Positions 1 to 64,000 of a stretch of DNA of 64,000 bases are shown here, piece by piece (position 1 is the stretch's first letter; every line of letters starts with the position of its first letter). Location of the stretch: NCBI GenBank assembly GCA_947625045.1, contig CANQMW010000003.1, forward strand, positions 62,001-126,000, in the 5' to 3' direction. The translations under genes and the position numbers were made by a program. Below the pieces are notes generated by a model. It was not told the DNA's origin and searched no databases. It saw nothing but the letters and a program-made list of their open reading frames with translations. The stretch is from an uncultured Oscillospiraceae bacterium (GTDB lineage: Bacteria; Bacillota; Clostridia; Oscillospirales; Oscillospiraceae).

Positions 1-663
1 GGTGATGAAGATGACGGTCATGCCGATCTCATCCCGGAGGTTCAAAAGCATATCCAGGATGGTGGCCCGGGAGCAGGCATCCACCATGGAGGTGGGCTCG
101 TCGGCCAGCAGGATCTTCGGCTTTAAGAGGAAGATGCGGGCGATCATGAGCCGCTGCATCTGGCCGCCGGACAGCTCGAAGGGGTACTTGTTGGTCAGCT
201 CCTTGAACTCCAGGTTCACGAAGTGGCAGGCCTCGCTCATCATGTTGAACTTCTCTTCCTTGGAAAGGCCCTTGCCGCCGCGCATGTTGATGCAGTCCAG
301 CAGCACGGTATCGATCTTCTGGAAGGTGTTGAAGGAGGAGAACGGGTCCTGGAAGATGGCCTGGATGCCCTTCCAGTATTCCTTTTTCTTGTGGCCGCTT
401 CCGATATCCCGGGGCTTGCCCTGGAAGAATATCTCCCCCTCCGTGGCGTTGGAAAGGCCCAGCAGCATCTTGGAAAGGGTGGTCTTGCCGGAGCCGGACT
501 CGCCCACGATGGACACGAACTCGCCCTCGTGGAACTCAAAGTCCACATGGTCCACAGCCACGGTCTTCTTGTCGCCGAAGCCGAAGATCTTGGTCACGCC
601 TTTGCCGGACAGGCACAATGGCGCGTTGGAAAAGTCCTTCTGCACGCGTGCCGGTTCATTCAT
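1..663 (-). CDS. OppF/DppF-type ABC importer ATPase (C-terminus beyond window)
   Basis: ATP-hydrolysing subunit of an oligopeptide/dipeptide-family importer, acting at the cytoplasmic face of the membrane. The 221 visible codons run from ATG 663 to base 1, so the C-terminus is missing. Walker A is at residues 54-62 (GESGSGKTT), the signature LSGGQ at 164-168 and Walker B ILLADEP at 184-190. The start overlaps the stop of the upstream ATPase gene by 8 bases, which indicates translational coupling. It is the last visible gene of a minus-strand operon (binding protein, two permeases, two ATPases). By family it would pair with the neighbouring OppD-like subunit. Members of this family import peptides or, beside glycosidases as here, oligosaccharides; the sugar role is inferred from context. 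Confidence 0.93.
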
Positions 664-1663
664 GGCTGTACACCTCCTTCAGTTCGTCGATGCCCATGAG
701 GCAGCGGTACATGCGGCCCTCGCCGAAGGTCTTCTCCGGGATGGAGGTATAGCGGCAGTCGGCGGTGGCGTACTTGCACCGGGCGGCGAAACGGCAGCCG
801 TCGGGGGGATGCTTCAGGTTGGGGGGCGCGCCGGGGATGGCGGCCAGCTTGTGGCCGCGTGTGCCCTCCTCGGGCACCAGGATGGAGCCCATCAGGCCGT
901 GGGAATAGGGGTGCACCGGGTCGAAGACCATCTCCTTGGCGGTGCCCTTCTCCACGATCTGGCCGGCGTACATGACCATGATGTCGTCGGTGACGTTGTA
1001 GAGAAGGGGCAGCTCGTGGGTGATGAAGAGCATGCTCTTCACGTGGCCGGACTCCATCAGCTGGCGCATCATCTTGATGACCATCTTCTGGCTGGTCACG
1101 TCCAGGGCGGAGGAGGGCTCGTCGGCGATGAGCACCTTGGGGTTCAATATAGTGCTCACGGCGATGACCGTGCGCTGCTTCATGCCGCCGGACAGCTCCA
1201 CCGCATGCTTGTCAAGGGCCTCCAGGGGCAGGCCCACCTCCGCGAAGCGGGCCTCGGCCATCTCCCGTATCTCCTTTTTGGTGGCCTTGGGGTCATGGGC
1301 GTGGACCACGTCCTCCAGGAAGCGGATGATCTTCTGGGTGGGGTTCAGGGCGTTCATGGCCGCCTGGGGGATGTAGGCGATCTCATTGCCCAGGATGGTC
1401 TTGCGGACCGTATCCGGGTCCATGCCGGAGATGTTCTGGCCGTCGATGATGATATCGCCGCTCATGTAGTGCAGGGGCGGGAAGTAATAGCCCATCATGG
1501 ACAGGGCCAGGGTGGACTTGCCGCAGCCGGACTCGCCGGCGATGCCCAGGCTCTTTCCCTCCTCGATGGCGAAGGAGACGCCGTCCACGGCGTACACGTC
1601 CTCATGGAAGCGGGTGACGTATTTTGTCTTGAGGTTGCGGACCTCCAACATAACTTTTCCCAT
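656..1663 (-). CDS. OppD/DppD-type ABC importer ATPase
   Basis: First ATPase of the Opp-like importer, 335 residues, the usual length for OppD/DppD. Walker [10 protein letters not shown] is at residues 43-51. An LSGGM signature and a Walker B ending ADEPSSALD follow. The C-terminus carries the family extension with a Cys-containing segment (CRFAARC), typical of oligopeptide transporter ATPases. AAGGAGG stands 5 bases before ATG 1663, so that start is preferred over the internal ATG at 1651. It lies 10 bases downstream of the OppC-like permease and overlaps the next ATPase by 8 bases. Energises import of the ligand captured by the binding protein encoded at 4028-5860. Confidence 0.94.
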
Positions 1664-1673
1664 AGCAGCCTCC

Positions 1674-2918
1674 TTAATCTCTCAGGGTGGGGTTGAACAC
1701 CTGGTCCAGGCCGGTATTCATCAGGTTCAGGGAGAACGAGATGAGCGTGATGACCAGGATCACAGGGAAGTAAGCCCACCAGGAGCCGTTGGTATGGGCG
1801 GAGTAGAGCATGGCCCAGTTCATCATCAGGCCCAGGGTGGGGACCTTTGTGGTCTGGGGACCCAGGCCCAGCATACTCAGCTGCGCCTCCGCCAGGATGC
1901 CGCTGGATACCTGCAGGATGAACGCCATCACCACGTAGGAGGCGATGTAGGGCAGGATGTCGGTGAGGATGATGCGGATAAGGCTGTGGCCGGACAGCTT
2001 GCTCAAATTCACGTGGTCGCGGTTTCTGAGGCTGATGACCTGGCTGCGGACGGAACGGGCCGTCCAGGTCCAGCCGGTCAGGCCTATGACCGTGGCCACC
2101 ACGGCGGCGCCACGCTGCTCCTGGCCGATGGAGTAGGTGATGAGGATCAGCAGCACGAAGCCGGGGATGACCGTGAAGATATTGGTGATGAACATGATGA
2201 AGTCGTCCAGGAACCCGCCCACATAGCCGGCCAGAAGCCCGAAGGTCAGGCCGATGAGCGTAGCCACCACGCCGGCGATCAGGCCGATCAGGATAGAAGT
2301 ACCTGTGGCGCTCACCAGCTCTTTCAGCACGTCCCGGCCGAAGTTATCGGTGCCCAGAGGCAGGGTCTTCACGTTGGCCACCGCGCCGGTGCGGACGTAA
2401 TCAGTGGTGGTGATCTTCTTGCTCTCCACCAGCTCCCCGTCCACTTCCTCGGCGATGACAAGAGTGTCGCCGCTCTTCAAGTCTTGGAGGGAGGTGTTGA
2501 GGCGCTTATAGTAGTTCACCTTGGCGGAGGTCATGCCCTTGGGACGGACCGAGGGGTCGTAATTGTCGTCCCACATCTGCAGCAGCGCGTCGGTGTCCTC
2601 GGTGTCCAGCTCCGAGATGTCGATGCCCATGGTCGTGAAATACTCCACCATGGCCACCCTATCCTCGGCGGACAGGCTGGCCGCCACGCGCTTTTCATCC
2701 GCGTCCGGCAGGCGCAGGGTGTTGGACGTGGCCTTGGTGGCGTCGTAGAGGGAGACATATGTACCGGGCCGGGCGAAGGTGCCCACGCTCACCTGCTGCA
2801 GCGGGTTGCCGGGGTTGAAGAGCGGATAGATGATCATGGTCAGCAGTATCGCCACGAAGATGACGAAGCCGCCCACGAACTTGGGGGAATGGAATACTTG
2901 TTTAATCGTATTTTTCAT
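1674..2918 (-). CDS. OppC/DppC-type ABC importer permease
   Basis: Membrane-spanning subunit of the Opp-like importer, 414 residues and thus longer than a typical OppC of about 300. The first membrane helix is near residues 15-35. A long extracytoplasmic insertion of about 130 residues follows, before the conserved permease domain with about five helices and the cytoplasmic EAA-like loop ([16 protein letters not shown] region). The large exported loop is the odd point; it may contact the binding protein. A GGGGGGAG ribosome site precedes ATG 2918. The gene lies 15 bases after the OppB-like permease gene. Confidence 0.92.
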
Positions 2919-2933
2919 TGCCGCTCCCCCCTC

Positions 2934-3938
2934 TTATTCAAACTGGGCCGCCTTGACCCGCGGGTCAATGAAGCCGTAGATGATGTCCAGCAGGAAGGTG
3001 ACGATCAGCACCATGACGGTGATGATCAGCGTCGTGGCGGATATCAGCGGGTAGTCCGCCGAGGTGACCGCCGAGTACATGGTGCTGCCCAGGCCCGGAT
3101 AGGAGAAGATGATCTCCGCCACCAGGGCGCCGCCCACCATAGTGCCGATGCTCAGGGCCAGGCCGGTGACCTGGGGGAGCATAGCGTTGCGGAACACGTA
3201 GCCCACGATCTTCCGGTCCTTGATGCCCAGGAACCGGGAGTACTTCACGTAGTCCGCGTTCAGCTCATAGATGGACATGGAGCGCATGCCCACGGCCTGG
3301 CCGCCGATGGAGACCAGCACGATGGACCAGAAGGGAAGCTGGTAGTGGCTGATGACCGATTTGATGAAGTCCCAGCTCAGGTGGGGTATCATGTCGAAGG
3401 CGTAGCCTCCTGCCGTAGGGGCCACCTTCAGATACACGCCGAACACCACCAGCAGGACCACAGCCATGCCGAAGGCGGGGACGTTGCTCAAAAACAGGCT
3501 CACGGGCAGGAGCACTTTATCGAAACCCTTGCGGATATAGGCCGCCAGCGCGCCCAACAGGTTGCCCAGCAGCCATCCCACAAGGATAGCAGGCAATTGC
3601 AAAGCGATGGTCCAGCCGATGGCGCTGCTGATGATGTCGCTGACGGAGCGGGGATACTGGCTGAACGACAGGCCGAAGTTGCCGTGGATGGCGTTTTTGA
3701 CGAATTTGAAAAATTGCTGGTGCATGGGCAGGTTGGTGCCGAACTCCTCCTGGTAGCGCTCGTATATCTGCGCCACCGCCTGGGCGTCGGTGTTGCCGCC
3801 GGCCAGCTTGCCGGTGATGGACGCCACGGGGTCCGCCGGCATGAGCCGGGGCAGGATGAAGTTCAGGATCACTGCCGCTATGAAGGTAAGGACAAACCAG
3901 AATATCTTTTTGCCAAAGTATTTCCTGTAACCTTTCAC
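2934..3938 (-). CDS. OppB/DppB-type ABC importer permease
   Basis: Second membrane subunit of the importer, 334 residues. It has the OppB layout: an N-terminal helix (about residues 12-32), an external segment with the PADP motif, then five further helices. The conserved BPD_transp_1 region includes [13 protein letters not shown] near the C-terminus. It is followed within 15 bases by the OppC-like gene and preceded by a stable hairpin (3983-4014) that separates it from the binding-protein gene. That hairpin probably makes permease mRNA less abundant than binding-protein mRNA, the usual arrangement in such operons. Confidence 0.93.
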
Positions 3939-3982
3939 AGGACATTCCCCCTTTCTCGATTCTCTTTTCCCTTTTAAAAGAA

Positions 3983-4014
3983 GCGGCCATGCTCCTTAGG
4001 GGGAGCATGGCCGC
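3983..4014 (-). terminator. Leaky terminator or stabilising hairpin between binding protein and permeases
   Basis: Thirteen-base arms GCGGCCATGCTCC (3983-3995) and GGAGCATGGCCGC (4002-4014) with a 6-base loop. On the minus strand the stem is followed by the T-rich run TTCTTTTAAAAG. It lies between the binding-protein gene and the permease genes. Such hairpins commonly protect upstream mRNA and attenuate downstream expression. Confidence 0.7.
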
Positions 4015-4027
4015 CGGGAATTACATA

Positions 4028-5860
4028 TCAGCCGACCAGCTCCAGGTCATAGAGCGCGGCAATGCCGAAGCCGTCAGTGCAATCGGTGGGGGGAACGAGC
4101 ACTTCCGTGCCGTCCGCCATGGTGTGAGTGCTGCCCTCATAGGGGTAGTTGGTCCAGACGGACTCGTTCACGGTGAAGAACACCGCGGGACGATACATCA
4201 GGGTGAAGCTGGGGACCTCGGTCAGATAGATCTCGGTCAGCTGGGTGTACAGATCCTTCAGGGTCGCCTCGTCGGTGGTGGTGGGGATCTGCTTCAGCAG
4301 CGCGTCGGCCTCTTCGTTCACGTATTGGCCCCAGTTGCCGGACCAGTTGTTCTGAACGCCCACATAGTCCATGCCCATGAACTGGTTGACGCGGCTCCAG
4401 GGGTTGGCGGGAGTGGAGGCGTCGGGGGACCACATGAAGATGGCGTACTCAGTCTGGTCAGGATCGGTGAACACGGCATTGAAGGTGTCCGCCTCAGGAT
4501 AGGGAGTGGTGATCTCGATGCCGATCTTGGCGCCGGCATTGGCGACCTCGACCATAGCGGCCATCCAGTCGGTCCAGCCGTTGGGGCACACAGCGGTCAG
4601 GGAGATCTTCTCGCCGTTGTACTCACGGAAGCCGTCGCCGTCGGTATCCAGAAGGCCGGCCTCGTCCAGAAGGGCGTTGGCGCCGTCGACGTCATTGCCG
4701 ACCCACTGCAGGTCGGCCACGGCGTCGTGGTCATACATGGCCTGCTCGGCGTCGGTGGGGTTCATGAGAGAACGGGGCGCCTGGACAAAGGTGGGGCTCT
4801 GGCCGGTCATGGCGTTGGCGTTGATGGAGTCATAGTCGACCGCCATGGCGATGGCCTTGCGCAGGGCGGGATACTCGGCGATGACGGGGATGTTCATGTT
4901 GTACCACGCGGTGGGCAGGCCGACGCAGATGCCGTAGGGAGCGTCCATGTAATAGGTGGAGATGGGCAGGCCGTCCTTCTCCCACATATCCTGGACGTTG
5001 GCGGTGAACTGCTGGCTCACGTCCACTTCGCCGTTGCGAAGGGCGTTGTCACCGGCGTTGTTATCGGCGTACATAGCGTGGGCGATGTACTTGGGAGCGG
5101 GCAGCTTGCCCCACATGGACTCGTCCTGGCCCCAGTAGTTGTCGTCGCGGATAAAGATGACCTTCTGGTCATCGTCGAAGTAACGGGTGTAGGGGCCGGT
5201 GTAGGGCACTTCCAGCTCGCCGGCGTCGTTCAGGCCGTCGTCGTTCAGGATGGCGGTGGCGTCGCCGTCGTTGGCCTCATAGACCTGGTCGATCCAGTCG
5301 GCCTGGGCGATGAGGGTCAGCTCCAGGAAGTCAAGGATCTTCAGGGGGTTGACAGGCTGGCCGGCGTCATTGAGCTTGGCGTTGATGGTGACGGACTTGC
5401 CCTCGCCCTCGATGGACTCGATGTAGGGACCATAGGTGGAGCCGGTGCCGTTGGCGATCTCCACGCCGATGTCGAAGGTGCGGATGACGTCGGCGGCGGT
5501 CACGTCGGTGCCGTCGGACCACTTGGCGGCGTCCTTGATGGTGAAGGTCAGCTGGGTCATGTCGTCGTTCCATGCGTAGTCATCGTTAGCCAGCAGGCCG
5601 TACAGCTTGCCGTCCAGGATGTTCCACATGTAGAGCGTCTCGTACATGATCGTGCGCTGGCCGCCGCCGGCGGCGATGGCCATGGAGTTGTTCTGGTTGG
5701 TGCCGATGGGGTTCCAGCTGTTGACAGCGCCCCACTGCTGGCCGGCGAAGTAGAGAGTCTCTTCCCGGGGCAGTACGACGTCGCCCTCAGCGGCGAACGC
5801 GGTGACGGACAGGCTCAGGACCATCATCACAGCGAGCGCCAGTGCGATGAGCTTCTTCAT
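4028..5860 (-). CDS. Extracellular solute-binding protein, SBP family 5 (Opp/Dpp type)
   Basis: Ligand-capturing protein of the importer, 610 residues, longer than the usual 520-560. An N-terminal signal peptide with an AFA-A type SPase I site is near residues 20-24. There is no lipobox cysteine, so it is not an obvious lipoprotein, which is unusual for a Gram-positive binding protein. The body has family-5 features such as the ADDYAWNDDMTQLTFTIKD region, where peptide-binding proteins carry a similar element, and FTLMYRPAVFF near the C-terminus. First gene of the importer operon, preceded by AGGAGG. Family members bind peptides, nickel or oligosaccharides (the Thermotoga mannobiose-binding proteins are of this type). 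A mannan-derived ligand is inferred from the adjacent beta-mannosidase. Confidence 0.9.
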   Translation of the reverse strand: MKKLIALALAVMMVLSLSVTAFAAEGDVVLPREETLYFAGQQWGAVNSWNPIGTNQNNSMAIAAGGGQRTIMYETLYMWNILDGKLYGLLANDDYAWNDDMTQLTFTIKDAAKWSDGTDVTAADVIRTFDIGVEIANGTGSTYGPYIESIEGEGKSVTINAKLNDAGQPVNPLKILDFLELTLIAQADWIDQVYEANDGDATAILNDDGLNDAGELEVPYTGPYTRYFDDDQKVIFIRDDNYWGQDESMWGKLPAPKYIAHAMYADNNAGDNALRNGEVDVSQQFTANVQDMWEKDGLPISTYYMDAPYGICVGLPTAWYNMNIPVIAEYPALRKAIAMAVDYDSINANAMTGQSPTFVQAPRSLMNPTDAEQAMYDHDAVADLQWVGNDVDGANALLDEAGLLDTDGDGFREYNGEKISLTAVCPNGWTDWMAAMVEVANAGAKIGIEITTPYPEADTFNAVFTDPDQTEYAIFMWSPDASTPANPWSRVNQFMGMDYVGVQNNWSGNWGQYVNEEADALLKQIPTTTDEATLKDLYTQLTEIYLTEVPSFTLMYRPAVFFTVNESVWTNYPYEGSTHTMADGTEVLVPPTDCTDGFGIAALYDLELVG

Positions 5861-5927
5861 TTGGGTTCCTCCTATAAATATTGTATTTTGTCGGCCCGCG
5901 CCCGGGCCGTGAGCTACGAAGTCATAT

Positions 5928-5950
5928 CATGGGATAGGGACTATCCCATG
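5928..5950. promoter_or_regulatory. Perfect inverted repeat upstream of binding-protein gene
   Basis: CATGGGATAG (5928-5937) and CTATCCCATG (5941-5950) are perfect 10-base arms around GGA. It lies between the lacI-family stop and the importer operon. No T-run follows on either strand, so an operator or a processing hairpin is more likely than a terminator. Confidence 0.45.
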
Positions 5951-5952
5951 GA

Positions 5953-5970
5953 AAAGCGGGTACCCGCTTT
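5953..5970. promoter_or_regulatory. 18-base perfect palindrome, possible operator of importer operon
   Basis: AAAGCGGGTACCCGCTTT is its own reverse complement. It is 2 bases from the neighbouring inverted repeat and about 95 bases upstream of the binding-protein start. It lacks the central CG of most LacI-family operators and does not match the CGAAAWCGTWTTYG motif found at the lacI/mannosidase promoters, so another factor may bind it, or it may only be the base of the repressor-gene end hairpin. Confidence 0.4.
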
Positions 5971-5981
5971 CGCGCTGTATT

Positions 5982-6992
5982 TTATTGGAGTCTTTTGACT
6001 GTCTGCCCCTCCAGCAGTTCGCCGGGGATGACGACGCGGCCGGGGATATAGGCCTTGCCCTCGGTCACCGCCCTTGCCAGCTCCTCCGCCGCCCGCACGC
6101 CCATCAGGTCCGCGTCCTGGTGCAATGTGGTGAGCCTGGGGTCCAGAAGCTGGCTCAGGAAGATGCCGTCGTATCCCACGGCGGACACGTCTCCCGGGAT
6201 ACCGAGGCCCATCTCGTCCAGGGCCTTCCGGCCGCCCAGATAGGAGATGTCGTCGGGGTAGAGGATGCAGGTAGGGGGCTGGGGAAGGGCCATCAGCTTC
6301 CGGGTGGCCTCGCCCGCGGAGGGTGGGTCGTGGTACTTCGCCTCGATGACGTACCCCTCCGGGATGGCGAGGCCCAGCCCGGCGCAGGCACGGTAGAAGG
6401 CCGCCACCCGCACTCTTGTCACCGGGGTGCTCTCCCCGTGGATGAAGGCCACGCGCCGGTGGCCCATGGCGTATACATAGTTTATAATATCCGCCATGCC
6501 CCGGACGTTGTCGCTCATCACGCACCCGCAGCCGGGGGATTCCAGGTCCACCGTCACCGTGGGGATGCCGCTGTCGGCAAGCTCCTGGACGTAGGGGTCG
6601 TTATGTACCACCGTGATGACCGCCACGCCGTCATAGTGGCGGTAGCGGGCGTGCTCGGCGTAGGTGAAATCCCTGTCCCCCAGGCGGCCCACGATGAAGG
6701 ATATGTCGTAGCCCAGTTCCTCGCTCCGGCGCTTGAAGCCGTTCAACAGCAGGCTGAAAAACTCATGGGCCAGGCCCGCCTGAGACGCCTCCCGGAACAC
6801 CACGCCGAAGCTGTAGGTCCGGGCGGTCTTTAAGGCCCGGGCGGCGGCGTTGGGCACATAGCCCATCTCCGCGGCGGCGGCGCGGATGCGCCGCACCATC
6901 TCGTGGCCCACGTCGGGAGCGCCGTTGAGCGCCTTGCTCACCGTGGCGGGGGAACAGCCGCAGCGCTCTGCGACAGCCTTGATCGTGACCAC
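5982..6992 (-). CDS. LacI-family transcriptional regulator
   Basis: Sugar-responsive repressor, 336 residues, the normal family length. The N-terminal helix-turn-helix reads TIKAVAERCGCSPATVSKAL (residues 3-22) and is followed by the hinge helix YVPNAAARALKT and a periplasmic-binding-like effector domain. GTG 6992 is chosen because a GGAGGGGG site stands about 8 bases upstream and the HTH starts at once; a longer reading to 7064 would place coding sequence over a perfect TATAAT box. It is divergent from the beta-mannosidase gene and immediately upstream of the importer operon. A motif shared with the mannosidase promoter lies just downstream of its own -10, which suggests autorepression and local control. 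Confidence 0.93.
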   Translation of the reverse strand: MVTIKAVAERCGCSPATVSKALNGAPDVGHEMVRRIRAAAAEMGYVPNAAARALKTARTYSFGVVFREASQAGLAHEFFSLLLNGFKRRSEELGYDISFIVGRLGDRDFTYAEHARYRHYDGVAVITVVHNDPYVQELADSGIPTVTVDLESPGCGCVMSDNVRGMADIINYVYAMGHRRVAFIHGESTPVTRVRVAAFYRACAGLGLAIPEGYVIEAKYHDPPSAGEATRKLMALPQPPTCILYPDDISYLGGRKALDEMGLGIPGDVSAVGYDGIFLSQLLDPRLTTLHQDADLMGVRAAEELARAVTEGKAYIPGRVVIPGELLEGQTVKRLQ

Positions 6993-7005
6993 GGTAAGCC
7001 CCCTC

Positions 7006-7019
7006 CAAAAACGATTTCG
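7006..7019. promoter_or_regulatory. Candidate LacI-family operator at the repressor's own transcription start
   Basis: On the minus strand the site reads CGAAATCGTTTTTG. It lies between the -10 box (7027-7032) and the ribosome binding site of the repressor gene. It matches the site at 7219-7232 at 11 of 14 positions and has the central CG typical of LacI-family operators. Confidence 0.55.
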
Positions 7020-7026
7020 TAACGCC

Positions 7027-7055
7027 ATTATAACTTGCATACCACCGGTTGTCAA
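7027..7055 (-). promoter_or_regulatory. Consensus sigma-70 type promoter of the LacI-family gene
   Basis: On the minus strand there is TTGACA (7055-7050), a 17-base spacer and TATAAT (7032-7027), a perfect match to consensus. The expected start point is near 7020, on the operator candidate. Confidence 0.85.
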
Positions 7056-7165
7056 TACGCTCAAAAAATTTATTTTTTAACGCGCCCTTTTGCGCATTTT
7101 GCCAAGGTTTCCATAACAACATCCCCAAACCGCACAAATTTTCCCGCCGGGAAGCTCGGAAATCG

Positions 7166-7194
7166 TTGACTTTCACAACACTTTGTTCTATATT
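7166..7194 (+). promoter_or_regulatory. Promoter of the beta-mannosidase gene
   Basis: TTGACT (7166-7171), a 17-base spacer and TATATT (7189-7194). It is 50 bases upstream of the ATG. A partial operator half-site (GAAATCGTT, 7160-7168) overlaps the -35 box. Confidence 0.8.
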
Positions 7195-7218
7195 CGATTT
7201 AGCACTTTTCGCCCTTTG

Positions 7219-7232
7219 CGAAAACGTATTCG
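7219..7232. promoter_or_regulatory. Candidate LacI-family operator downstream of the mannosidase promoter
   Basis: CGAAAACGTATTCG is a near-palindrome with central ACGT, abutting the ribosome binding site GGAGG (7232-7236). It shares 11 of 14 bases with the site at 7006-7019, giving the consensus CGAAAWCGTWTTYG. Binding here would block transcript elongation or initiation from the 7166 promoter. Confidence 0.6.
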
Positions 7233-7243
7233 GAGGTCTTCCC

Positions 7244-9676
7244 ATGAAAACGCTCTCCCTGAACGGACCCTGGACCCTGGACGTGTCCGGCGGCGCATTC
7301 ACCGCCGTGCCCGCCACGGTGCCCGGCTCGGTCTACAACGATCTTCTCACCGCCGGCCTCATCCCCGACCCCTTCTACCGGGACAACGAGAACGAGGCCC
7401 TGAAGCTGATGGACCACGACTTCACCTACACCCGCGCCTTCGATGTGGACGGGGCATTGCTTAACTGCGACCGGGTATACCTGCGCTGCGAGGGGCTGGA
7501 CACTCTGGCCACGGTATATGTGAACGGCCAGGCGGCGGGCCGCGCCGACAACATGCACCGGACATGGGAGTTCGACGTGAAAAACCTTCTCCGCCCCGGG
7601 GAGAATGAGATACAGATCACCTTCGCCTCCCCCACCAAATTCATCAAGGAGGCCTACGCCAAGAGCCGGGCCGACGGCTCCTCCGACGCCATGGTTGGCT
7701 TCCCCCACATCCGCAAGGCCCACTGCATGTTCGGCTGGGACTGGGGCCCCCGCCTGCCGGACGCCGGGATATGGCGGGACATCTCTATCATCGGCGTCAA
7801 TCCCGCCCGCATCCGGGACGTGCTGGTACTCCAGCACCACACCGGCGGCGCCGTGGCGCTGGAAATAAAGACGAACGTCACCCGCGTCACCGGCGGCGAC
7901 ACGGCGGTCTCCGTCACCGTAACGGCCCCGGACGGGAAACAGCTTGAAAGCATCGGCGAGGACTGCGTCCTGCCCATCCCGGAGCCCAAGCTGTGGTGGC
8001 CCGCGGGCCTGGGGGACCAGCCTCTGTACACGGTCCATGTGGCCCTCACCGGCCCCGGCGGCGAGCTGGACACATGGGAAAAGCGCATCGGCCTTCGGAC
8101 CATGACCGTGTCCCGAAAGAAGGACGAGCACGGGGAGAGCTTCGCCCACTGCGTCAACGGCGTGGATATCTTCGCCATGGGCGCGGACTATATCCCCGAG
8201 GACAACCTCCTGCCCCGGGTGACCCGGTCGCGTACCCGCCGCCTTCTGGAGGACGCCCGGGCCGCCAACATGAACTGCATCCGGGTCTGGGGTGGCGGCC
8301 ACTACCCGTCCGACATCTTCTACGACGCCTGTGATGAGCTGGGGCTGCTGGTGTGGCAGGACTTCATGTTCGCCTGCGCGGTCTATGACCTGACCGAGGC
8401 CTTCGAGGCCAATATCACCGCGGAATTCGTGGACAACGTCCGCCGCCTCCGCTCCCACCCCTCCCTGGCCCTCTGGTGCGGCAACAACGAGATGGAGCAG
8501 TTCGTGGCCGTGGGCGAGTGGGTGTCCAGCTGCAAGCAGAAGGCGGACTATATCAAGATGTACGAGTACATCATCCCGAAGGTATTGAAGACCGAGGACC
8601 CCCAGGCCTTCTACTGGCCCGCCAGCCCCAGCAGCGGCGGCAGCTTTGACGCCCCCCAGGACCCGGACCGGGGCGACGTGCACTACTGGGATGTGTGGCA
8701 CGGGCTGAAGCCCTTCACCGACTACCGGAATTACCTCTTCCGGTACGTGTCCGAGTTCGGGTTCCAGTCCTTCCCCTGCCTCGCCACCGTGGAGAGCTTC
8801 ACCGCCCCGGAGGACAGAAACGTCTTCTCCTACGTCATGGAGAAGCACCAGCGCAACGCCTCCGCCAACGGGCGCATCGTGTCCTACCTCTCCCAGATGT
8901 ACCTCTACCCCCGGGATCTGGACAGGCTCATCTACGCCTCCCAGCTCCTGCAGGCCCAGGCCATGCAGTACGGCGTGGAGCACTGGCGCCGCCACCGGGG
9001 CCAGTGCATGGGCGCGGTGATATGGCAATTGAATGACTGCTGGCCCGTGGCAAGCTGGTCCAGCATCGATTACTACGGCCGGTGGAAGGCTCTGCACTAC
9101 TACGCCAGGCGCTTCTTCGCGCCGGTGCTCATCTCCTGCCACGAGGAGGGCATATTGAGCCAGGACACCAACGTGAACGCCGAGCCCTTCCAGCTTAAAA
9201 AATCCGCCCGGCTCAACGTGTCCAACGAGACGATGGAGGAATTCCGCGGCACGGTCCGCTGGTCTCTCCGCCGGCCCGACGCCTCGGTCATAAAGGAGGG
9301 CTCTTTCGACGTGACCGTCTCCGCCCTCAGCGCGGTGTGGCTGGATGAACAGGACTTCTCCAATGAGGACACCTACGGCTGCTACTACGCCTATGACCTC
9401 ACCGACGCTTCCGGCGCGCCCGTGGGCGGGGGCACGGTGCTCTTCTGCGCGCCCAAGCACTTCCGCTTCGCGGACCCCCATCTGGAGGCCCATATGGAGG
9501 GAGACGAGGTGATCATCACCGCGAAGGCCTACGCCCGCAGCGTGGAGGTCCAGTGCGGGCCGGACGTGGTGCTCTCCGACAACTACTTCGATATGAACGG
9601 CGGCGAGCGCCGGGTGAAGGTCCTCCGGGGCACGCCGGGGGCCGTCTCCGCCCGGAGCGTGTACGACATACGGTAA
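7244..9676 (+). CDS. GH2 beta-mannosidase
   Basis: Exo-acting beta-mannosidase, 810 residues, releasing mannose from non-reducing ends of beta-mannosides. No signal peptide is seen, so it is cytoplasmic. The N-terminal jelly-roll domain opens with LNGPWTLDVSGG and the family-typical FGWDWGPRLPDAGIWRDI segment. The TIM-barrel carries the acid/base Glu in CGNNEMEQ (E416) and the nucleophile Glu in YVSEFGFQS (E504). The ATG at 7244 is set by GGAGG 8 bases upstream. It has its own promoter and operator. A bidirectional terminator separates it from the convergent SGNH gene. Its substrate is presumably the oligosaccharide delivered by the adjacent importer. Family assignment is strong; the exact linkage preference is inferred. 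Confidence 0.93.
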   Translation: MKTLSLNGPWTLDVSGGAFTAVPATVPGSVYNDLLTAGLIPDPFYRDNENEALKLMDHDFTYTRAFDVDGALLNCDRVYLRCEGLDTLATVYVNGQAAGRADNMHRTWEFDVKNLLRPGENEIQITFASPTKFIKEAYAKSRADGSSDAMVGFPHIRKAHCMFGWDWGPRLPDAGIWRDISIIGVNPARIRDVLVLQHHTGGAVALEIKTNVTRVTGGDTAVSVTVTAPDGKQLESIGEDCVLPIPEPKLWWPAGLGDQPLYTVHVALTGPGGELDTWEKRIGLRTMTVSRKKDEHGESFAHCVNGVDIFAMGADYIPEDNLLPRVTRSRTRRLLEDARAANMNCIRVWGGGHYPSDIFYDACDELGLLVWQDFMFACAVYDLTEAFEANITAEFVDNVRRLRSHPSLALWCGNNEMEQFVAVGEWVSSCKQKADYIKMYEYIIPKVLKTEDPQAFYWPASPSSGGSFDAPQDPDRGDVHYWDVWHGLKPFTDYRNYLFRYVSEFGFQSFPCLATVESFTAPEDRNVFSYVMEKHQRNASANGRIVSYLSQMYLYPRDLDRLIYASQLLQAQAMQYGVEHWRRHRGQCMGAVIWQLNDCWPVASWSSIDYYGRWKALHYYARRFFAPVLISCHEEGILSQDTNVNAEPFQLKKSARLNVSNETMEEFRGTVRWSLRRPDASVIKEGSFDVTVSALSAVWLDEQDFSNEDTYGCYYAYDLTDASGAPVGGGTVLFCAPKHFRFADPHLEAHMEGDEVIITAKAYARSVEVQCGPDVVLSDNYFDMNGGERRVKVLRGTPGAVSARSVYDIR

Positions 9677-9682
9677 AAAAGA

Positions 9683-9709
9683 GGAAGCCGCGCTCTCCAC
9701 GCGGCTTCC
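9683..9709. terminator. Bidirectional intrinsic terminator
   Basis: Ten-base arms GGAAGCCGCG (9683-9692) and CGCGGCTTCC (9700-9709) with a 7-base loop. A run of A's on the left and a T-rich stretch on the right let it serve both the mannosidase gene and the convergent SGNH gene. Confidence 0.85.
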
Positions 9710-9722
9710 CGTTGTTGTCTCA

Positions 9723-10817
9723 TTATAATAGCTTTTTCAGCGCCTCCGCCGCCATTCTGAGACCCCCCAATGGCCCGGGATGCAGGTGGTCCCCGCTGTC
9801 CCAGCTCATGTCCATGCGGTCGGGCTGATCGTCGCTCCGCAGTACGGCGTCAAAGTCCAGAATGCCGTCAAAGAGGGCAGCCCCCTCCCCCCGGAGCCAG
9901 GCGTTGAATTTGGCCCGCTCCGCCTCCTGGCCGGGGCCGAAGCCCTCGCAGCCCATGCAGGGCGGCACCGTGGCGGCGTACAGGGCGAGGCCTTTTGCCC
10001 GCACCTCGCCGACCAGGTCTTGGAACGCCGCCGCCAGCATCCCGGCGTCCACCCAGTCCGGCGCGGCGGGGTCCGCCACATGGCCGAAGTCGTTGGTGCC
10101 GATGGCGATCACTATGCCGGTGACGCCGGATTCATCCAGCGCGTCCCGCCCGAAACGCTCCATGCCCGCCCGGCCGTAGTTCCGGGTGGCGGGCGAGGCG
10201 GGGCCGTGGAGCAGGCGGTTGCCGCCGATGCCCTTGTTGATGAGGGCGAGGCCGGGACGGCGCGTCAAAAGCGCCTCGGCCAAAGGAGCGGTCCACATGC
10301 CCATTTGCGTGATGGAGTCGCCGAAGCACACCAGCGCCCCGGCGTCATCGCCTGCAAGCACCTCCACCGAGGATATGGCGGGCACGGAGGCGCCGCCCTC
10401 TACCGCGATGGTGTCGAACTGGCCTCCGGCGGTGAAGTCCCCGGCACAGCTCGCGTGCACATCCGCCCGGATGCAGTTGCCCGAGCCCGCGGCGCTGGCC
10501 AGCGCCATCCGCACCCGGAGGCAGGCGCCCCGCTCAACGGTGAGGTCCACCGGGTCGGACCACAGCTCCTCCCCCGGCTCGATGGATACGCCCTCTTCCC
10601 CGCCGAAGGTGACCGGAACATACGCCCCGCCCGCGGACGCCGCCGCCCGGCCTATCAACATAGGCCGCCGGCCCTCCCGGTTTGAAAGGCGCAAACGGAC
10701 CGCGCTGCCCGCTATGGCGCTGCGGAAGGACAGCAGACATGTCCTGCCCTTCCAGGCGGGCTGCATCCCCAGTATATCCGTGTGGGCCTGGCCCCAGGCG
10801 CTGACCCAGTGTGCCAT
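9723..10817 (-). CDS. SGNH/GDSL-family hydrolase (probable carbohydrate acetylesterase)
   Basis: Esterase of the SGNH superfamily, 364 residues. An N-terminal beta-rich domain of about 150 residues precedes the catalytic domain. Block I is FGDSIT with the nucleophilic Ser, block II has GIGGNR, block III GTND, and block V DHLHP supplies the Asp-His pair. The two-domain layout resembles carbohydrate esterases that deacetylate plant polysaccharides, and no signal peptide is seen. It lies between two glycosidase genes and is convergent with the mannosidase and divergent from the GH3 gene. Removal of O-acetyl groups from imported mannan or glucomannan oligosaccharides is the likely role, inferred from context. 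Confidence 0.85.
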   Translation of the reverse strand: MAHWVSAWGQAHTDILGMQPAWKGRTCLLSFRSAIAGSAVRLRLSNREGRRPMLIGRAAASAGGAYVPVTFGGEEGVSIEPGEELWSDPVDLTVERGACLRVRMALASAAGSGNCIRADVHASCAGDFTAGGQFDTIAVEGGASVPAISSVEVLAGDDAGALVCFGDSITQMGMWTAPLAEALLTRRPGLALINKGIGGNRLLHGPASPATRNYGRAGMERFGRDALDESGVTGIVIAIGTNDFGHVADPAAPDWVDAGMLAAAFQDLVGEVRAKGLALYAATVPPCMGCEGFGPGQEAERAKFNAWLRGEGAALFDGILDFDAVLRSDDQPDRMDMSWDSGDHLHPGPLGGLRMAAEALKKLL

Positions 10818-10887
10818 ACGGCTCCCCCCTTTTCTTTTTGTTCATACGACCATTATAGCACAAATGACGATATCGGAGGTATCCCCC

Positions 10888-13296
10888 ATGAAAAAGTGGA
10901 CGCGCGCGCTGTACCAGCCCAACCTGCCCCTGACCCCCGCGGGCTACGTGACCGCGGGCCCGGCGCACATCGCCCTGTCCCGGCGGGCCGCCCGGGAGGG
11001 CATGGTACTCTTGAAAAATGAAAACGCCCTCCTGCCCCTGGACCCGGCAAAACCCGTGGCCCTGGTGGGCAAGGCCGCCTTTGACTATGTGAAGGGCGGC
11101 GGGGGCAGCGGCGACGTGACCGTGGCCTACGTGAAGAACCTGTACGACGGTCTGAAGGAGCAGGGCGTGGCCGTTGACGAGCCCCTTTGCAGCTACTACC
11201 GGGACTATACCGCGGCCCGCTATGCCGCCGGGGACCAGCCGGGCATGATGGCGGAGCCGGAGGTGCCCCGGGACCTGCTGGCGGCGGCCCGGAAGACGGC
11301 GGACACGGCCATCGTAGTGCTGAGCCGCTTCTCCGGGGAGGGCTGGGACCGCTCCGACGTGGAGTTCATCGACCCCAACAACCCCTGGCCCCATGAGACC
11401 AGCCTGCCCCAGATCGCGGGAAAGCTGTTCCCCAAGGGGGACTTCTACCGCTCCGACGCCGAGACGGCCATGGTGGAGGCGGTGTGCGCCCTCTTCGACC
11501 GGGTGGTGCTTGTGCTGAACGTGGGCGGCGTGATGGACGTGTCCTGGCTCAAGGACGACAGCCGCATCGGCGCGGCTCTGCTTGCCTATCAGGGGGGCAT
11601 GGAGGGCGGCTGCGCCGCGGCGGAGCTGCTGGTGGGCAAAGCGAGCCCCTGCGGGAAGCTTCCCGACACCTACGCTCAGGATATAGACGACTGGCCCTCT
11701 ACGGCGGGGTTCCACGACTCCCCCTGGTACGTGGACTACACCGAGGACATCTACGTGGGCTACCGGTACTTCAACACCCTGCCCGGGGCGGCGGAGAAGG
11801 TGTGCTACGGCTTCGGCTACGGCCTTTCCTATACCACCTTTGACATAAAACCCCTGTCCGCCGGGGAGAAGGACGGCGTCATCCATATCGCCGCCCAGGT
11901 CGCCAACACCGGCGCCTTCCCCGGAAAGGAGGTCGTCCAGGTCTACTACAGCGCCCCCCGGGGAAAGCTGCAAAAGCCCGCCAGGGTCCTGGCCGCCTTC
12001 CACAAGACGGCGGAACTGACCCCCGGCGAGAGCGAGACGGCCATCCTCTCCTTCCCTGTTTCGGACATGGCCAGCTTCGACGACCTGGGCAAGGTCCAGG
12101 CCGCCGCATGGGTCCTGGAGGCGGGCACATATAAGCTCTATCTGGGCGATTCCCTGGCCAATGCAAAGGAGCTGGACTTTGCCTACGAGCAGAGGGAGAC
12201 GGCCGTGACGGAACAGCTTGAAAGCCTCTTGGCCCCCTCCCACCTCAAGGAGCGTCTGCTGGCCGACGGCACATACGAACCCCTGCCCGCCGCCCCGGCC
12301 ATCGACACCAACGCCACCGTCCTCACGCCCCTGGGGGATATCACGGAGGCGGTGGCCCCCGCCGTACGGGGACGGGAGCGGTACCTCCTGATGAAGTCCC
12401 TGGCGGAGGGGGCGCGGCCCCTCTCCGACGTGGCAGAGGGGAAGCTCTCTCTGGACGGGTTCCTGGCGCAGCTGTCCGACGGCGACCTTATCCACCTGCT
12501 GGGCGGCCAGCCCAATACCTCCGTGTCCAACACCTTCGGCATCGGGAACCTCCCCGAATACGGCGTGCCCGACATCACCACCGCCGACGGTCCCGCGGGC
12601 CTGCGGGTCTGGCCGGAGACGGGGGTGTGCACCACCGCCTGGCCCTGCGCCACCCTCCTGGCCGCCACGTGGGATAAGGCTCTTGTCCGGGCCGTGGGCG
12701 CCGCCGCGGCGGAGGAGGTCAAGGAGAACAACATCGCCGTGTGGCTGGCCCCGGCGGTGAACATCCACCGCAATCCCCTGTGCGGCCGGAACTTTGAGTA
12801 CTGGTCCGAGGACCCCCTGCTGGCGGGCACCCTGGCGGGGGCCATGGTGAAGGGCATCCAGTCTCAGCACGTGGCCGCCACGGTGAAGCACTTCGCCTGC
12901 AACGACAAGGAGACCAACCGGAAAAATTCCGACTCCCGCCTGTCCCAGCGGGCCCTGCGGGAGATATACCTGAAGGCCTTTGAGATCATCGTAAAGACCG
13001 CCCAGCCCTGGGCCATCATGACCAGCTACAACATCATCAACGGCTGCCGGGCCTCGGAGAGCAGGGAGCTCTTGACCGACATCCTCCGGGGCGAGTGGGG
13101 CTACAAGGGCATGGTCATGACCGACTGGTGGAACAACGCCGAGCACTATAAGGAGGTCCTGGCGGGCAACGACCTCAAAATGGCCACCGGCTACCCCGAG
13201 CGGCTGAAAGCCGCCCTGGACAAGGGCGCCATCTCCCGGGCCGACCTTCTGGCCTGCGCCAAACGGGTGCTGGAGCTGATACTCAAAATAGACTGA
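10888..13296 (+). CDS. GH3 glycoside hydrolase with swapped domain order
   Basis: GH3 glycosidase of 802 residues, probably a beta-glucosidase. The domain order is reversed relative to most GH3 enzymes. The alpha/beta sandwich (GH3-C, beginning with the LLKNENALLPL motif) is N-terminal, then a fibronectin-III-like domain (VQVYYSAP region, about residues 350-420), then the (beta/alpha)8 barrel (about 530-800). The barrel holds KHFACNDKETNR and the nucleophile Asp in VMTDWWNN (D746). Such swapped GH3 enzymes are known from rumen clostridia. There is no signal peptide. The ATG at 10888 follows GGAGG by 9 bases. With the mannosidase it would process mixed glucose/mannose beta-linked oligosaccharides; specificity is inferred. 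Confidence 0.92.
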   Translation: MKKWTRALYQPNLPLTPAGYVTAGPAHIALSRRAAREGMVLLKNENALLPLDPAKPVALVGKAAFDYVKGGGGSGDVTVAYVKNLYDGLKEQGVAVDEPLCSYYRDYTAARYAAGDQPGMMAEPEVPRDLLAAARKTADTAIVVLSRFSGEGWDRSDVEFIDPNNPWPHETSLPQIAGKLFPKGDFYRSDAETAMVEAVCALFDRVVLVLNVGGVMDVSWLKDDSRIGAALLAYQGGMEGGCAAAELLVGKASPCGKLPDTYAQDIDDWPSTAGFHDSPWYVDYTEDIYVGYRYFNTLPGAAEKVCYGFGYGLSYTTFDIKPLSAGEKDGVIHIAAQVANTGAFPGKEVVQVYYSAPRGKLQKPARVLAAFHKTAELTPGESETAILSFPVSDMASFDDLGKVQAAAWVLEAGTYKLYLGDSLANAKELDFAYEQRETAVTEQLESLLAPSHLKERLLADGTYEPLPAAPAIDTNATVLTPLGDITEAVAPAVRGRERYLLMKSLAEGARPLSDVAEGKLSLDGFLAQLSDGDLIHLLGGQPNTSVSNTFGIGNLPEYGVPDITTADGPAGLRVWPETGVCTTAWPCATLLAATWDKALVRAVGAAAAEEVKENNIAVWLAPAVNIHRNPLCGRNFEYWSEDPLLAGTLAGAMVKGIQSQHVAATVKHFACNDKETNRKNSDSRLSQRALREIYLKAFEIIVKTAQPWAIMTSYNIINGCRASESRELLTDILRGEWGYKGMVMTDWWNNAEHYKEVLAGNDLKMATGYPERLKAALDKGAISRADLLACAKRVLELILKID

Positions 13297-13309
13297 CGCG
13301 CATAACAAG

Positions 13310-13341
13310 GCCCCCGGCAGAGCATCTGCCGGGGGCACACT
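13310..13341 (+). terminator. Intrinsic terminator after GH3 gene
   Basis: Eleven-base arms GCCCCCGGCAG (13310-13320) and CTGCCGGGGGC (13326-13336) with a 5-base loop, followed by ACACTTTTTC. It also lies just past the stop of the convergent esterase gene. Confidence 0.88.
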
Positions 13342-13344
13342 TTT

Positions 13345-14220
13345 TCAGACTCGGCTTAAGAAGAAATCGCACTCCTCCTGGTTGCAGGCGTCCGCCTCTT
13401 TAAGGCGCATATTGAGATGGAACACGTGGCCCATGTGCTCCTGCCCGGCCTCGCCCCAGCATTTATACACGTAGGGCACGCCCTGCTCCCGGAGCTTTTC
13501 GCACAGGGGCGCTGCCTGGTCCCGGAGGAAGTCGTATTGGCTCGTCATCACGTAGGCCGGCGGGAAGGCGGGCGTGATGTGGCTCAGCGTATCCATCTGG
13601 GGCAGATACCGGTCCGGGTCCGGGCCAAGATAGGCCCCCAGGGTGGCGTAGCTGCCCGGGTCCCACTCCCGCTCCGGCCGGACCTGGTACTGGCCGCAGT
13701 TGAGGGCCACCGCCCGGAACCGTATGGGCGGCATCTTCAGATCAAAAAGCGCGGCATAGGCCGGGTCCGTGACCATGGCGGCGTACTGGCAGGCAAGCTG
13801 CCCCCCGGCGGAGTCTCCCACCATGAAGAGCTTATCCATATCCATGCCATAGTCCCCGGCATGGGCGGCAAGCCAGGTGAACACGGCGTTCGTGTCCTCC
13901 ACCGCCGCGGGGAAGGGATGCTCCGGCGCCAGGCGGTAGGTGAAGTTCACCACGGCGAAGCCCCGGCGGGCAAGGTCCATGCAGTAGTACTGATACCGTT
14001 CCTTGTCCCCATAGACCCAGCCGCCCCCGTGGACGCTGACAATGATGGGAAGCGTATCCTCCCCGGCGGCCCGGGGCCGGTATACGTCCAGGCTGTTCTC
14101 TTTCCCGTGGGGGCCGTAGCATATGTTGTCGAAGCGAACCACGTCCGCTGGCGTCGTGAGCCCCGCGTCCCGCACGTCGTCCCCCGCTTTAAAGGTCCTG
14201 CGGATGTCCCGATAGTCCAT
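13345..14220 (-). CDS. Alpha/beta hydrolase, HSL-type esterase
   Basis: Esterase of the hormone-sensitive-lipase branch of the alpha/beta-hydrolase fold, 291 residues. The oxyanion-hole motif HGGGW is near residue 64, the nucleophile elbow GDSAGG near residue 138, and a late His occurs in the HMGHVFH region. It has no signal peptide. It closes the carbohydrate locus and converges on the GH3 gene, sharing the terminator region. Its neighbours suggest a second acetyl esterase acting on imported oligosaccharides; family members are broad-specificity short-chain esterases, so the substrate is uncertain. Confidence 0.88.
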   Translation of the reverse strand: MDYRDIRRTFKAGDDVRDAGLTTPADVVRFDNICYGPHGKENSLDVYRPRAAGEDTLPIIVSVHGGGWVYGDKERYQYYCMDLARRGFAVVNFTYRLAPEHPFPAAVEDTNAVFTWLAAHAGDYGMDMDKLFMVGDSAGGQLACQYAAMVTDPAYAALFDLKMPPIRFRAVALNCGQYQVRPEREWDPGSYATLGAYLGPDPDRYLPQMDTLSHITPAFPPAYVMTSQYDFLRDQAAPLCEKLREQGVPYVYKCWGEAGQEHMGHVFHLNMRLKEADACNQEECDFFLSRV

Positions 14221-14311
14221 GACCGTCTCCCCTTTTTCGTATTTTCCCCATGATACTACGTTCTCCGCCCCCCGGCAAGTCCATAAACCGCCCGTATATA
14301 CGTGGATTCTG

Positions 14312-14340
14312 TTGATTTCCTGAAAAAAGCATGATACAAT
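14312..14340 (+). promoter_or_regulatory. Promoter of the hybrid histidine kinase gene
   Basis: TTGATT (14312-14317), a 17-base spacer and TACAAT (14335-14340), 55 bases upstream of ATG 14396. Confidence 0.75.
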
Positions 14341-14395
14341 GCATTATGGGAAACCGCAAGAATGGGTGAGTTTTTCCCAAGGAGAAGCAGCCGGT

Positions 14396-17350
14396 ATGGA
14401 AAAATGGCGCCAAAAATACAGGACCGTCCTTTTAATGGGTATCGTGGCCGCCGCCGTGGTGCTCATCGCCTTCGTATATTTTCACTTCATCTCCCAGCGC
14501 ATCTATGACGACAGCACCGTCCACCTGAAGGAGATATACAGCCAGGTGAGCCGGTCCTTCGGCGCGTTCATGGAGCGCAACTGGGGCTTTCTGGACAGCT
14601 GCGACGAGTATCTCGTCCAGGCGCAGGGGGACAAGGAGGCCATCTGCGGCTTCCTCGGCCGGGAGCAGGACTACTGGAACTTCACGCAGTTTTACTTTCT
14701 CTCCTCTGAGGACCGGACCTGCCTGACCCCCGGCGGCCGGATCATGGACGTCCCGGACGGGGCGGAATGGGACCAGCTGTACCCCGACTCCGAGCCCATC
14801 ATGGCCGGCGGCGACGAGGATATCACCGTATTCGCCGCGCCGGTGCAGCCCGGCTCCTTCGCCGGCTACAACTACGACGCCATCGCCGTCAGCTACAATA
14901 ACGCGGACCTGGCGGAGGCGCTGAACGTGACCGCCTTCTCCGGCAACGGCCGCTGCTTCATCATCAGCAATGACGGAAGCGTACTGCTGTCCACCCTCAC
15001 CGGCGGCAACGTGTTCACCAACTACCTCACCTATTTAAGTGCCGCCTCGGACCTGACGGATGAGGAACTTTCCCAGATCGAGGCGGACTGGCAGGATGGT
15101 ACGGACAACGTCCTGCGCTGCACCATCGGCGGGTTAGACTGCTTCATCCTCTACCAGCCCCTGGGCTATCAGGACTATACCCTTCTCAGCGCCGTGCCCC
15201 GCTCCGCCGTCAGCGCCGGGTTCCTGTCCGTGCAGAAGGCCACCATCACCGTGGGCGCGCTGGTCTTCTCCCTGGTTGGCGCACTGATCGTCACCATGCT
15301 CATCCTCCGCAGCCGGCAGATATCACGTCAGAACCGGACAGAGCTGCAGTACCGGGAGCGGATGTTCGACGTGCTGTCCAACAGCGTGGACGACATCTTC
15401 CTCATGCTGGACAGCGCCCGCTTCCAGGTGGACTACATAAGTCCCAACATCCAGCGCCTGCTGGGCCTGGACCCCAGGGATGTGCAGATAAACATCCGGG
15501 TGCTGGAGAGATGCACCGTCAGCCACAAGGTCATCATCCCCCGGGAAGAGCTGGACGCCATCCCCCTGAACGGCAGCCGGGACTGGGACTATGAGTACAT
15601 GCACCAGACCACCGGCGAGCGGCGGTACTACCGGATGCGGGTGTACCGCATGGACATCCAGAACACGGAGAAGTTCATCATGGTGCTGTCCGACCGCACC
15701 CAGGAGCGGCAGATGAACCAGCATCTCCAGGAGGCCCTGGACGCCGCCCAGAGCGCCAATGAGGCGAAATCCAACTTCCTGTCCAACATGTCCCATGACA
15801 TCCGCACCCCCATGAACGCCATCGTGGGCTTCGCCATGCTGCTGCAGCGGGAGGCGGACGACCCGGAGAAGGTCCGGGAGTACACCGGCAAGATCACCGC
15901 CTCCAGCCACCACCTCCTCAGCCTCATCAACGACGTGCTGGACATGTCCAAGATCGAGAGCGGCAAGACCAGCCTGAACGTGGACCGGTTCTCTCTCCCG
16001 GAGCTTTTGGAGGACCTGAACATCATCCTCACCCCCCAGGCCAAGGCCAAGAACCAGACCTTCCGCATCCACGTCCACGGCACGCCCCCGGAGCAGATCA
16101 TGGGCGACAAGCTGCGCCTGAACCAGATCCTGATAAACCTGATGTCCAACGCCGTGAAGTACACCCCCGACGGCGGCCATATCGACTTCTCCGTCACGGA
16201 CCTGCCCGCCGCGCCTCAGTACGTGAAGCTGCGCTTCACGGTGGAGGACGACGGCATCGGCATGAGCGAGGAATTCCAGAAGCACGTCTTTGACGCCTTC
16301 AGCCGGGAGGAGAGCGACCTCATCAGCCAGATCCAGGGCACTGGCCTGGGCATGGCCATCACCAAGAACCTGGTGGACCTGATGGGCGGTATCATCAAGG
16401 TGGAGAGCGTCCCCGGCCAGGGCAGCACCTTCACGGTGGAGCTGTCCTTCCTCCTGCCGGAGCAGGAGGCGGCCGCCACCTGGTTCCGCGATAAGGTGAC
16501 CCGCATGCTGGTTGCCGACGACGAGGAGGAGGTCTGCCGGGTGATCCAGGAGCTGATGCGGGACACCGGCGTGGCTGTATCCTACGTCACCGACGGCGCG
16601 GCAGCGGTAGCCGAGGCCGTGCGGGCCTACCGGGATGGCCATGCGTACAACGTCATCCTCCTGGACTGGAAGATGCCCGATCTGGACGGTGTGGACGCCG
16701 CCCGGGCCATCCAGGACCAGATAGGCGAGCACGTGCCCATCATGGTGCTCACCGGCTACGACTGGGGGGAGATCGAGGACGAGGCCAAGACCGCGGGCAT
16801 CGACGCGTTCATGCCCAAGCCCTTCTTCGTCTCCACCTTCTGGCAGGCCATCAAGCCCATGTTCCCCGACCAGGCGGAGGATAAGGACGATAAGCCCGGC
16901 GCCGGCGACAGCGTCATGAACGGACTGCTGTTTTTGGTGGCGGAGGACAACGCGCTGAACGCGGAGATCCTGACAGAGCTATTGGACATTGAGGGGGCGA
17001 AGTGCGACCTGGCGCCCAACGGCCAGAAGGCGGTGGAGCTGTTTGAAGCCTCCCGGCCCGGGCAGTACGACATGGTCCTGATGGACGTGCAGATGCCCGT
17101 CATGAACGGCTACGAGGCCACCAGGGCCATCCGGGCAAGCTCCCATCCCGACGCCCGGACCATCCCCATCGTGGCCATGACCGCCAACACCTTCGCCGAG
17201 GATGTGCGCAACGCCATGGACGCGGGCATGGACGACCACCTGGGCAAGCCCATCGATATGGACGCCATGCGCAGGACCATCGGCCAGCTGATGGCCGCGA
17301 AGAGAGAACTCAAAAAGACAACGACGGACGCGCGAACCGCGGCAAAATGA
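14396..17350 (+). CDS. Hybrid sensor histidine kinase with PAS and two receiver domains
   Basis: Membrane phosphorelay kinase of 984 residues. Membrane helices lie near residues 10-31 and 281-305 and enclose an extracellular sensor of about 250 residues, Cache-like in length. A PAS domain follows (about 322-430), then HisKA with the phosphoacceptor in NMSHDIRTPMN (H467), an HATPase domain with an N-box (LINLMSNAVKYTP) and two receiver domains. Phosphoacceptor Asp residues are in LLDWKMPDLDG (D757) and LMDVQMPVMNG (D897). AAGGAGA precedes the ATG. No separate DNA-binding output is encoded next to it. The gene 10 bases downstream is an orphan solute-binding lipoprotein, which may present a ligand to the sensor. 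An Hpt domain was not seen. Confidence 0.92.
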   Translation: MEKWRQKYRTVLLMGIVAAAVVLIAFVYFHFISQRIYDDSTVHLKEIYSQVSRSFGAFMERNWGFLDSCDEYLVQAQGDKEAICGFLGREQDYWNFTQFYFLSSEDRTCLTPGGRIMDVPDGAEWDQLYPDSEPIMAGGDEDITVFAAPVQPGSFAGYNYDAIAVSYNNADLAEALNVTAFSGNGRCFIISNDGSVLLSTLTGGNVFTNYLTYLSAASDLTDEELSQIEADWQDGTDNVLRCTIGGLDCFILYQPLGYQDYTLLSAVPRSAVSAGFLSVQKATITVGALVFSLVGALIVTMLILRSRQISRQNRTELQYRERMFDVLSNSVDDIFLMLDSARFQVDYISPNIQRLLGLDPRDVQINIRVLERCTVSHKVIIPREELDAIPLNGSRDWDYEYMHQTTGERRYYRMRVYRMDIQNTEKFIMVLSDRTQERQMNQHLQEALDAAQSANEAKSNFLSNMSHDIRTPMNAIVGFAMLLQREADDPEKVREYTGKITASSHHLLSLINDVLDMSKIESGKTSLNVDRFSLPELLEDLNIILTPQAKAKNQTFRIHVHGTPPEQIMGDKLRLNQILINLMSNAVKYTPDGGHIDFSVTDLPAAPQYVKLRFTVEDDGIGMSEEFQKHVFDAFSREESDLISQIQGTGLGMAITKNLVDLMGGIIKVESVPGQGSTFTVELSFLLPEQEAAATWFRDKVTRMLVADDEEEVCRVIQELMRDTGVAVSYVTDGAAAVAEAVRAYRDGHAYNVILLDWKMPDLDGVDAARAIQDQIGEHVPIMVLTGYDWGEIEDEAKTAGIDAFMPKPFFVSTFWQAIKPMFPDQAEDKDDKPGAGDSVMNGLLFLVAEDNALNAEILTELLDIEGAKCDLAPNGQKAVELFEASRPGQYDMVLMDVQMPVMNGYEATRAIRASSHPDARTIPIVAMTANTFAEDVRNAMDAGMDDHLGKPIDMDAMRRTIGQLMAAKRELKKTTTDARTAAK

Positions 17351-17360
17351 GGATCGAGAT

Positions 17361-18686
17361 ATGAAAAAACGTTACACGCTCCTGCCCCTGCTCCTGGTGC
17401 TCATCATGCTGTTCACAGCCTGTGGGTCCGGGTCCGGCGGCACTTCTCCCTCCGAGCCCGCCGATGCCGACACCAACACCGGCGCTGACGCCAATGCCGC
17501 CGGAGACGGCCTGACCCTCACCATCATGGGCAAGGGCTCGGACCTGAACAAGACCTACATGCAGCGTATCTTTGCCCGGTACGAGGAGGCCACGGGGAAC
17601 CATATCGAGCCGGTCGTCGTACCGGACGCCGACTTCGAGACCGAGGCCCAGCAGCGCTTCGCCAACGGGGAGGGCACGGACCTCTTCCTGCACTTCCACA
17701 ACCGGGACCTGGACCGGTTCGACGTGGCCGGCGACTTCTGCTATCTGAACGATGAGGCCTGGGTCAGCGACCTCACAAACAGCGCCAAGAGCTACTGCCA
17801 GGACGAGGACGGCAACCTCCTGGGCCTGCCCTTCTGGGAAAATTCCGTGTCCGGCTGCTACTACAACAAGACCATCCTGGACAGTCTTGGCCTGAAGCCC
17901 GCCTTCACCCAGGCGGAGTTCGACACCCTCTGCCAGGCCCTGGCCGAGGTGGGCTATACCCCCCTGTGCTGGCCCGCCGACGGCTGCTCTTGGATGATGC
18001 AGTTCGCCCTGGACCCGGTGTTCGCCGACGATGAAGAGCTGCTGGACAAACTGAATGCCGGTGAGATCACCTACGCCGACATCCCCCAGGTCAAGGACAT
18101 GATCCAGTGGGTGCTGGACGCCGCCGGCCGGGGCTGGCTCGGCGACGACTATCTGGAGACCGGCTGGGACCAGATAAGCCCCACCCTGGCCTCCGGCGGC
18201 GCGGTCGTGACCTTTATATGGGACACCTGGTTCTACACGGATATGCAGACCGACGGCGACTACACCAAGGATGACTTCGCCCTCATGCCCGTGTTTTTGA
18301 ACACAGAGCCGGATGGCACCTACGAGGGCGGCAACCTCAATATGATGATGGTCAACAAGGCCGGCCCCCACGTGGAGGAGGCGCTGGAGTTCCTCCGCTT
18401 CTGCGCGGAGCCCGACAACTACAACGCCGCCTTTGATGGCATACCCACCGTGAACTGCTTCAAGGGCCAGACCACCAACATCCAGTCCGCCATGGTCACC
18501 GACGCCCAGGCCTCCGTCCGGGAGCATGAGCGGGTGTCCACCGCCAGCACCAAAATAGTCGGCTACAGCGGCGACGACATGAACGCGGCCATGGAGCGGC
18601 TGTTCCGCCGCCGGGTGGACGTGGACGGGTGCATACGGCTGATGGACGAGATGCGCCTGGCCGCCGCGGCCGCGGCTGTGAAATGA
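17361..18686 (+). CDS. Solute-binding lipoprotein, family 1, without permease partner
   Basis: Lipid-anchored extracellular binding protein of 441 residues. The signal peptide ends in the lipobox LFTAC, so the mature protein starts at about Cys 21 and is followed by a Gly/Ser-rich linker. The body has the family-1 (sugar-type) two-lobe layout, for example FWENSVSGCYYNKTILDSLGL without the run being unusual. It is co-transcribed with the hybrid kinase (10-base gap) and ends at a strong terminator. No permease or ATPase lies nearby. Either it feeds a distant ABC importer or it works as a ligand-sensing partner of the kinase; the second is an inference from gene order. Confidence 0.88.
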   Translation: MKKRYTLLPLLLVLIMLFTACGSGSGGTSPSEPADADTNTGADANAAGDGLTLTIMGKGSDLNKTYMQRIFARYEEATGNHIEPVVVPDADFETEAQQRFANGEGTDLFLHFHNRDLDRFDVAGDFCYLNDEAWVSDLTNSAKSYCQDEDGNLLGLPFWENSVSGCYYNKTILDSLGLKPAFTQAEFDTLCQALAEVGYTPLCWPADGCSWMMQFALDPVFADDEELLDKLNAGEITYADIPQVKDMIQWVLDAAGRGWLGDDYLETGWDQISPTLASGGAVVTFIWDTWFYTDMQTDGDYTKDDFALMPVFLNTEPDGTYEGGNLNMMMVNKAGPHVEEALEFLRFCAEPDNYNAAFDGIPTVNCFKGQTTNIQSAMVTDAQASVREHERVSTASTKIVGYSGDDMNAAMERLFRRRVDVDGCIRLMDEMRLAAAAAAVK

Positions 18687-18705
18687 AGGCATTGGAACAC
18701 AAGTC

Positions 18706-18738
18706 AAGAGGGCGGCGCGCGAAGCGCCGCCCTCTTTC
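18706..18738 (+). terminator. Strong intrinsic terminator
   Basis: Eleven-base arms GAGGGCGGCGC (18708-18718) and GCGCCGCCCTC (18724-18734) with a 5-base loop, extended by AA/TT pairing, then TTTC. It ends the kinase/binding-protein operon. Confidence 0.85.
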
Positions 18739-18794
18739 GCGCCGGTCCGACCCCGCGATTCAGGTCGTGATTATGTCGATTCAGGATAGAGCCG

Positions 18795-18823
18795 TTGACA
18801 AATCCTTTGGATACCTTGATAAT
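18795..18823 (+). promoter_or_regulatory. Promoter of the zinc-ribbon/GHKL kinase operon
   Basis: TTGACA (18795-18800), a 17-base spacer and GATAAT (18818-18823), 47 bases before ATG 18870. Confidence 0.78.
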
Positions 18824-18869
18824 ATTAAGTATGATCATCCCTATAATTATTTTGAAAGGAGCGGCAACG

Positions 18870-19055
18870 ATGAGAAAATGTGTGCGCTGCGGCGCGGAGA
18901 TGGATGAGGACTTCAAGTTCACCGGCGGCTTCGGCAACGTCATCCGGCGCAAGGGGCTGAGCACGAAGGCCCTCTACCCCAGTGCGGCGGTATGCTTTTC
19001 CTGCGGTGAGATATCCATCTTCGTGGAAGAAGAGGACCTGGAAAAGCTGAAATAA
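18870..19055 (+). CDS. Small zinc-ribbon protein
   Basis: A 61-residue protein with two Cys pairs, CVRC (C4, C7) and CFSC (C42, C45), the spacing of a treble-clef or rubredoxin-like zinc ribbon. The C-terminus is acidic (IFVEEEDLEKL). AAAGGAG stands 8 bases before the ATG and the promoter is clear. It is 31 bases upstream of the GHKL kinase gene and so probably in one transcript. No enzymatic motif is visible. It could be a nucleic-acid or protein-binding accessory, but the function is unknown. Confidence 0.8.
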   Translation: MRKCVRCGAEMDEDFKFTGGFGNVIRRKGLSTKALYPSAAVCFSCGEISIFVEEEDLEKLK

Positions 19056-19086
19056 TACAGCGAAAAACATGAAGGGAGAACCGGGG

Positions 19087-21000
19087 ATGAAACGGATATC
19101 CGGGAAACGGTATATCCTGGGCGTCGCCGCGGCGCTGGCCGTGGCGGCGCTGGTCCTCGTCGTGTTCTCCTTCCTGAGCGTCACCGACAGGAACGATATG
19201 CCCCTGGGGGACACAGAGGCAAACCGCTACGGCTGGCGCTATGAGCTCTTGACGCCCGGCGGTGTGCGGCCCTGGGAGCCGGTGTATACGGACGGGTTCG
19301 ACCTGGATCTGCCGGAGGACACACTGGCCGTGCGCATCACCCGCTCTATGACGGAGGATATCGACCGGGCGGAGCTTACGTGGATATGCTTTCAGGACGG
19401 GGTGGATGTGGCCCTGGACGGGGACCTTCTCTACTCCGATTTCCCCGGCCTTGAGCGGGACGGGGACGGCTTCGTCCATCCTGACGAAGAGCAGTGGGAC
19501 CGCATCGGGCGCATACAGAGCGAATCGGGGCGGACGACCCGCATCGCCCTGCCCCCCGATTATCCGGGCAGGGAGCTGGCCGTGACCACCTACTACCCGC
19601 CCGGCGGCGTGCGGATGCCGGAATATCCCACTCTGAGCGGCGAGGACACCGGGCTGATAGCATTCCTCGTGGTGTCCTCGGTGCGCTATAACGCCGTCAT
19701 GACCGTCTACGCGCTTTTGGCGCTGCTGATGGCGCTGGTGTTTTGGGTGGACGCCTACAACAGCAACGCCGACGGCAGGACGCTGCTTTTGTGCCTCTAT
19801 TTCCTGATGCTGTTTTTGAAGGAGGCCTATGGCTCCAACGCCGGGTACTACAGCGTCCTCACCGCCCGGCTGGACCTGCGGTTCCTGAGCGCGGTGTATA
19901 TGGTGCCGCTGTACCTCTACCTGGTGCTGCGGATGAAGAACAAGTGGAAGTGGCCCCTGTTCGGCGTGGTGACGGTATGGGCCATCTGCGACGCCCTGTG
20001 GGAGTTTTTCCTGCTGCGGCGCACCCCCGAAGGCGACGCAGGCCTGGTGGGGATGGATACACTGGCGGTGCTGCTGGTGGTGACCGTGGGCCTTTGCGCC
20101 GACGGCCTGCGGCAGAAGGGCCGCTCCAAACAGGAGAAACGGCAGCTTCTCATCTATGGGCTCATCGCCGCCGGGCTCACGGCGGTCTATATGCTGAGCC
20201 GGGTGCGGGCCTGGGACGGCGACATCATCGGCTATTTCCGGGACGAACTGTGGCTGTGCCTCCTGGCGGGCAACAGCTGGCCCGTGGTGAGCCTGCTGAC
20301 CACTGTCATCTCCTGGATGACCGTGATCGTGGTGGTGACGGAGGCGTTCCGCCGGACGGTGCGCACCTTCCGGACCATGGATGTGCTCCGGGAGCGGGAG
20401 CAGCAGACCATGGCGGGCTATGAGCGCCTGCTGGCCTCGGAGGACGCCACCCGTGCCCTGCACCACGAGATGCGCCACCACATGCTGGCCCTGTCCGCCA
20501 TCCTGGCCGACGGGGACGTGGAGCGGGCCCAGCGGTATGTGGACACCGTGGCCGACGACCTGGACCAAACGCCCGCCGGGCGCTACTGCCAGAACATCCT
20601 GGTGGACATGATCGCCGGCAGCTTCCTGGACCAGGCCAGGGCCGAGGGCATCCGGGTGGAGCACCGGCTGAACGTGCCCCAGAAGCTGGATATCGCCGAC
20701 GAGGACCTGAGCGTATTTTTGAGCAACCTTCTGCAAAACGCCCTGGAGGCCTGCCGCCGGATAGACCCGGACAAGGACCGGCATATCTGGGTGGATATGC
20801 ACCTGCGGGGCAATTTCCTTTGCATCCAGTGCGTCAACAGCGCCCCGGACGAGGAAAGGGAGCCCCGGGAGCGCCCCGGCCATGGATACGGTCTGGCCGC
20901 CATGCGGGCCATCGCGGAAAAATATAACAGCGTCCTGCTCTTAGAGCGGACGCCGGGTGAGTTTTCTGCGATGAGCGATTTCTGCCTGGAGCAGCTCTGA
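19087..21000 (+). CDS. Membrane sensor histidine kinase, GHKL/AgrC-like
   Basis: Sensor kinase of 637 residues. An N-terminal helix (about 10-30) is followed by an extracellular domain of about 150 residues, a cluster of about seven membrane helices (roughly 195-410) and the kinase core. The layout resembles 7TM (7TMR-DISM) sensors. The dimerisation region holds LHHEMRHHML with the likely phosphoacceptor His. The ATPase domain has FLSNLLQNALEAC (N-box) and GHGYGL (G-box). ATG 19087 is preferred over 19069 because AGGGAG lies just before it. It is convergent with the LytTR regulator at 21004-21723, with only 3 bases between the stops. The two are the natural kinase/regulator pair by family, but they cannot share a promoter. 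Confidence 0.9.
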   Translation: MKRISGKRYILGVAAALAVAALVLVVFSFLSVTDRNDMPLGDTEANRYGWRYELLTPGGVRPWEPVYTDGFDLDLPEDTLAVRITRSMTEDIDRAELTWICFQDGVDVALDGDLLYSDFPGLERDGDGFVHPDEEQWDRIGRIQSESGRTTRIALPPDYPGRELAVTTYYPPGGVRMPEYPTLSGEDTGLIAFLVVSSVRYNAVMTVYALLALLMALVFWVDAYNSNADGRTLLLCLYFLMLFLKEAYGSNAGYYSVLTARLDLRFLSAVYMVPLYLYLVLRMKNKWKWPLFGVVTVWAICDALWEFFLLRRTPEGDAGLVGMDTLAVLLVVTVGLCADGLRQKGRSKQEKRQLLIYGLIAAGLTAVYMLSRVRAWDGDIIGYFRDELWLCLLAGNSWPVVSLLTTVISWMTVIVVVTEAFRRTVRTFRTMDVLREREQQTMAGYERLLASEDATRALHHEMRHHMLALSAILADGDVERAQRYVDTVADDLDQTPAGRYCQNILVDMIAGSFLDQARAEGIRVEHRLNVPQKLDIADEDLSVFLSNLLQNALEACRRIDPDKDRHIWVDMHLRGNFLCIQCVNSAPDEEREPRERPGHGYGLAAMRAIAEKYNSVLLLERTPGEFSAMSDFCLEQL

Positions 21001-21003
21001 CCC

Positions 21004-21723
21004 TCAGCCGGAGGGGTGGCGGCGCCTGTCGAAGGCGGCCAGGCCCAGCTGAACGTTGGCATAGTCGGCCCGGCCCATGGGGATGATGTCCCCGGAGGAC
21101 AGGCGAAGCCTGTCCCGGCCAATGACCGCGATGTGTTCCAGATTCACAAGATAGCTGCGGTGTATCCGCACGAACCGCCCCGCGGGGAGCTGGCGCTCCA
21201 GCTCCTGCAGCGAGCCCCGCCAGGAGCTCTCGCTGCCGTCCCGGCGGCGCATTTCCACCACGTGGTTGTACACCTCAAAATAGAGCGCGTCCGATACGGG
21301 CAGGCGCACCGTCCCCTGGGGTGTGGCCAGAGACAGGATGTTCACGGCCCGCCGGGCCAGAAACCGGTCCAGCACCTCCGCCAGCCTCTCCTCCTCCAGG
21401 GGCTTTAAGAGAAAGTGCAGGGGCTGGGCGTCATAGCCCGCCACGGCGTACTGCTGGCTGCTGGTGACGAACACCAGGTCGATATCCCAATTCTGCTCCC
21501 GCAGAAGCTTTCCGAAGCGGATGCCCCTCTCCTCGCCGAAGAGGACGTCCTGGAACAGGAGGTCGCACCGCGCCCCCCGCTTCAGGGCGGACAGCACCCG
21601 GGCCGGGTCGGGATACAGCGTCACATGGCACTGATCGCCCCGCTCGGCAAAGGCGCGGGTCAGCATGGACGAGAGCTCCGCCGCGAAAGCGGCGTCATCG
21701 TCGCAGATGAATATCTCATACAT
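21004..21723 (-). CDS. LytTR-family response regulator
   Basis: DNA-binding response regulator of 239 residues. The receiver domain begins IFICDDD and has the phosphoacceptor Asp in FQDVLFGEE (D59). The C-terminal LytTR domain (about 140-239) includes RFVRIHRSYLVNL. It is expected to accept phosphate from the convergent GHKL kinase. ATG 21723 is chosen because the receiver starts there at once; the frame stays open to 21774 through a run of ten G's on the coding strand. That run occupies the place of the ribosome binding site and could slip. LytTR proteins bind pairs of short direct repeats about 21 bp apart, a geometry found at 52.9-53.0 kb in this window. Confidence 0.92.
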   Translation of the reverse strand: MYEIFICDDDAAFAAELSSMLTRAFAERGDQCHVTLYPDPARVLSALKRGARCDLLFQDVLFGEERGIRFGKLLREQNWDIDLVFVTSSQQYAVAGYDAQPLHFLLKPLEEERLAEVLDRFLARRAVNILSLATPQGTVRLPVSDALYFEVYNHVVEMRRRDGSESSWRGSLQELERQLPAGRFVRIHRSYLVNLEHIAVIGRDRLRLSSGDIIPMGRADYANVQLGLAAFDRRRHPSG

Positions 21724-21730
21724 AGCTGTA

Positions 21731-21740
21731 CCCCCCCCCC
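21731..21740. repeat. C10 homopolymer in the leader of the LytTR gene
   Basis: Ten consecutive C on the plus strand (G on the coding strand), 7 bases before the LytTR start codon. It takes the position of the Shine-Dalgarno sequence. Length change by slippage would alter the SD spacing or, if an upstream start is used, the reading frame. Confidence 0.7.
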
Positions 21741-21864
21741 ATTCATAGATCGTATCCCCTTTCCTAAAAAACACTCTATTACTTTACCACATTCACACGC
21801 AAAAATCAAAGTATACATACATGCAAATGAGAAGCATCCTGAAACGAAAACAAGGAGGATCGAG

Positions 21865-23103
21865 ATGGACGAACTGAGAGCGAGGACCAACCCCGCGTTC
21901 AACGCGGCCAAGTCCACCCTGGTGTATCTCATGAAGGCCGGGGACGAGGATGCGGCCCTGATGGCCAAAGAACTGCATATCGACCCGGAGACCGTGTTCA
22001 GCGGCGAAAAGCGGGATGCCCTGAGTCTGGGCATGATGGCCGCCGTGGACGCCTACCACGAGACCATGGACCGGTTTTTGGCCGCCGCGCCGGAGAAGAC
22101 CATCGTGGACCTGGGCTGCGGCTATACCCCCCGGGCCCTGTGTAAGGGCCTTGAAAACAAGCGCTTCATCGGCTGCGACCTGCCCATCGTCATAGACGAG
22201 ATGGCCCCGCTGATGAAAAAGCTGCTGGCTGATAAAAACCGCCCCGCCCCGGCGGAGTACCGGGCTGCGGACTTTACAAGCTACGCCTCCCTGCGGTCTG
22301 CCCTGGACGGGGTGGAGGGGCCGCTGTGCCTCACCAGCGAGGGGACACTTACCTACCTGACCCAGTCGGAGGTGCGGCAGCTGTGCGCCAACGTGCGGCG
22401 GGTGCTGAGGGAGTTCGGCGGCAGGCTTCTCACCCCGGACCCGGAGGCGGGCAAGCGTACCATAGGCACGCTGCGAGCCGTGATGGGCGAGGAGGCCATC
22501 AAAAATATGATGAGCGCCTACAATACCCTGTCCACCCAGTCGGACGTGACCGTTGGCGACAACGATCTGGTGGTCCGCCCCGGGACGGGGGACGGCTTTA
22601 AGAAGGCAGCGGCCCTTCTGGCCGAAAACGGCCTGAGGGCAAAGCCGCTTCCCATAGGCGAGCATATGCCGGAGCTGAAGGTGTTCGCCCAGCTGGACGA
22701 GACGCAGCGCGAGAATATGAAGAAGCTGTACGCGGGCCTGACCGTCTGGGAGATCACCCCTGATCCGGCCTGGAAGGAGCCGGTCCAGGAGACTGGCGGC
22801 ACCTTTGCCCTGCGCACGGATGTGGACGGAAATGAGGTCACCCTCACCCTCCGGGGCCGGGTGGACTCCCTCACCGCGCCGGAGCTTTTGGCCGCCTTTG
22901 AAAAGGCCGCGGACGCCCATGTCCTCACGGACGCCAAGGTGGATATGTCCCATTTGGAATACATCTCCTCCGCGGGCCTTCGCGTGCTGCTCATCATGAC
23001 AAAGCGCCTGGGCGTCGGCCATGTGACCGTCACCGGGGCCAGCGAGCTCATCCGCTCCATCTTCGAGCAGACGGGTTATAACTACGTGCTGACCATCCAG
23101 TGA
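21865..23103 (+). CDS. LCM-like methyltransferase fused to a STAS domain (copy 1)
   Basis: Fusion protein of 412 residues. Residues about 60-300 form a class I SAM-dependent methyltransferase of the leucine-carboxyl-methyltransferase/PPM1 type. Motif I is VDLGCG (81-86), then FIGCDLP, and SEGTLTYL resembles the family EGxxxYL motif. Residues about 315-412 are a STAS domain with YISSAGLRVLL, where anti-sigma antagonists carry the phosphorylatable Ser. It is followed 27 bases later by a close paralogue. AGGAGG precedes the ATG. STAS domains act by protein-protein binding, so methylation may be directed to, or controlled by, a partner. Both domains are recognisable; the function of the fusion is unknown. 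Confidence 0.85.
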   Translation: MDELRARTNPAFNAAKSTLVYLMKAGDEDAALMAKELHIDPETVFSGEKRDALSLGMMAAVDAYHETMDRFLAAAPEKTIVDLGCGYTPRALCKGLENKRFIGCDLPIVIDEMAPLMKKLLADKNRPAPAEYRAADFTSYASLRSALDGVEGPLCLTSEGTLTYLTQSEVRQLCANVRRVLREFGGRLLTPDPEAGKRTIGTLRAVMGEEAIKNMMSAYNTLSTQSDVTVGDNDLVVRPGTGDGFKKAAALLAENGLRAKPLPIGEHMPELKVFAQLDETQRENMKKLYAGLTVWEITPDPAWKEPVQETGGTFALRTDVDGNEVTLTLRGRVDSLTAPELLAAFEKAADAHVLTDAKVDMSHLEYISSAGLRVLLIMTKRLGVGHVTVTGASELIRSIFEQTGYNYVLTIQ

Positions 23104-23130
23104 TCAGCCAGACCCGGAGGTATCTGATAC

Positions 23131-24369
23131 ATGGACGAACTGAGAGCAAGGACCAACCCCGCGTTCAACGGAGCCAAGTCCACCTTGGTATATCTCATGA
23201 AGGCCGGAGACGAGGACGCGGCCATGATGGCCGGGGAACTGCACATCGACCCGGACGAGGTGTTCAAGGAGGGACAGAAGAGCGCCCTGAGCGTTGGCAT
23301 GATGGCCGGCACGGACGCCTACCACGAGATCATGAACCAGTTTCTGGCCGCCGCGCCGGAGAAGACCATCATAGACCTGGGCTGCGGCTATACCCCCCGG
23401 GCCCTGTGTAAGGACCTTGAAAACAAGCGCTTCATCGGCTGCGACCTGCCCATCGTCATAGACGGGATGGCTCCGCTGATGAAAAGGCTGCTGGCCGGTA
23501 AAAACCGCCCCGCCCCGGCGGAATACCGGGCCGCGGACTTCACCAGCTTCGCCTCCCTCCGGGCCGCCCTGGACGGGGTGGAAGGGCCGGTGTGCCTCAC
23601 CGCCGAGAGCACGCTCACCTATCTCACCCAGTCGGAGGTGCGGCAGCTGTGTGCCAACGTGCGGCGGGTGCTGAAGGAGTTCGGCGGCCGCTGGCTCACC
23701 CCGGACGTGGAGTCCGGCCAGCGCACCGTGGGCACCCTGGTGGCCGTGCTGGGCGTGGAGGGCTTCAAAAACGTCGTAAGCGTCTTCACCACCCTGTCCG
23801 CCCAGGCGGACGTGGTGGTTGGCGACAACGACATGGTCATCCGCTACGGCTATAAGGACGACTACCCCAAGGCCGAGGCCCTGCTGAAGGAAGTGGGCCT
23901 GAAGGCCCGGAAGCTGCCCATGGGCGAGCACATGCCGGAGCTGAAGGTATTCTCCCAGCTGGACGAGGCGCAGCGGGAAGCGATGAAGAAGCTCTACGCG
24001 GACCTGTTCATCTGGGAGCTGACCCCGGACCCGGACTGGAAGGAGCCTGTTCAGGAGACAGGCGGCGCCTTCGGCCTGGATACGGCCGTGAACGGCCCGG
24101 AGCTCACCGTCACCCTCCGGGGCCGGGTGGACTCCCTCACCGCGCCGGAATTTTTGGCCGCCTTTGAAAAGGCCGCCGGGGAAAACGACCTCACGGCCGC
24201 CTGGGTGGACATGTCCCATCTTGAGTACATCTCCTCCGCGGGCCTTCGTGTGCTGCTCATCATGACGAAGCGCCTGGGGGCGGGGCATGTCACCGTCACC
24301 GGCGCCAACGAGCTGGTCCTCTCCATCTTCGAGCAGACCGGCTACGACGACGTACTGACCATAAAATAA
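23131..24369 (+). CDS. LCM-like methyltransferase fused to a STAS domain (copy 2)
   Basis: Tandem paralogue of the preceding gene, also 412 residues, with the same domains and long identical stretches (for example around LGCGYTPRALC and the STAS motif YISSAGLRVLL). Differences cluster in the middle (about residues 190-260) and in the linker before STAS, as expected for diverging specificity rather than recent error. Its GGAGG lies in the 27-base gap. A GG-leader Cys-rich peptide gene follows 20 bases downstream in the same apparent operon. The two copies may form a heterodimer or respond to different partners; this is inference. Confidence 0.85.
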   Translation: MDELRARTNPAFNGAKSTLVYLMKAGDEDAAMMAGELHIDPDEVFKEGQKSALSVGMMAGTDAYHEIMNQFLAAAPEKTIIDLGCGYTPRALCKDLENKRFIGCDLPIVIDGMAPLMKRLLAGKNRPAPAEYRAADFTSFASLRAALDGVEGPVCLTAESTLTYLTQSEVRQLCANVRRVLKEFGGRWLTPDVESGQRTVGTLVAVLGVEGFKNVVSVFTTLSAQADVVVGDNDMVIRYGYKDDYPKAEALLKEVGLKARKLPMGEHMPELKVFSQLDEAQREAMKKLYADLFIWELTPDPDWKEPVQETGGAFGLDTAVNGPELTVTLRGRVDSLTAPEFLAAFEKAAGENDLTAAWVDMSHLEYISSAGLRVLLIMTKRLGAGHVTVTGANELVLSIFEQTGYDDVLTIK

Positions 24370-24389
24370 AACCTACAAGGAGGAACCAA

Positions 24390-24614
24390 ATGAACACCAT
24401 GAACGAAGAGGCCCTGGGCGCCGTGACCGGCGGCGCCGGCGCCACCGCCGACCCGAAAGTCAAGTTTGTACAGGCCAACTGCGCGGACTGTTCCAACAAT
24501 AAGAGCGGAAAGAAATGCCCCTATCAGGATGCAGAGGCCGCGAAGGCGGAGCAAAGCGGCGGCAGCTATCATTGCCAATACAAGAAGGCGACCACGTCTG
24601 CCTGCCTGGTATAA
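24390..24614 (+). CDS. Cys-rich small peptide with double-glycine leader
   Basis: A 74-residue peptide. The first 12 residues end in EALGAVTGG, a double-Gly leader of the kind cleaved by peptidase-containing ABC transporters. The remainder has five Cys (CADC, KKCPY, YHCQY, SACLV) and many Lys, consistent with a secreted, disulphide-bonded or modified peptide. AAGGAGG stands before the ATG. It lies 20 bases after the second methyltransferase-STAS gene and before a small membrane protein. No RiPP enzyme or exporter is encoded nearby. A second peptide with the same EAL-AV-GG leader pattern lies at 43633-43869. Could be a bacteriocin, a signal peptide or a RiPP precursor. Confidence 0.7.
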   Translation: MNTMNEEALGAVTGGAGATADPKVKFVQANCADCSNNKSGKKCPYQDAEAAKAEQSGGSYHCQYKKATTSACLV

Positions 24615-24652
24615 AATCATTGCATAAAAACATAAATAAGGAGGAAGAAAAA

Positions 24653-24847
24653 ATGAAGGTATCGGAAAAGATCCGGCTGGTCGTCAGCATCATAGCGGCG
24701 GCCGGGGTGTTCGGCATCTGCTTCGTGCTGTATGAGAACGAAGCGCTGCCCCTGGGCATCCGCATCACCACGGCGGTGTTCGCCGTGGTGAACCTGGTCT
24801 GCACCTACATGTCCGCCCAGGACATGGTCAAGCGGAGCAAGAAGTGA
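24653..24847 (+). CDS. Small two-helix membrane protein
   Basis: A 64-residue protein with two predicted membrane helices (about residues 8-27 and 36-55) and a basic C-terminus (KRSKK). GGAGGAAG precedes the ATG. It is the last gene of the methyltransferase-STAS/peptide operon and is followed by a strong terminator. No known family is recognised. Its position after a Cys-rich secreted-type peptide would fit an immunity or anchoring protein, but that is conjecture. Confidence 0.65.
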   Translation: MKVSEKIRLVVSIIAAAGVFGICFVLYENEALPLGIRITTAVFAVVNLVCTYMSAQDMVKRSKK

Positions 24848-24860
24848 TCCTCCCCGGCGC

Positions 24861-24898
24861 AAAAAGAGCAGGCACGTTCAACGTGCCTGCTCTTTCTT
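24861..24898. terminator. Bidirectional intrinsic terminator
   Basis: Twelve-base arms GAGCAGGCACGT (24866-24877) and ACGTGCCTGCTC (24881-24892), loop TCA. AAAAA lies on the left and TTTCTTTTT on the right. It separates the plus-strand peptide operon from the long minus-strand gene group. Confidence 0.92.
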
Positions 24899-24914
24899 TT
24901 TGTCCGTGTCGGCC

Positions 24915-27518
24915 TCAGCGCTTCATCTTCACCCAACTGGGGCCGTCGTCCTGGTCGCCGCGGACGATGGCGTGGCCTATCTCCAGGGAGGCCACCATCT
25001 CCTGCTGCTCCTCGTTCAGGCCCATGCCCCGGGCCATCACCTCGATGTCGTCAGGCGAGGCAAGGCGGTGGGTGATCTTGTAGTTGGTGTTCTTGACGGC
25101 GTCCTCTATAAGACGCGTGGGCACCTGGTCCACGATCATCATGCCCTGGCCATAGCTGCGTATCTCGGACAGAATGTTGGTAAAAAGGTCCGCCGCGGCC
25201 ATCTCGGGGCTTCCGCCGCCCGCCGTGGGGGTGGGACGGGTGAGCACGTTGTGGGCCTCCTCGATGAGCATCAGGTGCATGAGCCGGTTCTTCTTCGCCT
25301 CGGCCCGGTAGGCCGGGTCGTTGGCATAGCGGGACTGGCGGTACTCATACAGCGCCAGCAGCAGCAGCGACATGATGAGCGCCTTGTCCTTGCTGCCCGC
25401 CAGGCAGCTCAGGTTGATGACCGTCGGGCGGGAGAACAGCTCGTCAAAGTCCACGGAGCGGGGCGTGTTGAGGATGCTGCCCCGGGTGCCCCGCTTTAAG
25501 TACTCAAAGCGGGTGCGCAGGATCTCCTCAAAGCTGTCCTTCGTCTGCTGGGCGTAGGTCTTGCGCTTGATGATGGCGTTGCCCGCACAGCCGAGAGATA
25601 CCATCGTCGGATACTGCTTCATCTGCTCGTTGAGCCGCTGGTCGATGTCGATGCCCGCGTTGGTTGTCTTGACCCGGATGCAGTGCTGCACCGACTCGTC
25701 GATCAGGATGGGGATGATGTCCTCCGAGGGCAGGCAGGCGTTCAAAAGCGTGGCGAAATGCTCGCTGTGCTGCTGGATGCGCACCTTGCTGTCCCGGTAG
25801 GCCGCGGGCTGGAAGGGGTTGAGATGGAACTGGGGCAGAGCCACGCCGTCGAACTCGTCCGCGCCGGGCATATAGACGGTGAACCGCATATGCTCCGGCA
25901 GGGTCTTGTTCATCTCCATCGCCCAAGTGACGTAGTCGTCCTTGGCGGGCTCTATGATCAGCACCGGAATGTTCTTGCCCAGCACCTCCCGCAGGATGCG
26001 CTTGCAGGTGGTGGACTTGCCCGAGCCCGTGCTCCCGGCCACCAGGGTGTGGCGCACAAGGGCGTTCACATCCATGGCGTAGTCGGACACCTGGGGGGCG
26101 CCCATATCCATGAGCTGGCCCAGCACGATGGCGTTCTCCTTTTGGCGCACGACGGCGGGGTTGGCCGCAAAATGGACCGCGTTTCGCACGAAGCGCAGCC
26201 CCGGCACGTCGTTGTGGGGCAGGCTGGTGGCCAGAGACAGCTCCTGGGTGGTCAGCGGCGTGGTCAGGCTCTCGTACATGCGGCCCAAGACATGCCAGTG
26301 GCCGCTGGGGTCGTCCGTGGGGACCGGCAGCGGCACGAAGCGCATGCTGCTGATCATCTCGTGTATCTGCTCGTTGCCGGAGGTATTGATGACCCGGATG
26401 GGCTCGACGTAGCTCTCGCTGCCCGAATAGACGGACCTGAGCAGCGCCAGCACCGCGTCCACCGTCTCCCGCTCCTCCCCCAGCACATAGGTGCCCACCT
26501 GCCAGAAACCCATGCTGCGGCCGCCCTCCATGCGGGCGACGTGCTTGTCGATGAGCTTTTCACAATAGTTGATGGTGAAATCCTTGTGCTCCCGGGTGAG
26601 GCTGCTGGTGAGGCTGTGGGTCTGGGTCTCGTTCTTCCCCCTGTCGCCCACCAGCGAGCCCATCATGGTGGACAGCAGGGACATGCCCGCGTAGCCCAGC
26701 AGATTGCCCGTCATGCCGGAGATGAGCGTGGCGGACTGCACCATGCTGAGGATGAGCGCCATGCCCGAGCGGCGGGTCTGGCTTGTACCCTCGTTGGTGC
26801 CCTCATTCTCGCCCTGGGATTCGCTGTAGGACGCCAGGGTATGCAGCTCGCTTTTGATGCGCAAAAGCTTCTGCTGCAGCTGGGTGATCTCCGCGTCCTT
26901 CGCGGGGTCTGCGATCACCACCAGGGCATAGTTCTTGTGGCTGCCGCCGACATTGATGCCGCCGGCCAGCTTGTCCAGCGTCTGGGCCAGGGGGTGGTCG
27001 TCCCGGCCCTGGAGCGAGGGGATGCCTGTGACTACGCCCGTATACTCCCCGGCGGGGCTCAGGGTCTCGGTCATGTCGAAACCGGCGTTCTGCTCCTGCA
27101 GGACAGCGCCGGGCAGATAGACGGAGACGCACTGCTTCATCACGTTGCACGCGGCGTGGCGGTTGCCGTCGGTGTCGATGGCGCCCAGATATATCTTCGT
27201 CTGCCCCTTGACCCGGCGCAGGACGAAGGCCACCTTCAGCCCCAGGGTGTGGCAGGCGCTGAGCACGCTCTGCCACGCCTGCAGAAGGCCGTACCCGCTT
27301 TCGTCGTCCATGGGCAGGCGGTCGATCTGCAGCCAGCCGAAGGGGGCGTTGAGGCCGAAGACGGAGATGTCCCACTGCTCCGGGTTTTGTATGTTGTTGA
27401 GATAGTTCCGGCTCAGCTGCATGTCCATCAGATAGGGCATCCAGTTGCCGCCGATCTGCTCCTCGGCCATCGACAGCTCCAGCTTTGTGGGCTGGCGCAC
27501 CATCAGCTTGGTCTGCAT
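24915..27518 (-). CDS. HerA/VirB4-like P-loop ATPase
   Basis: Large ATPase of 867 residues. The C-terminal half has a HerA/FtsK-type motor: Walker A AGSTGSGKST near residues 490-500, VLIIEPAKDDYV just after it, Walker B LMLIEEAHN near residue 750, and a late arginine-rich region (TRLIEDAVKNTNYKITHR). The N-terminal half is not recognised and contains a hydrophobic stretch (about 255-300) that could enter the membrane. Such ATPases pump DNA or protein through hexameric rings in conjugation, secretion and defence systems. ATG 27518 follows GGAGGAG. It is the last gene of a minus-strand run, 66 bases after the Hsp70-like gene, with a GC hairpin between. Partner and cargo are unknown. Confidence 0.82.
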   Translation of the reverse strand: MQTKLMVRQPTKLELSMAEEQIGGNWMPYLMDMQLSRNYLNNIQNPEQWDISVFGLNAPFGWLQIDRLPMDDESGYGLLQAWQSVLSACHTLGLKVAFVLRRVKGQTKIYLGAIDTDGNRHAACNVMKQCVSVYLPGAVLQEQNAGFDMTETLSPAGEYTGVVTGIPSLQGRDDHPLAQTLDKLAGGINVGGSHKNYALVVIADPAKDAEITQLQQKLLRIKSELHTLASYSESQGENEGTNEGTSQTRRSGMALILSMVQSATLISGMTGNLLGYAGMSLLSTMMGSLVGDRGKNETQTHSLTSSLTREHKDFTINYCEKLIDKHVARMEGGRSMGFWQVGTYVLGEERETVDAVLALLRSVYSGSESYVEPIRVINTSGNEQIHEMISSMRFVPLPVPTDDPSGHWHVLGRMYESLTTPLTTQELSLATSLPHNDVPGLRFVRNAVHFAANPAVVRQKENAIVLGQLMDMGAPQVSDYAMDVNALVRHTLVAGSTGSGKSTTCKRILREVLGKNIPVLIIEPAKDDYVTWAMEMNKTLPEHMRFTVYMPGADEFDGVALPQFHLNPFQPAAYRDSKVRIQQHSEHFATLLNACLPSEDIIPILIDESVQHCIRVKTTNAGIDIDQRLNEQMKQYPTMVSLGCAGNAIIKRKTYAQQTKDSFEEILRTRFEYLKRGTRGSILNTPRSVDFDELFSRPTVINLSCLAGSKDKALIMSLLLLALYEYRQSRYANDPAYRAEAKKNRLMHLMLIEEAHNVLTRPTPTAGGGSPEMAAADLFTNILSEIRSYGQGMMIVDQVPTRLIEDAVKNTNYKITHRLASPDDIEVMARGMGLNEEQQEMVASLEIGHAIVRGDQDDGPSWVKMKR

Positions 27519-27542
27519 CGTATCTCCTCCTTGTTTCACGCC

Positions 27543-27570
27543 GCGGGCGGCCGGGTCTGCGGCCGCCCGC
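27543..27570 (-). promoter_or_regulatory. Intra-operon GC hairpin
   Basis: Ten-base arms GCGGGCGGCC (27543-27552) and GGCCGCCCGC (27561-27570), loop of 8. It lies between the Hsp70-like and HerA-like genes. No T-run follows, so it is more likely an mRNA-stability or processing element than a terminator. Confidence 0.5.
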
Positions 27571-27584
27571 ATCAAATGATCTGT

Positions 27585-29537
27585 TTACATAACGCCGCAG
27601 ATGGCGCCTTCCGCGCAGCAGGTGGCGGGGTCGCGATAGGTGTCGAACAGGCGGGACTCATCCTGCTGCAGCTGGGTAAGCTGCATCGGCTCGTCGCCGT
27701 AGCGGCCCAGGATCAGGTCGTGGATGAAATACAGGCGGGACCCGGCGCCGGTGACGAACACAGCATCCACCTCGTCCTCGCCGCTGCCTCTGAGCACCTC
27801 GTGCATCGCCGCGCACAGGTCGTTTATGTAGCGGTGGCAGATCTCTTTCTCAAAGACCTCCCGGGTGATCTTGTAGTCGGCGTACTTGTTGAGGGGCTTT
27901 TCCTCCTCGTCGGGGTCGCCGCAGGCGGAGCTTATGGTGCCCAGCTTTGCGATGGGCTTGCCGGCGCGCAGGTTCTCGTTGTTGCTCTCCTTGAGCTTGC
28001 GGAAGAGGGTCTTGCCGGTGCCGTGCTCCCAGGCCTCCTCGGCGTACTTCGGGATCAGGCACTGGTTGGCGATGAGGTAGTCAAAGATCGCCCGGTCGAC
28101 CTCCCGGCCGCCCAGCATATACTGTACGTTCCCCCTGGGCCACATGGCCAGCACCTGGGTGCTCTTGCCGGCGCTGTGCATCTCCTGCTTGATGACCTCG
28201 ATATCCGTCGTGCTGCCGCCCACGTCCACAAACATGATGGTGAGCGCGGACTTGCCGTGGCTGATATCCATGAGCCGCTGCATGTTGCTCATGTTCGCGT
28301 CCACGGTCAGGTGCATGACGCACTCGGCCTCGTTGCGGGAGGTGTCGATGAAGTTATACTTGCCGTCGTGGACAAAGCCGGCCTGCCTGGCCAGCTCCGC
28401 CATGCGCTTGCGGTGGGTGCTGCCGGCGCGCACGGGCGTGGAGATATGCACGGTGGCGCACATATCCTTCTGCACCTCGTTGGGCAGGCTTGCAAGGATG
28501 TCGCCCTGGTAGAGCTCATAGAGATGCTTCATGAACAGGCCGATGAGCTCCTCGGCCTCCTTCTGCTCGTCGCTGCCGGCCGGTGCGTCGTAGAACACGG
28601 GCTTGAAGTTGGTCCGGGCGGCGGCGGGCTCCAGCGGGTCGTTGGCCAGCTCCTCGGCGTGGCTGCCGACGATCACGTCCCCAGGCTCGGACTGCACGTT
28701 CGTGTGGTCGGGGTTGTCCCGCTTGAACACCAGCATGGTGGGGCAGCGGACGATGTTGTTCTCCTTGTTGTGCTGCTCGTCCAGCTGCCAGTCGTCCTCC
28801 TCGGTCCACTTGTACAGCCGCCAGGCCATCACGGAGTTGGTGCTGCCGAAGTCGATGCCGGTATGCAGCCAGTAGGTCCGCTCAGGCCGGGTCGGCACCG
28901 CCGCGGCCGCGGTGTCCTCGTCTTCGATGACGGTGGCGACGCCGTCGTTCTTGCGGTTTTTGAAGCCCTGCTTGGCTTCGTCCTTGATGTCGGCGAACTT
29001 CACCTCCTTGGTGACCCCCGACATCGCGCTCTTCATCTCCTCCTCGGTCATGTTCTCCAGGGACCCGCCCGCCTTGAACACGCGGGTCAGCAGGTTCATG
29101 AAAACGATGCCGGAATAATAGGTGATGCTGTAGCCCATCAGGCCGTTCACGGCCGCCGCGCCCAGGGACCCGATGCCGGGGAAGAAGCTCAGCACCGTGC
29201 CCGCGATGAGTTCGGAGGCAACGCTGGCGCCCAGGTTGGTGATGAGGGCCGAGCCCAGGGATTTGAGTACGTTCTTCTTGATGTTGATCTTCAGCCTGGT
29301 GCAGATGCGGTAATACATCGACCAGACGAAGCCGGTCTCGATGCCCAGTGCGATGGCGCTGCCCGCGCCGGGGATGGCGCCCGCCGCCATCATGGACGCT
29401 GCGGCGCCGGCCGCATGGGTCTTGACCAGGGACATCATCTCCTCCTCTGTGACAGAGATGCCCCGCTTGGCGGCCGCCGCCACGACGGCGTCCACAGCGC
29501 CCTGAAGGGCCACCGCGTTTTTCAGACTTTTAGCCAT
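27585..29537 (-). CDS. Membrane-anchored Hsp70/actin-fold ATPase
   Basis: Protein of 650 residues. The first about 180 residues are hydrophobic and helix-rich, with AAGAIPGAGSAIALGIE and a second segment LSFFPGIGSLGAAAVNG, resembling DUF697-type membrane domains. An acidic linker leads to an Hsp70-like nucleotidase: phosphate-1 GIDFGSTNS near residue 229, phosphate-2 VDVGGSTTD near 439 and adenosine motif VTGAGSRL near 594. No classic DnaK substrate-binding domain follows. It lies between the acidic coiled proteins and the HerA-like ATPase and is probably co-transcribed. It may be an ATP-driven chaperone or scaffold at the membrane feeding the HerA-like motor; the pairing is inferred from gene order. 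Confidence 0.82.
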   Translation of the reverse strand: MAKSLKNAVALQGAVDAVVAAAAKRGISVTEEEMMSLVKTHAAGAAASMMAAGAIPGAGSAIALGIETGFVWSMYYRICTRLKINIKKNVLKSLGSALITNLGASVASELIAGTVLSFFPGIGSLGAAAVNGLMGYSITYYSGIVFMNLLTRVFKAGGSLENMTEEEMKSAMSGVTKEVKFADIKDEAKQGFKNRKNDGVATVIEDEDTAAAAVPTRPERTYWLHTGIDFGSTNSVMAWRLYKWTEEDDWQLDEQHNKENNIVRCPTMLVFKRDNPDHTNVQSEPGDVIVGSHAEELANDPLEPAAARTNFKPVFYDAPAGSDEQKEAEELIGLFMKHLYELYQGDILASLPNEVQKDMCATVHISTPVRAGSTHRKRMAELARQAGFVHDGKYNFIDTSRNEAECVMHLTVDANMSNMQRLMDISHGKSALTIMFVDVGGSTTDIEVIKQEMHSAGKSTQVLAMWPRGNVQYMLGGREVDRAIFDYLIANQCLIPKYAEEAWEHGTGKTLFRKLKESNNENLRAGKPIAKLGTISSACGDPDEEEKPLNKYADYKITREVFEKEICHRYINDLCAAMHEVLRGSGEDEVDAVFVTGAGSRLYFIHDLILGRYGDEPMQLTQLQQDESRLFDTYRDPATCCAEGAICGVM

Positions 29538-29564
29538 TGTTCTTTCTCTCCTTTTATTTTTTAT

Positions 29565-29924
29565 TTATTTCTTTGACGCCGCGCTCTTGGCCTTCTTTTC
29601 CAGTTCCCTGGCCTGTTCCTTGGCGACCTCTCTGGCGTAGTTCTTTTTGGCGTTCTCATAGGCGATCTTGTTGCCGTTTTTGACGGCCGCCTCCATCTCG
29701 TATTTGTAATAGTCCGAGGAATAGCCCAGCCTCTCCCCCTCGTCCATCTCCTGCTGTTCGGCCTCCTGCTCCGGCGTCCCGGGGGCCTCGGCCGCGGCAT
29801 CCATCTCCTGCTGCTCCAGCGCGGTCTGGTCCGTCTCCGCGGTTTCCAGCGCGGCGGCGGCGTTCAGCTCGCCGGAAAGGCGTTCCTGGTCCTCCATAGG
29901 GGGCATCTCATAGTTGTTGTGCAT
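29565..29924 (-). CDS. Small acidic/coiled-coil protein with EQQEMD motifs
   Basis: A 119-residue protein of unknown family. The first half is acidic and Ala/Glu-rich with two EQQEMD motifs (around residues 37-42 and 56-61). The C-terminal half is basic and helical (EVAKEQARELEKKAKSAASKK), probably a coiled coil. There is no signal peptide or membrane helix. AAAGGAG stands before ATG 29924. The EQQEMD motif recurs in the next gene upstream in the operon, which suggests a shared docking element. It lies 27 bases before the Hsp70-like gene. Confidence 0.65.
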   Translation of the reverse strand: MHNNYEMPPMEDQERLSGELNAAAALETAETDQTALEQQEMDAAAEAPGTPEQEAEQQEMDEGERLGYSSDYYKYEMEAAVKNGNKIAYENAKKNYAREVAKEQARELEKKAKSAASKK

Positions 29925-29963
29925 CCTCTGGTCTCCTTTCGTATTTGTCAGGCCCCGGAAGCT

Positions 29964-30491
29964 TCACAGGCCCGCCAAGTCCTTGTCTATCTGGTCGATG
30001 AGCGCCTGGGCCCGGGCCTCCTGGGCCCGGACGGTCTTATCGTGCAGTTCGTCCACCATCGCGTACGCCTTCTCCAGGTCCTTCTCAGACCAGAGCAGCG
30101 ACTCCTGTTCCGAGGGCAGCATGGCGCGCACGCCGTCCTCCCGCATCTCGCAGCGAAGGACCTCGTCCTTCATATCGGGGTTACGGTGGATGAAGTTCTC
30201 GTACATGACGTCGGCGTCGTGCAGCGACTGATCCGCCATCTCGAAAAACTGAGCGGCCAGCTTTTCGCCGCTGGTCTCCTTCGCGCCCAGCATCTCCTCC
30301 CGCTCGGCGGCCTCCGCATTCGTCCCGCCAGCCGCAGCCTCGTCCATCTCCCGCTGCTCCTCCAGCGCTTCGGGGGTCCCGGCGGCCTCCATGGCGGCGT
30401 CCATCTCCTGCTGTTCGGGGGTATCGGGGACCTCGTGCTGCTCAGGAGGGGTCTCTATTGCCTCCATGCCCTCCTTGAATATCTCAGTCAT
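29964..30491 (-). CDS. Acidic protein with EIFK N-terminus and EQQEMD/EQREMD motifs
   Basis: A 175-residue protein of unknown family. The N-terminus MTEIFKEGMEAIET is echoed in the peptidase gene two positions upstream (VPEIFKPFET). PEQQEMDAAMEAAGTPE and EEQREMDEAA repeat the motif of the neighbouring 119-residue protein. The C-terminal about 100 residues are predicted helical. It overlaps the stop of the upstream gene by 8 bases, so it is translationally coupled. The acidic, Pro-spotted N-terminus looks unstructured and could be a targeting or adaptor region for the membrane ATPases encoded downstream. Confidence 0.65.
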   Translation of the reverse strand: MTEIFKEGMEAIETPPEQHEVPDTPEQQEMDAAMEAAGTPEALEEQREMDEAAAGGTNAEAAEREEMLGAKETSGEKLAAQFFEMADQSLHDADVMYENFIHRNPDMKDEVLRCEMREDGVRAMLPSEQESLLWSEKDLEKAYAMVDELHDKTVRAQEARAQALIDQIDKDLAGL

Positions 30492-30909
30492 AACGTACCT
30501 CCTTTAAATCCTCCTGAAGCCAGGGGCAAAGGGCCGCCGGCGCGGCCGCGAGCCAGCTTTCCACAGCGCCCTCCGCACTGCCCCGGACAAGATAGTCCGT
30601 CAGCGGACCGTTCAGGTAGGCGTCCTCTCTCCTGCGGTGGGCGGGGTCCAGGATGTCCCCGCCGGAGCCCAAAAGCGCCGGCCGCAGTTCCTCTTTGCTC
30701 ACCACGGACATGCTGTCCGCGTTCCAGACCACCCGCAGCGCGGGGGACCAGACCTTTACCCCGCCGCCCCGGCTGTCCAGCCGGTAGTACCAGCACACCA
30801 CCCTGTGTTCACCGCAGGGCAGCGGGAGCGTGGCCTGCAGTTCCAGGGGGATGTGGTCCATCGCCTGGTCGCAGTCGAGCAGCCGTTCCATGAATTCCTC
30901 GCCGTTCAT
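30484..30909 (-). CDS. Conserved-looking unknown protein
   Basis: A 141-residue protein that I do not recognise. It has a beta-rich middle (HRVVCWYYRLDSR and SPALRVVWNADSMSVVS) and no signal peptide or membrane helix. The gene starts inside the stop of the papain-like peptidase gene (ATGA overlap, 30906-30909) and overlaps the next gene by 8 bases. Such tight coupling to the peptidase suggests an immunity, chaperone or adaptor protein for it, but nothing in the sequence proves that. Confidence 0.65.
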   Translation of the reverse strand: MNGEEFMERLLDCDQAMDHIPLELQATLPLPCGEHRVVCWYYRLDSRGGGVKVWSPALRVVWNADSMSVVSKEELRPALLGSGGDILDPAHRRREDAYLNGPLTDYLVRGSAEGAVESWLAAAPAALCPWLQEDLKEVRYD

Positions 30910-31652
30910 GCCTCCTGCTCCTTTCTGATGGTCGTTATATCGCCCCGATAGGCCTTCGCGAAGACCTCCATCGGGTAGACGGCGCCTCGTCCGGCCTCGT
31001 GGCCGGGGTCGTTGAGGATAACGAACTGTCCCTGCTCCGTGTCCTCCACCCGCAGCACCTGCACGCAGTGGTCGGGCTTGCAGCGCTTGCCGCTCTCCGG
31101 GAAGAGCAGGAGCGTGCTGTCGATATTGGCCAGGACCTTGACGGAGGGGTCGTTGGCCATCGTCAGCTCGGCCGGGTCCACCCCCCGGCGGCGCTCCACC
31201 TCCGCGCCCATCGTCTCGGCGACCCGGCCCACGTCCCGGGGCAGGGTGCCGTTACGATCGTACCAGCCGTTTTCCCGGGCCATATCGATGAGCTCCTGCT
31301 CGGAATGCGCGCCGTGCTCCAGCTGATTGATCGCCATGGTCTGGGACGCGACGGCGCAGGACATGGGCTCCTTCTGCTCTATCCAGGTATCCAGCTCGTT
31401 GGCAAGCTCCTGCATCTCCGGGTCGAACTCCGCGGCCTCGGGGTTTATCTCCTCTACGTGGCCGGGGACATAGATCCCCGACTCGGCGAACCCGCCCCGG
31501 GTGATGCTGTACGCCTCCATCCCCTCCCCGGCGGTCTCGTCATAGCGCTCGAATTCGCTCATCTCCAGCGCCTGCTCAGGGTCGGCCGGGCCGGGTATCT
31601 CCCCGGATGTCTCAAATGGTTTGAATATCTCAGGGACCGTCTCCTCCAGCAT
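30906..31652 (-). CDS. Papain-like (C39-type) cysteine peptidase with adaptor-like N-terminus
   Basis: A 248-residue protein. Residues about 88-235 form a papain-like cysteine peptidase. The Cys is in EPMSCAVASQ (C99), the His in KPDHCVQVL (H195) and the third residue in ILNDPGHE (N214 or D215). The first 85 residues are acidic and start with an EIFK-containing motif shared with the 175-residue protein downstream. No signal peptide is seen, so it is cytoplasmic or exported by a non-Sec route. GGAGGGAG stands before the ATG. It begins the gene group that ends with the Hsp70-like and HerA-like ATPases. It could be a maturation protease or a toxin-like effector. Confidence 0.75.
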   Translation of the reverse strand: MLEETVPEIFKPFETSGEIPGPADPEQALEMSEFERYDETAGEGMEAYSITRGGFAESGIYVPGHVEEINPEAAEFDPEMQELANELDTWIEQKEPMSCAVASQTMAINQLEHGAHSEQELIDMARENGWYDRNGTLPRDVGRVAETMGAEVERRRGVDPAELTMANDPSVKVLANIDSTLLLFPESGKRCKPDHCVQVLRVEDTEQGQFVILNDPGHEAGRGAVYPMEVFAKAYRGDITTIRKEQEA

Positions 31653-31694
31653 ATCTCTCCCTCCATTCTCTTCGTGTGTCGGGCCAATGTCCCG

Positions 31695-32784
31695 CTACAC
31701 GCATATCCAGTCCACTTCCTCCGCCTCGGTGAGCAAGGGCGGCTCGAAGCTGCGCAGCATATGGGCCACGGCGCTCTCCGGTACGCTGTCGGCCCGGGAC
31801 AGGTTCCGCCGCGCCCGCTCATCCCAGCCCGTCTCCAAATATTCTATCCGCACCGCCGCGCCGTAGCGGTGGAAGAGGTCCATCCACCGGCCCCGGTTGG
31901 CGAGGGACAGGTTGGTGGCGTTGAAGACGAAGGGCCGCTTTTCCCGCAGGAGCGTCCGGGCCTGCTCCCGGGCCTCGCGGACCACCGCACCGCCCCCGTC
32001 GCCGGGCGCCGCGCCCAGCTCTTTGCGCACCGCGTCCAGGGACACCGTGGGCAGTCCGCCGTAATGATTCTCGATGTATGTATCCTTGCCCGTGCCGGGT
32101 AGGCCGCTCACCATAATGACCGTGCCCCAGGCGGGGTCATAGACTCTCTGCCCTGGCGCCGCCGCCCGGCCGGTCATATCCGCCCAGCGGCTGCAGTGGT
32201 CCGGGTAGGGAAACGGCCTCTGCAGGCAGCCCGCCTCCTCCGCCAGGGCCCGGAAGAGGGCTATGTCCTCCAGCCGGGCCGCCCGGTCGGAGCAGACCCG
32301 GCCCCGGATATCCGCCTCGGCCAGCACCGCCAGCTTCTCCAATGTAAAGACGGGCGTCAGCTCCCCCGCCGAGGCCATCTGCCGCAGGGCCAGGGCAGGG
32401 TCGTCCCGCTCAAAGATATGCAGCGGCCGCATGTGCCACCGGACCAGCAGGCATACCGCCTCCCGCAGGCGCGTTTTCTCCGGCGTGCCGGCGAGGCCCA
32501 GCCGGGTCATCAGCAGTTCCCGGACCATTTTCGCCCCCGCGGCGCTGTGGCCGGGGGCGATCCAGCGTCCATCCTCCCACACAGTGCACCGTGCCTTGCC
32601 CAAGTCGTGGAGCGCCGCCGCGGCCAGGAGCATCTGCCGGTCGTCTGCGTCCAGCGCGAGAAAGGAGGGCTGCTCCGCCATCCGCTCCATCACGAGCCTG
32701 GTGTGGGCCAGGGCGTCCCCCTCGCCGTGATAAACGGGGTCCTGCCGCACGCCCGCCAGGTCCGCTATAAACGGCTCCAGCGCC

Positions 32785-32807
<23 letters not shown>
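31695..32807 (-). CDS. HD-domain/polynucleotide kinase fusion (HD-Pnk-like)
   Basis: RNA or DNA end-healing enzyme of 370 residues. The N-terminal HD domain has ALHDLGKAR with the metal-binding His-Asp pair (about residues 67-68) and later His residues (VRWHMRPLH). The C-terminal P-loop kinase has SGLPGTGKDT (about 232-241) and FNATNLSLANR. This order matches the characterised HD-Pnk of Runella slithyformis, in which the HD domain removes 2',3'-phosphates and the P-loop domain phosphorylates 5'-OH ends. The gene overlaps the RNA ligase stop by 23 bases, so healing and sealing are coupled. A start at 32798 is also possible. The assignment rests on domain order plus the ligase neighbour. Confidence 0.85.
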
Positions 32808-33594
<787 letters not shown>

Positions 33595-33596
33595 GG

Positions 33597-34298
33597 TCAC
33601 GCCTCCTCTCCGATGGCGGCTATCAGGATGAGATGGCCCGGCACGCCGCTGAAATGGAGACGTCCGCACCCGGCGTTTTGGAAAAGCTCCGTTAAAACAG
33701 GCTTGGTCAGCAGGTGGATGTGCTCCGGGTTGTCGTCCTCATGGCTGGGCACCGTCACGGCCACGTACCGCCGGGCGACGCCCACCGCCGCCGTGACCGC
33801 GGCCTGCACATCCGGGATGTGCTCCAGCACCTCCAGCATGGTCACCACATCCGCGCTCTTCTCCGGCAGGGGGCAGGCACAGATGTCCGCCCGCAGGGCC
33901 GTGAGCCGGTCCACGCCGCCTTGGCGAATATCCTCCAGAAAGTCCACCCGGTAGTCCAGCAGGTCCAAGCTCGTCACCGGCACGCCTGGGAAGGCCTCCA
34001 GAAAGGGGAACAAAAACACGCCCCGGCCGCTGCCCACGTCCAAGAGGCTCTCCGGCCGCACGCCCCGGAGAAAGCCCAGTATCTGCCTCACCCGGGGCAT
34101 GCTCTCATGGCCCCGCTTGAAGCGGTAGAGCTTCACGCCCCAGGCGCGGCCCAGGTCCAGCAGGGCCGCGAGGTCCTCCTCCGTCAGCGCTTCCAGGGGC
34201 GTCCGGTCCAGGGACACCGGCAGCGGCAGCCCCTCCCGGGCGGCATGGCCCCGCACCGCCGCCGCGGCCAGGCGCTCATATATCCCGCCGCAGGTCAC
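33597..34298 (-). CDS. SAM-dependent methyltransferase coupled to the RNA ligase
   Basis: Class I methyltransferase of 233 residues. SAM motif I is LLDVGSGRG (about 82-90), then VTSLDLLD and the acidic loop EVLEHIPD. After VPSHEDDNPEHIHLL the chain ends with a typical C-terminal sheet. The start is GTG 34298, overlapping the Sel1 gene stop (GTGA), and the stop overlaps the ligase start region. Its place before a ligase and a kinase recalls bacterial Hen1, which methylates repaired RNA 3' ends. The ExxEH and later His are compatible with a Hen1 metal site, but they are also common in ordinary methyltransferases, so the Hen1 role is only a hypothesis. Confidence 0.8.
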   Translation of the reverse strand: MTCGGIYERLAAAAVRGHAAREGLPLPVSLDRTPLEALTEEDLAALLDLGRAWGVKLYRFKRGHESMPRVRQILGFLRGVRPESLLDVGSGRGVFLFPFLEAFPGVPVTSLDLLDYRVDFLEDIRQGGVDRLTALRADICACPLPEKSADVVTMLEVLEHIPDVQAAVTAAVGVARRYVAVTVPSHEDDNPEHIHLLTKPVLTELFQNAGCGRLHFSGVPGHLILIAAIGEEA

Positions 34299-35422
34299 CG
34301 ATCCTCTTCCTCCGCAGCCGGATATGTTACGTTTTTCACCTGGGCAGGGGCCTCTCCCTGGTCCCAGCCGTCCACAGTATAGCGCAGCAGCACCTTCACG
34401 TCCCCGCCGGTGAGACAGCCGATCTCAATGGAGTACTCCTTCTCCCCGGTCTCGATGAACAGCGCCTCGTGCTCCGTCAGCTTCAGATGGTCCAAAAGCT
34501 TCGGCACATCCACCCCGCAGTATTTCAGCGGGTCCTTCTCCCCGGCCTTCAGGTCCTGAAAGCCCGGCGCGGGCCGCAGGACCCGGGCCCGGCGATGCTC
34601 GTTCATCCAGCCGAACTCCGAGCCATCGTATTGCACCTGCTCCCCTGTATCCTGGATGCCCCAGATGGGGACCACCCGGTCGGGCTTGGCGAAGGTGACG
34701 GCCCCGTCCTTTGGAAGCGCCCGCAGGTTCACCACCACCGCCGACGCCCAGCCGCACCGGAACGCGCTCACCGGCGCGCAGGAGACGTTCTTGCGGAGGG
34801 TGGGGAAGGGGTACTTGAAATAGTCCCCGCCCAGCCGGTAACGGCCCTCGGCCAGCCGCCAGCCCAGGCGGGACAGCTGCTCTTCGGTGCCGTTCATGAG
34901 CGCTTCGTAGACCGGCTGCGCCTGCTCCTTCTCCTCGATAAGTCCGCAGAAGCCGTCCAGGAGCCCGTCGTATTTATCGTCCGGCATATGCTCGCCGCTG
35001 TCCACGTCAAACAGGTCGTGCAGCGCTTTCTGCGCCTGAGCCACGCCCGCGTCGGCGGCCTTTTCCAGCCACCGGCGGGCCTCGGTCTCGTCTTTGGGGC
35101 AGCCTCTGCCGCTATAGAGCATCACGCCCACATTGCTCATGGCGTCGGGAAAGCCCGCCTCGGCGGCCTTCAGAAACCACCCATAGGCCTCCTTCATGTT
35201 GGGGATGAGCTTGTCCTGGCCCCAGGGCATGAGAGACGGCAGCTCCAGGGCCTGATAGTTTTTATAGAGATACAGGTTGCCGATGGCGTGCATTCCCGCG
35301 GCGCTGCCAGCGTCCGCCGCCTTTTTGTAGGCGGCGAAGGCCTCGTCCAGCTTCCCTGCGTTTTCAAAGGCCAGGCCTTTTTTAAGCTGTGCCCCCTCGT
35401 TCATGAACAGCTTTTTAAGCAT
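34295..35422 (-). CDS. Sel1-repeat protein with unknown C-terminal domain
   Basis: A 375-residue protein without a signal peptide. The N-terminal about 150 residues hold three Sel1/TPR-like repeats (for example KLDEAFAAYKKAADAG, MKEAYGWFLKAAEAG, EARRWLEKAADAG). The rest, about 220 residues, is not recognised and looks beta-rich. The gene overlaps the ADP-ribosylglycohydrolase stop by 8 bases and the methyltransferase start by 4, so it sits firmly inside the RNA-repair/ADP-ribose gene run. Sel1 repeats mediate protein binding. It may be the scaffold of the group. Confidence 0.78.
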   Translation of the reverse strand: MLKKLFMNEGAQLKKGLAFENAGKLDEAFAAYKKAADAGSAAGMHAIGNLYLYKNYQALELPSLMPWGQDKLIPNMKEAYGWFLKAAEAGFPDAMSNVGVMLYSGRGCPKDETEARRWLEKAADAGVAQAQKALHDLFDVDSGEHMPDDKYDGLLDGFCGLIEEKEQAQPVYEALMNGTEEQLSRLGWRLAEGRYRLGGDYFKYPFPTLRKNVSCAPVSAFRCGWASAVVVNLRALPKDGAVTFAKPDRVVPIWGIQDTGEQVQYDGSEFGWMNEHRRARVLRPAPGFQDLKAGEKDPLKYCGVDVPKLLDHLKLTEHEALFIETGEKEYSIEIGCLTGGDVKVLLRYTVDGWDQGEAPAQVKNVTYPAAEEEDR

Positions 35423-36533
35423 CGGCTCTTCCCTTCGGGCGGTAGGTCATGGAGATATACTTGCTCTCCCACACCGGGTCCCGCTTATCATCCTCGTCGA
35501 TCCGGCAGTCGTGCCACAGGTCCTCCGCCACCTCTTCGATGACGTCCCGCAGCTCCAGCTTATCCAAGTATTTTTTGGGGATGGCGCCATAGCCCAGGGA
35601 TGCCCCCAGGATGTTGCCCGCGATGGAGCCGGTGGAGTCGCTGTCTCCGTCATGGTTCACCGCGGCGGTGACGCCCTTTTCAAAGCTGTCGGCGTATTTC
35701 AGCGCGCAGTACACCGCGATGGCCAGGGCCTCGTCCCCCACCCATCCCTCGCCCAGCCGGCGGATGGCGGCAAGGTCATCCGCGCTCTCCCGGGAAAGCC
35801 TCACCGCCCTGTCCATAAGCGAGAGCAGCTCGTCCATGTGCTTCGCCTGGGGGAACACGGCAGGCAGGGCGGCCATGGCGTCCTGGACCGCCGCCGCCAC
35901 CGTGTCACCGTACCCGGCGACACGGGAGACGATGTGGACCAGCATGGCCGCGGGCAGGTATCCCATCTCATGGCCGTGGGTCAGCACCGCGGCCTTGGCC
36001 CCGATGAGGTCTGTCTCCTCCTGGGCATAGGGCCGGTCGTTGAAGTAAAGGCCGATGGGCGATACGCGCATAACGCCGCCGCAGCCCTTGCTGTGGTTCA
36101 GGGGCCGATCCATGGTGCCGTCCCCGCCCGCGGCCAGGGCGGACAGGCAGGTGTTCCCCGGCGCCCGGCGGCTGAACAGTTCAGGCACGTTCACCAGCCA
36201 GGAGTAGTGAAATCCCTCCGGCAGGGGATATTTCTCCGTCTGGGTCCGGTACCAATCCTGATAGCTGGGTCCGATGTACGTCTCATAGGGGCCCATGATG
36301 CCCCGGGTCATCCCCCTGGTGGTGCCCAAAAGCAGCCCCGTGGCGGTGAACAGGGTCATCTGGGTGTCGTCGGATATCTCCGCGGCGCCATGGCGGAGCT
36401 CATATTCTGTTATCCCGCTCTCGCCATATTTATGGAAGATTGAGGCGGCGGACATGAACTCCACCGGGTAGCCCAGGGCGTCCCCCACCGCGCCGCCCAC
36501 CAGGCAGCCTTTAAACTTGTTCAGGTCCCGCAT
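35415..36533 (-). CDS. ADP-ribosylglycohydrolase family protein (ARH/DraG)
   Basis: Hydrolase of 372 residues of the ADP-ribosyl-glycohydrolase family. N-terminal GDALG (17-21), SDDTQMT (54-60) and C-terminal NHDGDSDSTGSIAGN (about 293-307) carry the acidic residues that bind the two Mg ions and ADP-ribose. Such enzymes remove ADP-ribose from modified Arg, Ser or nucleic-acid groups. ATG 36533 is chosen because AGGAGG lies 6 bases upstream, rather than the longer 36548 start. It overlaps both neighbours. With the macrodomain protein at 42464-43492 the locus has two different ADP-ribose-removing folds. Confidence 0.9.
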   Translation of the reverse strand: MRDLNKFKGCLVGGAVGDALGYPVEFMSAASIFHKYGESGITEYELRHGAAEISDDTQMTLFTATGLLLGTTRGMTRGIMGPYETYIGPSYQDWYRTQTEKYPLPEGFHYSWLVNVPELFSRRAPGNTCLSALAAGGDGTMDRPLNHSKGCGGVMRVSPIGLYFNDRPYAQEETDLIGAKAAVLTHGHEMGYLPAAMLVHIVSRVAGYGDTVAAAVQDAMAALPAVFPQAKHMDELLSLMDRAVRLSRESADDLAAIRRLGEGWVGDEALAIAVYCALKYADSFEKGVTAAVNHDGDSDSTGSIAGNILGASLGYGAIPKKYLDKLELRDVIEEVAEDLWHDCRIDEDDKRDPVWESKYISMTYRPKGRADA

Positions 36534-37164
36534 CGGTATCCTCCTCAAAGCACTTCTCCCTCTGTATCTTCTTCCAGCAGGGCTCCTCCAGGTCCAGCAC
36601 GTCCTCCGTCACAGTGACGGTGTCGGTCCCGTCCGTATGGTAGACGCAGGTGAACTTCCCGTCGTCGCACAGGAGGAACCACCGGAAACACCGGTTTTCA
36701 TAGAGATAGTCGGAGCTGTCGAAGCAGGGGAACCGCTCCGCCACGGCCAGCACGGCCCGGCCGTACCTATCCAGGGCCCAGGGACCGTACTTGTCCTCCC
36801 ACTTATAGGCCAGCTGGTGCGGGGCGCCATAGGTCTTCCCCATGGCGGTGAAGGCGTTTTTCGGCATGATCTCGGTATGTGGCTCCGGGGTGCGGGCGCG
36901 AAGGGGCGCGCCCTCTCCGTCCGTTTCCCGGCTCACCCACTCCAGCCGGAGGGTGGGGCAGCATATGTAGCCGCCGCCGGAGTGCTCGACACTCTCCCCC
37001 CTGCCCGTCTCCCGGGGCATCATGGCCCCCACCCACTGGTGCTTGAAGGGCCATGCTGCGGGCGCGGGCTCTGCCGGAGGCGGGCTCACCGGCTCCTCGG
37101 CCCTAGGCTCCCCGGACGGTTCGGGCTTATGAAAAAAGCCCTTTATAAAGCTGACAAGTCCCAT
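36511..37164 (-). CDS. Unknown protein, paralogue A of the gene at 38345
   Basis: A 217-residue protein of no recognised family. A short N-terminal Pro/Ala-rich stretch (about 20-45) leads to a domain shared with the 178-residue protein two genes upstream. Shared blocks are LRLEWVSRE, AERFPCFDSSDYL, CFRWFLLCDDGKFTCVYHTD and TVTVTEDVLDLE. Conserved Cys and aromatic residues suggest a compact beta-rich domain. GGAGGG stands 7 bases before ATG 37164. The metallophosphoesterase gene lies between the two paralogues. Its stop overlaps the ARH gene start by 23 bases, so expression is coupled. Confidence 0.7.
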   Translation of the reverse strand: MGLVSFIKGFFHKPEPSGEPRAEEPVSPPPAEPAPAAWPFKHQWVGAMMPRETGRGESVEHSGGGYICCPTLRLEWVSRETDGEGAPLRARTPEPHTEIMPKNAFTAMGKTYGAPHQLAYKWEDKYGPWALDRYGRAVLAVAERFPCFDSSDYLYENRCFRWFLLCDDGKFTCVYHTDGTDTVTVTEDVLDLEEPCWKKIQREKCFEEDTDAGPEQV

Positions 37165-37178
37165 TTTTGGTCCCTCCT

Positions 37179-38348
37179 TCACGAAAAGCGCCGGTCTTCC
37201 TCCTCAAAGCGGTAATAGCCCCTGGCGACGCGCTTTCCGCTCACCAGCGACACCGCCGTGATCTCCGCCCGGCCCGGGGCCAGGTCCAGCCAGAGCATGT
37301 TCCCCTCCGTCCACTCCTTGGGCCGGAGCGGCTCCTCCGGCTTCAGGGCGGTGGCGCGGACACTGCCGCCGTTGATATAGAGGATGCTCCGCTCCCGGTC
37401 CGTCTCCACGCAGCCGGCAGGGCAGTTCATGGAGATATGGGTGTGCCCGGACAGGAACAGGATGTTCCGGTGGGCCTCCAATATCCGCTGCAGCTGTCCG
37501 TCCCGGCTGAAGTAGGGCATATCCCCCGCCCGGCGGCGCTGGGGATTGTGGGCCAGCAGCGGCGCGTGGCACAGCACCACGTGCCAGGCGGCGGCCGTTT
37601 CCGTCAAATGCCTGTCCAGCCAGGGCAGCTGCCCCTGGCGCTGAAAGGCCAGCTTCCGGCCCGGCCGGGCGGCGTTGAGCCCGATGACGTCCATATCCCC
37701 CAGCCTGGCGGCCCAGGCGCCGCTTGTGTCCCGCTCCACGGCCAGGCCCAACCGCTCCGCCCGGTCCAGCAGCCGCTCCTGCAGGGCGTAAAAGCTCTCT
37801 CCGGCGTCGGGGCGGACGGAAAAGTCGTGGTTTCCCGCCACGGCCAGCATGGGCGTTTCCGGCGGAAGCCGGTCCTCTATGAGCTGCCGGAGAAGCGCAA
37901 ACTGCTCCGGCGTGCCGTCGTTGACCATGTCCCCGGCGCACAGCACCGCCCGGCCCGCTCCGGCCATGGCTAGGGCCCGGCCCGCCTGCCAGGGCCTGCC
38001 GCCGAGATGCAGGTCGGTGACGAAGCCCAGCCGAACGGCATCCTCCATGGGCGGCGCGGGCTGCCGGTCCCCCAGGGGCACGAGGGCCTCCCCCGCTGTC
38101 ACCATGTCGGGCGATACCGCCCGGACAAAGACATGGGTGGCCTCCCGGGGCACCGCCCGGCCGCCGGTATACCGAAACGCGCCCCGGCCGGAGGGGTCTA
38201 TGGGCAGGAAGGCAAAGGCCGTCCAGTCCGGCAGGGGGCCCGCGTCATCCGCCCACCAAAGGCCCGCCATGAGCGCGCCGGGGGCGCGGACCGTGTAGAG
38301 CCCATCCGCCCCGCCGGGCCGGGTCCATTCCACCCGCAGCCGGATCAC
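37179..38348 (-). CDS. Calcineurin-like metallophosphoesterase
   Basis: Metal-dependent phosphoesterase of 389 residues. The first about 110 residues form a beta-rich domain, then all the family motifs follow in order: VTDLHLG, CAGDMVND, VAGNHD, CHAP and LSGHTHI. No signal peptide is present. The start is GTG 38348, overlapping the upstream paralogue-B stop (GTGA). It lies between the two paralogous unknown genes. The family includes phosphodiesterases and nucleotide or RNA 2',3'-cyclic phosphatases, so a role in RNA end or nucleotide processing fits the neighbourhood, but the substrate cannot be read from the sequence. Confidence 0.87.
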   Translation of the reverse strand: MIRLRVEWTRPGGADGLYTVRAPGALMAGLWWADDAGPLPDWTAFAFLPIDPSGRGAFRYTGGRAVPREATHVFVRAVSPDMVTAGEALVPLGDRQPAPPMEDAVRLGFVTDLHLGGRPWQAGRALAMAGAGRAVLCAGDMVNDGTPEQFALLRQLIEDRLPPETPMLAVAGNHDFSVRPDAGESFYALQERLLDRAERLGLAVERDTSGAWAARLGDMDVIGLNAARPGRKLAFQRQGQLPWLDRHLTETAAAWHVVLCHAPLLAHNPQRRRAGDMPYFSRDGQLQRILEAHRNILFLSGHTHISMNCPAGCVETDRERSILYINGGSVRATALKPEEPLRPKEWTEGNMLWLDLAPGRAEITAVSLVSGKRVARGYYRFEEEDRRFS

Positions 38349-38881
38349 GCCTCTTCCCCCGTGTCCTCCGGGCCAAAGCACGCCAGCTCCTGTATCTTTT
38401 TCCAGAGGTCATCCTCCAGGTCCCGCACATCCTCCGTCACGGTGACGGCAGGCGTTTTGTCCGTGTGGCAGACGCAGGTGAACTTTCCGCCATGGCACAG
38501 AAGATACCAGCGGAAATACCGGTCCTCATGGAGATAGTCGAAGCTGTCGAAGCAGGGGAACCGCTCCGTCATCACCAGCACATCCCGGCCGTATACGTCC
38601 TTGGCCCAGGGGCTGCCCTTCTCCCGATGGGCGGCCAGCATGGCCAGGCCAAAATAGGGCCTGCCCGCGGCCATGAAGCACGCCGCCGGGAAGAACAGCT
38701 TAACGCCCAGGGGCCTGCGTGTCCGCCGGGGCTCGCCCCGGGCGTCCCTTTCCCGGCTGACCCACTCCAGCCGGACGGTGGAATCGTAAGAAATGCCCCC
38801 GCAGCCGGAGCGCCTGATCTGCCGTCCCGGGCCGGTCTCCCTGGGGACCATGTCCCCCGCGCGGCTCCACCTTTTGTCCAT
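38345..38881 (-). CDS. Unknown protein, paralogue B of the gene at 36511
   Basis: A 178-residue protein of no recognised family, related to the 217-residue protein downstream. Shared blocks are MVPRETG, VRLEWVSRE, TERFPCFDSFDYL, YFRWYLLCHGGKFTCVCHTD and AVTVTEDVRDLE. It lacks the Pro-rich N-terminal stretch of paralogue A. ATG 38881 follows GGAGG by about 12 bases, a long spacing; the upstream stop is 8 bases away. Two diverged copies on either side of a metallophosphoesterase point to duplication of a functional unit rather than random neighbours. Confidence 0.7.
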   Translation of the reverse strand: MDKRWSRAGDMVPRETGPGRQIRRSGCGGISYDSTVRLEWVSRERDARGEPRRTRRPLGVKLFFPAACFMAAGRPYFGLAMLAAHREKGSPWAKDVYGRDVLVMTERFPCFDSFDYLHEDRYFRWYLLCHGGKFTCVCHTDKTPAVTVTEDVRDLEDDLWKKIQELACFGPEDTGEEA

Positions 38882-38888
38882 GGGCGGC

Positions 38889-39191
38889 TTATTCCTCCAC
38901 GGTGATGCCGTCGATGGCGAGGGGAACGCCCTGCTTCTCCGCAAAGCTCTGGGCGGCAGAGATGATCTTCTCCGCGTTGTGGTTTACGAGGAAGGACACG
39001 ATCTGGTTCCGGGTGCTCTCCGGCAGAGCGTTGATCGTCCCTCTGATCACCGCGGGGGGCAGGGACGCGATGCCGCTGAGCATCTTTGCCATGGGGCCGT
39101 CCATGGTCCCCAGTTTGTCCTTCAGCAGCGGCAGCGCTTTTTCCGCCACGGCGGCGTAGTCTATCTTGCCTATCTCAAGTGTAATCTTCAT
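38889..39191 (-). CDS. Small unknown cytoplasmic protein
   Basis: A 100-residue protein of no recognised family. A beta-strand start (MKITLEIGKID) is followed by helices, including LPPAVIRGTINALPESTRNQIV. No signal peptide or Cys is present. ATG 39191 is taken because AAGAAGG precedes it and the longer reading would cover a hairpin leader. It is the first gene after the hairpin at 39243-39285 and lies 8 bases before paralogue B, so it probably opens the transcript that carries the phosphoesterase, ARH and RNA-repair genes. Confidence 0.65.
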   Translation of the reverse strand: MKITLEIGKIDYAAVAEKALPLLKDKLGTMDGPMAKMLSGIASLPPAVIRGTINALPESTRNQIVSFLVNHNAEKIISAAQSFAEKQGVPLAIDGITVEE

Positions 39192-39242
39192 CTTTGTACC
39201 TTCTTTCTGCATGAAAGCGCTCTGTTTTTCGCAAAGTTTTAC

Positions 39243-39285
39243 AAAAACACCTTGCATCCATTATAGATGAACGCAAGGTGTTTTT
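39243..39285 (-). terminator. Terminator-like hairpin with a -10 box in its loop
   Basis: Thirteen-base arms AAAAACACCTTGC (39243-39255) and GCAAGGTGTTTTT (39273-39285), with a 17-base loop. On the minus strand it follows the kinase-LRR gene and ends in TTTTTG. The loop contains TATAAT on the minus strand (39265-39260), which could be the -10 of the downstream 100-residue gene, so one element may both end and start transcription. Confidence 0.65.
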
Positions 39286-39328
39286 GGTACGCAAATTGCA
39301 GACTTTTGCATAAGATGTCAAAAATCTG

Positions 39329-41194
39329 TCAGTCCCATGTGGATATCACGATACCGGTCCGATCGGCCAGCATTTGGCTCACGGCGTCCAGCTGTTCGGG
39401 GGCGCAGCCCACCCGGTCCAGGAAGGGCAGCGAGTGGAGCACATCCGCCAGGGCGGCGGTATCCATCCGCTCGACGTTCAGCTGTGTCAGGGCGGTGAGA
39501 CTTTCCAGGGGCGCCGGGTCCAGAGGGGCCGTGCCCCGCACGTCCAGGTATTCCAGCCGGGTCATCGTCTCCAGACCTTCAAGGCTTTCCGTGGGCACAT
39601 CCGCGAACAGCTGCGTAAGACCCGTGAGCCCGGACAGGCAGGTCATATCCGCCAGCGGCTCGTCGCTCCAAAGATACAGCTGCTTGAGCCCGGTGAGGCC
39701 GCCGATGATCTCCAGGTCCTGCGCTCCCGCGGGCCGCACGAACAGGCAGACCAGCCAGTCCATGGACTTGAGCGCGGACAGGTCCGTAAGCTCCGGGCAG
39801 TCCATGACGCGCAGGTACTCCAGCTTCGGTATCTGAGCGACGGCGGCGAGATCCGATATGCTGGTGGCCCCGGCGAACAGGGTGCGCAGCGCCCGGCACT
39901 GGGCCAGGGGGGACAGGTCCCGGACGGGGTTGTCGCTGATATACAGGTCTATCAGGCGCTGGCACTGGCTCAGGGGGGACAGGTCCGTTATCTCATTGCC
40001 ATGCAGGGCCAGGCGCAGCACCCATTTCCCCTCCAAGGGGGACAGGTCCGTGATGCGCTGGTCACACAGGGCCAGCTCCAGCAGATTGGGGAAGCTGGGG
40101 ATATCCTCCAGGGTGTCCACCGTACCGCCGGTGGGGGCGGGCCGGCCGTCTATCGTCAGCTCCGCGCCGTGCACATCCATCTGCTGCCAGCTGTCGAAGT
40201 GTTCGTTCCCGCAAAGGTAGATACCGGATATCTGCGCAAGGTCCTCCAGGGTCACCGTGCCCGGCTCTTTGCCCAGCTGGCGGCAGACCTCCGCCTCGAT
40301 GGCGGGGCTGTGGAAGACATAGGCCCCCGGGACCGCCGCCCTGCGGCTTGGCAGCACGACAGCCGCCGCCAGGGCGCACACCGCGAGCAGCCCGCTCAAT
40401 GCCAGCGCGACGGTGCGGAGCACACCGGGCCGCTTCCCGGCGGCCGCCCGCTCCAAGGCCCGCTCCAGGGCCTCCGCGCTCTGATACCGGTCCGCGGGAT
40501 CGAAGCGGGTGCACTTTTCCACCACGCTCCCCAGGGGCGCGGGCATATCGCCCTTTTCCAGCCGGTTTTCCCCGGTGGCCAGCTCGTGGAGCAGTACGCC
40601 CAGGGCGTAAATATCGGACCGGGGGTCCGTCTGGCGGTAGCCAAACTGCTCCGGCGGGGCGGAGAAGGCGGTGACCCGCAGCTCCGTGTCCCGGCTGTCC
40701 TGCTCGTCATAAAAGCGGGAGATGTCAAAGTCGATGAGCACATACTCCCCCGACCGGGTGCGGATGACGTTCTCCGCCTTGATGTCCCGGTGGATGAGGG
40801 GCGGGTCCTGGCTGTGGAGCTTTTCCAGCGTCCGGCAGAGGGAGATGCCGATGCGGGCCGTCTCCTGGGGGGAGAAGGGGCCCTTCTTCTGCACCAGGTC
40901 CAGCAGGGTCTCCCCCTCCACGTACTCCCGCAGCAGGTATCCCACGCCGCCCGAGAGGAACCAGCGGCGCATTTTGGGTATGCCGGCATCCGTCAGGCGG
41001 GACAGGAGATCAAACTTCTTCTCCGTGTCCGCCGCGGGCCGGGCAAAGCGCCGGAGCACCAGTTTTTCGCCGGTACGCTTGTCCTGCAAAAGCAGGGTCT
41101 GCCGCTCCGCGCCCTCCTTCAAAAGGGCCAGGGGCTCATACCCTGCCGCCAGCTCCGGGGGCAGCCAGCGCTCCATGGCGCCGCCCGCCGTCAT
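39329..41194 (-). CDS. Membrane Ser/Thr protein kinase with extracellular leucine-rich repeats
   Basis: Receptor-like kinase of 621 residues. The kinase domain is at about 20-255 with catalytic loop HRDIKAEN (D137), metal motif DFD (155-157) in place of DFG, and SAPPEQFGYRQTDPRSDIYALG for the activation/APE region. The Gly-rich loop is weak (LLKEGAERQTLLL). One membrane helix is at about 264-287, and outside it an about 330-residue region with LRRs (ITDLSPLEGK, ITDLSPLSQC, VRDLSPLAQC). Bacterial Hanks-type kinases usually carry PASTA domains, so LRRs are unusual. The gene overlaps the XRE regulator gene by 4 bases. No matching PP2C phosphatase is seen. Confidence 0.88.
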   Translation of the reverse strand: MTAGGAMERWLPPELAAGYEPLALLKEGAERQTLLLQDKRTGEKLVLRRFARPAADTEKKFDLLSRLTDAGIPKMRRWFLSGGVGYLLREYVEGETLLDLVQKKGPFSPQETARIGISLCRTLEKLHSQDPPLIHRDIKAENVIRTRSGEYVLIDFDISRFYDEQDSRDTELRVTAFSAPPEQFGYRQTDPRSDIYALGVLLHELATGENRLEKGDMPAPLGSVVEKCTRFDPADRYQSAEALERALERAAAGKRPGVLRTVALALSGLLAVCALAAAVVLPSRRAAVPGAYVFHSPAIEAEVCRQLGKEPGTVTLEDLAQISGIYLCGNEHFDSWQQMDVHGAELTIDGRPAPTGGTVDTLEDIPSFPNLLELALCDQRITDLSPLEGKWVLRLALHGNEITDLSPLSQCQRLIDLYISDNPVRDLSPLAQCRALRTLFAGATSISDLAAVAQIPKLEYLRVMDCPELTDLSALKSMDWLVCLFVRPAGAQDLEIIGGLTGLKQLYLWSDEPLADMTCLSGLTGLTQLFADVPTESLEGLETMTRLEYLDVRGTAPLDPAPLESLTALTQLNVERMDTAALADVLHSLPFLDRVGCAPEQLDAVSQMLADRTGIVISTWD

Positions 41195-41646
41195 AGGATG
41201 CCCGCCAGGCCCCGGGCCAGCAGCTGCTCGTCCGTGGCCAAGATGCCCATCCGATTCTGAAGGGCGAAGATGATGACCGCGTCCCGCAGCACCCGGGGAT
41301 AGAGCGCCCCCCGCTGAGCCGTGCGCAGCAGGGACTGGGCCTGGGTCACCGACAGCTCCATCACCAGCGCCAGGCGCAGGATGATGTCACGGCTGGGCCG
41401 GCGCTCGCCGCTGCACAGCTGATAGGTGAACGACCGGCTCAGAAGCGCCGCCTCGCTCAGCTGGGTGGCGTTCAGGCCCCGCTCCTTCATGTACCCGGCC
41501 AGGCACTGGGTGAATGTGGGCGCGGCCATGTCCCCGTCCAGGGACTTCAGCGCGCTCGTCAGGGTCCGGGACCGCTCCAGTATATCCAAAAGCTCCTCCG
41601 TATCCCGCGCGGGCACTTTTTTCTCCGCGCTGCGGCTGGACTGCAT
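41191..41646 (-). CDS. XRE-like helix-turn-helix regulator coupled to the kinase
   Basis: A 151-residue protein. The middle region carries a helix-turn-helix of XRE type, around GLNATQLSEAALLSRSFTYQ (about 57-76), with the following RRPSRDIILRLALVM typical of the family. The C-terminal about 40 residues are helical. ATG 41646 follows GGGGAGGTGATC and a clear promoter at 41691-41718. Its stop overlaps the kinase start by 4 bases (ATGA), so regulator and kinase are made together. The regulator may be phosphorylated by the kinase; this is inference. Confidence 0.8.
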   Translation of the reverse strand: MQSSRSAEKKVPARDTEELLDILERSRTLTSALKSLDGDMAAPTFTQCLAGYMKERGLNATQLSEAALLSRSFTYQLCSGERRPSRDIILRLALVMELSVTQAQSLLRTAQRGALYPRVLRDAVIIFALQNRMGILATDEQLLARGLAGIL

Positions 41647-41690
41647 GTGATCACCTCCCCAGAGAAAGTTTCAGATCTTTATACATTCAA

Positions 41691-41718
41691 ATTATACGGT
41701 CTCCGGCGCAAAAGTCAA
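41691..41718 (-). promoter_or_regulatory. Promoter of the XRE/kinase operon
   Basis: On the minus strand TTGACT (41718-41713), a 16-base spacer and TATAAT (41696-41691), 45 bases before the start codon. Confidence 0.78.
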
Positions 41719-41733
41719 GAAACCGATAGGCGA

Positions 41734-42378
41734 TCATCCCCGATTTTTGCGGTCGTCTTCGATCTTTTCCTTCCACCGAGCCGTCAGGGGCCGGGCCGAC
41801 CGCACCGCCGACACGGCGCATGTCACGGCGTCGTAGTTCACGGCGATGCCCTGGCCGTCGTTGCGGAAGGTGACGGCCCGGTCGGCGCCGATGCCGATAT
41901 GTCCCGCCGCGGCCACCGCGTCGATGTTGGCGCCCAAAAACAGGAACTCCCAGCCGTACTTTGTCTTCTCGTGTTCGATCATGGCCCTGACCTTACCGGC
42001 GGAATAGTGACGGCTGGCGTTCTCCATGCCGTCGGTGGTGATGACGAACAAGGTGTGCTCCGGCACGTCCTCGGGCCGGGCGTAGCGGTGGATGTTTTTG
42101 ATGTGGTCGATGGCCCCGCCCACGGCGTCCAGCAGCGCCGTGCAGCCCCGGACAAAGTACACGTCCTCCGTCATGGCGGGCACGTCCTTCACCGGCACCC
42201 GGTCATGGATGAGCTCCGCGGTGTTGTCGAAGAGGTAGGTGGTCACATACGCCTCGCCCGGCTCCTTCTTCTGCTTTTCCAGCATGGAATTGAACCCGCC
42301 GACGGTGTCCCTCTCCAGGCCGCTCATGGACCCGCTGCGATCCAGGATGAATACCAGCTCCGTGATATTGTTCTTCAT
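41734..42378 (-). CDS. von Willebrand factor A domain protein
   Basis: A cytoplasmic vWA protein of 214 residues. The MIDAS metal motif DRSGSMSG is at about residues 13-20, with further MIDAS positions in the RGCTALLDAVG and TTDGMEN regions. ATG 42378 follows AGGAGG by 8 bases. The SD is buried in a long hairpin (42382-42429). The gene lies between the macrodomain gene and the XRE/kinase operon. vWA proteins of this size act as metal-dependent assembly factors, for example TerY-like proteins found with kinases. The link to the kinase next to it is suggestive only. Confidence 0.87.
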   Translation of the reverse strand: MKNNITELVFILDRSGSMSGLERDTVGGFNSMLEKQKKEPGEAYVTTYLFDNTAELIHDRVPVKDVPAMTEDVYFVRGCTALLDAVGGAIDHIKNIHRYARPEDVPEHTLFVITTDGMENASRHYSAGKVRAMIEHEKTKYGWEFLFLGANIDAVAAAGHIGIGADRAVTFRNDGQGIAVNYDAVTCAVSAVRSARPLTARWKEKIEDDRKNRG

Positions 42379-42381
42379 GAA

Positions 42382-42429
42382 AAAAACCTCCTGTACTGTG
42401 TTTTGATGGTCACAGTATAGGAGGTTTTT
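42382..42429 (-). promoter_or_regulatory. Terminator-like hairpin that sequesters the vWA ribosome binding site
   Basis: Nineteen-base arms (42382-42400 and 42411-42429) pair at 18 of 19 positions around a 10-base loop. On the minus strand the 3' arm holds AGGAGG and is followed by a T-run and then the ATG. The same structure can end transcription from the macrodomain gene and hide the vWA SD. Confidence 0.65.
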
Positions 42430-42440
42430 GTCTGGGTTTG

Positions 42441-42457
42441 GTCGCCCGCCGGGCGAC
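42441..42457. promoter_or_regulatory. Short GC hairpin after the macrodomain gene
   Basis: GTCGCCC (42441-42447) and GGGCGAC (42451-42457) with a 3-base loop, 6 bases past the macrodomain stop. No T-run follows on the minus strand (there is one on the plus strand), so it may block 3' exonucleases rather than terminate. Confidence 0.4.
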
Positions 42458-42463
42458 ATTTTT

Positions 42464-43492
42464 TCACGCCCCCAAGAGGCTCTGGTCGAAGGCGAACAGC
42501 GCCTCGTTGATCTCGAAGACGTTGTAGTTGCCCTTGCGGATGAAGTACTCCACTATGACGTCGAACTTGCTGGCGGGGGAAAAGGCGTATCCGGCCTTGG
42601 CCAGCATGTCCTCCGTCTCGGCAAGGGGCAGCTCCAGGGCGATGGCGAAGGCCAATGCCGTAGCCTTGCTGGGCTTGTAGTGGATGTCGCCCCGTATCTT
42701 GGAAAAGAGCTTTCTGTCGATATTGGCCTTCTTGTAGCACTGGGCGTCGGTCATGCCCTTTTCGTCGATCTTCCTGAGCAGCATCTGGGTGAAGCTCTCG
42801 TCGATCTGCCCCAGCAGCCGTTTCAGCGTAGGATAGGCGCTCCCCGCCGCGTTGGCGGCCGCCGGGGCGGCGCCCACGGGCCGGGGGGCGAATTCCCCGG
42901 TCTGCGCCTTGAACTGGGCCAGGCGCATCCGGGAGGCGCAGGCATCATAGTGGGTGTCCACATAGTGGTCGTCGATGTACTCGTGCACGTCGGGGAAGAG
43001 CTTTTTGCTGAGAAGAAAGGGCGTGGGGCTGAACACCACCAGCGTGACGAGCATCTCCTCCCCATCGGCTTCCAGCAAAAAGCCGCTGATGGCGTCCACC
43101 GCCACCCGCAGGGCCTCATCCTTGGGGTAGCCGTACACTCCGGCGGAGATCAGAGGGAAGGCCACCGTATGAAGGCCGCGCTCCTTTGCCAGGGCCAGGG
43201 ACGCGCGGTAGCAGCTTCGCAGCACCTGCTCCTCCCCGTGCTTCCCGTCCTCATAGACGGGCCCCACCGTGTGGATGACGTATTTGCAGGGCAGGCGGTA
43301 GCCGCGGGTGATCTTGGCCTGGCCCCGCTCACAGCCCCCCAGGGTCCGGCACTCCTCCAGAAGCCCCGGTCCGGCGGCCTTATGGATGGCGCCGTCCACC
43401 CCGCCCCCGCCCAGCAGTGCGGGCTGGGCCGCATTCACGATGGCGTCCACCTCCATCTTGGTGATGTCATTTCGTACCAGTACCAGCGGCAT
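42464..43492 (-). CDS. Macrodomain protein with C-terminal HTH-like domain
   Basis: Protein of 342 residues. Residues about 1-170 are a macrodomain: VRNDIT, the ADP-ribose-binding [20 protein letters not shown] region (18-36) and [12 protein letters not shown]. Known members remove ADP-ribose from proteins or nucleic acids, or process ADP-ribose 1''-phosphate. After a linker of about 75 residues, the C-terminal about 100 residues ([16 protein letters not shown] and [16 protein letters not shown]) look like an XRE-type helix-turn-helix domain. ATG 43492 follows GGAGGAG. A promoter lies at 43524-43552. The fusion could couple ADP-ribose sensing to regulation. Confidence 0.88.
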
Positions 43493-43523
43493 CGGCGTCT
43501 CCTCCTTGTTCCGGCTTTCTTCT

Positions 43524-43552
43524 ACCTTAACGCCCCGCCATGAAATAGTCAA
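43524..43552 (-). promoter_or_regulatory. Promoter of the macrodomain gene
   Basis: On the minus strand TTGACT (43552-43547), a 17-base spacer and TAAGGT (43529-43524). The -10 is weak. The -35 directly abuts the terminator of the upstream peptide gene. Confidence 0.55.
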
Positions 43553-43597
43553 GCGCAAAAACGCCCCGCCGCTTCACGCGGCAGGGAGCTTTTGCGC
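43553..43597 (-). terminator. Terminator of the GG-leader peptide gene
   Basis: Long imperfect inverted repeat: GCGCAAAAACGCCCCGCCGC (43553-43572) against the GCGGC...GCTTTTGCGC arm (43578-43597), with a loop around TTCAC. On the minus strand the 3' arm contains a T5 run. Confidence 0.75.
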
Positions 43598-43632
43598 CTT
43601 ATGTCACAGTCGCATATTTATCCTGGAGCGGG

Positions 43633-43869
43633 TCACTTGACCGCCAGCCCGGGGCAGGTCGCGGAGGGGGCCAGCCCGGCCATCATAGCGCCCACCGCCC
43701 CCGTCGGATAATAACAGCACTGGGGCGTCGAGGCATACATACAGCGATCACAGTTATTCCGGGGAAACTGCGATGCAAATTCGCCGAGGAAATCACTGAG
43801 GTCTCCCCCTGCCACCGCGTCCAGGGCCTCGTCGGCCAGCTCCTCAAAGCTCTTTTTGTTCTCGCTCAT
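43633..43869 (-). CDS. Cys-rich small peptide with double-glycine leader (second locus)
   Basis: A 78-residue peptide. The leader MSENKKSFEELADEALDAVAGG ends in a double-Gly site at residues 21-22. The core has CDRC, CC and a late Cys (SATCPGL), Gly/Ala-rich hydrophobic segments and no Lys-rich tail. AAAGGAG stands before ATG 43869. The leader pattern EAL-AV-GG matches the peptide at 24390-24614, 19 kb away, although the cores differ. Both probably use the same distant peptidase-ABC exporter. Possible roles are bacteriocin, signalling peptide or RiPP precursor. It has its own terminator. Confidence 0.72.
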   Translation of the reverse strand: MSENKKSFEELADEALDAVAGGDLSDFLGEFASQFPRNNCDRCMYASTPQCCYYPTGAVGAMMAGLAPSATCPGLAVK

Positions 43870-43945
43870 ATCCGTTCTCCTTTCGGCGTTCTGTCTCTTT
43901 ATACGACCCAACGGGACAAAAGGGCCAATGGACCGGAAAAATCAT

Positions 43946-46900
43946 TCATTCTCCGGCGGGCTCCGCCGCCAGCTCCTCCAGCGCCGCGGCAGCGTATTCG
44001 CTTCCCATCGCCGCGGCTTCATCAAGCAGCTCCATGGCCTTGGTCTCGTCCTTCGTCACGCCCTCGCCGTTATAGTACATCGCGCCCAGCATATAGGCGG
44101 CACGGGGCTCGCTCCACCCGGCCGCGGCGGTCAGGTGGTCTACGGCCTTGTCCATGTCCTGCTCCACGCCATAGCCGCCATAATAGCTGAAGCCAAGGGT
44201 GTACTGGGCCTCCGGGCAGTCATCCTCCGCTGCGGCGGCGATGAGCTCAAAGGCCTTGGCCTCGTCCTTCTCCACGCCGTAGCCCATGAGGTACAGCTGG
44301 CCCAGCGTGAACTTATCTTCCGTGGTGAGGTCGTCATCCGCCTCCCATTCCAGCAGCAGCGCGGCGGCCTGGGCGCAGAGCTCCTCTGCCCTGGCCTCGT
44401 CCTTCTCCACGCCGTCGCCCGTTATGTACATGGAGGCCAGCCATACCATGGCCTCGGCGTTTTCATCGTCCTCCTCCAGGGCCTTTTCGTACCACTGAAC
44501 GGCCTCGGCGTCGTCGATATCCACCGCGCCGTAGCCCTCGTCGTAGAATCTGCCCACCAGCCACATGCCCTTGGAAGAGCCCGCGTCCGCGGCCTGCTGG
44601 GCATATTCAAAGGCCTTGGCGGCGTCCCGCTCCACGCCCTTGCCGTAAAGGTAGAACTCCGCCAGGCTGCACATCGCCGCACTTCTGCCCATATCCGAGG
44701 CCTGGGAGTAGAGCTGGAAGGCCTTTTCATAGTCCCGCTCCACGCCGTCGCCGTGCTCATACAGATCGGCCAGGTCGGTGAAGGCCGCGCCGTTGCCCAG
44801 CTCCCCGGCCTTGGTGTAGAGCTCAATGGCCTTGCTGAAGTCCTGCTCCACGCCCCGGCCGTGCTCGTACAGCAGGCCCAGCTTCACCATGGCCGAATCG
44901 TTATCCAGCTCCACGGCCTGGGCATAATATTCCGCGGCCTTGGCGTAATCCTGTTCCACGCCCCGGCCGTTGGCGTACATGACGCCCAGGTTCAGCATCC
45001 CCAGGTCGTTGCCCATCTGGGCAGACTGGGTGAGATACTCCACGGCCTTGGCATAGTCCTGTTCTACGCCGTCGCCTCTTTCGTACATTATGGCCAGGTT
45101 GTTGATAGCCGTGCTGTTGCCCAGCGCCGCCGCCTCCTCGAACAGTTCCATGGCCTTCGCCTCGTCCTGCTCTACGCCCTCGCCGTCCCAGTATGCGTTG
45201 CCCAGGTTCAGCAAAGACTTGTCATCATCCATCTCCGCGGCCCGGGCGAAATACGCCGCGGCCTTTTCATAGTCCACATCCACACCTATGCCTTGGGTAT
45301 ACGCCACACCCATGTTGAACAGGGCCATACGGACGCCGTGCTCCGCCGCCTGGGCGTAGTATTCTATGGCCTTGCCGTCATCCTCCTCCACGCCCCGGGC
45401 AAAGTAATACATGTCGCCTATGTACTTCACCGCCTGCCAGTCGCCGTCCTCAGCGGCGGCGGTGTAGAGCTCCATGGCCTTGGCGTAGTCCTTTTCCACG
45501 CCCTTGCCGTCTTCATAGAGCTCGCCCAGCACCCGCTTTTCAATGGCGTACAGCTCGCTCTCGTCCACAGCGGTGAGCTGCTCAGCAAGGCTCTCATAGA
45601 GCTCCTGGGCCCTGGCCTCGTCCTTTTCCACGCCCTCGCCGTCTTCATAGAGCTCCGCCAGGGCATACATGGCCTCCGGCTGGTCCTGCCCGGCGGCCTT
45701 TTCATACCATTCCACGGCCTTGGCCAGGTCTATATCCACCACGCCGCAGCCGTATTCATAGAACTCGCCCACCGCGTACTGGGCGTACGGATCGCCCGCG
45801 TCCGCGGCCTTGCTGTACCAGTCGAAGGCCTTGGCCTTGTCAAGCTCCACGCCGCCGGCGTAGTTATAGGCGTCGGCCAGGGCGTACATGGCGTCGGCGT
45901 CGCCCTCGTCCGCGGCCTTTTCGTAATAGTCCATGGCCTTGTCCATGTCCTGCTCCACGCCCAGGCCCTGCTCATAGGCCCAGCCCAGGTAATACAGGCC
46001 CATGGTCTCCCCGTCCAGGGAGTCCTCCAGCAGGGGGACAGCCTTGGCGTCATCCTCCTCCACGCCGGTGCCGGTGATATAGCAGATACCCAGGAGCGCC
46101 TGAGAGTAGGCGCTGCCCATGTCCGCGCCCCGCTGCATCCACCGGATCGCCTCTTCATCGCTCTGCTCCACGCCCAGGCCATTTAAGTACAGCACGCCCA
46201 GCCTGCCGGCGGCGTCGCCCTCGCCGTGGGCCGCAGCCAGCTCATAGAGCTCCGCCGCTCTTTCGTAGTCCTGCTCCACGCCTTCGCCATAGTCATAGCA
46301 CCTCGCCAGGGAGTAGGCCGCCCGGTAGTCGTCCTCCTCCACGGCGGCAGAAAGAAGCGCCACGCCTTTGGCCTCGTCCTGCTCCAGGCCCTTGCCGTCC
46401 CGATAGAGATAGGCCAGGATGCGCTTTTCCCTGGCGCTCAGGTCGTCCTCTTCCTCCTCCCGGGTGAGCTGCGCGGCCAGACGTTCATAGAGCTCCTGAG
46501 CCTTGGCCTCGTCCTTGTCCACGCCGTCGCCGTTGGTGTACATGACCGCCAGGTAGTACATGGCCTCGTCATCGTCGTCCTGGGCGGCCTTTTCAAACCA
46601 CTCCGCCGCCTGGGCCGGGTCCACCTCCACAGAGCCCTTTCCGAGAAGATAGAACTCCCCCAGGGCCTCCATGACCGAGGTGTCCTCCCCGTCCAGCTCC
46701 AGCGCCTTGTTATAGAGCTCAAAGCTCTTGTCCAGGTCCACCTCCACGCCCTCGCCGCGCTCATACATGCCGGCCAGGTGACCGGCGGCTGTGGCGTTAT
46801 CCTTCTCCGCGGCCTGCTCGTAATACTCCGCGGCCTTGGGCAAGTCCACGTCCACGCCCCGGCCGTACTCGTACATGATGCCCAGGTACAGCATGGCCCC

Positions 46901-49426
46901 CGCGTCGCCCAGCGCCGCGGACTGGGTGAGATACTCAGCGGCCTTTTCACCGTCCTGCTCCACGCCCTCGCCGTTGATATACATCGCGCCCAGGTTGTTC
47001 ATGGCCAGGGTGTTGTCCAGCGCCGCCGCCTGGCCGAAGAGCTCGATGGCCCTGGCGTCGTCCTCCTCCACGCCCAGGCCGTACTCATAGGCATAGCCCA
47101 GGTTGACCATGGCCATGCTGTTGCCCAGCGCCGCCGCCTGCTCATAGTACGCCACAGCCTTTTCATTGTCCTGCTCCACGCCCTGGCCGCCGGCGTACAG
47201 TACGCCCATGTCGTACATGGCCTTGACGACGCCGTGCTCCGCCGCCCGGCGCGTATAGTCCGCGGCCTTTTCGTAATCCTGTTCCACGCCGTCGCCGTAG
47301 TAATAGGAACCGGCTGCCTCCTTCAACGACGGCCAGTCGCCCGCTTCCGCCGCGGCGGAAAACAGCTCAAAGGACCTGGGCACATCCTCCTCCACGCCCT
47401 CGCCGTACAGATAGAGATAGCCCAGCACCCGCATCCCGGCGGCGGTGAGATCGCCCTCCGCCTCCTTCTCCGCGAGCCGCGCGGCCAGGCTCTCCCGAAG
47501 CTCCTTCGCCCTGGCTTCGTCCTGTTCCACGCCCCTGCCCTCGTTATAGAGCACCGCCAGGTAATATACGGCCTCCGCCTGGTCCTGTTCGGCGGCCTTT
47601 TCATACCACGCCGCCGCCTGGGCCGGGTCCGCGTCCACCACGCCATAGCCGTTTTCATAGAATTCGCCTACCGCGTACTGTGCGTCCGGGTCGCCCAGCG
47701 CCGCCGCCTGGGTGTAATACGCAAAGGCCTTTGCCTTGTCCATCTCCACCCCGTCGGCGTAGTTATACATGTCGCCCAGGGCCGTCATAGACCACATATC
47801 GCCCAGGGCCGCGCCCTGTTCATAGAGCTCTTTGGCCTTCGCCAGGTCCTGCTCCACGCCGTCCCCGGCCGCATAGACATCGCCCAGGTAGGAATACGCT
47901 TCCGGCACGCCGTGCGCCGCCGCGTCGGAAAGCAGCTCCAGGCCCTTGGCCACGTCCTTTTCCGTGCCCCGGCCCATGAGATACATCGCGCCGGCATCGC
48001 ACTCGGCCTCGAAAATATACCTTTCCGCCGCCGCGGTGAGGTACGCCAGGGCCTTTTCATCGTCCTGCTCCACGCCGTTGCCATACCCATAGAGATAGCC
48101 CAGCACCAGCTGGTTGTAGCTGTCGTCCTCATCCGCCGAGGCGGCCTCCAAGGCCTGGGCATAGAGCTCGTCGGCCTTGGCTTTATCCATCTCCACGCCC
48201 TGGCCCTGCTCATAGAGCCAGCCCAGGTACACCATGGCCTCCGCGTCGCCCTCCGCCGCGGACTGTTCGTACAGCTCCGCCGCTCTTTCGTAGTCCACGT
48301 CCACCGCGCCGTAGCCGTAGTCATAGAACCGGCCCAGGGAGGTCCGGCCGTCCGTCCAGCCCAGGTCCGCGGACTGGGTGTAGAGCTGGAAGGCCTTTGC
48401 CTTGTCCATATCCACGCCGAAGCCGTACTCATAGAACCAGCCGTCCATCTCCGCGGCGTAGCCCAGCTCCTCGCCGTACACCTCGCCGGCGCGGGCCAGG
48501 GCCTCCTCATAGCCCGCTCTTGCCCGGGGATAGTCTATCTCCACGCCGTAGCCGTACATGTACATGTCGGCAAGGGGTATCCCGGCCCAGGCATAGCCCA
48601 GAGCCTGGGCCCCTTCCAGGAGCTCCCGGGCCTTGTCATAGTCCTGCTCCACGCCCTGGCCATCGGTATACATCCTGCCGAGGATGTACATGGCCTCGGG
48701 CATGTTCTTCCCGGCGCGCTCCTCCAGAAGCTCCAGGGCCTTGTCATACTCCCCCGCCGCGCGGTAACATTCGCCCAGGTAAAACCTGCCGTCCGGGTCG
48801 CCCAGGTCCGCGGAGGCGGCAAAATACTCCGTCGCCTTATCGGCGTCCTCCTCCACCCCCAGGCCGTAGAAGTAGATATACCCCAGCAGGTAGTAGTCGG
48901 AGCCCGACGCCGGCCGGCCGTCGCCGGTGAGTATATCCAGCGCCTGGCCGTAGAGCTCATCGGCCTTGGCGCCGTCCGCCTCCATGCCCCGGCCCAGGTC
49001 GTACAGGTCGCCCAGGGCCACCATGGCCGCGGGGTCTCCCTGGTCCGCGGCCTTCTGATACCACTGGGCCGCCTGGGCGTAGTCTATGTCCACCACGCCG
49101 CAGCCGCAGTCATAGAACCGGCCCATGTAATTCTGGGCCTGGGCAGAGCCCGCGTCCGCGGCCTGGGTGAACAGCTCAAAGGCCTTGGCGTAGTCCTGCT
49201 CCACGCCGCTGCCGTAAAAGTACAGCGCGCCCAGTTCGGCGACGGCGGGAGCATAGTCCTTCTCCGCCGCCTTTTCAAGCAGCTCTTCGCCCTTGGCGGC
49301 GTCGCCGCCCGCTATGGCCTCCAAGGCCTCGTCATACATCTTCTCGGGCGTCTTTCTGCAGCCCGCGCACAGGCCCAGCAGCATGGCCGCCGCCAGAATG
49401 AACGCCAACACCTTCCGCAGCTTCAT
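43946..49426 (-). CDS. Giant Sel1-repeat lipoprotein (about 47 repeats)
   Basis: Exported lipoprotein of 1826 residues. The signal peptide ends in the lipobox LCAGC (about residues 18-22). The mature chain is almost only Sel1-like repeats of about 36 residues; I count about 47 copies of the motif GxGVEQDxxKA. Sel1 repeats form an alpha-solenoid for protein binding, so this would be a very long superhelix on the cell surface. The repeats are acidic and imperfect, which argues for selection, not recent expansion. It is preceded by 20 bases after the intended stop of the related 49332-52025 gene and ends the minus-strand operon. No enzymatic domain is seen. Confidence 0.9.
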   Translation of the reverse strand: MKLRKVLAFILAAAMLLGLCAGCRKTPEKMYDEALEAIAGGDAAKGEELLEKAAEKDYAPAVAELGALYFYGSGVEQDYAKAFELFTQAADAGSAQAQNYMGRFYDCGCGVVDIDYAQAAQWYQKAADQGDPAAMVALGDLYDLGRGMEADGAKADELYGQALDILTGDGRPASGSDYYLLGYIYFYGLGVEEDADKATEYFAASADLGDPDGRFYLGECYRAAGEYDKALELLEERAGKNMPEAMYILGRMYTDGQGVEQDYDKARELLEGAQALGYAWAGIPLADMYMYGYGVEIDYPRARAGYEEALARAGEVYGEELGYAAEMDGWFYEYGFGVDMDKAKAFQLYTQSADLGWTDGRTSLGRFYDYGYGAVDVDYERAAELYEQSAAEGDAEAMVYLGWLYEQGQGVEMDKAKADELYAQALEAASADEDDSYNQLVLGYLYGYGNGVEQDDEKALAYLTAAAERYIFEAECDAGAMYLMGRGTEKDVAKGLELLSDAAAHGVPEAYSYLGDVYAAGDGVEQDLAKAKELYEQGAALGDMWSMTALGDMYNYADGVEMDKAKAFAYYTQAAALGDPDAQYAVGEFYENGYGVVDADPAQAAAWYEKAAEQDQAEAVYYLAVLYNEGRGVEQDEARAKELRESLAARLAEKEAEGDLTAAGMRVLGYLYLYGEGVEEDVPRSFELFSAAAEAGDWPSLKEAAGSYYYGDGVEQDYEKAADYTRRAAEHGVVKAMYDMGVLYAGGQGVEQDNEKAVAYYEQAAALGNSMAMVNLGYAYEYGLGVEEDDARAIELFGQAAALDNTLAMNNLGAMYINGEGVEQDGEKAAEYLTQSAALGDAGAMLYLGIMYEYGRGVDVDLPKAAEYYEQAAEKDNATAAGHLAGMYERGEGVEVDLDKSFELYNKALELDGEDTSVMEALGEFYLLGKGSVEVDPAQAAEWFEKAAQDDDDEAMYYLAVMYTNGDGVDKDEAKAQELYERLAAQLTREEEEDDLSAREKRILAYLYRDGKGLEQDEAKGVALLSAAVEEDDYRAAYSLARCYDYGEGVEQDYERAAELYELAAAHGEGDAAGRLGVLYLNGLGVEQSDEEAIRWMQRGADMGSAYSQALLGICYITGTGVEEDDAKAVPLLEDSLDGETMGLYYLGWAYEQGLGVEQDMDKAMDYYEKAADEGDADAMYALADAYNYAGGVELDKAKAFDWYSKAADAGDPYAQYAVGEFYEYGCGVVDIDLAKAVEWYEKAAGQDQPEAMYALAELYEDGEGVEKDEARAQELYESLAEQLTAVDESELYAIEKRVLGELYEDGKGVEKDYAKAMELYTAAAEDGDWQAVKYIGDMYYFARGVEEDDGKAIEYYAQAAEHGVRMALFNMGVAYTQGIGVDVDYEKAAAYFARAAEMDDDKSLLNLGNAYWDGEGVEQDEAKAMELFEEAAALGNSTAINNLAIMYERGDGVEQDYAKAVEYLTQSAQMGNDLGMLNLGVMYANGRGVEQDYAKAAEYYAQAVELDNDSAMVKLGLLYEHGRGVEQDFSKAIELYTKAGELGNGAAFTDLADLYEHGDGVERDYEKAFQLYSQASDMGRSAAMCSLAEFYLYGKGVERDAAKAFEYAQQAADAGSSKGMWLVGRFYDEGYGAVDIDDAEAVQWYEKALEEDDENAEAMVWLASMYITGDGVEKDEARAEELCAQAAALLLEWEADDDLTTEDKFTLGQLYLMGYGVEKDEAKAFELIAAAAEDDCPEAQYTLGFSYYGGYGVEQDMDKAVDHLTAAAGWSEPRAAYMLGAMYYNGEGVTKDETKAMELLDEAAAMGSEYAAAALEELAAEPAGE

Positions 49427-52025
49427 TTTCTATGTACCTCCCCTGTTTATTCTTCGTCGATGTGCTCCAGCACCTGGGCGGCATTCCCGTCGCCCAGCGC
49501 CGCGGCCTGTTCCAGAGTTCCCGGCCCTTGGCCTCGTCCTGCTCCACGCCCTCGCCGCTCAGGTACAAGGTCCCCAGCGCGAAGAGCGCAGCGGGCTCGC
49601 TCCATCCGGCCGCGGCGGTCAGGTACTCCACGGCCTTCGCCATGTCCCGCTCTACACCCTCGCCGAAGCAATAGCAGCTGCCCAAAGCGAACAGGGCGTC
49701 CGGGTCGTCGCCCTCCGCCGCGGCGGTCAAGAGCTCCACGCCTTTGGCGTCATCCTCTTCCACGCCGTGGCCCCGGAGGTACATGCTGCCCAGCAGCGCC
49801 TGCTCGCTGGCGGAAAGATCGTCCTCCTCTTCCCGCTCCTGCAGCAGCGCGGCAGCCTGGGTATAGAGTTCGTCTGCCTTGGCCTCGTCCTGCTCCACGC
49901 CCTCGCCATGGGCATACATGGAGCCCAGCCATGCCATGGCCTCGGCGTTTTCGCCGTCCGCCTCCAGGGCCTTTTCATACCACTCTATGGCCTTGGCGTC
50001 GTCGATATCCACCGCGCCGTAGCCCACGTCATAGAGCTTGCCCATCAGAAGCATACCGTAGGAGTCGCCCGCATCCGCGGCCTTTTGGGCCAGCTCCAGA
50101 GCCCTGGCGGCGTCCCGCTCCACGCCCTTGCCGTAAAGGTAGAACTCCGCCAGGTTATTCAGGGCCATGCTGTTGCCCAGCTCCGCCGCCTGGCTGTAGA
50201 GCTCCACGGCCTTTTCATAGTTCTTTTCCATGCCCTTGCCATAATAGTACATGTTTCCCAGGTTCACCATGGCCCTGTCGTAGCCCAGGTCAACCCCTTG
50301 GGTGTAATACTCCACGGCCTTGTCATAATCCTGCTCCACGCCCTCGCCGTTATCATACATCCAGCCCAGGTTATACGCGGCGGAGGCGTTGCCAAGTTCC
50401 GCCGCCTTGGTATAATACTCCACGGCCTTGTCGTAGTCCTGCTCCGTGCCGGTGCCGTCTTTATAGAACACGCCGACGTTATTGGCGGCCGCGCCCCGGA
50501 CCTCGTTGCTGCCCGCATCCGCCGCGGCCTTCTCCGCCCATTGGAAGGCCTTGGCCTCGTCCTTCTCCACGCCATTGCCGTAATAATATATCTCGCAGAG
50601 ATACTCCCCCGCGACGGCGCTGCTCAGCGCCGCCGCGGCCTCGAAACACTCCAGCGCTTTGGCCTGGTCCTGTTCTACGCCATCGGCAAAAAAGTACATG
50701 TTGCCCAGCATCTCCAGGGCATAGTGATCCTGCCGCTCCGCCCCCAGGGTGAACCACTCCAGCGCCTTGGCCTGGTCCTGCTCCACGCCCTGGCCGTAAT
50801 AGTACATATACCCCAGCCGGCCCGGCGCAAACATGTCCCCGTTGTCGGAAGCCCGGGTCAAAAGCTCCAGAGCCTTTTCATAATCCTGCTCCGTGCCCCG
50901 GCCTAAAAGATACATCGTGCCCAAAATGCGCTGGGCCGTGGCGTCGGCAAGCTCGTCGTCAGCCGAGAGGATATCGAAGGCCTGGCCGTACAGCTCCTCC
51001 GCTTTGGCCTCGTCCTTTTCCACGCCCTGGCCCTGCTCATAGAGGTAGCCCAGCCGGTACATGGCCTCGACATTGCCCTCGTCCACGGCCTTCTCAAACC
51101 ATTTCGCCGCCTGGGCATAGTCCACGTCCACCACGCCGTAGCCCTCGGCGTAGAACTCGCCTGTGAACTCCATGCCGCCGGAGGCGCCGCCCTCCGCCGC
51201 CTGCAGGCTCAGCTCAAACGTCTTGGCCCAGTCCTGCTCCACGCCCTCGCCGCGGAAGTACATCACGGCCAGGTTGTTGAGGGCGATGGCGCTGCCAAGG
51301 TCCGCCGCGGTCTCATACAGCTCCAGGGCCCTGTCATAGTCCTTCTCCACGCCGACGCCATTTTCAACCATATAGCCCAGATTCAAAGCCGCGTTGGCCC
51401 GGTACTCATCCTGGGGCGACTCGTCCGCGACGAGCTGATAAAGGCGCATGGCCTCGTCATAGTCCTGCTCCACGGCAACACCATACCGGTACATGTCGCC
51501 GAGCCTGTAAAGGCCGTAATAGTTCCCCAGGTCAGCACCTCTCTGATAGAGCTCCGCCGCCTTGGCGCCGTCCTGCTCCACGCCGTCGCCCAGCTCGTAC
51601 ATCTGGCCCAGGCTCAGCACGGACGTGATATCGTCTTGGGCCGCCGCCTTTTCAAACCACTGCCGGGCAAGCTCCGGGTCCTGCTCCACGCCCTCGCCGG
51701 TGATATACATATTTCCCAGTATCCCCTGGGCATAGGCGTAGCCCTGCTCCGCGCCCTGGCTGGCCCACTTAAAGGCCAGCTCCGGGTCCGCCTCGGTGCC
51801 CGTGCCGGTGAGATACATATACGCCAGCATACCTGTGGCCTTGACTTCGCCGGCCTCCGCCGCGGCGGTGAACAGCTCCAGCGCGCTTTCCATGTCGCCC
51901 GCGTCATAGGCGTCCCACCCCTGCTCATAGAGCGCGGAGGGGTCCTCCGCCGCCAGGGCCGCGGGGCCCAGGCTCAGTACCATGGCCGCCGCCAGAATGA
52001 ATGCCAATACCTTTTTGATGCTCAT
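49332..52025 (-). CDS. Exported Sel1-repeat protein, frameshifted near its 3' end
   Basis: Exported protein of 897 residues as read. A signal peptide with an ALA-A type SPase I site is at about 21-27, and there is no lipobox. About 21 Sel1 repeats follow. After GRELWN (about residue 838, base 49515) the reading departs from the repeat pattern. The expected ending EQAAALGDGNAAQVLEHIDEE lies in another frame and stops at 49447. One missing G around 49514-49516 explains this: the repeat pattern calls for CTCCTGGAACAG where CTCTGGAACAG is found. As read, the tail runs into the next gene's start by 95 bases. It could be a true frameshift, a programmed one or an assembly error. Confidence 0.8.
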   Translation of the reverse strand: MSIKKVLAFILAAAMVLSLGPAALAAEDPSALYEQGWDAYDAGDMESALELFTAAAEAGEVKATGMLAYMYLTGTGTEADPELAFKWASQGAEQGYAYAQGILGNMYITGEGVEQDPELARQWFEKAAAQDDITSVLSLGQMYELGDGVEQDGAKAAELYQRGADLGNYYGLYRLGDMYRYGVAVEQDYDEAMRLYQLVADESPQDEYRANAALNLGYMVENGVGVEKDYDRALELYETAADLGSAIALNNLAVMYFRGEGVEQDWAKTFELSLQAAEGGASGGMEFTGEFYAEGYGVVDVDYAQAAKWFEKAVDEGNVEAMYRLGYLYEQGQGVEKDEAKAEELYGQAFDILSADDELADATAQRILGTMYLLGRGTEQDYEKALELLTRASDNGDMFAPGRLGYMYYYGQGVEQDQAKALEWFTLGAERQDHYALEMLGNMYFFADGVEQDQAKALECFEAAAALSSAVAGEYLCEIYYYGNGVEKDEAKAFQWAEKAAADAGSNEVRGAAANNVGVFYKDGTGTEQDYDKAVEYYTKAAELGNASAAYNLGWMYDNGEGVEQDYDKAVEYYTQGVDLGYDRAMVNLGNMYYYGKGMEKNYEKAVELYSQAAELGNSMALNNLAEFYLYGKGVERDAARALELAQKAADAGDSYGMLLMGKLYDVGYGAVDIDDAKAIEWYEKALEADGENAEAMAWLGSMYAHGEGVEQDEAKADELYTQAAALLQEREEEDDLSASEQALLGSMYLRGHGVEEDDAKGVELLTAAAEGDDPDALFALGSCYCFGEGVERDMAKAVEYLTAAAGWSEPAALFALGTLYLSGEGVEQDEAKGRELWNRPRRWATGMPPRCWSTSTKNKQGRYIENEAAEGVGVHSGGGHAAGPVRGLQKDAREDV

Positions 52026-52050
52026 CGTCTGTTCTCCTTTCTTGTTCCCG

Positions 52051-52830
52051 TCAGGCCTCAGGCCGGGCGATGAGGAAGCACATGTCGTTCAGCTCGCCCT
52101 CGTCAAAATAATCGTAGAAGGTGAAATTATACAAAAACCGCTCGGCGGGGTAGATGCCGTAGCCGTCCTGGTCGTGGTCGGTGGTGTCGTAGGGGTCCGC
52201 CACGATGATCACGTCGTCCTGGGTCACCTCGGTGCCCATGTCGTCGTAGCCGATGATGATCTGCCAGTGGGCGCCCCAGTCATTCCAGCCGATGATGATG
52301 GGGTCCCCGCCCGCGAGGGTCTCCTGGATGAAGCCGAAGGTGAAGACGTCCTCCACATCCTCCCCCGCGTCGATGGCGGAGTAGCAGTCAAAGCCGCCTA
52401 CGGCGTCAAAGAGGCCAACCATCTGGCTCATGGTGGTGGCCACCGGCTCCAGCCCCTGGGGCCGCAGCTGGGCAAGGCTCTGCTCATCATAGTCCCCCCG
52501 CAGGCCGTACCACTCCAGCGTCATCAGCGCGCAGGCCACGCCGCAGCTCCACTCGCTGGACTGCTGGATGGTCTTGAAATTCGTCAGGATGGTAAGGCTG
52601 TCGGTAGAGGTCATGTTATAAAAGTCCGGGTGGCGGAAGTAGGGACTGTCCTCATGGTCCCCCGCCCGCTCCACGCTGTCCGCGCCGTCCTCGGGGCTGA
52701 TGTCGGCCCCGTCGTCGAATTTCATCTCGTCGGAGAAGTTCTCCTCCGCCGCCAGGGCGCCCGCACCCAGCGACAGGCACAGCGTCAGGACCAGGATAAG
52801 CGCGGTCACATGTTTCCAATATACGTTCAT
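52051..52830 (-). CDS. Exported papain-like (C39-type) cysteine peptidase
   Basis: Secreted protein of 259 residues. A signal peptide (about 1-28, ALA-A cleavage) is followed by an acidic linker and a papain-like C39 peptidase domain (about 85-255): Cys in SSEWSCGVAC (C96), His in GAHWQIIIGYD (H188) and Asp in VADPYD (D212). It heads the Sel1-repeat operon, with a 25-base gap to the next gene. A promoter with paired direct repeats lies upstream. It resembles in fold the cytoplasmic peptidase at 30906-31652 but has a Sec signal. It may process peptides or surface proteins; the substrate is unknown. Confidence 0.85.
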   Translation of the reverse strand: MNVYWKHVTALILVLTLCLSLGAGALAAEENFSDEMKFDDGADISPEDGADSVERAGDHEDSPYFRHPDFYNMTSTDSLTILTNFKTIQQSSEWSCGVACALMTLEWYGLRGDYDEQSLAQLRPQGLEPVATTMSQMVGLFDAVGGFDCYSAIDAGEDVEDVFTFGFIQETLAGGDPIIIGWNDWGAHWQIIIGYDDMGTEVTQDDVIIVADPYDTTDHDQDGYGIYPAERFLYNFTFYDYFDEGELNDMCFLIARPEA

Positions 52831-52870
52831 GTTTCTTCCCCCTGTTTCAAAGCGATACTTCTTCTTTTAA

Positions 52871-52899
52871 ACTTTATCACGACCGCCGAAACTCTTCAA
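52871..52899 (-). promoter_or_regulatory. Promoter of the peptidase/Sel1 operon
   Basis: On the minus strand TTGAAG (52899-52894), a 17-base spacer and TAAAGT (52876-52871), 41 bases before the start codon. Its -35 lies 11 bases from the direct-repeat pair at 52911-52942. Confidence 0.5.
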
Positions 52900-52910
52900 T
52901 GAGGGAGTCT

Positions 52911-52942
52911 TGACGTTTTCGCAGTCAAAAATGACTTTTGCG
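52911..52942 (-). promoter_or_regulatory. Direct-repeat pair upstream of the peptidase/Sel1 promoter
   Basis: On the minus strand CGAAAACGTCA (52921-52911) and CGCAAAAGTCA (52942-52932), 21 bp apart. The proximal repeat ends 11 bp from the -35. It mirrors the pair at 53005-53036. Confidence 0.6.
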
Positions 52943-53004
52943 AAATAGGGCCGCCGGCCCGCCGGATATGTCCCCTCTCTGCCGGGCACGGTATGATGGG
53001 ACCG

Positions 53005-53036
53005 CGAAAACGTCAGGTATGATTTCGTAAACGTCA
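53005..53036 (+). promoter_or_regulatory. Direct-repeat pair upstream of the surface-protein promoter
   Basis: CGAAAACGTCA (53005-53015) and CGTAAACGTCA (53026-53036), 21 bp apart. The second ends 11 bp before the -35 at 53048. The spacing is that of LytTR-type activator sites. Confidence 0.65.
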
Positions 53037-53047
53037 CCACTGCCGCC

Positions 53048-53076
53048 TTGCGGGACGGCGGGGCAGATGCTATGAT
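53048..53076 (+). promoter_or_regulatory. Promoter of the beta-helix surface-protein gene
   Basis: TTGCGG (53048-53053), a 17-base spacer and TATGAT (53071-53076), 35 bases before ATG 53112. Confidence 0.65.
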
Positions 53077-53111
53077 ATTTACATGATCATGCTGGAAAAG
53101 GAGACAGACCG

Positions 53112-55472
53112 ATGAAACGAAACAGCAAACGCGCTCTCGCGCTCCTTCTGACGCTGATGATGACCCTGAGCCTGTGCGCTCCCGCCCTGGCGGCGGAGGA
53201 TGGGTCCGGGCCCGAAACGCCCGCCGGGCTCATAGAGGACGCCCCCGCCGCGCCCATAGGGCCGGAGGCGGAGCCCGTGGACGACGCCCCGGCGGCGGAA
53301 CCGGCGGCAGCGAACAACGTCTATGAGGTGGGGACGGCGGACGAACTGAAAAAGGCCCTCACGGACCCGGAAAAGGGAAAGACCCGCTTCATCCGGCTGA
53401 CGGATAATATCGAACTCACGGAACCGGTCGATATCGGGGAACAAGGCCAGTTCCTCCTTAAGCTGAACGGAAAGACGATCACAAAAACGAATAATATACC
53501 CGCCGGCACCGCAGCTATCACTGTGCAAGGCAAGAGTTCCGTCTCCATTCAAGATGTCGGCGCCATCACGGGCCCGGGCACGCTCCTGCAGGTGAACGGC
53601 AGCGCATTGCACCTGTGGGACGTCACGGTGAACAGCAGCGGAGACAGGAGCTGTGCCGCCGTCTGTGCGAGCGGAGGCCTTGTAGGCGTGCGCGAAGGCG
53701 CCGTCGTAGAGGCGGACGGCACGGCGATATATGCCTCGGCTGATGTAAGTGTTACGATCGAAGACGGGAGCGTCATAAGCCACGGCGGATGCGCCATCGT
53801 TGCCTGCGGCGGCGATGAAAGGCATCCCGGCATGGTCGTGGTCAGAGGCGGCACGATCGAGAGCGAGACCGGCGCCGGCGTGTGCCTTCTGCCCGGCAGT
53901 CAGCTCGCAGTAGGAGATTTCCTCGCCGGAGGCACCGGCGCCGTCATCATTGGCAAAGCCGGCATCGTGGCCCTGGGCGGCACGGCCGCTGTCATATACG
54001 GCACGGTGACCGCGAACGGAACGGACAGCGTTCAAGTGGGCGATGTTTCCGTACCTCCCGCCGCCGTGGTGGCGGACAATATGGGAGTGGCCAAGCTGGC
54101 CGACGGCGTGTTCAGCGCCGCGGCCGGCCAGGAGGCGGTGGTATATACCATAGGTGGCCAGCCGGCCAATGACCAAAACGTGACCAATGGCAGCAGGCTC
54201 CAGGTCTTCGGCGGCGTCTACTCCTCCGCGGTGGATATAAACCTTCTGGATTCGGACTTTAACACGGAGCTGGTGAGCGGCGGGATGTACAGCTACTATA
54301 CGTCCCTGCTCAAAGCGGAGCAGGACCGGAAGGACGGCGACACGGTCAACGTCCTGCGCCCGGAAAAGGCCGACATCGTGGCCGTCGGGTTCCTGCCGGA
54401 GGCTGACGACGGCATGCTGACCGAACTGGCGGAAACGGTGGGGGCCGGGGCTGTCACGGGCAGCGGGGACAACACCTTCTACATCGCGTTCAAGGCGGCG
54501 GCCGCTGCCGACCAGACGTACACGGTCACAGTCCAGAAAAGGCATGCCCATGCGAAAGATGCCGTGTATACAAAAGAGTTTGAGGCCGGGACGGTGGGCG
54601 GACTCGTCTTCTTTGCCCAAGGCGACGAGGGCGTCGACGACATGGACGATATCCAGGGCCTGTACGCCGTGATGCTGGACGAAGGCCAAGAAACGATCGT
54701 TAGATCCATTTTTATCGAGGTGCATCAGGTGACCTACGTGCCCGGCGACGGAGCGCAGGGCGAGGCCGTGACCGTCTATACCGACGTGGCCGGGCTGGAA
54801 GCCGCCCTGGCCGCTAGCCGCCCCGACGGCATCACGCTCTCCGGCGGCAGCAACACCTGGGATGAGCCTGTGGTGGAGAGGACGAGCAGCTACAGCTACG
54901 CCTGGACGGTGACCTTCCCCGCCCACTATGAATACTACGGCGGTTTGATCATCCCGGATACGACACCCAGCCCGTCTCCCTCCGCTTCCCCTGAGCCTTC
55001 CCAGACTCCCAGCCCCAGTCCCGAGCCCACGCCGGGACCCGGCACCACGCCGGAGCCCGCTCCCGTGCCGCCTCCCAAGACCGACGGCGGCACCGGCTGG
55101 AGCTATGACTATGACACGGGCGATTATTATTACTTTGTGGACGGCGAGCAAAAGTTCGGCTACTGGGCCAGTGAGGCCGCCGCCTCCCAGTGGGGCTATT
55201 GGTACTACGTGGGCGCCGACGGCAAACTGGCCACCGGCCTGCAATACATTGAAAACGACAACGGCACCGGCTGGTACTTCCTCCAGCCGGACAATGACGA
55301 CGGCTGCATAGGCCGGATGCTGGATGGCTGGCAGTGGCTGGGCGCGGAGGCCGGTATGGGCTGGTTCAACACCGCCCACGGCGGCGTCAACGGCCAGTGC
55401 ACCTGGACCGAGAATTGGGGCGATTATGACCCCGCCACGGGCCTCTGGGGCGACGGGCTGAGCCACAGGTGA
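53112..55472 (+). CDS. Secreted beta-helix protein with cell-wall-binding C-terminus
   Basis: Exported surface protein of 786 residues. A signal peptide with ALA-A cleavage is near residue 28. An acidic Pro/Ala-rich stretch follows, then a repetitive beta-rich region (about 70-350) resembling a right-handed beta-helix (VNGSALHLWDVTV and IEDGSVISHGGCAIV). After an unrecognised part, a Ser-Pro-rich linker (about 615-655) leads to a wall-binding region (about 660-786) with WYYVGADGKLATGLQYI and GWYFLQP. The same module ends the two surface proteins at 56053 and 59786. It has its own promoter with paired direct repeats and is divergent from the peptidase/Sel1 operon. It is probably an adhesin or wall-attached passenger; the ligand is unknown. 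Confidence 0.85.
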   Translation: MKRNSKRALALLLTLMMTLSLCAPALAAEDGSGPETPAGLIEDAPAAPIGPEAEPVDDAPAAEPAAANNVYEVGTADELKKALTDPEKGKTRFIRLTDNIELTEPVDIGEQGQFLLKLNGKTITKTNNIPAGTAAITVQGKSSVSIQDVGAITGPGTLLQVNGSALHLWDVTVNSSGDRSCAAVCASGGLVGVREGAVVEADGTAIYASADVSVTIEDGSVISHGGCAIVACGGDERHPGMVVVRGGTIESETGAGVCLLPGSQLAVGDFLAGGTGAVIIGKAGIVALGGTAAVIYGTVTANGTDSVQVGDVSVPPAAVVADNMGVAKLADGVFSAAAGQEAVVYTIGGQPANDQNVTNGSRLQVFGGVYSSAVDINLLDSDFNTELVSGGMYSYYTSLLKAEQDRKDGDTVNVLRPEKADIVAVGFLPEADDGMLTELAETVGAGAVTGSGDNTFYIAFKAAAAADQTYTVTVQKRHAHAKDAVYTKEFEAGTVGGLVFFAQGDEGVDDMDDIQGLYAVMLDEGQETIVRSIFIEVHQVTYVPGDGAQGEAVTVYTDVAGLEAALAASRPDGITLSGGSNTWDEPVVERTSSYSYAWTVTFPAHYEYYGGLIIPDTTPSPSPSASPEPSQTPSPSPEPTPGPGTTPEPAPVPPPKTDGGTGWSYDYDTGDYYYFVDGEQKFGYWASEAAASQWGYWYYVGADGKLATGLQYIENDNGTGWYFLQPDNDDGCIGRMLDGWQWLGAEAGMGWFNTAHGGVNGQCTWTENWGDYDPATGLWGDGLSHR

Positions 55473-55781
55473 CGTCCGCAAAAAGAACGCGCTTGCGGCA
55501 AACGCGTACTGCCGTCATCAGCGAGCTGATCTGTTTATCCCGCTGTTAAAAATTCAGCGCCCCGCAAAAGCAGCTACCGTTTCTCTCTCCCCGCTCTCCC
55601 ACGAAAGCCCAGCGAAGCGGGTTTCGCGGGAAAAAGGAGAAAGAGGGATTCCCCGCCTGCGGGCGGGCCGGGGCGCGGGGAAAACATGCCACCGGCATGT
55701 TTTCTAACACCGCGCCCTTCGAATCCCTATGATTTCACTATTAAAAATTCAGCGCCCCGCAAAAGCGGGGCGCTGAATTTT
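55473..55781. other. Intergenic region with duplicated terminator fragment and hairpin
   Basis: No gene seen. A 26-base segment at 55546-55571 is identical to 55741-55766, the 5' half of the tRNA-side terminator, but lacks the partner arm. A hairpin with arms GAAAACATGCC (55680-55690) and GGCATGTTTTC (55694-55704) is present. The stretch 55606-55640 (around CCCAGCGAAGCGGG) resembles 59514-59548, so a dispersed intergenic repeat occurs twice in the window. Confidence 0.6.
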
Positions 55782-55782
55782 T
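55743..55782. terminator. Strong bidirectional terminator next to tRNA-Ser
   Basis: Eighteen-base perfect arms (55743-55760 and 55765-55782) with loop AAAA. The core is CAGCGCCCCGC, flanked by A5 and T5. It ends the tRNA transcript on the minus strand. Confidence 0.92.
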
Positions 55783-55874
55783 GGCGGAGAAGGAGGGATT
55801 CGAACCCTCGATACCCTTTTGGGGTATACACGATTTCCAATCGTGCGCGCTCGACCAAACTACGCGACTTCTCC
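55782..55874 (-). tRNA. tRNA-Ser (anticodon GGA), CCA encoded
   Basis: Transfer RNA of 93 bases, reading serine codons UCC and UCU. On the minus strand it begins GGAGAAGTCGCGTAG and ends CCTTCTCCGCCA, so the 7-base acceptor stem and CCA are present. The anticodon loop is TTGGAAA, giving GGA. A long variable arm (ACCCCAAAAGGGT) is the serine-class mark, and the T-loop is GGTTCGAATCC. A consensus promoter lies 20 bases upstream and a strong terminator abuts the 3' end. The terminator arm begins inside the CCA triplet. Confidence 0.97.
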
Positions 55875-55893
55875 ATAACTGTCGGACTCGTTT

Positions 55894-55922
55894 ATTATAC
55901 TCAACGCGCCTCGGAAAGTCAA
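55894..55922 (-). promoter_or_regulatory. Promoter of tRNA-Ser
   Basis: On the minus strand TTGACT (55922-55917), a 17-base spacer and TATAAT (55899-55894), 19-20 bases before the tRNA 5' end. Confidence 0.85.
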
Positions 55923-55977
55923 GGTATTTTTACCCCCGGCCGGGGTCCATCCTCCCTCCCTGCCGGAGCGCCCGGTA

Positions 55978-56306
55978 AACAACGGAATGTAAATTCTGTT
56001 GTAAAAGGACCGGGCGCGAAGAAAACCGAAAAATCATTAGGAGGACAACAAAATGACAAAACGTGCACTTAGCCTGCTTTTGACGCTGGTCATGGTTCTG
56101 TCCCTGTGCGTCCCGGCCCTGGCGGCCGAGGACTTCGAGGCAGAGGCTCCGGCCGAAGTCGTCGAAGAGGCGCCCGAGGCCCCCGAGGCTCCTGTAGCCC
56201 CTGAGGCCGAGGAACCTGCCGACGAGCCCGTCGTTGACGAGCCGGCGGCTGAAGAGCCTGTCGAGGCCGCCGAAGACGCGCCCGAGATGGCTTCCGTCAT
56301 GCCCGA
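55978..56306 (+). repeat. Left copy of a 329-bp inverted repeat (surface-gene 5' ends)
   Basis: Reverse-complement match to 62676-63004 over 329 bp; one difference was seen (C against T near 56277/62705). It covers 75 bp of leader with the RBS and the first 84 or so codons (signal peptide and acidic Pro/Glu-rich region) of both surface-protein genes. A small internal palindrome ACAACGGAAT...ATTCTGTTGT is at the outer end (55979-56002). Confidence 0.92.
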
Positions 56307-59300
56307 TGATATGGCCGACGAGCCCCTGCTGGTGGCTCTGGGCGTCATCGACAAGCTGAACCACTGGAAGCTGGAGAAGGCCATCAAGGCTGCCGAGCCC
56401 TACAAGACCCGCGTGGACGCCGGTGAGCTGTATGTTTACGGCCATGTCTACACCGCGACCAACACGGATTTTGCCAAGGAGTTCAAGGATGCCTATGACA
56501 AGGCCGTGATGTTCGATGACGCCATCCACGGCCGCAAGGAGGCCACCATGGACGTCACCGACGCCCAGGTCACGAGCGCTACCAGCACGCTGAAGAACAT
56601 GTTCCCGGCCGACGGCAGCGACGAGTGGACCACCGCGGCAAACGCAACGACTAGCGCGAAACTTTATCTGACCGACACGGTCGCTGCTACTGGTCCCGCC
56701 GGCTCGAGTATGAACCTCGGCACGCTGGGTGCCATCTATCCCGCGACACAGATGTCCGACAGCACGGTCAAGAACACTTACCGCGACAACAGCGCTTATA
56801 CTGGTGCTTATACCGGGTTTACGGATAACAAGCTGATCAAGACGCTCCCCACTTGGACGGACACTTTCAAGGCGAGCGACTTTGACAAGTCTCCGTGGAT
56901 CCATATGTACCAGGCCGATTACCTGACCGCCATGAAGGCTGCCGCCACGGCTGCCGAGGCGTATAACAAGAAGTACACGGCCGGTACCGCCAAGTACTCC
57001 GAGTACACCAACGTTATCAGCCTGATCAAGGCTGCCGAGGCGCTGGAGCCTGCCGCCGCGCTGCCCTCCATCGCCGACGCCCAGAAGATCGCTGACCTGC
57101 TGAAGCAGTACAAGGACGTCGCCAAGAACCAGAAGCAGGACGACTATGTCAGTTATCGTTCTATGACCGGCTTGGACGCCACTGGCACCGGCTCTATCAG
57201 CAGCCTGCTGAAGGACACCACCGGCCTGAACGGCTTCAAAGAGACCGTCCGGTACTATGATTACTGCCGCATGCTGGCCGCTCTGAACAAGGCCCTGACG
57301 CTGAAGGAAGGCACCGCGAAGATCCTGGAGCTCAAGGTCGACAGCATGTCTACGGTGAATGCGAAGATCGGTATCCCCTATGTGGGCAACGACAATGACG
57401 GCTATCTTTACGGCATTGCCTACACCGTGAACGGCCTGTATAGCAAGGTCAATAACGGCGCCTTCACCAGTACCGCCACCGACACGCTCGAGAACTCCGC
57501 TAATACGGGTACTGCAACGGGCAAGAACATCGTTGTTCCTACTGAAACGAGTAATGGCGCGACTAAATTCAGTGGCGTTGATACTGATTACGTTGGCTAT
57601 GTTCTCTATGACGATGCCACTCCTATCGCGATCCGTCAGAACATCGGCGACAAGAATGGCGAGAGCACTACCAAGTCTACGTTCGATGCCAACGATGTGA
57701 TCGTTGTCGAGCTCTATCAGCAGGTCTTGACGAAGGACGGCACCACTGTCACTTCCACCACTTGGCGTAAGGTGGACAGCAAGGAGATCAAGATGCCCTC
57801 CGACGGCTATGTTGGTCCCGTGATCAGCACCAAGGATGGCGCCATCACCGTCGATTATGACCCCATTACCACCAACAAGGCTGCGTTCCCCTACAAGACC
57901 GGCGACCTGTTCAAGAGCGTTGCGGTGGGCACCACCCTTGGCGGCTACAAGGCCGGTTCCCCCATCCAAGTGAAGGTGAAGACCGACAAGGACTTCTCCG
58001 CCGCTGATCAGAAGATGGTCCTTATTGACGCCAACGATGACGTCATCGCCTCGGCAACTGTTACTGCCAACGCAGGCAAGACGACTCCGATCGTGATCAA
58101 CACCCAGAGCCAAGGCGAGTATCTGGTCACTGCCGCTGCCACGAAGCTGCAGCTCCAGCTGATTTCCAACTCTGTGGCTCACTCCACCGAGTATGTGACC
58201 TTCGACAGCATCACCACTTGGGCCGGCATGACCAACGTGAAGAAGCTGATCGCCGACGCCCAGAAGATCGACTGGAACGATTTCAGCGACAAGGTCACCA
58301 AGACTTCCGCTCACCCCACGGTCATCAACCTGGCCACCGCCCGTGAGACCATCACCAACGATATCACCAATCTGCAGGCCTTCGTGAACGGCGGCACCTA
58401 CGCCAACACCAGCGTCAACCGTGCCCGGATCATCGATATCGCCAAGGGTCTGAAGGAAGTCTACGATTGCCTGATCAAGAAGACCGCTACTGCGGCCGAG
58501 CTGCAGGACATGGTCCTCGCGGCACAGAAGGTGAACAAGGCTGATTATACCTACGATTCCTACGGCAAGATGGACGACGCCGTGCAGGATGCCAGCAAGG
58601 CTCTGGCTCTCGGCCTGCAGTCCGAGATCGACAAGGCCTACGCCGCCCTGAGCGCGGCCATGAACGGCCTGGTCAAGGAGGGCGAGGTCGACAAGTCCGC
58701 TCTGAAGACCGCTATCGACAATGCCAAGGCGCTGAAGGAAGCTGACTACACTGCTGAGTCCTGGGCTGCCAACAAGGCCGCCATCGACGCTGCCGTCGAG
58801 GCTGCGCAGGCTGTCGTTGACAACGCTCAGGCCACCGAGGCCATGGTCAACACCGCGCTGAACAACCTGAACACCGCAGTGGGCAAGCTGATCAAGGTCA
58901 GCGGCGGCGAGGATGAGCCTCCTGTAGAGGAAGGCCCGAAGGCTCCCGCCAACGGCACCGGCTGGAACTACTACAACGGTGAGTGGTACTTCTTCAAGAA
59001 CAGCAAGCTGGTCGCGAACTACTGGGTGGGCAAGATCGACGGCGCCTCTCAGTGGGACAGCACCTGGTACTATGTGGGTGCTGACGGCAAGATGCTGACC
59101 GGCATGCAGTACATCGATGACCTGCACGGCGGCTACGGCTGGTACTTCCTGCAGCCCACCGACACCAAGGGCGAGATCGGCAAGATGCTGACCGGTTATC
59201 AGTGGGTCGGCGGCCAGTATGGCGAGTGCTACTTCAGCACGAAGTCCGGGTCCTCCGGCAAGTGCACTTGGTCCGAGCTGCTGGGCAACTGGAACGGCAC

Positions 59301-59316
59301 CACTTGGGTCAAGTAA
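56053..59316 (+). CDS. Large exported surface protein with wall-binding repeats (copy 1)
   Basis: Exported protein of 1087 residues. The signal peptide has ALA-A cleavage near residue 25 and is followed by an acidic Glu/Pro/Ala stretch to about 85. Long helical and beta regions follow, then FIVAR-like helical repeats (about 840-950, with ADYTAESW). The C-terminal about 115 residues are wall-binding modules: WYFFKNSKLVANYWVG, WYYVGADGKMLTGMQYI, GWYFLQP and GYQWVGGQYG. It is convergent with a 1047-residue paralogue. The N- and C-terminal ends are near-identical to it and the middle differs. The codon pattern is richer in A/T-ending codons than its neighbours. No clear promoter is seen on this side. 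Probably an abundant wall-attached protein (S-layer or adhesin-like). Confidence 0.9.
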   Translation: MTKRALSLLLTLVMVLSLCVPALAAEDFEAEAPAEVVEEAPEAPEAPVAPEAEEPADEPVVDEPAAEEPVEAAEDAPEMASVMPDDMADEPLLVALGVIDKLNHWKLEKAIKAAEPYKTRVDAGELYVYGHVYTATNTDFAKEFKDAYDKAVMFDDAIHGRKEATMDVTDAQVTSATSTLKNMFPADGSDEWTTAANATTSAKLYLTDTVAATGPAGSSMNLGTLGAIYPATQMSDSTVKNTYRDNSAYTGAYTGFTDNKLIKTLPTWTDTFKASDFDKSPWIHMYQADYLTAMKAAATAAEAYNKKYTAGTAKYSEYTNVISLIKAAEALEPAAALPSIADAQKIADLLKQYKDVAKNQKQDDYVSYRSMTGLDATGTGSISSLLKDTTGLNGFKETVRYYDYCRMLAALNKALTLKEGTAKILELKVDSMSTVNAKIGIPYVGNDNDGYLYGIAYTVNGLYSKVNNGAFTSTATDTLENSANTGTATGKNIVVPTETSNGATKFSGVDTDYVGYVLYDDATPIAIRQNIGDKNGESTTKSTFDANDVIVVELYQQVLTKDGTTVTSTTWRKVDSKEIKMPSDGYVGPVISTKDGAITVDYDPITTNKAAFPYKTGDLFKSVAVGTTLGGYKAGSPIQVKVKTDKDFSAADQKMVLIDANDDVIASATVTANAGKTTPIVINTQSQGEYLVTAAATKLQLQLISNSVAHSTEYVTFDSITTWAGMTNVKKLIADAQKIDWNDFSDKVTKTSAHPTVINLATARETITNDITNLQAFVNGGTYANTSVNRARIIDIAKGLKEVYDCLIKKTATAAELQDMVLAAQKVNKADYTYDSYGKMDDAVQDASKALALGLQSEIDKAYAALSAAMNGLVKEGEVDKSALKTAIDNAKALKEADYTAESWAANKAAIDAAVEAAQAVVDNAQATEAMVNTALNNLNTAVGKLIKVSGGEDEPPVEEGPKAPANGTGWNYYNGEWYFFKNSKLVANYWVGKIDGASQWDSTWYYVGADGKMLTGMQYIDDLHGGYGWYFLQPTDTKGEIGKMLTGYQWVGGQYGECYFSTKSGSSGKCTWSELLGNWNGTTWVK

Positions 59317-59350
59317 TCAAGTCACCGAGCAAAACATAGCAAATACCCCA

Positions 59351-59385
59351 CAGGGGCAGGGATTTCTCCCTGCCCCTGTTTTTTT
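59351..59385 (+). terminator. Terminator of surface-protein copy 1
   Basis: Arms CAGGGGCAGGGA (59351-59362) and TCCCTGCCCCTG (59367-59378) with a 4-base loop, followed by T7. Confidence 0.95.
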
Positions 59386-59413
59386 GTTGCGGTTTGGCTT
59401 TACTAATATAAAT

Positions 59414-59443
59414 AAGGCCCCCTTTCACAAGGGGGCCTTTTTT
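59414..59443 (+). terminator. Second terminator-like hairpin
   Basis: Arms AAGGCCCCC (59414-59422) and GGGGGCCTT (59431-59439) with an 8-base loop and a following T-run. Confidence 0.75.
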
Positions 59444-59469
59444 GCCGTCAATGCAGGTGTAAAGAATAA

Positions 59470-59697
59470 GACCCTCTCTGACGGGGGGCTGTCGGGCTTG
59501 GAGCCGCCGCGCGAGCCCAGCGAAGCGGGTCACGTGGGGAAAAGGAGGAGGCGCGGGCCACTTGAGCTTTGCCGCAAGCGGCAAAGGGAGACTTGGCCAA
59601 GCGCGCTCCGACGACGTGACCGGGGGGAGAGATTTTTATTTTCTCTCCCTCCGTCTCGCCCTCCCGGGCGAGCCACCTCCCTCGTCAGAGGGAGGCT
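59470..59697. repeat. MITE-like intergenic palindromic element
   Basis: About 228 bp with no gene. The ends are imperfect inverted repeats: CCCTCTCTGACGGGGGG at the left, and on the opposite strand CCTCCCTCTGACGAGGGAGG at the right. Internal hairpins include GAGGGAGG/CCTCCCTC and GGCTCGCC/GGCGAG pairings, plus TTTGCCGC/GCGGCAAA (59572-59586). The part at 59514-59548 is related to 55606-55640. It fits a non-autonomous repeat family, but no target-site duplication was established. Confidence 0.55.
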
Positions 59698-59721
59698 TTA
59701 ATTATACCTGGACCTATGCGC

Positions 59722-59754
59722 AAAAAAAGGGAGCAGAGCCGAAGCTCTGCTCCC
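59722..59754 (-). terminator. Terminator of surface-protein copy 2
   Basis: Arms GGGAGCAGAGC (59729-59739) and GCTCTGCTCCC (59744-59754) with loop CGAA. On the minus strand it is followed by T7 (59728-59722). Confidence 0.93.
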
Positions 59755-59785
59755 CGTTGGGTATTGCTATTTGGTTTGGGCTATC

Positions 59786-62700
59786 TTACTTGACCCAAGT
59801 GGTGCCGTTCCAGTTGCCCAGCAGCTCGGACCAGGTGCACTTGCCAGAGGACCCGGACTTCGTGCTGAAGTAGCACTCGCCGTACTGGCCGCCGACCCAC
59901 TGATAACCGGTCAGCATCTTGCCGATCTCGCCCTTGGTGTCGGTGGGCTGCAGGAAGTACCAGCCGTAGCCGCCGTGCAGGTCATCGATGTACTGCATGC
60001 CGGTCAGCATCTTGCCGTCAGCACCCACATAGTACCAGTTGCTGTCCCACTGAGAGGCACCGTCGATCTTGCCGACCCAGTAGTTCGCGACCAGCTTGCT
60101 GTTCTTGAAGAAGTACCAGGTGCCGTTATCCAGGACCCAGCCGGTGCCATTGTTGGTCGTGGGAGCCTTCGGGCCCTCGGGCTCTTCAGGAGTCACGCGG
60201 ACCAGCTTGGCCTGAGCGGTGCGCAGGCCCTCCATGGCGGTGTTCACCATGGCCTGGGTGGCCTTCTCGTTGTTGAGAACGGCCTTGGCGTTGGAGATGG
60301 CGGTGGCCAGGTCCGCAGCCTTCCAGGACTCAGCGGTGTAGTCAGCTTCCTTCAGAGCCTCGGCGGCCGTGATGGCAGCCTCCAGCGTGCTCTTCTCGAC
60401 TTCCTCAGCCTTGCCCAGCGCGGCAATGGCGGCCTTCAGTTCAGCGACAGCCTCGTCGTATTTGGACTGCAGATTAGAATCAAGGCCCTTGTAATCCTCA
60501 ATGGCAACCTGCAGAGCGCCCCAAGTCCGATAGGAGTAATCGTCGTCCTTGATCTTCATGGCCTCAAGCAGGGTCGCGTTGAACTCGCCCTTGTTGGGGG
60601 TCGCCAATGTGATATAACCAAAGGTCGTCTGAACGTTCTTGACAGTGGTGATCAGGGTCTTGCGGTTGGTCAGGGTGTTGGCCATGCCGGGAGCGTCAGT
60701 GATGAGCTTGTCAGCGGCGCTGATGAAGTTCTGCAGGGCGGTCCAGGCAGCGTCGTAATCCGCATACAGGCCGCTTCCGGCAGTGTTCAGCTTGTAGTCA
60801 CCCTTCTGAAGCTTCTTGGCGTCCTTTACAACATTCTTCAGGAAGGACATACCGCTGGTGTACTTGGTCAGAGGCTCGATGGTGACCTGGGCACGGCCGC
60901 CGGCGTGCTCCACAGGACCCTCGCCGGACTCAGTCATGACGCTCATGACCACGTCCATCTTGCCGACCGTCAGCTTGCTGTCCACATCGGAGCCGACCTT
61001 GATCGTCATCTTGGTAGCCGTCGTACCAGGAGTCACGGTCTTTAGACCAACCATAGCGATGTTCTTGTCGGAAGCGTCGCGCACGGAAGCAGTCACGACA
61101 TAAGGATTGTTACTGTCAGCAGCAATGTAGTCCCCGGTCTGGAACCCCTCATCGGGGGTCACTTCGATGGTGACTTCATTACCGCCAGTAGCACTGATCG
61201 CAGTGCCGAGAGCAGTATACGCAGCAACGGTGTCCTGGCCATTATTGAATGTCACCGTTGCTTTCTCGTCGTTGATCACGGGACCGTTGTAGTAATCGCC
61301 GGTCAGGGTCACCTGGTAGGGGACGACCTGCTCGCCGATATCACCGGTGGAAAGCACCTCGTAGACATAGACCATCACGACATCGTCATCCGCAAAGTTG
61401 GCGGGAGCGGCAACAGTGTTGTTATCCTTATTCAGAGGATGGACCGTGAAGGACTTATACACAAGGTCACCATACTCTTCATTGGATGCCCAATTGCCGG
61501 TGAGTTCCTTTATAGCGGTGGCAGAATCGGTGGTCGTCTTAGTGTTGGTAGAAGTAAGGGGATCCTCGGCGAACACGCCGTTCACAGAGAAGGCAACAGC
61601 ATAGTTCTTGCTGTCCTTTGTATCGTCCTTGCTCAGAACGATTTGCACGCTGCCTACCTTCTTGTTGTCAGAGCTCATCTTCAGGATCTGCTTCGCAACA
61701 GCCACGGTCGTGGTATTGGCGACCAAGGTCACAGCCTTCAGCTGGGTGGTATAATTGTAATAAGTAGTGGTAGCCTTGAAGCCGTTGGCAGTGGTGACAT
61801 CCATGATGCCCTGCGCGCCGCTGATGTTACCATAGACGGTCGTAATGCTATTGGCCCACTTGGCAGCCTCAGCATCCTGGACATTCTTATTGCTCGCGAG
61901 GTCCGTGTAGTCCTTGTAGGCAGCCTTCGTCGCGGCGATCGCATCGCTCAGGGCAGTGGCATTGGCGGAGGTGGGACGGCTGGCAGCGGGCTCCAGCTCG
62001 GCGGCGTCACGCAGCAGCTTCACGGCGGCGGCGTAGTCCGCGTAGACGGAGTTCTCATCCAGCGCGGCGAAAGCGTCCAGAGCCTTCACGACCGCGTCAA
62101 CATAGTCCTGCTGATAATAGGCAGTCCACTTCTTGGCGACCTGCTTGGACATCTTCGCATACTTGGTATCAGCAAAAGCAGTAGCAACACCGTCAGTGAG
62201 AGGGGCAGCATTAGGGTCGCTCATACCCTTATAGGCGCTCTTGCAGTTGGTGCCGGTGAGCAAAGTGCTGGTGAGGTAAGTCTTGATACTGCTGCCACTG
62301 ACAGCAGCCTTGACCGCAGCAAGATCGTCGGTCAGAAGGCCAGTCGTTGCGGTCTGGGTGCCGCCGTCAGCCTTCTTGATGAGACCCAGCAGAGTCGTAG
62401 CAGCCTTTTTCACGCCGGAGTCGCTCACGTCGCCAGTGATGGGCAGGCCGTTGATGCCGTCCATGCAGCGCTTGGCCTCGGCGTAAGCCTTGTCGAAGGT
62501 CGCGGTGCGGCTCGTGCTCTGTCCGATGGAAGTCCACTCGCCCTGGCCATAGACCTCCTCGGCGTCGACCTTCTCCTTCATGGCGTCGGCGACTTCCAGG
62601 GCCTTCTCCAGCTTGTAGTGGGAGACCTTATCGATAACGCCCAGCGCTACGAGGTAAGGCAGATCCTCAGCGTCCTCGGGCATGACGGAAGCCATCTCGG

Positions 62701-62929
62701 GCGCATCTTCGGCGGCCTCGACAGGCTCTTCAGCCGCCGGCTCGTCAACGACGGGCTCGTCGGCAGGTTCCTCGGCCTCAGGGGCTACAGGAGCCTCGGG
62801 GGCCTCGGGCGCCTCTTCGACGACTTCGGCCGGAGCCTCTGCCTCGAAGTCCTCGGCCGCCAGGGCCGGGACGCACAGGGACAGAACCATGACCAGCGTC
62901 AAAAGCAGGCTAAGTGCACGTTTTGTCAT
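59786..62929 (-). CDS. Large exported surface protein with wall-binding repeats (copy 2)
   Basis: Exported protein of 1047 residues, paralogue of the convergent gene at 56053. The first about 84 residues (signal peptide and acidic Pro/Glu stretch) are the same apart from silent change. The central about 750 residues have diverged strongly but keep similar beginnings (LVALGVIDKVSHYKLEKAL). FIVAR-like repeats (ADYTAESWKAADLA) and the wall-binding C-terminus (GTGWVLDNGTWYFFKNS, GWYFLQP) are conserved. The leader lies in the right inverted repeat, and a TTGCTT/TATAAT promoter stands just outside it. This copy is therefore the one expected to be transcribed in the present orientation. Shared ends with a variable middle fit antigenic alternatives. 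Confidence 0.9.
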   Translation of the reverse strand: MTKRALSLLLTLVMVLSLCVPALAAEDFEAEAPAEVVEEAPEAPEAPVAPEAEEPADEPVVDEPAAEEPVEAAEDAPEMASVMPEDAEDLPYLVALGVIDKVSHYKLEKALEVADAMKEKVDAEEVYGQGEWTSIGQSTSRTATFDKAYAEAKRCMDGINGLPITGDVSDSGVKKAATTLLGLIKKADGGTQTATTGLLTDDLAAVKAAVSGSSIKTYLTSTLLTGTNCKSAYKGMSDPNAAPLTDGVATAFADTKYAKMSKQVAKKWTAYYQQDYVDAVVKALDAFAALDENSVYADYAAAVKLLRDAAELEPAASRPTSANATALSDAIAATKAAYKDYTDLASNKNVQDAEAAKWANSITTVYGNISGAQGIMDVTTANGFKATTTYYNYTTQLKAVTLVANTTTVAVAKQILKMSSDNKKVGSVQIVLSKDDTKDSKNYAVAFSVNGVFAEDPLTSTNTKTTTDSATAIKELTGNWASNEEYGDLVYKSFTVHPLNKDNNTVAAPANFADDDVVMVYVYEVLSTGDIGEQVVPYQVTLTGDYYNGPVINDEKATVTFNNGQDTVAAYTALGTAISATGGNEVTIEVTPDEGFQTGDYIAADSNNPYVVTASVRDASDKNIAMVGLKTVTPGTTATKMTIKVGSDVDSKLTVGKMDVVMSVMTESGEGPVEHAGGRAQVTIEPLTKYTSGMSFLKNVVKDAKKLQKGDYKLNTAGSGLYADYDAAWTALQNFISAADKLITDAPGMANTLTNRKTLITTVKNVQTTFGYITLATPNKGEFNATLLEAMKIKDDDYSYRTWGALQVAIEDYKGLDSNLQSKYDEAVAELKAAIAALGKAEEVEKSTLEAAITAAEALKEADYTAESWKAADLATAISNAKAVLNNEKATQAMVNTAMEGLRTAQAKLVRVTPEEPEGPKAPTTNNGTGWVLDNGTWYFFKNSKLVANYWVGKIDGASQWDSNWYYVGADGKMLTGMQYIDDLHGGYGWYFLQPTDTKGEIGKMLTGYQWVGGQYGECYFSTKSGSSGKCTWSELLGNWNGTTWVK

Positions 62930-63004
62930 TTTGTTGTCCTCCTAATGATTTTTCGGTTTTCTTCGCGCCCGGTCCTTTTACAACAGAATTTACATTCCGT
63001 TGTT
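62676..63004 (-). repeat. Right copy of the 329-bp inverted repeat
   Basis: Matches 55978-56306 in reverse complement with one difference seen. Beyond 63004 the two flanks diverge at once, so the promoter at 63047-63075 lies outside the repeat. Confidence 0.92.
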
Positions 63005-63046
63005 CAGGCACGAAGAAAACTTCTTCGGGCACGATTCGATGTGTAG

Positions 63047-63075
63047 ATTATAACGCCCCTCTACTGCAAAAGCAA
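63047..63075 (-). promoter_or_regulatory. Promoter outside the inverted repeat, reading into copy 2
   Basis: On the minus strand TTGCTT (63075-63070), a 17-base spacer and TATAAT (63052-63047), 43 bases outside the repeat and 118 bases from the start codon. A corresponding promoter was not found at the left repeat. The rest of 63076-63234 is A/T-rich and holds no gene. Confidence 0.75.
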
Positions 63076-63234
63076 GAGGGAAATTAAAAAAAATTACGTT
63101 TTTTTCGTGGAAATGCTTGTTAATTCCGCCTGTTTTTGTGGGATTTTCACGTTTTTTCGGCCGGTTACAGCACAAAAGCGCCCCCCTTGCGGCGGGCGGA
63201 ATACGGAATCTGCGTTATGTTATTTGTTTGGGGG

Positions 63235-63999
63235 CTATTCCAGAAGGGGCAGGGCGTCCATCTGGGCCCGCTGCTCATGGCAGCTATGGGCGGTGTAGAT
63301 GCGGGTAGTCTCCACGCTGGAATGGCCCAGGATATCGGCCAGGCGCACCAGGTCCCGGTATTTATTATAGTACGTGCGCGCGAAGAGATGGCGCAGGTTG
63401 TGGGGGAACACCTTGCCCCAGGCCACGCCCGCGCGGGCCGCCAGCGCCTTCATCCGGCGCCAGATGTTGCTCCGGTCCAGGGGTTTTCCCGTCCTCGTTA
63501 CGAATACCGCCCCCCGGCGGATGCGGCGGGCCGCACACCAGCAGAGAAGCCGCCGGCAGAGCTTTTCCGGCAGCAGGACCAGGCGGATCTTGCCCTTGGA
63601 GCGTATCTCTGCCCGGCCCTGGCGCAGGGCCGCGACGGTGATGGCGCCCAGCTCGCTCACCCGTATGCCCGTGGCGCAGATGGTCTGCACCAAAAGGGCC
63701 AGACGCTCGTCGCCGTCGGCGTTTGCGGTCCGGATGAGGCGGCGGTATTCCTCCGGCGTGAGCTCCTTCTCCTCCCGCAGGAACACCGCCCGCTGCACCT
63801 TCAAAAACCGCAGGGACCACTCCGGCACCCCCGCCCAGCGCAGAAAATGGTTCACCGCCGCCAGCATGGAGTTCACGGTGGAGGGCGCATAGCCCTCCTG
63901 CAGCAGCCCCCGCTTGAAATCCAGCAGCTGCTCTTTTTCGCTCAAAGCCCCGCCGCATCGGCGTTTCAGGGCTGTCAGCGCCCGCATGTACTTGGTCAC
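63235..63999 (-). CDS. Tyrosine recombinase/integrase (N-terminus may lie beyond window)
   Basis: Site-specific recombinase, 254 residues visible. The N-terminal SAM-like DNA-binding domain (about 15-75) is present, and the catalytic domain has the complete set: Arg in TGIRVSE (R113), Lys in SKGKIRL (135/137), HNLRH (H200, R203), LGHSS (H226) and the Tyr nucleophile in TRIYTAH (Y235). The reading is open to the window edge; GTG 63999 or ATG 63987 could start it, or the gene may begin outside. XerC/D-like enzymes are about 290-300 residues, so a little may be missing. It lies 230 bases from the inverted-repeat surface-gene pair, a usual position for an invertase. Confidence 0.9.
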   Translation of the reverse strand: MTKYMRALTALKRRCGGALSEKEQLLDFKRGLLQEGYAPSTVNSMLAAVNHFLRWAGVPEWSLRFLKVQRAVFLREEKELTPEEYRRLIRTANADGDERLALLVQTICATGIRVSELGAITVAALRQGRAEIRSKGKIRLVLLPEKLCRRLLCWCAARRIRRGAVFVTRTGKPLDRSNIWRRMKALAARAGVAWGKVFPHNLRHLFARTYYNKYRDLVRLADILGHSSVETTRIYTAHSCHEQRAQMDALPLLE

Positions 64000-64000
64000 G

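Follow-up and report, generated by a model that had tools for sequence, protein, structure and literature searches.

A predicted two-state surface-protein switch in an uncultured Oscillospiraceae bacterium and its relation to promoter-flipping cassettes of the same genus

In the Vpma system of Mycoplasma agalactiae, one unique promoter, putative recombination sites just 5' of the start codons and an adjacent recombinase, Xer1, are described together; inversion joins a silent gene to the promoter, and the role of Xer1 is reported from knockout and complementation (PMC2268961). In Lactobacillus acidophilus, a chromosomal inversion is described that swaps which of the two genes slpA and slpB is expressed in the S-layer (PMC7858073). 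For cwpV of Clostridioides difficile, RecV is described as acting at imperfect 21-bp inverted repeats, so that a 195-bp inversion in the leader turns the gene ON or OFF; according to the same report, the inverted leader holds neither a promoter nor an ORF, and recV is not adjacent to cwpV (PMC2784873).

The locus described here, from a gut bacterium, lies at the right-hand end of the window, which is the whole stretch of 64,000 nucleotides that was analysed (positions 62001-126000 of contig C3 in an assembly, G000, of 2.93 Mb in 73 contigs). It resembles Vpma, as that system is presented in its source, in having a single promoter, a site in each leader, a recombinase gene alongside and a silent gene that would be linked to the promoter by inversion. 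It differs in that six Vpma proteins are described there and two wall-binding proteins are found here, and in that Xer1 is proven whereas the role of the recombinase of the window, int1, is predicted; the likeness is one of layout. The slpA/slpB inversion is said to have been described by Boot in 1996. As in the outline of that system given by its source, the window holds two alternative surface-protein genes of which the expressed one would be swapped by inversion, but unlike the S-layer pair it has beside its sites a recombinase gene whose family can be followed through the Clostridia. With cwpV, phase-variable as described, it shares a clostridial wall protein and a site-specific recombinase with inverted repeats, while in the window the whole gene pair should flip and the recombinase gene is adjacent. 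Paralogous cassettes of the same genus are, like the invertons described in gut bacteria (PMC11892184), invertible promoters beside their own recombinase; in the window, unlike those invertons as described, the promoter stands outside the invertible segment. The logic is thus known from Vpma and slpA/slpB, and what appears to be new is the setting, the traced site family, the probable derivation of the switch in a single clade from an ON/OFF switch and the neighbouring phage operon. Among the matches listed in the open-licence PMC literature, searched by title and start of abstract, no two-gene switch in Oscillospiraceae was found described. With this locus, an Oscillospiraceae genus would gain a surface switch of the gene-swap kind, one that sequence comparison ties to promoter flippers forming a wide family in Clostridia.

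The first-pass annotation had described two convergent genes for large surface proteins with differing central regions, and this description holds. Copy 1 (56053..59316, + strand, 1087 aa) is promoter-distal and predicted to be silent; copy 2 (59786..62929, - strand, 1047 aa) lies beside the fixed promoter and is predicted to be expressed. The bodies of the two proteins are 27% identical in a BLASTP match. For copy 1, a FIVAR domain and choline-binding-like C-terminal repeats were found from the ORF, Pfam and a profile, and the features of copy 2 were taken from the alignment of six family members. The FIVAR domain is matched by Pfam in 5/6 of these members, each of four choline-binding Pfam models matches weakly in one or two of the six, and the C-terminal end of a profile built from the six proteins hits choline-binding domains of autolysins, with a best E of 3.9e-08. 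Both copies are, most likely, wall-bound adhesin-like proteins. The predicted structure of copy 1 is of low confidence (mean pLDDT 54.7, pTM 0.31), and no fold is claimed. The 3' ends of the genes are conserved and form a second inverted pair that the annotation had not mentioned, in which 58950-59316 (+) and 59786-60152 (-), the C-terminal ends of copies 1 and 2, match over 367 nt at 95%. Terminator-like hairpins follow each gene, at 59350..59379 (+) for copy 1 and at 59728..59755 (-) for copy 2.

At their 5' ends the genes share the near-perfect inverted repeat that had been given as 329 bp; its length is 332 nt, with 2 mismatches between the left arm (55978..56309) and the right arm (62673..63004), and it covers a site, the RBS, the signal peptide and an acidic stretch. 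The outer edge of both arms is formed by a 24-bp semi-palindrome, ACAACGGAAT-GTAA-ATTCTGTTGT, which is the putative recombination site. The left site, ACAACGGAATGTAAATTCTGTTGT, lies at 55979..56002 (+), and the right site, an exact inverted copy of these 24 bp, at 62980..63003 (-). Each starts 74 bases 5' of a start codon, i.e., in the 5' leader of both genes. The identity of the repeats begins at most 1 base from the outer edge of the site in the window and at most 3 in G022, and the flanks of the window sites diverge one base beyond that edge. When the whole G000 assembly was searched with a 25-mer at up to 3 mismatches, the site occurred once per orientation, both times at the segment ends, and a control with the site pattern read backwards gave 0 matches in the same assembly.

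The promoter that had been placed to the right of the repeats was found at 63047..63075 (-) as an exact TTGCTT-17-TATAAT, occurring once in the window and pointing into the segment. It stands 43 bp outside the right site and is hence not within the segment bounded by the sites. A simple consensus scan does not flag positions 63047-63075; the promoter is supported because it is conserved in the related loci read, the same layout being present in seven loci of the two-gene type. On the left, the annotation had seen a consensus promoter for tRNA-Ser and none comparable for copy 1. The first part stands, given that the best left-side match (TTGACT/TATAAT, 55922-55894, - strand) is directed at tRNA-Ser(GGA) (55782..55874, -), in the outer left flank and away from the segment; the second part needs qualifying, as a weak plus-strand match (9/12) is also there at 55704-55733, left of copy 1. 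The locus therefore has, as in Vpma and slp, a single strong promoter outside the segment, with the weak left match remaining.

The adjoining gene is a tyrosine recombinase, as had been noted, but it is not complete within the window: int1 runs on the - strand from its stop at 63235 to 64000, and its frame continues past the window end to a start that, chosen from relatives, likely lies ~74 bases beyond. Tyrosine recombinases carry the catalytic residues R...HxxR...H...Y. The corresponding motifs are present in the 320-aa frame of int1 (ATGIRVSEL 175, HNLRHLFA 266, LGHSS 290, TRIYT 298), the family profile PF00589 is matched with E 1.5e-27, and among solved chains the nearest in sequence is XerC-like (E 3.3e-19). 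As in invertons, inverted sites lie beside the recombinase gene. The dN/dS of int1 is 0.10 for G000 versus G030 and 0.33 for G000 versus G022, values indicating that purifying selection maintains it beside the site.

We consider it highly probable, from sequence comparison, that the locus is a two-state A/B surface-protein switch in which int1 inverts a 7.0-kb segment and the fixed promoter serves either gene. Recombination by int1 between 55979-56002 and 62980-63003 would invert the segment, the promoter at 63047-63075 would stay outside and read through the right site into the adjoining gene, and the assembled orientation would have copy 2 on and copy 1 silent, the inverted one copy 1 on. 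With a common RBS and signal peptide, and a terminator-like hairpin behind each, either gene would be ready for expression. The switch proposed by the first-pass annotation is accordingly supported at this level: the same site is present at both ends, the recombinase family mostly lies beside inverted site pairs, and paralogues occur in both orientations. Inversion may well be occurring at present.

Seven int1-type loci were compared (G000, G030, Lapin-018 bin19, G003, G001, G021 and G022), and in 7/7 the promoter is located between int1 and the site and is directed at the gene. Two of them, G000 and G022, have the complete convergent pair, and it is nearly whole in Lapin-018, where the left end is missing. 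G001, G003 and G021 have their two sites on different contigs, the first next to int1 and the second towards tRNA-Ser, and for G030 the int1 side alone is visible. Thus a second site was found in 4/6 relatives (G001, G003, G021, G022) and a convergent second gene in two (G022, Lapin-018). The left-flank contigs of G001, G003, G021 and G022 carry the tRNA-Ser as well. With a fixed outside promoter and a convergent pair, it is the coding pair, and not the promoter, that should flip. Five flank contigs (one of G030, two each of G001 and G021) stop 76-77 bases past the site start; this would be a short-read assembly break at the shared repeat, and it shows the repeat, not flipping. An attempt to read the orientation from the orthology of bodies in different species gave no left/right signal. 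The orientation is unreadable between species because the bodies are too diverged, at 22-44% identity among ten full-length proteins, a range that excludes two G003 fragments with short matches and includes both G022 proteins read past their stops, with the stops as X.

The same loci bear on the route of inversion. The C-terminal ends of the two genes are 95% identical within G000, 99% within Lapin-018 and 69% within G022, versus 83-86% between G000 and Lapin-018, and on these sequences they look homogenised in the first two loci, not in G022. Homologous exchange between the long repeats, for which 332 nt with 2 mismatches suffices, would explain the likeness in G000 and Lapin-018, though not in G022, and could add a slower route to that of int1. 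Homologous inversion as the main route is possible but less likely. Across four compared loci, the leaders of the two copies are 74-100% identical to each other, yet the 24-bp end sites are identical in G000, G001, G021 and G022, and those of G003 differ at 1/24, a central base; this variation of the leader with the site kept points to site-specific exchange as the main route. In addition, int1 is under purifying selection beside the site, and G033, which lacks int1 at this place, carries a single gene and a single altered site. It is therefore unlikely that the segment inverts by RecA-type recombination between the 332-nt repeats with int1 serving otherwise or for nothing.

The A/B switch has close paralogues. 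A search of 60 genomes found many int1 copies in the same genus, and 16 cassettes, a part of those that exist, were read in G000, G001, G014, G021, G022, G030 and G033. In 16/16 the order is a recombinase gene (int), a surface-protein gene with a similar leader and a second recombinase gene (int2). The int of cassette G014-C23 appears broken. Some 250 bp separate int from the gene; this segment is flanked by inverted sites of the window's type, with the form ACCACAGAATnnnnATTCTGTGGT, and carries TTGCTT-17-TATAAT or a near form of it. This promoter points toward the gene (ON) in 5/16 and away from it (OFF) in 11/16; three OFF segments from G022 are identical, which leaves 14 distinct cassettes. 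At the paralogue rate of 5/16, seven ON by chance would have p ~0.0003 for the two-gene-type loci, by plain arithmetic with relatedness ignored. The segments were compared in pairs, of which 54/120 passed the score cut, and all 54 fit an inversion bounded by the sites. Four closely related pairs in opposite states match, when one member is inverted, at 229/248 positions (G000-C10 and G030-C17), 200/232 (G033-C28 and G033-C1), 194/224 (G021-C11 and G001-C19) and 186/220 (G033-C41 and G014-C23); the ON/OFF pair G030-C36/G014-C59 fell below the score cut. The four central bases of the two sites agree in the inverted sense at 4/4 positions in 15/16 cassettes and at 3/4 in one. Several different site centres occur among the loci, and this variety would fit an exchange that works well only between matching overlaps.

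Inverted sites beside this recombinase extend beyond the genus. A scan of a collection of species genomes gave 228 relatives, of which the best 80 loci were kept; exclusion of 3 loci of the window type left 77, and 63 of these had enough flank for testing. Among the best 80 of the 228 loci, the nearest named relatives of the window recombinase are uncultured Oscillospiraceae metagenome assemblies labelled Lapin, a label that, going by the name alone, may point to rabbit. An inverted pair of 22-mers with up to 4 mismatches was sought just after the int stop and was found in 57/63 testable clostridial relatives, which are not all independent given that several rows nearly duplicate others. Applied upstream of int, this test gave 1/63. 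Many of these pairs have the form ACnACATAATnnnnATTATGTnGT, and with so recognisable a site similar switches should be findable by pattern search. Nine proteins encoded downstream in eight chosen loci were tested against Pfam, of which eight matched and one did not; the matches include a FIVAR and carbohydrate-binding protein, a large DUF7601 protein, polysaccharide-synthesis enzymes, a helicase, a sensor kinase, a solute-binding protein and a 5'-nucleotidase-domain protein.

In a quick tree of 60 rows, the seven two-gene-type recombinases form one clade (SH-aLRT 97) amid the promoter flippers of the genus, and this suggests that an ON/OFF switch probably gave rise to the A/B type a single time. 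A degenerate third site (ATAACATAAC GCAG ATTCCGTATT; 63200..63223, -) after the recombinase stop is a probable remnant of a promoter-flipping ancestor. It sits where promoter flippers have their first site, and its centre mismatches the working sites. Its score out of 20 is 16 in G000, Lapin-018 and G003, 17 in G021, and 13 in G001 and G022; this was reached by 0/500 shuffles in G000, Lapin-018, G003 and G021, and the shuffle p is 0.040 in G001 and 0.046 in G022. For G030, the test gave p 0.49 in the first 90 nt, where extra sequence lies, and the 24-mer of the third site of Lapin-018 recurs in G030 further along, beyond these 90 nt. In the simplest history, a promoter flipper would have lost its int-side site, locking the promoter ON, and an inverted copy of gene, leader and site would then have turned it into a gene-swap switch.

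The corresponding position in G033, behind the fibre gene that the two-gene loci also have, contains one gene, the same promoter and an altered site that occurs once in the genome; int1 is absent between fibre gene and promoter, and no second leader was found within the next 1259 bases. G014 resembles it in having one altered site, but only 185 bases of contig follow its gene, too few to count it as a single-gene state. Both genomes may either have lost the switch or have kept an earlier state. Because one genus contains promoter flippers, gene-swap loci and a fixed single gene lacking the recombinase, the route from ON/OFF to A/B is directly testable.

Site decay does occur at this locus, as seen from the degenerate third site, and a single orientation has been seen so far, as would be expected if a once-switching inverted duplication had become fixed with copy 1 silent. 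Such a frozen relic is nonetheless improbable, given that both end sites are intact as well as identical in G000, G001, G021 and G022, that both genes are open in G000, and that int1 persists across species, with 67-70% identity in G001, G003, G021 and G022. That both genes are co-expressed from separate promoters, the inverted layout having no role in switching, finds a candidate promoter in the 9/12 match left of copy 1 but is very improbable, as the loci read have the shared promoter on their int1 side, and the left flank next to the site varies between species while the site itself is kept.

Next to the predicted A/B switch lies a phage structural operon, with the fibre gene upstream of int1, within ~5 kb, in 7/7 two-gene-type loci read. 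It may be asked whether the two are functionally coupled; if the operon encoded a gene transfer agent, the wall protein may be a receptor or a mask for the particle, and the locus would also preserve the conversion from ON/OFF to A/B in living species. We regard this extended reading as unlikely. If it were true, flipping would determine whether a sibling cell is a donor or a recipient of DNA, or what phages can adsorb.

Another reading, that an active prophage simply ends here and int1 is the integrase of that prophage, was set aside because int1 relatives mostly adjoin inverted sites and because the structural genes stay near a divIC-like gene across genomes, at 0.2-13.6 kb from it in G000, G001, G003, G014, G022 and G030. 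A scan of IMG/VR with the part of int1 inside the window gave 17 pattern hits and 0 relatives. As a separate observation, TerL was found in 24/34 genomes.

Body identity among ten full-length surface proteins, taken from the window locus and its paralogues, is 22-44%. Even at the same locus, the bodies in the source assembly (G000) and in the related metagenome assembly Lapin-018 are 22-29% identical, while over their final 367 nt these genes are 83-86% alike. The fact that the bodies have diverged while the gene ends stay alike suggests that the surface-protein bodies have been replaced.

In two other genomes of the genus, the phage structural operon and the fixed promoter are followed by a surface-protein gene encoding 1183 aa (G033:C32, L213:13600-19102; G014:C30, L215:300-4756). 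These loci carry no int1 recombinase gene between operon and promoter, and have one altered site. In G033:C32, no second leader was found in the next 1259 bases after the surface gene; the G014:C30 contig stops 185 bases past it.

Besides their int1-type gene, the 16 paralogous ON/OFF cassettes that were read carry a different tyrosine recombinase, int2, which lies 3' of the surface gene (e.g., L010:6152-11416) and is absent from the two-gene locus of the window. In addition, three stretches of G000 (C3:162154-164728, C7:44407-50069, and C15:39455-41966; the L057-L059 set) contain arrays made up of one int1-like gene and then several int2-like recombinases, and a search of these three stretches for the strict site pattern did not find it.

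Just right of the window, upstream of int1, lies the phage structural operon of approximately 12 kb (G000:C3:126602-138572; L009, L206), with genes for small and large terminase, portal, scaffold, major capsid, connector, tape measure, tail, and an S74-like fibre, the last of these identified partly by eye. On its far side are a DNA-invertase-like gene and, named by eye, a STAS/kinase-like gene and a divIC-like gene. Of the 34 other genomes of the genus, 24 have a TerL relative (best match 71-92%), and TerL is near the divIC-like gene in the six genomes where this was seen. The TerL, portal, and capsid genes and one of the tail genes have dN/dS values of 0.07-0.29 between G000 and G030, another genome of the genus.

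The operon may be a domesticated, siphovirus-like gene transfer agent (GTA). GTA activity has been reported for an Oscillospiraceae genus, with no operon named (PMC12946183). Against this reading, related prophages may exist, given that several genomes of the genus have 2-4 TerL matches and that the capsid gene is found on two IMG/VR contigs (69-76% identity).

Within the window, three more secreted-type genes adjoin the switch. They encode a protein with a C-terminal region resembling the switch proteins (53112-55472; 47% over ~100 aa), a C39-peptidase-like protein (52051-52830; Pfam match below cut-off), and a protein that is Sel1-repeat-like by eye (49332-52025).
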